Source: a virus
Strand: one strand, 5' to 3'
Length of the DNA: 20,346 nt
IMG/VR virus record: IMGVR_UViG_3300025645_000590
Span: 1 to 20,346 of that record
Shown here in pieces: positions 1-20,346 of this stretch. Within the stretch, counting starts at the first letter, position 1. Every line of letters starts with the position of its first letter. The notes under the pieces were generated by a model. The model saw only the letters and a program-made list of their open reading frames with translations, was not told the DNA's origin and did no database searches. Both the position numbers and the translations under genes were made by a program.

Positions 1-1787
1 GCTCTTGAGAAGTTACCGCCACGCACCCTAGCATCGGCTACAGCGCCTTTAGCGGCTTGGGCTATCTGTGGCATTAGGCTGGCTATCTCAGCTCTAACAG
101 TGCTTTGTATGCCTGTAGTGACGTTTATGGTTTGGTTAACTACAACACCTGAGCCACCGCCCATCTGATTATTAGGGATAATGTTGCCGCTAGAGTTAGG
201 GATAAACAGCTCAGGGCCGCGCTCACCAACTAAGTATGGGGATTTGCCTTGTACAGGGCCACCCAATGCTTTAGGTCGCATAGGGCCAACAAAGTCAGCA
301 TGGCCTGCTATATTAGATGTTGATTGACCAGCCCCATCAATCTTCCTTGTAATGAAGCCAAATGCCGCATCCACAATATACTTCTGCACCAGCATCTTAA
401 TTAAGCTATCTACAACGCTTTTAGCCATAGACTTAATTGCATCTGCAAAGTTAGCTGCACCTGTAATGCCTGCCGTTAAAGCGTCTGTAAGGCCGTTTAA
501 AGCGTTTGTAGTAAATGACTGAACTATCTCGCCAGTGTCTTTTACTGTAGTTCTCCATGCCTTAAAACCTATCTGTATATCACTCACAGCCTTCAAAGCA
601 GGAACAAAGGCTTCAGGAATAACAGAAGAAACATCCATCAGCGAAGTTTTAAGTTTTTCTATGTCAGAATTTAGTGCATCAGCCCAGCTTACTTTCCCAA
701 TAAGCTGAGTTCCGTTATCTGCGGCTTCATCTCGCAAATCAATAACAGATTGCAATCTGGCCATTAGCTTATCTGTTGCTTCAAGCTGAACAGATACGGG
801 CATATTAGTCTGGTTCTTAACCGCTTCTATCTGCTCTTTTAGTGCTTTTATTTCTTCATTGTATTGGCTGACATCTTTAAGACCCACACCAAACAGGTCT
901 TTAATATTATTTTTAGTCTTTATAGCTTCATTGTAGAGAACAATAAAACCATTGGTCATTGACTCAATACCGCTTAATGCTGCTTGTATGCCAGTAAGCA
1001 AGTCAACTGCTAGAGACCTAGCAAATGCTTCAACGCCACCCTTAGCTTCTATAGACCTTTGCAAAAAGTTTGTAAACCTTACCACTATCATTTGTATGGC
1101 AGGGGCAAAGGCTGCTACAGTTTGATCTCTAACGCCTTTAAACAAGCTCTTCAGTTTAGTTAAAGAGTCAACGGTATCCTCGACTCCTTTAGCAGCAGTG
1201 CTAGACATTGTGAGGCCAAGCAACTTAGCCTCTCCCAGCATTTCTTTAAGGCCATCACTGCCTTGAGATAGAGTGTTAACAAGGGCTGCACCCTCGGAGT
1301 CAAACAGCTTAAAAGCTAATCTAAGCCTGTCAGACTCGTTTTTAACGCCCTCAAAAGCATCAGCAAGAACAATCATTCGCTTATCTAGCGGCATTCTGTT
1401 CAATTCTTGAGCGTTAATCCCTAGCTCTTTGATAGCTCCCTTAGCCTCACCAGTACCTGCTGCTGCCTCAGCAGTTCTACGGGTAAACCTTTGCAGAGCC
1501 ATATCCATCGTCTGAGTAGACACGCCCGTAAGGTCAGCCGCATATCTTAATGCGCCCAGAGCCTCAGTGGTTGTGCCTATTTTTGCAGCAGTCTTTGCTA
1601 GGGAGTCTGTGGCATTAAGGGATGACCTAACTAACAAACCAAAACCAGCAGCACCAGCAACGACAACCAGTGCATTTCTTAGGTTAAACACAGAGCCAGC
1701 TACAGCCTTTAAGCCTTTAGTTGCAGAGCCAAAACCTTTCTTGGTTTTATCGAATGCCCGTATCGTAATGTTTACATTTTCAGCCAT
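1..1787 (-). CDS. Tail tape measure protein, C-terminus cut by window edge
   Basis: This protein sets tail length and is threaded through the tail tube during assembly. About 595 codons are visible and the frame is open to the left edge, so only the last residues are missing. The N-terminus begins MAENVNITIRAFDKT and is followed by a hydrophobic segment near residues 38-53. The middle is alanine- and lysine-rich, predicted helical, with further hydrophobic stretches. The end carries GERGPELFIPN near residue 521, then VVNQTINV, a signature of lambda-like tape measure C-termini, and then a helical tail ending GGNFSR. The ATG at 1787 overlaps the frameshifted chaperone reading frame by 8 bases, as in lambda-type tails. 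The family is firm from motif, size and position. Any lytic or channel activity cannot be told from what is visible. Confidence 0.93.
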   Translation of the reverse strand, partial: MAENVNITIRAFDKTKKGFGSATKGLKAVAGSVFNLRNALVVVAGAAGFGLLVRSSLNATDSLAKTAAKIGTTTEALGALRYAADLTGVSTQTMDMALQRFTRRTAEAAAGTGEAKGAIKELGINAQELNRMPLDKRMIVLADAFEGVKNESDRLRLAFKLFDSEGAALVNTLSQGSDGLKEMLGEAKLLGLTMSSTAAKGVEDTVDSLTKLKSLFKGVRDQTVAAFAPAIQMIVVRFTNFLQRSIEAKGGVEAFARSLAVDLLTGIQAALSGIESMTNGFIVLYNEAIKTKNNIKDLFGVGLKDVSQYNEEIKALKEQIEAVKNQTNMPVSVQLEATDKLMARLQSVIDLRDEAADNGTQLIGKVSWADALNSDIEKLKTSLMDVSSVIPEAFVPALKAVSDIQIGFKAWRTTVKDTGEIVQSFTTNALNGLTDALTAGITGAANFADAIKSMAKSVVDSLIKMLVQKYIVDAAFGFITRKIDGAGQSTSNIAGHADFVGPMRPKALGGPVQGKSPYLVGERGPELFIPNSSGNIIPNNQMGGGSGVVVNQTINVTTGIQSTVRAEIASLMPQIAQAAKGAVADARVRGGNFSR

Positions 1788-1923
1788 TGCTTTCACTCAT
1801 TATCTGGAAGTAAGCCAGCCACTCGTTAAAGTGACTGACAGGCATTTGCTCTGCTTCTTCTATGCTCATGTGAAGGCGATCAGCCAAAGACAAAAGATTC
1901 ATCCTTGATTGATCGCTTCTCAG
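1780..1923 (-). CDS. GT extension of tail chaperone, made by -1 frameshift
   Basis: After a -1 slip at GGGAAAC the next codon is CTG (1923-1921), and the frame stays open for 47 codons to TGA at 1782-1780. The added sequence starts LRSDQSRMNLLSLADRLHMS and contains EQMPVSHFNEWLAYFQIM. The pattern LADRL, then S-x-F-x-E-W-x-A-Y, is the one seen in lambda gpT-like extensions. The full G-GT fusion would be 162 residues. In lambda the T part binds the tail-tube protein and brings it to the chaperone-coated tape measure. The extension overlaps the tape measure start by 8 bases. An internal ATG at the M of MNLL has no clear ribosome binding site, so production by frameshift is more likely than independent initiation. 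Confidence 0.85.
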   Translation of the reverse strand: MRSDQSRMNLLSLADRLHMSIEEAEQMPVSHFNEWLAYFQIMSESNG

Positions 1924-2267
1924 TTTCCCTCGGCTGCCTCTACAGATTCGATCTGTGCAAACATCTGATTAGCGATTTCACTTATTACATTAGTTTCTTC
2001 ACCCATCAAATCAATGCGATCTTCGGCAGATGTAAAGAGCTTACTACCGCCCTCGTCCTCTGCTTTCATAACGATCAAATCCACCATCGCGCCAACCGTG
2101 GTGTTGTTAAGGAAGTTTGGGTGCTTCTTCTGCAACTGATCTAAGTCATAGCAAGTAATGGCCCTGCAATACAGCTTAAACGCTCCAGATTCGTCACCCC
2201 ATTCAGGCACTGATACTTCTCGCGCCTCAACCTTCCTTCTACTGCGTAACTCTTTAGCTAATCCCAT
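1920..2267 (-). CDS. Tail assembly chaperone, gpG-like short form (zero frame)
   Basis: This 115-residue protein lies between the tail-tube and tape measure genes, the usual place of the lambda G analogue, which coats and protects the tape measure protein during assembly. It begins MGLAKELRSRRKVEAREV, is acidic in its second half, and ends VEAAEGN directly at a TGA stop. The last two sense codons before the stop form part of a GGGAAAC slippery heptamer, so a fraction of ribosomes should shift into the -1 frame and make a longer product. The ATG has a short Shine-Dalgarno, GGGG/GGGA, upstream. The assignment rests on position, size and the frameshift signal rather than on strong sequence similarity that I can recall. 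Confidence 0.85.
   Translation of the reverse strand: MGLAKELRSRRKVEAREVSVPEWGDESGAFKLYCRAITCYDLDQLQKKHPNFLNNTTVGAMVDLIVMKAEDEGGSKLFTSAEDRIDLMGEETNVISEIANQMFAQIESVEAAEGN
1923..1929 (-). promoter_or_regulatory. Programmed -1 ribosomal frameshift site GGGAAAC
   Basis: On the minus strand the zero frame reads GAG GGA AAC TGA, which fits the X XXY YYZ heptamer (G GGA AAC) exactly. The stop codon is immediately downstream, and the -1 frame opens into the GT extension. Lambda uses GGGAAAG at the equivalent place. Confidence 0.88.
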
Positions 2268-2279
2268 GGTTTAATCCCC

Positions 2280-2681
2280 TTATGCTGTTGCTTCGGTTAC
2301 TGCTCCGCTGCACTGGATAGAGAAGCTGGCTTCTACCATTCCGTCAAAAGAACCAGTGATAGATCGTGAAGTTACGATGCCGCCACCAGAGAAATAAGAT
2401 TCGCCAGTGCCAGTACCCGTTGGATAAATCTCAAAATCTACCGCAGCGCGTTCGTCTAGGATCAATTGCTGTGCATCAGCTTCGTCCCAGTAGCACTCGA
2501 TAGTTACTGTATTGGTTTTTAGACCTTCTTTGTAAGATCGTGCGGTATCGCCCATTACTGAATCTTCAATGGTATCTGCTGAACCATCAAACGTGAAAGA
2601 ACGAACCTCACCCACAACGGCCACAGAGCCGCCAGATGCCGCGATTTTTACTACACCAGATGCGCCTGTTTTAGTCGCCAT
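2280..2681 (-). CDS. Major tail protein (tail tube)
   Basis: This 133-residue protein is rich in Gly, Ser, Thr and beta-branched residues. It has alternating strands such as VAVVGEVRSFTFDGSAD and SITGSFDGMVEASFSIQ, which fit the beta-barrel tube-protein fold, and it likely forms the hexameric rings of the tail tube. It is shorter than lambda gpV, so it probably lacks a C-terminal Ig-like domain. It lies directly upstream of the chaperone and tape measure genes and downstream of the tail terminator, the usual order. An AGAGGT ribosome binding site sits 9 bases before the ATG, within a leader nearly identical to the one in front of the major capsid gene, which fits high expression of both. The role is set by position and composition; I see no catalytic motif, as expected. 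Confidence 0.85.
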   Translation of the reverse strand: MATKTGASGVVKIAASGGSVAVVGEVRSFTFDGSADTIEDSVMGDTARSYKEGLKTNTVTIECYWDEADAQQLILDERAAVDFEIYPTGTGTGESYFSGGGIVTSRSITGSFDGMVEASFSIQCSGAVTEATA

Positions 2682-2702
2682 GATAATTACCTCTAATTAA
2701 AG

Positions 2703-3137
2703 TTAAGTTGTGCCGCGAGTGTACTGATACAGAACGCGGATTGTCATAATGACCCCACCAACGGGATCAATAGAACCTTCGTCGATCTCGACTCTAGTGA
2801 TCTGCGTATCTAGTGCATAACCACCACGCAAACGATCAACATCAAGACCCTCTTCGATTGCTTCGATAATGTTGTTGCGGGCTGTATCAATAACAGACCC
2901 TTTAACGTAGCAAATAAATTCGTAGTTGATAGTCGCCATACGCTGAGTGATTGACCCACCGATGCTGCTATCTTCTCTATCCTCATCTGCACTTCGAACA
3001 AGGATAGCAGGAAACTGTGCGCTTGATAACTTAGTAAAATCAAACGGCTCTCTCGTTACATACTTAATATTTACTGGCGTTTTAACCGCCTGTAAAGTAG
3101 CCACTAAGTTGTTCGCAATGTTCTCTCTTACACTCAT
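2703..3137 (-). CDS. Tail terminator / tail completion protein
   Basis: This 144-residue protein begins MSVRENIANNLVATLQAVKT, a helix typical of tail terminator proteins (lambda gpU and related proteins), which cap the finished tail tube and join it to the head. It ends in a strand-rich part, ITRVEIDEG followed by VIMTIRVLYQYTRG, matching the alpha/beta layout of that family, in which the last strand is often a hydrophobic V-x-Y-x-Y-x-R pattern. It overlaps the gene upstream by 4 bases (ATGA) and is followed by the tail-tube gene, which supports the role. Sequence families here diverge strongly, so I rely mainly on gene order, length and the terminal pattern. Confidence 0.75.
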   Translation of the reverse strand: MSVRENIANNLVATLQAVKTPVNIKYVTREPFDFTKLSSAQFPAILVRSADEDREDSSIGGSITQRMATINYEFICYVKGSVIDTARNNIIEAIEEGLDVDRLRGGYALDTQITRVEIDEGSIDPVGGVIMTIRVLYQYTRGTT

Positions 3138-3556
3138 TTCAACGCCCTAAAGAATACTTCGCCTAGTTGCTTTTCTTCTCTGCCGCTAAACCCAAAAAAC
3201 GGCCTAGTCTTATTATTCATTGCCGCCTTCTTTGACTCAGTAGCTCTAGTAAAGAATATCTCAGCCTGCCTACTGCTTGCCCTTGAGGTCATTGAGCTTA
3301 ACATCTGACCTGTGAACTGTAGGTCTGGGTTAGTGCTTCTGCCTCTACTAGCCCTAAATGCTGCATAGATTGGCGTGTACTTCTTAAACTTGCCGCCCTT
3401 AAAGCCAACACCTTTACTGGTACGGGCTTCAATAATATTAATACCAACCTGAGCAGTAACAGATAGCGCCCTTTTGACACTAGCTGATAGCTCTTTGCCC
3501 TTCTTGCCAATACGCTTTGCAACAGCCTTGGCATTGGTATCAATCTTTACATCCAT
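3134..3556 (-). CDS. HK97 gp10 / Mu gpG-like tail completion (virion morphogenesis) protein
   Basis: This 140-residue, strongly basic protein begins MDVKIDTNAKAVAKRIGKKG. A helix with SVKRALSVTAQVGINIIEART is followed by a Gly/Lys-rich stretch, FKGGKFKKYTP, a segment LQFTGQMLSSM, and RPFFGFSGREEKQLGEV near the end. The R-P-F-x-G-x-S-x-x-E segment and the L-x-x-T-G-x-L pattern are typical of phage virion morphogenesis and HK97 gp10-like proteins, which act at the head-tail junction or tail end. The gene starts within TAATG of the upstream gene and overlaps the tail terminator gene by 4 bases. The family is likely; the exact position in the particle is inferred. Confidence 0.78.
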   Translation of the reverse strand: MDVKIDTNAKAVAKRIGKKGKELSASVKRALSVTAQVGINIIEARTSKGVGFKGGKFKKYTPIYAAFRASRGRSTNPDLQFTGQMLSSMTSRASSRQAEIFFTRATESKKAAMNNKTRPFFGFSGREEKQLGEVFFRALK

Positions 3557-3966
3557 TATCTATCCAACCGCTGCCCGACAGGTTGCTTCTCATCATAATC
3601 AACTGTGCCGTCACCATCTTCATCATAGTCAACGCCATCAGCCAATACAGATTCTAGCTCTTCACCGTATCTTGCCTTGTAGAAGTCGATCATGTTTCCG
3701 AATCGGTCGCCCTCTGTCCAGTTAGTCAACTGGGGTAGAGCATAACGCCATAGGACTAGGTAAGCACTAGCCATTGTAAACTGTGTTGCTGTGAGCTTAG
3801 TATTGTCCATCTCACCCGCTATGTTCTTCCTGGGCCACCACTTGATCCGTAGTTCACGCTGAATATCTGCCTGCGCTTTCGGGTGTTCCAATACAAAAGA
3901 CTCGATACCTAGATCGAGAATATCGGGAATCAGTTTTAATAAATCTGCGTCGCTTGAATAAGCCAT
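3556..3966 (-). CDS. Head-tail connector (adaptor) protein
   Basis: This predicted 136-residue protein begins MAYSSDADLLKLIPDILDLG. It has a helical N-terminal half with ADIQRELRIKWW, and a C-terminal half with QFTMASAYLVLWRYALPQL and DMIDFYKARYGEELE-like helices. This layout (a short 'Y-x-x-D-L' start, then helices with a late F-Y-K-x-R-Y) is usual for gp6-type or gp36-type connectors that bind below the portal. A Gly/Asp-rich segment, DYDEDGDGTVDYDE, near the C-terminus resembles a calcium-binding loop and is unusual. I choose the ATG at 3966 because it overlaps the upstream stop as TAATG with AAGGTG just upstream. A GTG two codons earlier is also in frame. Confidence 0.72.
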   Translation of the reverse strand: MAYSSDADLLKLIPDILDLGIESFVLEHPKAQADIQRELRIKWWPRKNIAGEMDNTKLTATQFTMASAYLVLWRYALPQLTNWTEGDRFGNMIDFYKARYGEELESVLADGVDYDEDGDGTVDYDEKQPVGQRLDR

Positions 3967-4253
3967 TACCACTTCACCTTATCTGCCCAGTATGCCGCTG
4001 ATGCTGTTTTATCTTTGCGGCCTCTTGCTATGTCTTTAGCAAACCGAGCTTTAAACGATCTGCGTTTAGCTTTGTCTGCTTCTGATTCGTTCTGGCGGGG
4101 AGGCTTGTTGTCTGCACCCTTCTGACCGAACCTAATTAGCTTTATCTTGTCGCCTTCTTTAGCAAGTACAGCGTGGCTCTTGCTGTCATGCTTGGGAGTG
4201 CGCTTGGGCTTGTTGTAGCCCTCGAACCTTTCACCGCGATAAGTTATAGCCAT
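3966..4253 (-). CDS. Small basic head-region protein, DUF6321-like
   Basis: This 95-residue, Lys/Arg-rich protein has the pattern SKSHAVLAKEGDKIKLIRFGQKG, then an R/K-rich SFKARFAKDIARG, then SAAYWADKVKW at the very end. I recall this arrangement (K-L-I-R-F-G, then S-F-x-A-R-x-x, then S-A-x-Y-W-A-x-x-x-K-W) from a conserved phage family of unknown function found near capsid and connector genes. The DUF number is from memory. The usual family has S-F-x-A-R-H; here His is replaced by Phe. It lies after the capsid gene, behind a stable hairpin, with GAGG before the ATG. A DNA-binding or structural role is possible from its charge but not shown. Confidence 0.7.
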   Translation of the reverse strand: MAITYRGERFEGYNKPKRTPKHDSKSHAVLAKEGDKIKLIRFGQKGADNKPPRQNESEADKAKRRSFKARFAKDIARGRKDKTASAAYWADKVKW

Positions 4254-4270
4254 ATAAACCTCGTAAGAAA

Positions 4271-4290
4271 GCCCCCTCCGAAGAAGGGGC
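4271..4290 (-). terminator. UUCG-loop hairpin after the major capsid gene
   Basis: On the minus strand an 8-pair stem (one G-U) closes a C(UUCG)G tetraloop, 8 bases after the capsid stop codon. Only a weak U tract (UUUCUU) follows. It may be a partial terminator or may shield the capsid mRNA from 3' decay, so capsid transcripts outnumber those of the genes downstream. Confidence 0.7.
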
Positions 4291-4298
4291 AGTCAGTC

Positions 4299-5132
4299 TT
4301 ACAGTGCAGCGTCAGACAGAATCTCAACACCGAATGCATCGTCAAGCTCGGCAACACCATATACAGCAGTGGCGTTAAGCTCGAAGGCACGTAGAGACTC
4401 ATCACGCTGAGGCGCAATGTTGAAGTCACGCTTCATAGCGATCATCAGAGCTTCAGGAGCAAATACAGCGCCTTTAGCGTCGTCGTTACCGTCGATAGCT
4501 ACGTTAGATGACTCGTATACGTTGATTCCAGCGATAGTACCAACATAACCGTTGCGCATTGCTTCGTTTTGCAAGTCGCCACCATTGGGGTTAGCAAAGG
4601 TGTTGGTCAGGTTAGCTTTCAACTGGTAAGCCTGATAAGGATGTACTACGGCATTGATTGTGCCAGTAACCTTATTGGCTCGCAGAGTAGCAGCAGCTTT
4701 GAACAGGTCAGCTACAGTGATTTCAGCGCCAGCAGTACCGATAGAACCAGAGAAGCCGTCAAACAGGGCAATCAGGTCGGTATCAATCTTAGTGGCAATA
4801 GCGTTACCAAGAACAGTACCCAGCTCAACAGCAGGGTTGCCGTCACCGTAGGTAGCCATGTCAGTCAGCAGAACCTGTGCGCCTACTTCGCCAACAGTTA
4901 CAGAAACTGAGCTAGTAGATACAGTGGTGCTGGTCATGTCAGTGCCTTCGGTCAAGTCGGCAGCAGCGATTGCTGGGTACTTAGGAACCTGAATGGTCTT
5001 ACCAGCTTGGGCTTGGATGTTGTACTGAGTAACCAGACCCATCATTAGTGATTGCTCTTCGGCAGTGAAACGAGCCTGAGCGACGATATTGACGAACAGG
5101 TCGTCGAGAGTTGTTGAAGTTGTTGCAGCCAT
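4299..5132 (-). CDS. Major capsid protein
   Basis: This 277-residue protein starts MAATTSTTLDDLFVNIVAQA. It has the usual features of an HK97-fold coat protein of the P22/N4-gp56-like kind: a helical N-terminal arm (ARFTAEEQSLMMGLVTQYNI), a beta-rich segment with GKTIQVPKYP, a spine-helix-like region ELGTVLGNAIATKIDTDLIALF, a long stretch KAAATLRANKVTG, the substring VVHPYQAYQLKANL, and a C-terminal NIAPQRDESLRAFELNATAVYGVAELD. It lies directly after the scaffold gene and before the connector genes. An AGAGGC ribosome binding site lies 9 bases before the ATG in a leader shared with the tail-tube gene. A stable hairpin follows the stop. It is expected to be the most abundant protein of the particle. 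Confidence 0.93.
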   Translation of the reverse strand: MAATTSTTLDDLFVNIVAQARFTAEEQSLMMGLVTQYNIQAQAGKTIQVPKYPAIAAADLTEGTDMTSTTVSTSSVSVTVGEVGAQVLLTDMATYGDGNPAVELGTVLGNAIATKIDTDLIALFDGFSGSIGTAGAEITVADLFKAAATLRANKVTGTINAVVHPYQAYQLKANLTNTFANPNGGDLQNEAMRNGYVGTIAGINVYESSNVAIDGNDDAKGAVFAPEALMIAMKRDFNIAPQRDESLRAFELNATAVYGVAELDDAFGVEILSDAAL

Positions 5133-5171
5133 GATAATGCCTCTAAATAAAATTAAGTTGTGGTTTGGTGG

Positions 5172-5831
5172 TTACTTTCGTTTCATAGCAGCAAATGCTT
5201 CTTTGCCGCCATCGCTCCAGTTAGCAACCATATCTGCCACAGATTGAGGCTTCTGTGTCGAGCCACCAGCGTTACCCATCGAGCCAGTGCCGCCTTGGGA
5301 GGCTTTGACCATGTGTGGGTTTACTGTCAAGAACTCTGCTACCATCTCATTAACTGATAACAGATCACCGCTGTCATTGTAACGCGGAGTACCGTTATCG
5401 TCTAGCACCTCTACATTTCCATCATCTGACAGGCGTGTATTGGTTTTAAGTAGCTGAGAAACTTGAGTTGGGTTTACAGCGTTATTGTTAGAAGCTGCGC
5501 CAAGAATCGCTCCATCTACTAGCGTCTGTTGCAACTTGCTTTTATAACTCTGTATCTCCATGTCTTTCTTCTCGACCGTTTGCTTCAGGACTTTATCGAA
5601 CTCCCCGCGCTCTTTCTGTCGCTCTAGCTCTGCGGCTTCTTTCTTTGCCAGCAGGTCTTTAGCTTCATCAAGGTCTACGCCTGACAGTCTTTTATCGAAC
5701 TTGCGTTGCTCTCTAGCAACACGATCCGCAACAATGCGGTCTAGTTCTTCCTGAGTAAAGGTCTTGCTTTCCTGAGTTTCTACTGCCGCAGTTTCAGTCT
5801 CTGCTTGGTTTTCCATGATTTCATCGCTCAT
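5172..5831 (-). CDS. Capsid scaffolding protein
   Basis: This 219-residue protein is highly charged and mostly helical. The N-terminal 25 residues are Glu- and Gln-rich. A long coiled coil then runs from FTQEELDRIVADRVAREQRKF to about residue 110, with heptad-like LLAKKEAAELERQKERGEFD. A less charged middle with NAVNPTQVSQLLKTN follows, and the end is Gly/Ser-rich, then WSDGGKEAFAAMKRK, a basic C-terminal tail. A coiled-coil N-half and a basic tail fit a scaffolding protein that binds the inside of the coat shell during assembly. The closest recalled type is DUF4355. It sits between the MuF gene and the capsid gene, the standard place. I see no protease motif, so the scaffold may leave intact or be cut by another enzyme. 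Confidence 0.88.
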   Translation of the reverse strand: MSDEIMENQAETETAAVETQESKTFTQEELDRIVADRVAREQRKFDKRLSGVDLDEAKDLLAKKEAAELERQKERGEFDKVLKQTVEKKDMEIQSYKSKLQQTLVDGAILGAASNNNAVNPTQVSQLLKTNTRLSDDGNVEVLDDNGTPRYNDSGDLLSVNEMVAEFLTVNPHMVKASQGGTGSMGNAGGSTQKPQSVADMVANWSDGGKEAFAAMKRK

Positions 5832-5880
5832 GTAACGTGCCTCTTAAAGAGTATTGGTGAATCTTTAGTTTATCATAAAT

Positions 5881-5955
5881 TTACGTTTTGGTTTTTTTCT
5901 TCTTTTTCTTAGGTCGTCCTACTTTGCTACCGTATGTACCTTTACCTGCTGGCAT
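5881..5955 (-). CDS. 24-residue basic peptide of unknown function
   Basis: This tiny gene begins at an ATG that overlaps the MuF stop codon (TAATG) and ends in TAA. The peptide starts MPAGKGTYGSKVGRP and ends in a block of lysines with two threonines. GRP followed by lysines resembles an AT-hook-like, minor-groove-binding motif. From memory, peptides with the M-P-x-G-K-G-T-Y-G-x-K-x-G-R-P pattern occur next to MuF/portal genes in other phages, which argues against chance. Its function is unknown; a role in binding DNA or the capsid interior can be inferred from charge only. Confidence 0.7.
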   Translation of the reverse strand: MPAGKGTYGSKVGRPKKKKKKTKT

Positions 5956-6710
5956 TATAATTCCTCTTCAAATACTGGTCTAAATTGATGTCCGCAGTTA
6001 TAACCACCGCGAACGATGAAAGGGTCACCAGCGGCTTTACCAGCCCAACTGCCTGACCACAAATCTTGAATTTCTTCATCAGTAAATGTTTCGCCTTCAT
6101 GCTCTCGACAAAAAGGTCTAGACGTTTCGATTATACGCCCAACATACTTCCATTTAGTTGCGCCAGATTCTTTACCTATTGCAGTGTTAACCGATGCATC
6201 GAACTGCATAAGGCTGTCATGTACCTGTTGTTTTGCATATTGAGAAAGCCTGCCGCCTGCTACCTCTTTTATCACCTGAACACTTGCAGCAAAACTAGCG
6301 CCTGTTAGCGTGTTCCTGTATACCTCTCGGCTAATAGCGTCAAGATACTCTGCGCCTATATCTTGGAAACCTTGAAACTGCAATGACTGCAACTGGCTAA
6401 TTATGCGTGGATCAAGTTGCGTAAAGGTGCCGTATGTTCCCAGCATTTCATAGGTGCTGGCAGCAACAGCCGTATACTCTCTGATTATTCTGTCTACCTC
6501 AGCAAGATACTCTTCCTCAACTATCTGGCGTATCTCAGCCCTTGCTTGAATAGCCCACTCTAAGTCGAATAGGTTTCCATCCTGCAAAGGTGCAGTAGCA
6601 AGCAAATCAGCAATGCGTTGCTCTAGCGTTACCAGTGCTGCGGCCAACTGCCTTTGATGGGCATCCGCTACCTGGTTAAGCTCTTCAACGTGATCAACGT
6701 CTGCTGGCAT
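5955..6710 (-). CDS. MuF-like minor head protein (SPP1 gp7 / Mu F family)
   Basis: This 251-residue protein has a long helical N-terminal half (EELNQVADAHQRQLAAALV and EIRQIVEEEYLAEVDRII). The C-terminal domain is typical of the Mu F / SPP1 gp7 family: TGASFAASVQVIKEVAGGRL, then WKYVGRIIETSRPFCREHEG, and finally GGYNCGHQFRPV. The C-x-x-H and N-C-G-H-x-F/W-R-P pattern looks like a metal-binding or cysteine site found across this family. These proteins are minor capsid components that bind the portal and help pack or eject DNA. The gene starts inside TAATG at the end of the portal gene. The helical N-terminus may bind the portal. I see no toxin domain after the MuF core. Confidence 0.9.
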   Translation of the reverse strand: MPADVDHVEELNQVADAHQRQLAAALVTLEQRIADLLATAPLQDGNLFDLEWAIQARAEIRQIVEEEYLAEVDRIIREYTAVAASTYEMLGTYGTFTQLDPRIISQLQSLQFQGFQDIGAEYLDAISREVYRNTLTGASFAASVQVIKEVAGGRLSQYAKQQVHDSLMQFDASVNTAIGKESGATKWKYVGRIIETSRPFCREHEGETFTDEEIQDLWSGSWAGKAAGDPFIVRGGYNCGHQFRPVFEEEL

Positions 6711-8095
6711 TAGATTTCTTCAGGAACCTGCTCAGTAAACTGGCCTAGCACCTGAGTGCCAGATTCAATCTCTGCATGGGCTTTAGCCAACTGCTCGTCA
6801 TCAAGGATTAGGTCACTGATCTTTTTGTCGATCTCCTGAGACAATGTTGCAGACTTAACGCCTGTGGCTCTCATCTGCTGTAGGAACATTAACTCTTTAT
6901 CGTAGTCGCGCAGGTCAAATGCGTCTGGGTAGAACACCTCCACATCGGGGGTGATATCCTGCCAATCACAGAACAATAACCAGAGCTGCTCTTCAGCTAA
7001 CTCTAGAAGGTCTGCTTTCTCTGATAGTTTGGCATTAAGCATCTGGAATTCTGTCTGCATCGCAACGCCACTCATCGTCATGGCTTCTGTACCACGCACT
7101 GCACCCATGTGACTCATACGGTTGATTGACTGCACCTTATCATCTATAGATGCACGTACAGCATCTAGGTTCTGACCGCTAGGCTGCATCTGGTAAGGCT
7201 TTAACTGTGCGTCCATATCGTCAGGCATATTAATAATCGCACCAGCACCTGCACTAGCATCGGTGCCAAATGACTTAACCAGTGTCGGGTGATTAGAGAT
7301 ACGGATAAGCTGCTCGATCTCAGACAGTTCCTGATAGATAGCTCTTTGCATATAGGACGCATCTGCTATGTCACTTATCCCTATGCCTCTCGTTATCGAT
7401 CTTTGTGCAGGCAGGAACACCGCAGGGATACGACCCAGCACATTGTCATTCACCTCAATCATCTTGTCTAGGTCATTGAGAGAGTGCCACTGCTCTACGC
7501 GGTCTTTGTACCAGACGCGGTAATAGGTCTCTGTAGTGGTCTCGTCAACACGGATAACGCTCTCTCTTACCTTCAGGTAATCAAGCTCAAAGCGACCGCT
7601 TGCGGTGCGAACGTAGTTCCAGTCTAAAACGTTCTCAGGCGTGAACATCGTCACATACGGACGGATGTCTTGGGCCAACTCTTCTGCCTTAGTTCCAGCA
7701 TTAGACTTTGGCTTATCCATCATCAGCCATACATGACCATAGACACTAGACCAAATCTGAGCTTCACGCATAAACGCATTAAAGCTGCGGCCATCGAGAT
7801 CAGCATCGTTTAAGAAAGGCTCAAGGGCTACGTTATTGGCTGCGCTGTTGTATGCCCTCGTAGGCGGTACGCGCCAAAGAAAGCTGCTGTAGATGTGGAC
7901 TATGTTTTTACAGTGATTATCTAATGGTGTTAGATCGAGCCTACGGTCGTAGTCGTCACTGGTTTCGGATATGTAGCGCGTCAGGTATGCGCCATTGAAG
8001 TAATCTTCTCCACCCATGTAGCTGCGAACATAAAACTCCCAGCGGCTTTCGTACTTATCATAATCAGGGTGCGTTGTATCTGCGTTCAATCTCAT
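6710..8095 (-). CDS. Portal protein
   Basis: This predicted 461-residue protein forms the dodecameric channel at one capsid vertex through which DNA is packaged and ejected. It begins MRLNADTTHPDYDKYESRWE, with LDNHCKNIVHIYSSFLWRVPP near residue 70. A core YMQRAIYQELSEIEQLIRISNHP lies near residue 260, and a long helical stretch DAVRASIDDKVQSINRMSH near 320. The pattern MTMSGVAMQTEFQMLNAKLSE and an acidic C-terminus then follow. This fits DUF4055-type portals. I prefer the ATG at 8095 because the AAAGGTGG ribosome binding site is 5 bases upstream and the codon overlaps the terminase stop as TGATG. A GTG at 8104 is in frame but lies inside that Shine-Dalgarno region. Confidence 0.92.
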   Translation of the reverse strand: MRLNADTTHPDYDKYESRWEFYVRSYMGGEDYFNGAYLTRYISETSDDYDRRLDLTPLDNHCKNIVHIYSSFLWRVPPTRAYNSAANNVALEPFLNDADLDGRSFNAFMREAQIWSSVYGHVWLMMDKPKSNAGTKAEELAQDIRPYVTMFTPENVLDWNYVRTASGRFELDYLKVRESVIRVDETTTETYYRVWYKDRVEQWHSLNDLDKMIEVNDNVLGRIPAVFLPAQRSITRGIGISDIADASYMQRAIYQELSEIEQLIRISNHPTLVKSFGTDASAGAGAIINMPDDMDAQLKPYQMQPSGQNLDAVRASIDDKVQSINRMSHMGAVRGTEAMTMSGVAMQTEFQMLNAKLSEKADLLELAEEQLWLLFCDWQDITPDVEVFYPDAFDLRDYDKELMFLQQMRATGVKSATLSQEIDKKISDLILDDEQLAKAHAEIESGTQVLGQFTEQVPEEI

Positions 8096-9306
8096 CAAGT
8101 CCACCTTTGTGGTTGTGGCGTAGCGTATTCTGTGCGAACTGGGAACAGGTATTCAACCAAGTAGCCTAAGGCATCGTTCATGTGATCATAGCCGTCGTCT
8201 TTATTTGGAACGCTTGTTCCTTCTTTGTATGTCTGTCGCTCCAAGCTCTTAATGGTCTGCTTGCATTTTGGGCTGACAAACAAATGCCGTCCACCATCAC
8301 TCGACAGTAAACGACTATTCACAGCGTTGATACGATCCCTGACCAATGCGTGTGAGTTCTTCGCCTTAACGCTAAATCCTGCGTTTTGTAAGATCGACAA
8401 ATCTGTGCGACCACCAGCAGAGGTTTTCCGCTGTCTTGATGCTGGGTCTGGATAGACAATTATATTGCGTCTAGGGTAGCGGCTAATTATCTCCGCAACC
8501 ATTTCATCAGTGTTAGACCCGTACATGACTATCTCGTCAACTGCAATCAGCGTCCCGCCTTTACGAATACAGATAACGGCAGACATGGGGTCTAAATTGA
8601 AGTCCATCCCAATGTGGAGTGTACCACTATCGTCATCAATCGCCAATACAGACTCTTCGCGGCTAAACCCGTAATAGATCAGGCCAGCGTAGGTCACAAA
8701 GGCTGCTTCATACTCCTGCTTGAATGTTCTTTCGTCTAGGTCTTGACGGGCTGCTTCGATCTCTGCCTGCGGTACGTTGCCACCCTCAAGAGTTGTATAT
8801 TGGAACGACTCCCAGTCATCAGAGTTATGCCCCTGCGCCCATAGATCATAGAAGTGGTTTCTACCTTTAGGCGTACCGATAAACATAGCACCCCCCTGGC
8901 GATCAGATAAGCTAGGGCGAATAACCTCATACCAAGCCTCTGGGCGCATATCTGCGAACTCATCTAGGACAACAAAGTCCAAAGCACGTCCTCTCAAGTT
9001 GTTTGGCTTTTCGGCTCCTTTGAGGCTGATAACAGAGCCATTGATTAGCCTAAGTGTGAGGGAGCTTTCGTTAGTCTTCGATATATACTCATGAGGAATA
9101 GAATGAATAAGCATCTGCCAAGCAATCTCCTTAGCAGACCCGTAGGTAGGCGCTACATACCATACATTCTTATTCCTGCCTGATAGTGCTGCTTTTAGAA
9201 GAGAACCTGTAGATAGAAAGGTCTTGCCGAAGCGCCTTCCTGCTACAACAGAAACAAATCTGGCCTCAGATAAAAATATTTTAGTCTGAGGTTTGGTTAA
9301 TTGCAT
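8095..9306 (-). CDS. terL: Terminase large subunit
   Basis: This 403-residue packaging motor has an N-terminal ATPase and a C-terminal nuclease. Walker A is AGRRFGKT at residues 22-29, Walker B is VVLDE at 112-116 with the catalytic Glu at 116, and a coupling motif IGTPKG lies at 143-148. The nuclease domain shows HIGMDFN near residue 232, with the first acidic ligand, and YPDP, RTDLS and DGYDHMNDALGY further on, which supply the other acidic residues of the RNase-H-like site. The gene overlaps the small subunit gene by 26 bases, so the two are probably co-translated. The ATG has no strong Shine-Dalgarno, consistent with translational coupling. The packaging strategy (cos or pac) cannot be read from the sequence alone. 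Confidence 0.95.
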   Translation of the reverse strand: MQLTKPQTKIFLSEARFVSVVAGRRFGKTFLSTGSLLKAALSGRNKNVWYVAPTYGSAKEIAWQMLIHSIPHEYISKTNESSLTLRLINGSVISLKGAEKPNNLRGRALDFVVLDEFADMRPEAWYEVIRPSLSDRQGGAMFIGTPKGRNHFYDLWAQGHNSDDWESFQYTTLEGGNVPQAEIEAARQDLDERTFKQEYEAAFVTYAGLIYYGFSREESVLAIDDDSGTLHIGMDFNLDPMSAVICIRKGGTLIAVDEIVMYGSNTDEMVAEIISRYPRRNIIVYPDPASRQRKTSAGGRTDLSILQNAGFSVKAKNSHALVRDRINAVNSRLLSSDGGRHLFVSPKCKQTIKSLERQTYKEGTSVPNKDDGYDHMNDALGYLVEYLFPVRTEYATPQPQRWT

Positions 9307-9661
9307 TGCCGTCTAAAATAATATTGATAGGTGGAATGTCTTGCACTTCAGCCTCTTGCTCTTTCCAGCCAGCCTGAGTCTTTAGGTAAAAGATATTAGC
9401 GGCAACATTACCTGCTTTAGCCAATTGAATTAAGTTAGACCCCATACTAGCGCACTGTTTAACTCTGCCCTTTTTATAAGCGTCAGAAACTTCGGGCTGT
9501 CGTTCTTCAATAGCCCGCAAGGTTGTTTCGGAAATACTAAAGTAATCAGCGATTTGGCCTTTAGTTAATACAGCCGCCAATGCCTCTAATTGAGTTATTT
9601 GCTCTGGCGAAAACTCAATAATTGGTCTACCCCCGCCATCACCTTGATTGCCTTTTTTCAT
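9281..9661 (-). CDS. terS: Terminase small subunit
   Basis: This 126-residue protein sits immediately upstream of the large subunit. It begins MKKGNQGDGGGRPIIEFSPE, with a predicted helix-turn-helix in residues 33-54 (LTKGQIADYFSISETTLRAIEER), followed by helices carrying YKKGRVKQCASMGSNLIQLAKAG and NIFYLKTQAGWKE. The pattern of an HTH, then a helix ending in 'L-K-x-x-x-G-W' is frequent in small terminase subunits that recognise the packaging start and form a ring. The ATG overlaps the stop of the Mom-like gene by 4 bases (ATGA). Assignment rests on position plus the HTH and 'FYLKTQAGW' pattern; a general HTH regulator is the less likely alternative. Confidence 0.85.
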   Translation of the reverse strand: MKKGNQGDGGGRPIIEFSPEQITQLEALAAVLTKGQIADYFSISETTLRAIEERQPEVSDAYKKGRVKQCASMGSNLIQLAKAGNVAANIFYLKTQAGWKEQEAEVQDIPPINIILDGNAINQTSD

Positions 9662-10371
9662 AGTGATGCCTTTGATTGGAGCGTACAGGTCGGAGTTGCA
9701 CCGCCCAGATCAAGGTGGTCCCTTGACGCCTGCTCTTTTGTACGCTTTACTTGCCCTTTATACATGCCCGCACCTAATTCGTCAATCTTGCTAAAAGGAA
9801 TTAAAGGCACTGTTAATCTTTTTTGGCACTCTTTATTTATAAAAAATAAATATCTTAGTTGATACCCGTCAAGAGTTACTGCGCCAGTAAAATCTTTTCT
9901 GCTAGTGCCGTGTGAAGCGGCAACAGTGCCGTCAGCCAATCTTTTAATTGTAGAGTTCTTTCTAATTGCAGTTAAAACAAAGCCGCTTGCTCTATAGATT
10001 GCGCCATCTCCGCATTGAGTGCCATCACTAAAACTAACTATCCAATCAATGTGAGGGTAATGCTTTTTTATTAATCTAAAAGCAACTGCAAGCGCCCTTG
10101 ATTCACTATTTCTTGGAAGCGCCTCACTAAATGCCATTCGATTTAGCTCAAGAAAATCATTGAATTTCGTCTCTGCAACTAAACCGATTAACTTTCTTCT
10201 ATCTATCGGTGGCCCAAATTGCATTGCGCCCTCCAATTTTCCGTTTAAGAATACTCCAAAATGCAACTGACTAATTGCTGCTGTTTTTCCGCTATAGTGA
10301 ATTGCTTTTACAACTTTTTCTGCTGCTTTTGCTGTTATTGGCTTAACTTGTATTTCTTTTGCGCTACCCAT
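9658..10371 (-). CDS. mom: Mom-like adenine hypermodification enzyme (GNAT fold)
   Basis: This 237-residue protein matches the phage Mu Mom family, which converts adenine to N6-carbamoylmethyladenine and protects phage DNA from restriction enzymes. Motifs visible in order are HYSGK at residues 25-29, LHFGVFLNGKLEGAMQFGP at 36-54, DRRKLIGLV at 57-65, LELNRMAFSEALPRNSESRA at 74-93, and SFSDGTQCGDGAIYRASGF at 113-131. These are the core blocks of a GNAT-type acyltransferase with the family's own NRMAF and NSES signature. The C-terminus has GAGMYKGQVKRTKEQAS and GGATPTCTLQSKASL, also common in this family. It overlaps the ParB-like gene by 8 bases and terS by 4, so it is expressed with the packaging genes. 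Mu needs the Com activator for Mom translation; no Com-like gene is adjacent. Family membership is firm; activity and target motif are inferred. Confidence 0.88.
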   Translation of the reverse strand: MGSAKEIQVKPITAKAAEKVVKAIHYSGKTAAISQLHFGVFLNGKLEGAMQFGPPIDRRKLIGLVAETKFNDFLELNRMAFSEALPRNSESRALAVAFRLIKKHYPHIDWIVSFSDGTQCGDGAIYRASGFVLTAIRKNSTIKRLADGTVAASHGTSRKDFTGAVTLDGYQLRYLFFINKECQKRLTVPLIPFSKIDELGAGMYKGQVKRTKEQASRDHLDLGGATPTCTLQSKASL

Positions 10372-10978
10372 TATTTTTTAACCAATCAGTGCAAATAAAA
10401 GTTACTGCGTTCCCATTGCTGTTATCGTTTAAACTGCTGTCTGCTAAAGGGTTGGTTCTTGCCAGCATTACAGCGTCATCAACAATTGCGACTTGCTCAT
10501 CATGCAAAGTAAAAGTTTTCTTTTGATACGGCTCTTTTTCTCCTGACGCAATATCAGGAAAAATAGATTCCGAATCGCTGTCAAATAAAAGGTCATTTAA
10601 AAAATCATCATCAAAGCCAAGCAAATCAATGTCAATATCAAGCTCTGACAACCTATCTACCTCAATTCGTAACGCTTCAAAATCCCAACCTGCGTTCATG
10701 GCTAACTGGTTATCTGCTATAACGTATGCTTTTCTCTGGGCCTCTGAGAAGCCTTGTAAGGCAATTGTGGGAACAGTGTCCATACCTAGCAACTGAGCAG
10801 CTTGAAGCCGCCCATGCCCTGCTATAATACCGTTATCCTCGTCTATTAGGATCGGGTTAGTGAAGCCGAACTCTTTTATGCTGGCAGCGACCTGCTGTAC
10901 TTGTTTCTCACTGTGCGTTCTTGAGTTGTTAGAATAAGGGATTAGCTCCCCCGTTTTCTTCCATTCAATAGATTCCAT
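10364..10978 (-). CDS. ParB/Srx-domain protein
   Basis: This 204-residue protein has an N-terminal ParB-like domain: LIPYSNNSRTHSEKQVQQVA near residues 12-31, FGFTNPILID at 37-46, and the phosphate-binding IIAGHGRLQAA at 51-61. A region YVIADNQLAMNAGWD follows near residue 90. The central part is acidic, and the C-terminal 70 residues carry FTLHDEQVAIVDDAVMLA and NGNAVTFICTDWLKN, a tail I recall from ParB-like phage proteins found near DNA methylases. In other phages such proteins pair with methyltransferases; here the partner is the Mom-like gene, with an 8-base overlap. A role in targeting the modification is possible. Nicking or NTP-binding activity, known in ParB families, is not shown here. 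Confidence 0.85.
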   Translation of the reverse strand: MESIEWKKTGELIPYSNNSRTHSEKQVQQVAASIKEFGFTNPILIDEDNGIIAGHGRLQAAQLLGMDTVPTIALQGFSEAQRKAYVIADNQLAMNAGWDFEALRIEVDRLSELDIDIDLLGFDDDFLNDLLFDSDSESIFPDIASGEKEPYQKKTFTLHDEQVAIVDDAVMLARTNPLADSSLNDNSNGNAVTFICTDWLKNNG

Positions 10979-11232
10979 TATTGCTCCGTCCCGAATATCT
11001 CTTCTGCCATTGCTGCAAACTCTCTGTAACCTTCATAAGGTTCGATAGCTGATAGCTCATCTACCATGTTAGCAACACCATCCTGCCAGTCGATAAGCTC
11101 TTCTCTGATCTTATGCCTTTGGACATCTGTAGTCATTAACGATTCAATAATCGCATCAAAGCGGATTATCTCGTCGTTTAATTCCCAGTCGAAGCAGTCT
11201 TCAAGTGATTTAGTAAGGTTTAATTGATCCAT
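10978..11232 (-). CDS. Unknown acidic protein, first gene of the late unit
   Basis: This 84-residue acidic, mostly helical protein begins MDQLNLTKSLEDCFDWELND and ends FAAMAEEIFGTEQ. I do not recognise a family. It starts with an AGGGGTG ribosome binding site and ATG just downstream of candidate promoters, and its stop overlaps the ParB-like start as TAATG. As the first gene of the modification and packaging unit it could be an accessory factor, but nothing in the sequence shows this. Confidence 0.75.
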   Translation of the reverse strand: MDQLNLTKSLEDCFDWELNDEIIRFDAIIESLMTTDVQRHKIREELIDWQDGVANMVDELSAIEPYEGYREFAAMAEEIFGTEQ

Positions 11233-11258
11233 GTGACACCCCTAATGTCAGTGAACTA

Positions 11259-11292
11259 GCGGCATTGTGCATGGTTTTTACTATAATGTAAA
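11259..11292 (-). promoter_or_regulatory. Candidate late promoter
   Basis: On the minus strand TTTACA (11292-11287, 5/6 match to the -35 consensus) is separated by 17 bases from CACAAT (11269-11264, 4/6 match to the -10). Transcription would start about 25 bases before the AGGGGTG ribosome binding site and ATG at 11232. The -10 lies in a 10-base direct repeat, ACAATGCCGC, which also occurs at 11389-11398. The call is by eye only. Confidence 0.4.
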
Positions 11293-11361
11293 CTAGCTAA
11301 GGTCGTCGGCAGCGACTGCGCCAAGCGAAAGAATTACAAAAACTATCATGTAAATTATCAC
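11293..11361 (-). CDS. Possible 22-residue hydrophobic leader or membrane peptide
   Basis: A GTG at 11361-11359 is preceded by AAGGGGG with a 6-base spacer. It opens a 22-codon frame that begins MIIYMIVFVILSLGAVA and ends ADDLS before TAG. The peptide looks like a signal sequence or a single membrane helix, with A-V-A-A as a possible cleavage site. It lies in the control region between the early terminator and the late genes. It may be a toxin-like micropeptide, a leader peptide or chance. The ribosome binding site and the amino acid composition are the only support. Confidence 0.35.
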   Translation of the reverse strand: MIIYMIVFVILSLGAVAADDLS

Positions 11362-11388
11362 TGTTTGCCCCCTTGTTGGTAAGTTAGG

Positions 11389-11399
11389 GCGGCATTGTA
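11389..11399 (-). promoter_or_regulatory. Second copy of ACAATGCCGC repeat with a TACAAT -10-like box
   Basis: The minus-strand motif TACAAT (11399-11394) has a 5/6 match to a -10 box and runs into the direct repeat ACAATGCCGC, shared with 11259-11268. The -35 region (TTCCGA at 17 bases) is weak, so if this is a promoter it would need an activator. Confidence 0.25.
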
Positions 11400-11464
11400 T
11401 AGATAACCAGATATGATCGGAAATGACAGTTTATTATTTAGTTTATACCATTAATGATATGTAC

Positions 11465-11493
11465 AGTTTCGGTGTGCAATAATCACTGAAACT
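11465..11493 (-). repeat. Inverted repeat, possible operator
   Basis: Ten-base arms (AGTTTCGGTG and CACTGAAACT) with one mismatch flank a 9-base spacer, upstream of the candidate late promoters. Such a symmetric site could bind a dimeric regulator of late transcription. The two arms could also form an RNA hairpin. Confidence 0.4.
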
Positions 11494-11530
11494 ACCTGAA
11501 TGCAGACTGCAATGTACATTTTAATGTATA

Positions 11531-11570
11531 AAAAAACCCCCCAGCCAAGTACAAATCGGTCTGAGGGGTT
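11531..11570 (-). terminator. Rho-independent terminator of the early transcript
   Basis: The minus strand shows AACCCCTCAG and CTGGGGGGTT as a 10-pair stem with one G-U and a 16-base loop, followed by a run of T (six in total, two shared with the stem). It lies between the leftward early genes and the control region of the late genes. Confidence 0.88.
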
Positions 11571-11729
11571 GAGGGTTAGGCTCGCAACGACATGAAACGC
11601 GCCTAGAAAATAGTAGCCCGTATCGGCTCCCCAGTGGGCTATTCTGGGTCAAAAGGTTAAGGAGACCTTGGCCTGATCTGTCTTGCCACAGTAGATCACG
11701 CTGATCGGAAGGGAATATGAAACCCTCGG
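11571..11729 (-). ncRNA. Structured non-coding segment, possible small RNA
   Basis: No credible reading frame is found here on either strand. On the minus strand three hairpins follow one another, with arms TGATCT/AGATCA (11698-11674), AAGGT/ACCTT (11669-11653) and TAGCCC/GGGCTA (11641-11614), and these lead straight into the terminator at 11570-11531. The whole reads like the 3' part of a roughly 200-base structured RNA, or a long 3' UTR. It is not a tRNA: no acceptor, anticodon or T-arm pattern fits. Function is unknown. Confidence 0.4.
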
Positions 11730-11921
11730 CTAGTAAATTATAACCTGATAAATAACAAAAGCAGCTAAAAAAGCGGTCATTACTGCAAAATGTAATCTAT
11801 AAACTACCACTGGCTCAGTGATCCACTCCCTGAACCTGCTGGCCTTTGCCTCAATGTAAGATTGCCTGATAGCTTTGTCTGCATACTTGTTAGCCTCATT
11901 GATTAGCGATTTAACGTCCAT
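11730..11921 (-). CDS. Small single-pass membrane protein, unknown
   Basis: This 63-residue protein has a charged helical N-terminal part (MDVKSLINEANKYADKAIRQ) and one hydrophobic segment at residues 42-62 (LHFAVMTAFLAAFVIYQVII), probably a membrane anchor with the N-terminus in the cytoplasm. It starts inside TGATG at the end of the upstream gene and is the last gene before the early terminator. I do not recognise a family. Single-helix phage proteins of this kind may act in superinfection exclusion or lysis control, but nothing here shows this. Confidence 0.7.
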   Translation of the reverse strand: MDVKSLINEANKYADKAIRQSYIEAKASRFREWITEPVVVYRLHFAVMTAFLAAFVIYQVIIY

Positions 11922-12376
11922 CAGTGGCTCCCTAGAAGTAATCTGTCTAAGTGGTTAAGGTCTTGGAAAGAATCCATTACAAGCTCTTCCATACTAGGCT
12001 CAAGATACAGGTATATTTGTTGCCTTATCTCTTCAAGAAAATCTGGGGTATCCAGTATGTCCTCAAAGTCGTCAAGCGCCTCAGAAAGATAAGCATCGTT
12101 ATCCACATCCTTAGCATTTCTCTCGGCAGCATCGCGGAACATAGCAGCAGCCATCCTAGATGTAGCATCCTCGCTGTAGATAGCCTCTAGGGCCAGCAGA
12201 CGCTTATCGCTAACTGTGTGCGGGAATACGTCATCCATCCATGTAGGGTGAGTGATTAACCAAAGAGCTATAAGTCCGTCTTTGGTTGCATCTGGTAGTT
12301 CCTGATAGCTACCCTCCCATAGTGGGGTTTCATCGCGTATCAGACCTACAGCATCATTCAGCACTTTATAAGACAT
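11921..12376 (-). CDS. Unknown acidic helical protein
   Basis: The 151-residue protein begins MSYKVLNDAVGLIRDETPLW and is rich in Asp and Glu, with predicted helices throughout (EALDDFEDILDTPDFLEEIRQ). I do not recognise a family. I take the ATG at 12376 because it overlaps the stop of the small membrane protein gene upstream as TAATG with GGGGGTG at the right distance. An in-frame GTG two codons earlier is covered by that ribosome binding site. It is followed with a 1-base overlap by another small membrane protein. Confidence 0.75.
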   Translation of the reverse strand: MSYKVLNDAVGLIRDETPLWEGSYQELPDATKDGLIALWLITHPTWMDDVFPHTVSDKRLLALEAIYSEDATSRMAAAMFRDAAERNAKDVDNDAYLSEALDDFEDILDTPDFLEEIRQQIYLYLEPSMEELVMDSFQDLNHLDRLLLGSH

Positions 12377-12543
12377 TAGCACACCCCCAGATTAACGCAG
12401 TCGCTGTATTCCATATTACCGACAATACTTAACAAAATTAAAAGGGCCATAGATGCCACGAAGAAGACTCTGGCTTCGGCAATATCCTCGCGCTTGTTCT
12501 CGCGGGATTTGATATCTTTTAAACAACATTCATTGATTTTCAT
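12376..12543 (-). CDS. 55-residue single-pass membrane protein
   Basis: This small gene has a strong ribosome binding site, AAGGAG (12555-12550), 6 bases before the ATG. The peptide begins MKINECCLKDIKSRENKRED, has one hydrophobic segment at about residues 27-43 (FFVASMALLILLSIVG), and ends YSDCVNLGVC. The charge pattern suggests a cytoplasmic N-terminus. The stop overlaps the next gene's ATG as TAATG. The four cysteines at the two ends are unusual. No family recognised. Confidence 0.75.
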   Translation of the reverse strand: MKINECCLKDIKSRENKREDIAEARVFFVASMALLILLSIVGNMEYSDCVNLGVC

Positions 12544-12559
12544 ATTATTCTCCTTAGTT

Positions 12560-12575
12560 GCCCCCCGTAGGGGGC
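12560..12575 (-). other. UACG-loop hairpin before the membrane protein gene
   Basis: The minus strand has a perfect 6-pair GCCCCC/GGGGGC stem closing TACG, a UNCG-type tetraloop, 8 bases after the stop of the 52-residue gene and just before AAGGAG. There is no U tract, so it is more likely an mRNA stability or translation element than a terminator. Confidence 0.6.
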
Positions 12576-12582
12576 GGTTTGA

Positions 12583-12741
12583 TTATTCCCCTAAAAAAAT
12601 AAGCGCATCTTCAGCGTGATCGAATGACTCAACTACATCGCCTGTTTCACTTATAAAAATAACATACTTACCTGCAAGCATATAATCGTCAATATGATCA
12701 GAAGCAGGATTAATTGGAAAATATTTAAGTTGTAATTTCAT
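12583..12741 (-). CDS. Unknown 52-residue protein
   Basis: A 52-codon frame begins MKLQLKYFPINPASDHIDDY and ends SFDHAEDALIFLGE. It has an AAAGG-type ribosome binding site 10 bases before the ATG. The short alternating strands (KYVIFISETGDVVESF) followed by a helix fit a small beta-beta-alpha protein. The peptide is acidic. No family recognised. It is preceded by about 100 bases without a gene, so it may begin a separate transcript. Confidence 0.65.
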   Translation of the reverse strand: MKLQLKYFPINPASDHIDDYMLAGKYVIFISETGDVVESFDHAEDALIFLGE

Positions 12742-12850
12742 TTGTTTAATACCTTTGTTTTTTGATTGAGGTGTAACAGTACAATGTTATTAACCAAAAG
12801 TAACCCTTTTGTATATATCATTATGGAATAAAGGATTTGTTCTTATAACT
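12742..12850 (-). other. Short intergenic gap with an inverted repeat
   Basis: This gap lies between ninG and the 52-residue gene. It holds a 6-base inverted repeat with CAAAAG and CTTTTG arms (12795-12811) and an AT-rich stretch on its right. It may hold a promoter or operator for the downstream genes, but I see no clear -35/-10 pair. Confidence 0.35.
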
Positions 12851-13282
12851 TTACATCTCACCTATTCGCCACTCTTGATCCTTGATCTGCTCCTTTAGTT
12901 GACAGGCAAACTGAATAACTTGTTCTCTGTCAAACTTAGGTGATGCCCTCCAAGCGAGACGCTCCATAGCCTTGACCCTGCACTCTCCGTAGGTATCAAC
13001 CATCCACTGCCTGTATCTCAGGACGTAGTGGGCCTGCTTCATGCCCCACAGGTTACAGCTAGGGCATTGGGGGTGGATGTTTTCCTCAAATAGCTTAAAG
13101 ACGGTTCTGCCTCTAGGTATGAAATGGCCGCCCTGCATGGCCTTGTAGTGGTCTATCTTGCCGCAAGTAACGCACTGGCAGTATCCGTTATCATCGCTTG
13201 CCTTCAGACGCACAAGACGTTGTAGGAGCTTTGCGGCCTTCTCTACCTCCTGAGCTACAGTGGTCTTTTTACGCTTCGGCAT
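12851..13282 (-). CDS. ninG: NinG-like recombination protein
   Basis: This 143-residue protein belongs to the lambda NinG/Rap family, which cleaves recombination intermediates (Holliday and D-loop structures) in phage recombination. It has a basic N-terminus (MPKRKKTTVAQEVEKAAKLL), CQCVTC with Cys at 35, 37 and 40, the block MQGGHFIPRG at 49-58, and NIHPQCPSCN at 68-77 with Cys73 and Cys76. These form a zinc-binding, HNH-like core. The C-terminus has helices ERLAWRASPKFDREQVIQF. The ATG overlaps the upstream gene by 14 bases. Cys and His motifs are complete, so the protein should be active. NinB occurs in the same unit, which supports a lambda-like recombination toolkit. Confidence 0.92.
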   Translation of the reverse strand: MPKRKKTTVAQEVEKAAKLLQRLVRLKASDDNGYCQCVTCGKIDHYKAMQGGHFIPRGRTVFKLFEENIHPQCPSCNLWGMKQAHYVLRYRQWMVDTYGECRVKAMERLAWRASPKFDREQVIQFACQLKEQIKDQEWRIGEM

Positions 13283-13466
13283 CTACTATATCCAAATATT
13301 TGTCGGTAAAGTCATAGCCAGACGCTTGCAGGAATGACTGTATATGCTCCAGCATCTCAGGAAGGGTGAGGTTGTGGCTTTGAACTGTATACTCTATGAG
13401 TACAGGGTGGTTTACAAAACTCGAATTGTAGGGGTAATTTGTAAACTTGTAAGCTGGCTCAGTCAT
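13269..13466 (-). CDS. Unknown 65-residue protein
   Basis: The protein begins MTEPAYKFTNYPYNSSFVNH and has an amphipathic helix SHNLTLPEMLEHIQSFLQAS in its second half, then an acidic end DKYLDIVDAEA. No family is recognised. It overlaps the DUF3310 gene upstream by 8 bases and ninG downstream by 14, so it is translated with both. Confidence 0.7.
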   Translation of the reverse strand: MTEPAYKFTNYPYNSSFVNHPVLIEYTVQSHNLTLPEMLEHIQSFLQASGYDFTDKYLDIVDAEA

Positions 13467-13671
13467 CTTTAATTTCTCGCTCGATCAGGAAGTCAACGTA
13501 GTGCTTTATCTTTCTGAGAGACTCTACCCCGCCTTTATCCTTCCAGCGCGTGATGTACTTCACAATATTCCCCTCACAAAAATCCATCTCATTAGCCATT
13601 ATGTACTCGATAGGCTGGATCGCTTTCTTTTTGTAGTGGTCGCCACCTACTTGATTTTCTAGTGCTTTCAT
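13459..13671 (-). CDS. DUF3310 protein (T7 gp1.7-like)
   Basis: The 70-residue protein carries the whole DUF3310 signature: VGGDHYKKKAIQPIEYI near residues 8-24, then DFCEGNIVKYITRWKDKGG at 31-49 and LRKIKHYVDFLIERE after it. T7 gp1.7, in the same family, is a nucleotide kinase involved in phage nucleotide metabolism; many other family members have no assigned activity. It starts by overlapping the upstream stop (ATGA). The family is firm; enzymatic activity is inferred at most. Confidence 0.88.
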   Translation of the reverse strand: MKALENQVGGDHYKKKAIQPIEYIMANEMDFCEGNIVKYITRWKDKGGVESLRKIKHYVDFLIEREIKDD

Positions 13672-13847
13672 TCGTAGTCCTCTTCTTCAAATATCTCAAT
13701 CTCACAAGGCATCCCAATGTTACAGTGAGCGCAAATCCCGTAAGCATTGCCATCATTGCCAATCCAATACTCAAGACCGTTACCACACTTACAAAAAGAC
13801 TTAGCAGCAGTGACTCCATTCTTGGGGAAATTAATAACATTGCTCAT
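13668..13847 (-). CDS. Zinc-ribbon-like 59-residue protein
   Basis: A 59-codon frame starts MSNVINFPKNGVTAAKSFCK and ends EIFEEEDYE. It has Cys19-x-Cys21 and Cys39-x-x-Cys42 with a further Cys48, a pattern fitting a small zinc ribbon that might bind nucleic acid or protein. Both ends overlap neighbours by ATGA: the start overlaps the phosphoesterase stop, and the stop overlaps the DUF3310 start. AAGGTAGG precedes the ATG. A longer frame on the same strand in another register is a shadow because it lacks this coupling and has no plausible composition. The phage-encoded zinc ribbon could be a regulator; function unknown. Confidence 0.8.
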   Translation of the reverse strand: MSNVINFPKNGVTAAKSFCKCGNGLEYWIGNDGNAYGICAHCNIGMPCEIEIFEEEDYE

Positions 13848-15013
13848 TGGCCTACCTTAATTTTGACGCGGGAATCTTCTCCACTGTCTTTGTGATAAAC
13901 CACAGCAGTCATTGAACGCTCTGCCCCGTAGCCAGAATCTGAGTGCCATTGATCGGTGGCGGTCAGGCTGCCCCAATGCTCAAAGTGCATAGACCCCACT
14001 TCACGCGCTGTATGATGGTGGATATGCCCCAGGTGGCAGTATCTATTCTTCGACTGGCTCCACTGATTATCCAGATTCTTAATCACTGCCTGGAGTATCT
14101 GTTCATGCTTAATCCTATCGCCATGATGGAATACGAACAGATTGTTGTGCCACTGATAGTGTATAAACTTAGAATAGTTAGGAACTACGTTGACTCGCGG
14201 CTCTTGATCGTACAGAAGCTCTAGACAGCTAGACAGGTGGCAGGCCATGTCGTGATCGTGATTGCCCCTAACATTGATTACAACAACCTGCTCATGGGTC
14301 TCCAGCATCTTGCTGATAAGCACTTTAAATAGCCTGCCAGCGAGCTTAAATGTTCTTGATATGCGACTATCGACATCAACTGGAGTGCCTTTAGTAGTCG
14401 TGTTAAAGCTAGAGTCGGCATGGAAGAAATCACCTACATTGAGTAGAACACCAACCTCAGCATTGCCTACCCTGTTTGATAGCCTGGCCGTTGAGTCTAT
14501 TAGTATCTGGGTGGCTATCTTGATGTCCCAATCATCTGAATCCATCTTAGTTTCGCTATCCGCGAGCATCCCAAAGTGGTGGTCGCCAATCATATACATG
14601 GCTAGGTAGTCAGAGTTTACAGATTTAGGTTCTTTTGTGGGTTTCATAAACCCTTTGAGATCGTCGGTCATGCCATCCATCATGGCTTCGATCTTGGCTT
14701 TCATATCGCGCTTCTGAGGCTCTTGAATCACCCACTGTAACGCTACAGTGCCATCCTCTTTGTAAGCAGTGGAGATTCTCTTTGCATCGAACCCTTCTGC
14801 GGTCTGATGGATTAGGTCTCTGTGTGGGGATACACCCTGACTAGCAGCATACTTCTCCAACCTCCTGAGCATAACGTCGATAGTTCGCCTGCCGCATTTT
14901 AACTTCTTCGATGCCTTGTTTGCCGATCCAAACTCAATTACTGCGTCTAATACTTCGTGATGTCTTTCGGTGGTTGCGAATTCCTTTAATACTCTTGGGT
15001 CGATCTTACTCAC
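13844..15013 (-). CDS. HTH-metallophosphoesterase
   Basis: This 389-residue protein joins two domains. Residues 20-66 look like a helix-turn-helix (ANKASKKLKCGRRTIDVMLR, then ASQGVSPHRDL), typical of a phage winged HTH fused to nucleases. From about 135 on is a calcineurin-like phosphoesterase with all metal motifs: GDHH at 143-146, GDFFH at 194-198, GNHDHD at 250-255, HHGD at 296-299 and GHIH at 329-332. Together these bind two metal ions. The start is GTG at 15013, which overlaps the NinB stop as TAGTG, with AGGAGG upstream. It lies among recombination genes, so a DNA or nucleotide substrate is likely. A role like SbcD or a phage DNA-end nuclease is possible; the substrate is not known. Confidence 0.88.
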   Translation of the reverse strand: MSKIDPRVLKEFATTERHHEVLDAVIEFGSANKASKKLKCGRRTIDVMLRRLEKYAASQGVSPHRDLIHQTAEGFDAKRISTAYKEDGTVALQWVIQEPQKRDMKAKIEAMMDGMTDDLKGFMKPTKEPKSVNSDYLAMYMIGDHHFGMLADSETKMDSDDWDIKIATQILIDSTARLSNRVGNAEVGVLLNVGDFFHADSSFNTTTKGTPVDVDSRISRTFKLAGRLFKVLISKMLETHEQVVVINVRGNHDHDMACHLSSCLELLYDQEPRVNVVPNYSKFIHYQWHNNLFVFHHGDRIKHEQILQAVIKNLDNQWSQSKNRYCHLGHIHHHTAREVGSMHFEHWGSLTATDQWHSDSGYGAERSMTAVVYHKDSGEDSRVKIKVGQ

Positions 15014-15471
15014 TACGCCTCCTGCTGGGCTTGTAGCTCGGCATACTCACTGTCTGCGGGTATTGATAACCGAATGCCCTGCTTGGTAGCCCAATGATAG
15101 ACGTTATCAAGAAAGTGTACAAATTCGCCTTTTGTTAACTTGCTGGTGCTTTTTACTTGCTCTGGGATGTGCTGGTTACCAATCGAGTAACTAGCAGTTC
15201 CTAAAAACCGCTTTTTTAACCACAGCTTCCATACCTCGGCAGGCTCTTCGTGATCAATCTTGTGGCCCTTGTCTTCCATTGCGTTAGCTATCTCCCTGTA
15301 CCAGATATGGGACATAGCATTCTGGCTTAGGCTTCTAGGGTTTTCATAAGGGTGTAGCTTGACTGCCAAAGGCGTGCTGTAGTCCCAGCCTTGCATCCGT
15401 TTAATAATATGAGGCAGCCTTTTCTCTAACTCTTCTTTGCTGCTTACCTTTACATGATCGCCCTGAGTCAC
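15013..15471 (-). CDS. ninB: NinB-like recombination protein
   Basis: This protein matches the lambda NinB/Orf family of single-strand DNA-binding recombination mediators. Motifs are NPRSLSQNAMSHIWYREIA, then WKLWLKKRFLG, then STSKLTKGEFVHFLDNVYHW, then TKQGIRLSIP. The S-L-x-Q-N block and the T-K-x-E-F-x-x-x-L block are the two best marks of the family. I start at the GTG at 15471, which overlaps the upstream stop as GTGA and has GGGTG a few bases upstream. A GTG at 15489 is also in frame but has no ribosome binding site. Downstream, its stop overlaps the phosphoesterase start. The C-terminus DSEYAELQAQQEA is acidic. Confidence 0.85.
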   Translation of the reverse strand: MTQGDHVKVSSKEELEKRLPHIIKRMQGWDYSTPLAVKLHPYENPRSLSQNAMSHIWYREIANAMEDKGHKIDHEEPAEVWKLWLKKRFLGTASYSIGNQHIPEQVKSTSKLTKGEFVHFLDNVYHWATKQGIRLSIPADSEYAELQAQQEA

Positions 15472-15785
15472 AGCTTCACCCGTAACCACTTAGCCATTAA
15501 GCGTTCTGAACTGTTTTCTAGCCTGCTGGCTGTCCTGACTCTTTCTCTCGCTGCCCGATCATAACCCAAGTTATTTTTCTGGAAAGCAAAAGTACCTTTT
15601 AAGTGTTTAGGCTCACAGTATTGAGCGCCATAAAGCCTGCCCTTAAGGGTGCTGTATTTAATCTCACTCTCATTTGAATCATTGCAAACCTTTACATACT
15701 CAGCAATCGTGTAGCACTTGCCGTTTTGCAGTATAGGATGCTCTCCCTTAAACTCTACTAACCTTTTTGCATTCTTGCTACGCAT
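15468..15785 (-). CDS. Unknown basic protein
   Basis: This 105-residue protein begins MRSKNAKRLVEFKGEHPILQ and is basic throughout, ending ERLMAKWLRVKL. A middle part, YTIAEYVKVCNDSNESEIKY, may be a helix-turn-helix of the kind that reads short DNA sequences, followed by STLKGRLYGAQYC. No family is recognised. It overlaps the replication-like gene upstream by 8 bases and ninB downstream by 4 bases. A DNA-binding regulator is a guess from charge and the 'TIAEYVK' segment. Confidence 0.7.
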   Translation of the reverse strand: MRSKNAKRLVEFKGEHPILQNGKCYTIAEYVKVCNDSNESEIKYSTLKGRLYGAQYCEPKHLKGTFAFQKNNLGYDRAARERVRTASRLENSSERLMAKWLRVKL

Positions 15786-16185
15786 TCTTCAATTCTCCGT
15801 CCCAGTAAAAACCGTATCTATTTAAATAAACCTGCTGCATCATTATTTTTTCTTCCCCTGATAAAAAGCTAACGTCAGCCAAACTTTCATCGATAGGCCT
15901 ACTACGTATACTAGCCGACCTTCTTCTATACTTTGCTGCAAACTCTGCTTCTTGTGACTTTTGTATCTTAGTAGATTCACCGCCACGTTCTTCGGCAGTA
16001 TTAAGCCACCGCTGGCAAAAACTTTGTATGCCTCCTTTTGTTTTGCGCTTTTTAGGGTTTGCGTCACACCACAAATCCATCTTGACTAATTCTCTGTCAA
16101 CATTGACCTTACCCTTGTAGTGTTCTTTCCACTTAATGACCAGTTCGTCAGATGGCTCCCAATTTTCACCATTATTTAATAACAT
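15778..16185 (-). CDS. Replication-associated protein (helicase-loader-like domain)
   Basis: This 135-residue protein has an N-terminal block, NWEPSDELVIKWKEHY, and then VDRELVKMDLWCDANPKKRK and GGIQSFCQRWLNTAEERGG. The spacing W-x-x-A-N-P-x-K-R-K-T-x-x-G-x-x-x-F-x-x-x-W-L-x-x-A is the C-terminal signature of many phage replication initiators and DnaT-like proteins. Here it stands alone, without the usual N-terminal winged helix. The C-terminal third is basic, then acidic. It begins inside TAATG of the gene upstream, with GGGGGTGA as ribosome binding site. A primosome or helicase-loading role fits the motif and its place ahead of recombination genes. Confidence 0.75.
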   Translation of the reverse strand: MLLNNGENWEPSDELVIKWKEHYKGKVNVDRELVKMDLWCDANPKKRKTKGGIQSFCQRWLNTAEERGGESTKIQKSQEAEFAAKYRRRSASIRSRPIDESLADVSFLSGEEKIMMQQVYLNRYGFYWDGELKNA

Positions 16186-16481
16186 TATTCACCCCCGTGA
16201 TAGCTATTCTTTCTAGTGCGGAAACTAAACAGATTGCAATGCTCTGGATAATCTTGAACAAACTTTCTTGCGTAGTGACTGATCCAGCCGTCGTCTATCT
16301 TAAACTGGCTGTCAGATTCCTCAATCATAGTCTCCCAGCGGATACGGTGAAAGATATTCTTTGCAGAATAATATGACCTTCTGGCTGCTACCTGCAATGC
16401 AAACTCCACAAACATATCATATATCTGAGGGTTGTCTTGATGGTGAGTTATAAAGTTTTCTTGTGACCATTTACCGTTCAT
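16185..16481 (-). CDS. Conserved phage protein of unknown function
   Basis: This 98-residue protein begins MNGKWSQENFITHHQDNPQI, has NPQIYDMFVEFALQVAARR, then IRWETMIEESDSQFKIDDGW and ISHYARKFVQDYPEHCNLF. I recall this order (N-P-x-I-Y-x-x-F, then I-R-W-E-T, then Y-A-R-K-F) from phage genomes next to replication genes, without a known function. The ATG has a strong ribosome binding site in the leader GACTGTAGGAGGTCAA, which is also used by the Sak3-like gene. It overlaps the downstream gene as TAATG. Confidence 0.75.
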   Translation of the reverse strand: MNGKWSQENFITHHQDNPQIYDMFVEFALQVAARRSYYSAKNIFHRIRWETMIEESDSQFKIDDGWISHYARKFVQDYPEHCNLFSFRTRKNSYHGGE

Positions 16482-16503
16482 GTTGACCTCCTACAGTCAG
16501 TGA

Positions 16504-16785
16504 TTAATACTTTTTACAGGTGTATAAATACTCTTTGCCTTCATCAAGTTCATCGATAAATAATTTTACAAGTTTCCTGAACTCTTTGTTTTGAACCAAA
16601 CACTGCTGAAAAATGTTATGTAAAGTCCAACCAGTAATCTCTACTGATCCATACCAAGTCTCTATGCTGGCTCTTGCTGAATATGTTCTATTAGGCATTT
16701 TGACGACAGTGTTGCGAATGTCTTGTTCCCTAATACTAAACTGAGCATCTTTATCATTCTGGATGCCATTTACTGTAATTCCCAT
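16504..16785 (-). CDS. Unknown protein
   Basis: This 93-residue protein begins MGITVNGIQNDKDAQFSIRE and ends GKEYLYTCKKY. A beta-rich middle (TVVKMPNRTYSARASIETWY) is followed by a helical part (FRKLVKLFIDELDEGK). No family recognised. It has an AGGAG ribosome binding site 6 bases before the ATG, and a GC-rich inverted repeat lies just upstream of that (16799-16816). It is separated from its neighbours by gaps, so it may start its own transcript. Confidence 0.7.
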   Translation of the reverse strand: MGITVNGIQNDKDAQFSIREQDIRNTVVKMPNRTYSARASIETWYGSVEITGWTLHNIFQQCLVQNKEFRKLVKLFIDELDEGKEYLYTCKKY

Positions 16786-16798
16786 TTTGTTCTCCTAT

Positions 16799-16816
16799 GG
16801 CTCGGCAAGCCTCGCC
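16799..16816 (-). repeat. GC-rich inverted repeat before the ribosome binding site
   Basis: The minus-strand segment reads GGCGAGGCTTGCCGAGCC, in which GGC and GCC triplets pair around tandem GA mismatches. The stem would lie directly before the ATAGGAG ribosome binding site of the next gene and could affect its translation. Confidence 0.4.
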
Positions 16817-17131
16817 TTGTTATTGATAAATTATTTTTTTTTAAACTTTCTTTAAGATGATCCAACCCTTTACACTTAACAAAGCATAATTTACAAATCT
16901 AAGGGCTTAAAGCAACTTAGTGACTTAATCGTATCCGTATTTAGAATCAGTAGCAGTTCCGTTGCCCTTGCGCCTAGACGCATTAATCGTTATTTCTTGC
17001 TCGGCAGTCAAACCAATCAAGAGGTGCTAATAGAGGGGTCACTCTCGTTCATGGGTTACAAATTCCCAATCCACACACCCGAATACTTTTTGTACCTTAT
17101 TCGTTCCAATATTAAAAGTAAACAGAAAAGG
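16817..17131. other. Gene-poor segment of about 315 bases
   Basis: No full-size gene is seen. On the minus strand there are two tiny coupled frames at 17017-17052 and 16925-17020 (separate entry) and a TTGACT box with an 18-base spacer to ATTAAT (17011-16982), which may be a promoter overlapping them. Runs of A/T occur at 16830-16850. A 61-codon frame on the plus strand has no ribosome binding site and an implausible composition. Confidence 0.5.
16925..17052 (-). CDS. Possible micro-gene in two overlapping frames
   Basis: An ATG at 17052 opens 11 codons (MNESDPSISTS) ending TGA. A TTG overlapping that stop (TTGA) opens a second frame of 31 codons, with LIGLTAEQEITINASRRKGN and then GTATDSKYGYD. 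The second part has an ordinary hydrophilic protein composition, unlike the plus-strand shadow. This could be one small gene of about 43 residues with a -1 shift, two coupled peptides, or chance. No clear Shine-Dalgarno or slippery heptamer is present. Confidence 0.35.
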
Positions 17132-17341
17132 TTACTTATAACCAAATATTATAAAATCAGCTATCGTTATATCCAAAGATAAGCATATAAGCTGGATGGT
17201 ATGTATCTTTAAGTTTTTGCTTTTACGCCAGCGCAATACCTGCTGCGGTGAGGTGTTAGCTATCTTCGCAAGCTGTCGGCTGTTTACGCCTTTGCTGTTT
17301 TGTGCGGCAATTAAGCATTTGCCAGTATCGATTAATTCCAT
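17132..17341 (-). CDS. Small HTH transcriptional regulator (Cro/CI-like)
   Basis: The 69-residue protein has a helix-turn-helix in residues 19-45: VNSRQLAKIANTSPQQVLRW followed by RKSKNLKIHTIQLICLSL. The pattern SRQLAKIANTS-x-x-x-V-x-x-W is that of an XRE/Cro-type regulator, and the C-terminus DITIADFIIFG is the usual last helix. It is probably a dimeric DNA-binding protein controlling the early or late genes. It lies within the early unit, in a locus with more non-coding DNA than its neighbours. An AAGG box upstream of the ATG is weak. Confidence 0.82.
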   Translation of the reverse strand: MELIDTGKCLIAAQNSKGVNSRQLAKIANTSPQQVLRWRKSKNLKIHTIQLICLSLDITIADFIIFGYK

Positions 17342-17404
17342 GATCTCAAACCTTGTGATATATTAATTAGGTCGGTTCCCCCGATCGACAACCTCCTATG
17401 GTTT
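17342..17404 (-). promoter_or_regulatory. Leader of the HTH gene with an unused Shine-Dalgarno
   Basis: The minus strand carries TAGGAGG (17397-17391), a near-perfect Shine-Dalgarno, but no ATG or GTG follows at a normal distance; only a TTG lies almost on top of it. About 50 bases further is the HTH start. A CGATCG palindrome and GTCG/CGAC arms are also present. It may be a leader peptide, an operator or a relic. Confidence 0.35.
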
Positions 17405-17428
17405 GCCCCCCGAAAGGGGGGCTTTTTT
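17405..17428 (+). terminator. Rho-independent terminator facing the plus strand
   Basis: GCCCCCC and GGGGGGC form a perfect 7-pair stem closed by a GAAA tetraloop, followed by six T on the plus strand. On the minus strand the A run precedes the stem and no T run follows, so it works best for rightward transcripts. No plus-strand gene feeds it. Confidence 0.8.
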
Positions 17429-17431
17429 AGC

Positions 17432-17728
17432 CTAGAACGGTATATCTTCATCCAACTGCTCAATGCTCATATCGGCCTGCTTTGCAGGTGCTGCTGCCTG
17501 ACCATCGGTAAAGAACACTTTAACATTCCCCAGAATAGGCGTTTGCACATTAGCATCGCGTTCTTCTTTGGTGGTTGACTGGCTGATAAAGCCGTTGTTC
17601 TCGTACTGGTCTTGCTGATCTGTATCCACAAAGGTTGTCAGGTCAAGATATGTCCCCTTCGCCCCTTTATACAATCGTGACTTGTCTATCTTGGTTACAT
17701 CAATTCTTACAGATAATCCTACTTTCAT
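17432..17728 (-). CDS. ssb: Single-stranded DNA-binding protein (SSB-like)
   Basis: The 98-residue protein starts MKVGLSVRIDVTKIDKSRLY and has a beta-rich core with KGAKGTYLDLTTFVD and PILGNVKVFFTDG. The end is an Ala-rich linker followed by an acidic tip, LDEDIPF, matching the C-terminal tail (D-x-I-P-F) of bacterial SSB that binds partner proteins. That tip, in a protein next to an exonuclease and an annealing protein, strongly suggests an SSB for phage replication and recombination. It is shorter than E. coli SSB. It overlaps the exonuclease stop as ATGA, and a hairpin follows its stop. Confidence 0.85.
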   Translation of the reverse strand: MKVGLSVRIDVTKIDKSRLYKGAKGTYLDLTTFVDTDQQDQYENNGFISQSTTKEERDANVQTPILGNVKVFFTDGQAAAPAKQADMSIEQLDEDIPF

Positions 17729-18336
17729 TTTAACTTCTCCACTTGGTTTAAAATTACATTGACGGCCTTGGTTACTTCATCGGCCAATTTTTTAATAAAT
17801 CCTTCGTCTCGGCAAAATGTAACCAAAACAGGAGGAATCTGGGGGTGAAATGCAAAAGCATCCCAAGATGCTGCACCAGTCACTAGCATACAACCTTGTA
17901 TTTGCTGGTAATAAGCCTTGCCCAAAGATTGTGGGTCAAGGCTATATTTAACCATTGTCTTTGCTGCTGGACATTTAATCTCAAGCCCAGTCATATAGTT
18001 TGGGTTGTGATAAATGATGCCATCGGGCGAGCAACCAAACTCTTTGCTATCGTCAAGAATAAACCCATGCTCAGTCACTTTATAGCCAGTGATATACTCA
18101 TACGCCTCTCTTGCTTCTGGCTCAAGTTCAGTTCCGCGCTGCATGTGTTCATTGGTGTAAAAAGGTTCAGATTTACCTGTTAGGCGCTCCGCAATTAATT
18201 CATGGATATAATTATCAGCAGATGTAGAAGGCTTGCCAGTCTGCGTTATTAGCTTGGCAAAGTTACTTGCTGAAGGTTTACCCAGTCGTGCGGCAAACCA
18301 TTCCTCAGTGCCTTGTTCGTGATCTAAAATTATCAT
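17725..18336 (-). CDS. YqaJ/lambda-exonuclease-like recombination nuclease
   Basis: This predicted 203-residue nuclease of the PD-(D/E)xK superfamily digests double-stranded DNA ends to give single strands for the annealing protein. With the chosen start, HEQGTEEWFAARLGKPSAS is at residues 6-24, RGTELEPEAREAYE at 67-80, GCSPDGI at 101-107 and LEIKCP at 118-123, giving Asp105, Glu119 and Lys121 as the catalytic core; YYQQIQGCMLVTG follows. I chose ATG 18336 because GAGG lies 6 bases upstream; two earlier ATGs (18363, 18348) have none. It overlaps the Cys-rich gene by 32 bases and the SSB gene by 4. It most likely works with the Sak3-like protein. Confidence 0.9.
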   Translation of the reverse strand: MIILDHEQGTEEWFAARLGKPSASNFAKLITQTGKPSTSADNYIHELIAERLTGKSEPFYTNEHMQRGTELEPEAREAYEYITGYKVTEHGFILDDSKEFGCSPDGIIYHNPNYMTGLEIKCPAAKTMVKYSLDPQSLGKAYYQQIQGCMLVTGAASWDAFAFHPQIPPVLVTFCRDEGFIKKLADEVTKAVNVILNQVEKLK

Positions 18337-18535
18337 GCTCGACCTCATTTGCAATTTTGTCATGAAATTTCTTGAAATATTCCGCAGTTGGCGTATACGC
18401 TTGGACTAAAATAGCGCAATCAACACATGAAGATTCCAATATATATGCACAGTCAGGATCGTCAGATGATCTTTGATATGCCCCCAATGCGTCATCACAC
18501 ATCGGGCATATCAGGCTAACAATTTTCTTGTTCAT
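18305..18535 (-). CDS. Small Cys-rich (zinc-binding) protein
   Basis: This 76-residue protein begins MNKKIVSLICPMCDDALGAY and has Cys10-x-x-Cys13 and Cys37-x-x-Cys40, a classic zinc-ribbon spacing, with an extra Cys29. The C-terminus is basic (DNFRSRTRH). It sits between the Sak3-like gene (ATGA overlap) and the exonuclease gene (32-base overlap), so it is probably made with both. It may bind nucleic acid or a partner in recombination; no family recognised. Confidence 0.75.
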   Translation of the reverse strand: MNKKIVSLICPMCDDALGAYQRSSDDPDCAYILESSCVDCAILVQAYTPTAEYFKKFHDKIANEVEHDNFRSRTRH

Positions 18536-19110
18536 CCATACACCCTGCGCTTGTTACGCAAAGCGTGCATAGCCCTGTCAAACTGCAAAGCAAGTAGTTT
18601 GCTTGGATTTTCGCACTTAAAATGATTACAAAATGCGGCAACATCAGCATCACTTTCTTCAATCATAGCTTTAAGCTCTTTAGCTTGATCCTCAGTGATT
18701 ATTGCATTAGCGACAACAGGGTTAATATCTTCTCCTGCGTATATGTAGTGGCCTAACCCGAACATTGCGAAGCACTTAACTAAACAGCGCATCTTACTGG
18801 AGTTGATAGCAAACTTATCAGGGTTTGCGATAGCCTTGTTACGATGATCCATTACAGGTAGCCACATGTGCCGCATCATCATCTGATCTTCCTCTGAGCC
18901 AGTGTGAATGTGGACCACGCAACTTATTTCAACGGTGCCTGTATCCTCGCATTTATCTTCTTCGAAATAGTAATGCAGATCAGGATAATGCTCCATCATC
19001 GTTCCGTAAGCCCAAGCCCACGAAAGGTAAGATAGATTGCCTTTCTTCTCGATATGGTTAGATACATCAATAGCAGATAGGGTCTGCCAGACCTCTTTAG
19101 ATAAACTCAC
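18532..19110 (-). CDS. Sak3-like (DUF1071) single-strand annealing protein
   Basis: The 192-residue protein carries the DUF1071 N-terminus VWQTLSAIDVSNHIEKKGNL and YLSWAWAYG (near 28-36), then the middle block FAINSSKMRCLVKCFAMFGL and GHYIYAGED near 110-125. DUF1071/Sak3 proteins are phage single-strand annealing proteins of the Rad52-like group and pair complementary strands exposed by a partner exonuclease. The gene starts with GTG at 19110, which has a perfect AGGAGGT at the right distance and overlaps the gene upstream by 14 bases. An exonuclease, an SSB and NinB/NinG in the same unit complete the recombination kit. Confidence 0.88.
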   Translation of the reverse strand: MSLSKEVWQTLSAIDVSNHIEKKGNLSYLSWAWAYGTMMEHYPDLHYYFEEDKCEDTGTVEISCVVHIHTGSEEDQMMMRHMWLPVMDHRNKAIANPDKFAINSSKMRCLVKCFAMFGLGHYIYAGEDINPVVANAIITEDQAKELKAMIEESDADVAAFCNHFKCENPSKLLALQFDRAMHALRNKRRVYG

Positions 19111-19255
19111 TTTGACCTCCTACAGTCTGTTCCTTTGTGTACTGCTCACCATAACCTGCATAGTAAGCCTCTGATTGCCCGTCTAGGGCTTGATAACCTA
19201 GAATGCAGTCGTACTCACCGCGCTCCAGATCGTTTAATTCGTTGATATTATTCAT
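19097..19255 (-). CDS. Unknown 52-residue protein
   Basis: A 52-codon frame begins MNNINELNDLERGEYDCILG and ends with TVGGQSEFI. The composition, with a DCILGYQALDGQSEAYYAG core and GYGEQY, is that of a real acidic protein. An AGGT box lies 8 bases before the ATG. The end overlaps the Sak3-like gene by 14 bases and contains its ribosome binding site. No family recognised, but the coupling supports it. Confidence 0.75.
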   Translation of the reverse strand: MNNINELNDLERGEYDCILGYQALDGQSEAYYAGYGEQYTKEQTVGGQSEFI

Positions 19256-19259
19256 ATTA

Positions 19260-19493
19260 TTAAACCTGATAATGTTCAGCTATTTCTTCCCAATTAATAC
19301 CTTCAAAGTCAAGAAAGTCCATAACAACTACATCGAGATGCTTTGTTTCTAACTCAAAATGCTCTAACCATATTTCTTTGATAAAGTCAGCAGTAATTTC
19401 AATATCATCTTCTTTGTAACCATCTAGCAAGCCGCCAAAGTGTAAATTAATAAGCCAAGTGTTTCTGTTAGTCCATCCGTTGTAATCTTGCAT
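19260..19493 (-). CDS. DUF7249-like phage protein, first gene of the early unit
   Basis: This 77-residue protein starts MQDYNGWTNRNTWLINLHFG. The N-G-W-T-N-R-x-T-W-L block is the hallmark of a widespread phage and plasmid family (DUF7249 from memory) without known function. I start at 19493, where AGAAAGGT lies 7 bases upstream. A longer frame from 19526 would begin inside the -10 box of the candidate promoter. The rest is acidic and helical (DIEITADFIKEIWLEHFE). As the first gene after an early promoter it may act soon after infection. Confidence 0.8.
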   Translation of the reverse strand: MQDYNGWTNRNTWLINLHFGGLLDGYKEDDIEITADFIKEIWLEHFELETKHLDVVVMDFLDFEGINWEEIAEHYQV

Positions 19494-19524
19494 TTTTATT
19501 ACCTTTCTTATTGAATGAGGTAAC

Positions 19525-19553
19525 ATTATTGCTCATCTAAATCATAAAGTAAA
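19525..19553 (-). promoter_or_regulatory. Candidate early promoter, sigma70 type
   Basis: The minus strand has TTTACT (4/6 to TTGACA), a 17-base spacer, and AATAAT (5/6 to TATAAT) about 35 bases before the first early gene's ATG, just downstream of the terminator that ends the lysis genes. Spacing and place make it a good start point for the leftward early unit. Confidence 0.55.
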
Positions 19554-19574
19554 CTCTTTTGTTGATTAATATGC

Positions 19575-19599
19575 AAAAAAAAGCCCCAATTAAGGGGCT
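19575..19599 (-). terminator. Rho-independent terminator of the lysis transcript
   Basis: AGCCCC and GGGGCT form a perfect 6-pair stem around a 6-base loop, followed by a run of eight T on the minus strand (19582-19575). It ends transcription from the endolysin gene. Confidence 0.93.
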
Positions 19600-19600
19600 G

Positions 19601-19626
19601 CGGACATAAGTTGCTACTTTGTGTCC
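19601..19626 (-). other. Second hairpin directly after the endolysin stop
   Basis: CGGACA and TGTCCG arms pair, with AAGT/ACTT pairing inside, right after the endolysin stop codon and one base before the terminator stem. The tandem hairpins may shield the lysis mRNA's 3' end or act as a regulator site. Confidence 0.6.
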
Positions 19627-19627
19627 G

Positions 19628-20020
19628 TTAGTACGACCAGATAGAAGGGCAGGGGAAGCCGTCCTCTTCCGTGCAGCCGTCTAGGTGGATGAATCTACCT
19701 GATCCTTTCTGCTGTATACCGATTCTCTGTATACCATGCTTCTGGGCCACTCTAATGATTTCTAAGGCGTTTTCTCCGCTGGCTAGTATATCTACCGCCT
19801 TGCCATGCGTATGCGCTCCTTTGACCTCTTTACGGGCCTCTACGGGGTGTTCTGGAGACCTGTAAGCAGAGGAGAGGGCAAAGCTGAAGCCGCACTCTTC
19901 GCGGATAGCGTTAAGGGTCTTTAGGAAGCCAGGGTCAAAGCCTTGATCGCCTGTGTGCCTGCAAGCCAGTTCTTTAGGCTTGAAGTAGTTCTTTTCTTCT
20001 GTCTTAGGTGATTTAGCCAT
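19628..20020 (-). CDS. Endolysin, peptidase M15A family
   Basis: This 130-residue protein is a single-domain D-Ala-D-Ala-type peptidase that cuts peptide crosslinks in peptidoglycan. It has LSSAYRSPEHPVEARKEV near residues 49-66, then the zinc motif GAHTHGKAVDI at 68-78 (His70 and Asp77), and RFIHLDG near 109-115 with His112 as third ligand. The N-terminus, NYFKPKELACRHTGDQGFDP, is the usual M15A start. No signal peptide or membrane segment is seen, so export depends on the holin. AAGGAAAG precedes the ATG, which lies next to the holin stop. Two hairpins follow the gene. Confidence 0.92.
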   Translation of the reverse strand: MAKSPKTEEKNYFKPKELACRHTGDQGFDPGFLKTLNAIREECGFSFALSSAYRSPEHPVEARKEVKGAHTHGKAVDILASGENALEIIRVAQKHGIQRIGIQQKGSGRFIHLDGCTEEDGFPCPSIWSY

Positions 20021-20021
20021 T

Positions 20022-20346
20022 TTACTTTCCTTCTATGTTCTTAGTCTTTTCAAAGCTACGCATTCCACCAAGCCCTAATAGACCACCAAGTATAGGCATA
20101 AGTGTACCACCATCTGCCTGCGGTATCACAACACCGAACCCAGCAGCAATTGGTGAGATTAAGTAGTTGACTGCAAGGGCAAGGACACAAACCCAGCCTG
20201 TTGCTGGTCGCCAAGAACTTTGGAACCAGTTGCCTTTGGCTTCTGCGGTGTTGAGCGCAACCTGTGCCAGTGCAAGTTCCTGTGCATGTTTATCCGAGAG
20301 GGTGCTGATTTCATGCGCAAGCTGGGCCTTTTGATCTTTGTCCTCC
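20022..20346 (-). CDS. Holin of the three-TM, GTA type, N-terminus cut by window edge
   Basis: The 107 visible C-terminal residues begin in a helical, charged, coiled-coil-like stretch (QKAQLAHEISTLSDKHAQEL) running off the right edge. They then show WFQSSWRPATGWVCVLALAV, a first clear hydrophobic segment, and SPIAAGFGVVIP and LMPILGGLLGLGGMRSFEK, further hydrophobic segments typical of the 'holin of 3TMs, for gene-transfer release' family. The W-R-P-x-T-G-W block is its best mark. It would open the inner membrane so the endolysin can reach the cell wall. The start is not in the window. Confidence 0.85.
   Translation of the reverse strand, partial: EDKDQKAQLAHEISTLSDKHAQELALAQVALNTAEAKGNWFQSSWRPATGWVCVLALAVNYLISPIAAGFGVVIPQADGGTLMPILGGLLGLGGMRSFEKTKNIEGK

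Follow-up and report, generated by a model that had tools for sequence, protein, structure and literature searches.

A candidate anti-Shine-Dalgarno small RNA encoded opposite the early operon of a virus, and a class of ribosome binding sites that matches it

Introduction

A strong transcription terminator that is oriented against the genes around it raises a simple question: whose transcript does it end? The case considered here lies in a 20,346-base virus sequence (the window) that carries genes for a terminase, a Sak annealing protein, a YqaJ exonuclease, a DNA-repair-exonuclease-like protein and a Cro/C1-type helix-turn-helix (HTH) protein. A first-pass annotation had placed a strong plus-strand terminator at 17405-17428 with minus-strand genes nearby, and that description stands: the hairpin has seven G-C pairs, a GAAA loop and a run of six T residues. 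In our best reading the terminator probably belongs to an anti-Shine-Dalgarno phage small RNA (sRNA) that silences a dedicated regulon of early genes.

Results

A one-way terminator against the early operon

The hairpin, with G-C pairs at all seven positions of its stem, headed the list from a terminator scan of positions 8000-20346, and its G+C-rich stem with a T run directly after it has the form of an intrinsic (Rho-independent) terminator. When a strict definition was applied (at least seven pairs, at least six of them G-C, a loop of 3-8 bases and T5 within one base) it was the sole site on either strand of the whole window. A strict site was present in 1 of 300 dinucleotide-preserving shuffles of the window, and a chance origin was rejected. 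On the minus strand the stem at 17405-17422 is followed by CAAACC, not by T, and with no T run beyond the stem on that strand the terminator works one way, for plus-strand transcription. Both of the flanking genes, the ssb-like gene and the HTH gene, lie on the minus strand, and the stop codon of the ssb-like gene begins just past the T6 run with three bases between. We take that gene to be ssb-like from its position and its C-terminal DEDIPF; phrog_24909, the family that it matches, is itself of no known function. Protein family scans gave no family match for the plus-strand open reading frame (ORF) 16997-17182, and the plus-strand ORF 17196-17366 overlaps the HTH gene.

Two other hairpins in the window may be recorded. 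A minus-strand terminator at 19575-19599 (AGCCCCTTAATTGGGGCT followed by T7) lies between ORFs 19628-20020 and 19260-19526. A second C/G-rich hairpin, at 12556-12579 between ORFs 12583-12741 and 12376-12543, is a weak plus-strand terminator and, on the minus strand, stands immediately before an AAGGAG ribosome binding site (RBS).

A putative small RNA gene ends at the terminator

The sequence argues strongly that the terminator at 17405-17428 ends an unannotated, free-standing phage small RNA gene that would be read from the plus strand, opposite to the early operon (Table 1). Along that strand TGnTATATT comes first; about six bases later follows a hairpin (H1) whose loop is rich in C, then AACCUCCUAUGGUUU and the terminator. 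The plus strand from 17371 to 17428 folds with -28.3 kcal/mol (z-score -3.59) and the minus strand from 17369 to 17430 with -26.7 kcal/mol (z-score -2.09).

Table 1. Features of the putative small RNA locus, its neighbours and its predicted targets
Feature	Position	Strand	Details
Small RNA	17371-17428	+	about 58-60 nt, 5' end placed from the -10 element; covariance model 90.8 bits (sequence in training set)
Extended -10 promoter element TGATATATT	17356-17364	+	TGnTAnnnT at fixed position in relatives
H1 hairpin, C-rich loop (CCCCC 17378-17382)	17371-17389	+	compensatory changes; wobble pairs on plus strand only
H2 / seed AACCUCCUAUGGUU with hexaloop UCCUAU 17394-17399	17390-17403	+	small hairpin fold; complementary to RBS class CYRTAGGAGG
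Intrinsic terminator of small RNA	17405-17428	+	GCCCCCC 17405-17411, loop GAAA 17412-17415, GGGGGGC 17416-17422, T6 17423-17428
Cro/C1-type HTH gene	17132-17341	-	PF13443, E 2.6e-8; translation start region adjoins promoter element of small RNA
ssb-like neighbour gene	17432-17728	-	phrog_24909, E 4.3e-10; no Pfam match
YqaJ-type exonuclease gene	17725-18363	-	PF09588, E 4e-29; neighbour used for fetching relatives
sak, Sak-type single-strand annealing protein, predicted target gene	18532-19110	-	PF06378, E 3.4e-40
RBS of sak (AGACUGUAGGAGGUC), predicted target	19114-19128	-	14 contiguous pairs including 3 G-U; seed duplex -17.5 kcal/mol; GACU-GUAGGA-GGUC hairpin fold
RBS of gene 16504-16785 (GAGCCAUAGGAGAAC), predicted target	16789-16803	-	12 contiguous pairs including 2 G-U; seed duplex -17.4 kcal/mol
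RBS of gene 16185-16481 (UGACUGUAGGAGGUC), predicted target	16485-16499	-	13 contiguous pairs including 3 G-U; seed duplex -17.5 kcal/mol

From the matches of a covariance model, 60 entries were picked by hand; they comprise 58 distinct sequences, the window included, and all 58 have TGnTAnnnT at the identical position, with n as T in 31, A in 15, G in six and C in six. Their -10 hexamers are TATATT (44), TATCCT (7), TAGAGT (3), TATTCT (2) and TAATCT (2). No picking entered a further test on the 76 strong model matches (75 loci and the window): the motif was present in all 74 that could be tested, which have 27 distinct upstream stretches, the other two (L008 and L067) being cut at a contig end. 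Such conservation, with n running over all four letters, should be the pattern expected from selection on an extended -10 promoter; since the RBS of the HTH gene adjoins the element on the other strand, the conservation there need not all be the promoter's.

Structure was examined in an alignment, A1, of 38 distinct sequences. These were collected by a fixed seed pattern, so the invariance of the seed in A1 is by construction; unbiased support for conservation of seed and promoter comes from the covariance model matches, the diverged members and the unpicked promoter test. The three-hairpin structure pairs 97.1% of the cells of A1 compared with 87.8% in shuffles, and 61 cells show two-sided changes compared with 19.8; none of 500 shuffles reached either value. 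Sliding the partners by one base lowered pairing to 56.5 and 65.7%. Two measures were weak: pairs with two-sided changes numbered seven compared with 4.9 (reached by 16 of 500 shuffles), and further pair types 14 compared with 14.7 (reached by 452 of 500). In H1 compensatory changes are seen at pair 7-23 (U-A or C-G) and pair 8-22 (C-G, G-C or U-A). The cells of H1 in 35 rows are made up of 178 Watson-Crick and 67 G-U combinations and no A-C; three sequences with a column shift in H1 (L023, L025 and L029) were left out of this strand count and kept in the shuffle test and in covariance model R2. Every wobble thus pairs on the plus strand only, which argues that it is the plus-strand RNA that is under selection. 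The same strand test led us to reject an origin or other DNA-only hairpin.

A promoter of its own, a compact structured RNA and an intrinsic terminator, all predicted here, are what a base-pairing sRNA gene should have. The earlier annotation had seen no rightward gene, which holds for proteins but apparently fails for RNA, and it had supposed a hidden rightward promoter in the 16.8-17.4 kb segment, with which the predicted extended -10 element agrees well. It had also supposed that the terminator ends a non-coding antisense RNA against the HTH regulator. A non-coding RNA does appear to end there; its predicted start lies about 30 bases upstream of the HTH start codon, which makes it antisense to the ssb-HTH leader and not to the HTH coding sequence. 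Shielding of the ssb, exonuclease and sak genes from opposing transcription, a third suggestion, is plausible as a side effect because the RNA ends three bases before the 3' end of ssb, but it leaves the conserved promoter element, H1 and the seed unexplained. That the conserved seed matches the RBSs of other early genes had not been foreseen.

No match at the Rfam gathering cut-off (C4 antisense RNA and other families) was found in the window; the best weak plus-strand overlap with the small RNA was anti-hemB, at 15.3 bits against a cut-off of 49.5.

The putative RNA is widespread in a group of related contigs

In 49 loci fetched through the HTH gene the gap before that gene, wherever it is present, holds a block conserved far beyond the terminator stem. 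Model R2 found the small RNA at E < 1e-4 in 75 of 80 loci fetched via YqaJ alone (in one, L008, in part). Of the five loci without such a match, L065, L075 and L081 stop 70-129 bases past YqaJ, and L021 and L022 are without the RNA there; L022 has a weak model match elsewhere (E 0.0053). Among the HTH-fetched loci the RNA was present in 45 of 49 (L109 in part), the exceptions being two that begin inside the gap (L097 and L098) and two remote HTH genes without the conserved block (L127 and L128). It has been found from sequence in more than 100 contig loci in all; the contigs are related and redundant and counts across them are not independent. Diverged members outside the training alignment were also detected (L007, L010, L027, L045, L068 and L074 among them); in these the H1 stems are quite different, the loop is still C-rich and the seeds are such as AAUCCUAUGG, ACUCCUAUGG and CUCCUAGU. 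In a pattern scan of the loci gathered, all 182 matches, redundant loci included, placed the element near the HTH and/or ssb-like gene and pointing towards it.

No match below E 0.01 was obtained in 85 control sources, namely 80 Venkman-type sister contigs and five isolate phages, where two weak matches had E values of 0.023 and 0.043; these controls were picked via ssb-like or YqaJ similarity and their size differs from that of the test set. Two phages with terminases 53.7% and 52.6% identical to that of the window, Pelagibacter phage HTVC111P and phage DSL-LC06 respectively, gave no model match up to E 0.1. Among named phages there was no DNA match to 15400-19700 and no match to the HTH protein, and for the element itself the matches were all partial, none covering more than 48% of the query; among the matches listed they fell on the terminator part. 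Relatives of the ssb-like gene do occur in Venkman, Vibrio and Flavobacterium phages. Three isolate regions were inspected at the equivalent place: in Venkman and Vibrio 1.265 the terminator there reads the same way as the operon, and in Vibrio 1.074 a short hairpin faces the opposite way with no proper T run after it. In genome collections the element pattern gave no match and the YqaJ protein one remote match (26% identity over part of the protein). Among the matches listed from openly licensed papers no report of such a phage RNA was found.

In some relatives another small-RNA-like element lies about 300 bases beyond the first and on that same strand (L068:6252-6305, L079:4113-4166, L046:1743-1800 and similar); it is weaker, with model E values from 0.0004 to 0.4, and has a T-rich terminator of its own.

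The seed matches ribosome binding sites of early genes

The seed consists of the anti-Shine-Dalgarno core extended by UAUGG, and the UCCUAU hexaloop lies inside ACCUCCUAUGG, which has as its predicted partners the RBSs of three genes, sak, 16785 and 16481. Eight sites in the window offer the seed at least nine contiguous pairs, at least eight of them Watson-Crick. The RBSs of sak (start 19110), 16785 and 16481 account for three of them, each with the start codon 18 bases from the start of the site; the other five are the complement of the RNA itself, a site that spans the start codon of gene 2267, and three sites elsewhere. When all 37 translation starts were compared, the same three RBSs gave the strongest seed duplexes, the next being at -14.0 kcal/mol (15013). 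Full-length cofolding ranked them first, third and fifth, with genes 12543 and 2267 second and fourth, and because of this interleaving the seed-duplex test is to be seen as the more favourable one. A conserved seed complementary to the translation initiation regions of targets, as expected of a base-pairing sRNA, is present with exceptions. In L008, L010 and L027 the RBS of sak is of another type, GGGGAA. A check on targets for the H1 loop gave GGGGAA starts at 60 versus 18 and AGGAG at 224 versus 150, with several of the GGGGAA inside coding sequence.

The RBS of gene 15778-16185 is of a GGGGG type that could pair with the H1 loop, and in relatives gene 15785 often has GGGGAA too.

The RBSs of the relatives differ from those of the controls. 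A T precedes AGGAG at 63 of 114 distinct starts in the relatives, as opposed to 6 of 42 in the five isolate phages. In loci that bear the sRNA the fuller motif CYRTAGGAG (class I) accounts for 129 of the 239 AGGAG-type entries and is present in 18 of 40 gene families. The figures are 1/42 entries and 1/41 families in the isolate phages, and 1/155 entries and 1/57 families in the 80 sister contigs without the RNA; the entries are related, so that Fisher values are not taken as probabilities and the family counts are the fairer ones. The module GAGCCATAGGAG precedes several unrelated genes at one place, where the RBS may have stayed while genes were swapped. A leader, GGCGAGGCTTGCCGAGCCATAGGAG (window 16793-16818, minus strand), is likewise kept before unrelated genes in different contigs.

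Seed and RBS also vary together, a result that rests on two or three lineages. The main group of 28 hand-picked loci has 72 RBS sites for its own seed, 46-60 for seeds that share the core and 13 for the CUCCUAGU seed. The lineage of L074, L077 and L080, whose seed is CUCCUAGU, has ACTAGGAG before sak and before a second gene, and six RBS sites in this group suit its own seed, one the main seed and three the AAACUCCUAUGG seed. The L068 group has five sites for its own seed versus none for the main seed, all at one gene (ACTAGGGG). The swap was not clean in three other groups: the AAACUCCUAUGG group has ten RBS sites for its own seed, fewer than the 13 and 14 that two foreign seeds find there, own and foreign seeds tie at four in the UACUCCUAUGG group, and in the group with the AAAUCCUAUGG seed two of 14 own-seed sites are located at an RBS. 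In L021 and L022, both without the RNA at the usual place, the RBS of sak is GCCGAAGGAGGC; as natural controls for loss of the RNA these two are only suggestive, because L022 keeps one class I RBS (GCTGTAGGAGGC).

Many class I RBSs can form a hairpin that presents the hexaloop RUAGGA. At least three pairs close this loop in 75 of 117, whereas the figure is 6 of 107 for the remaining AGGAG RBSs in those loci and 9 of 148 for the controls; GACU-GUAGGA-GGUC, UUGCU-GUAGGA-GGCAA and GAACU-GUAGGA-GGUUC are examples. Forty of the 117 have one closing pair only, and RBSs of the GAGCCATAGGAG type have the shared sequence without the hairpin. H2 of the small RNA, with its loop UCCUAU, is the mirror of the class I hairpin, and this likeness makes a first contact from loop to loop likely.

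Discussion

Our comparisons support the structure and strand of the RNA, the conserved promoter element and terminator, its spread among relatives and the matched class of RBSs. We propose that transcription from the extended -10 element yields an RNA of about 58-60 nt folded into three hairpins (H1, H2/seed and terminator), which would most likely act in trans on the phage's own mRNAs. Its seed would pair with CYRTAGGAGG RBSs, which are often displayed in a small hairpin's loop; the RBSs of sak, 16785 and 16481 would be the foremost targets, and the pairing would block the entry of ribosomes and so hold down a regulon of early genes. Co-occurrence, position and the seed/RBS swap suggest that the pairing takes place, and the position of the pairing suggests that its outcome is repression; transcription itself, action in trans, timing and any partner of the H1 loop are likewise what we infer. 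With sak among the recombination genes and the RNA running against their operon, the RNA may restrain early genes for as long as its promoter is active; the HTH protein, whose gene starts beside that promoter, is perhaps what shuts it. Early mRNA that reads through has a perfect complement of the RNA between ssb and HTH, and may therefore be cut there or may titrate the RNA.

A wider version of this proposal seems to us possible rather than probable. Many unrelated early genes, with the same RBS mostly presented on a hairpin, would form a translational regulon that is read by the kissing hexaloop of one sRNA (UCCUAU against RUAGGA), perhaps also by UUCCCC of H1 against GGGGAA-type RBSs, with seed and RBS class co-evolving as a translation code private to each lineage. 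If this is true, the RNA would control the translation of many early genes in its own phage, with an RBS class that shows in 18 gene families; it would give a direct test of co-evolution between an sRNA and a whole set of RBSs, and it would offer a compact and portable RBS/sRNA pair.

Other explanations were weighed against the proposed silencing of early genes in trans. The RNA might be real but act in cis only, its transcription or its pairing with the ssb-HTH leader limiting read-through from ssb to HTH in an OOP-like way, with the matches to RBSs incidental. Its place in the ssb-HTH gap, where it is by nature fully complementary to the leader, and a promoter element that adjoins the HTH translation start both accord with this, yet complementarity needs no particular sequence, whereas the stems vary around a conserved promoter element, C-rich loop and seed core; action in cis also leaves unexplained the seed/RBS swap and the matching RBSs, which 18 of 40 gene families have and 1 of 57 in the sister group, and we think this explanation unlikely. 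It is also quite unlikely that the RUAGGA hexaloop hairpins are protein sites, read through the GGA in the loop by a CsrA-like protein or a phage repressor, with H2 merely an antisense copy that perhaps has other targets. In the CsrA layout a GGA is held in a hairpin loop over the Shine-Dalgarno sequence, which is how the class I hairpins are built in 75 of 117 RBSs, and AACCAUAGGAGGUU, the sense copy located between ssb and HTH, is built in this way too. Against a protein, the GAGCCATAGGAG-type RBSs keep the sequence without the hairpin, as pairing would predict, the change of seed to CUCCUAGU in the L074 lineage is matched by changes in the RBSs, and no CsrA-like gene was found among the ten proteins scanned. 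Protein binding and RNA pairing could coexist at these hairpins.

Similarly unlikely, in our estimate, is an RNA that mainly hits host mRNAs or the pool of 30S subunits as a general anti-Shine-Dalgarno mimic. The CCUCC core is that of the 16S anti-Shine-Dalgarno sequence and the alpha-r14/NfeR1 sRNAs of rhizobia act through anti-Shine-Dalgarno motifs (PMC10746234, in excerpt), but a general binder of Shine-Dalgarno sequences does not need the UAUGG extension that the phage RBSs match. A plain terminator or DNA element such as a replication origin hairpin, with no RNA gene, is extremely improbable: two hairpins do stand next to an A+T-rich stretch, but the 67 G-U cells of H1 with no A-C point to selection on one strand as RNA, and a promoter element and a terminator are conserved at the two ends.

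How does the predicted trans-acting RNA compare with known systems? The C4 antisense RNA of P1/P7 is also a phage RNA complementary to a ribosome-binding region; C4 has a single target region and is made from its target's own transcript, and the RNA described here has no Rfam match. An antisense RNA of the OOP type is encoded opposite its target and overlaps the target's coding sequence. The segment 17371-17428 lies between the HTH and ssb-like genes, and in the ORF list of the window no opposite-strand ORF of at least 50 amino acids overlaps it. Like lambda OOP, which has its own promoter, and P22 sar, which blocks initiation of ant translation, it would be a small phage RNA acting as antisense, and it is placed somewhat like OOP; OOP and sar act on one gene each (cII and ant), whereas this RNA matches the RBSs of several unrelated genes (PMC12197685, in excerpt). 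An action in trans, as we presume here, would be shared with PreS of lambda and VpdS of VP882, which are Hfq-bound, PreS with host targets and VpdS with host and phage targets; the excerpts of PMC12197685 describe phage sRNAs that act on single phage genes or on host genes, and for PreS and VpdS no matched class of RBSs across a phage operon.

In manner of action the likeness is to the alpha-r14/NfeR1 sRNAs, in which the stems vary and the anti-Shine-Dalgarno motifs are fixed. The phage RNA shares with them three predicted hairpins, variable stems, fixed unpaired anti-Shine-Dalgarno motifs and pairing at translation initiation regions. The alpha-r14/NfeR1 RNAs are bacterial and carry CCUCCUCCC in each of the three hairpins; ours is a phage RNA with one CCUCCUAUGG seed and a C-rich H1 loop (CCCCC), and the RBSs of the same phage are matched to that seed, unlike the case in alpha-r14/NfeR1 (PMC10746234, in excerpt). 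It is a member of neither alpha-r14/NfeR1 nor OOP and has no Rfam match at the cut-offs; by analogy it appears to work like the former.

A non-coding stretch past the HTH gene, at 16800-17131 on the minus strand, is also conserved. It resembles a structured RNA and has two allelic forms among the relatives. In 21 rows of one form the fold of the sense strand has 37 G-U versus 3 A-C, and that of the opposite strand 27 versus 14; the copy in L088 has no Rfam match up to E 5.
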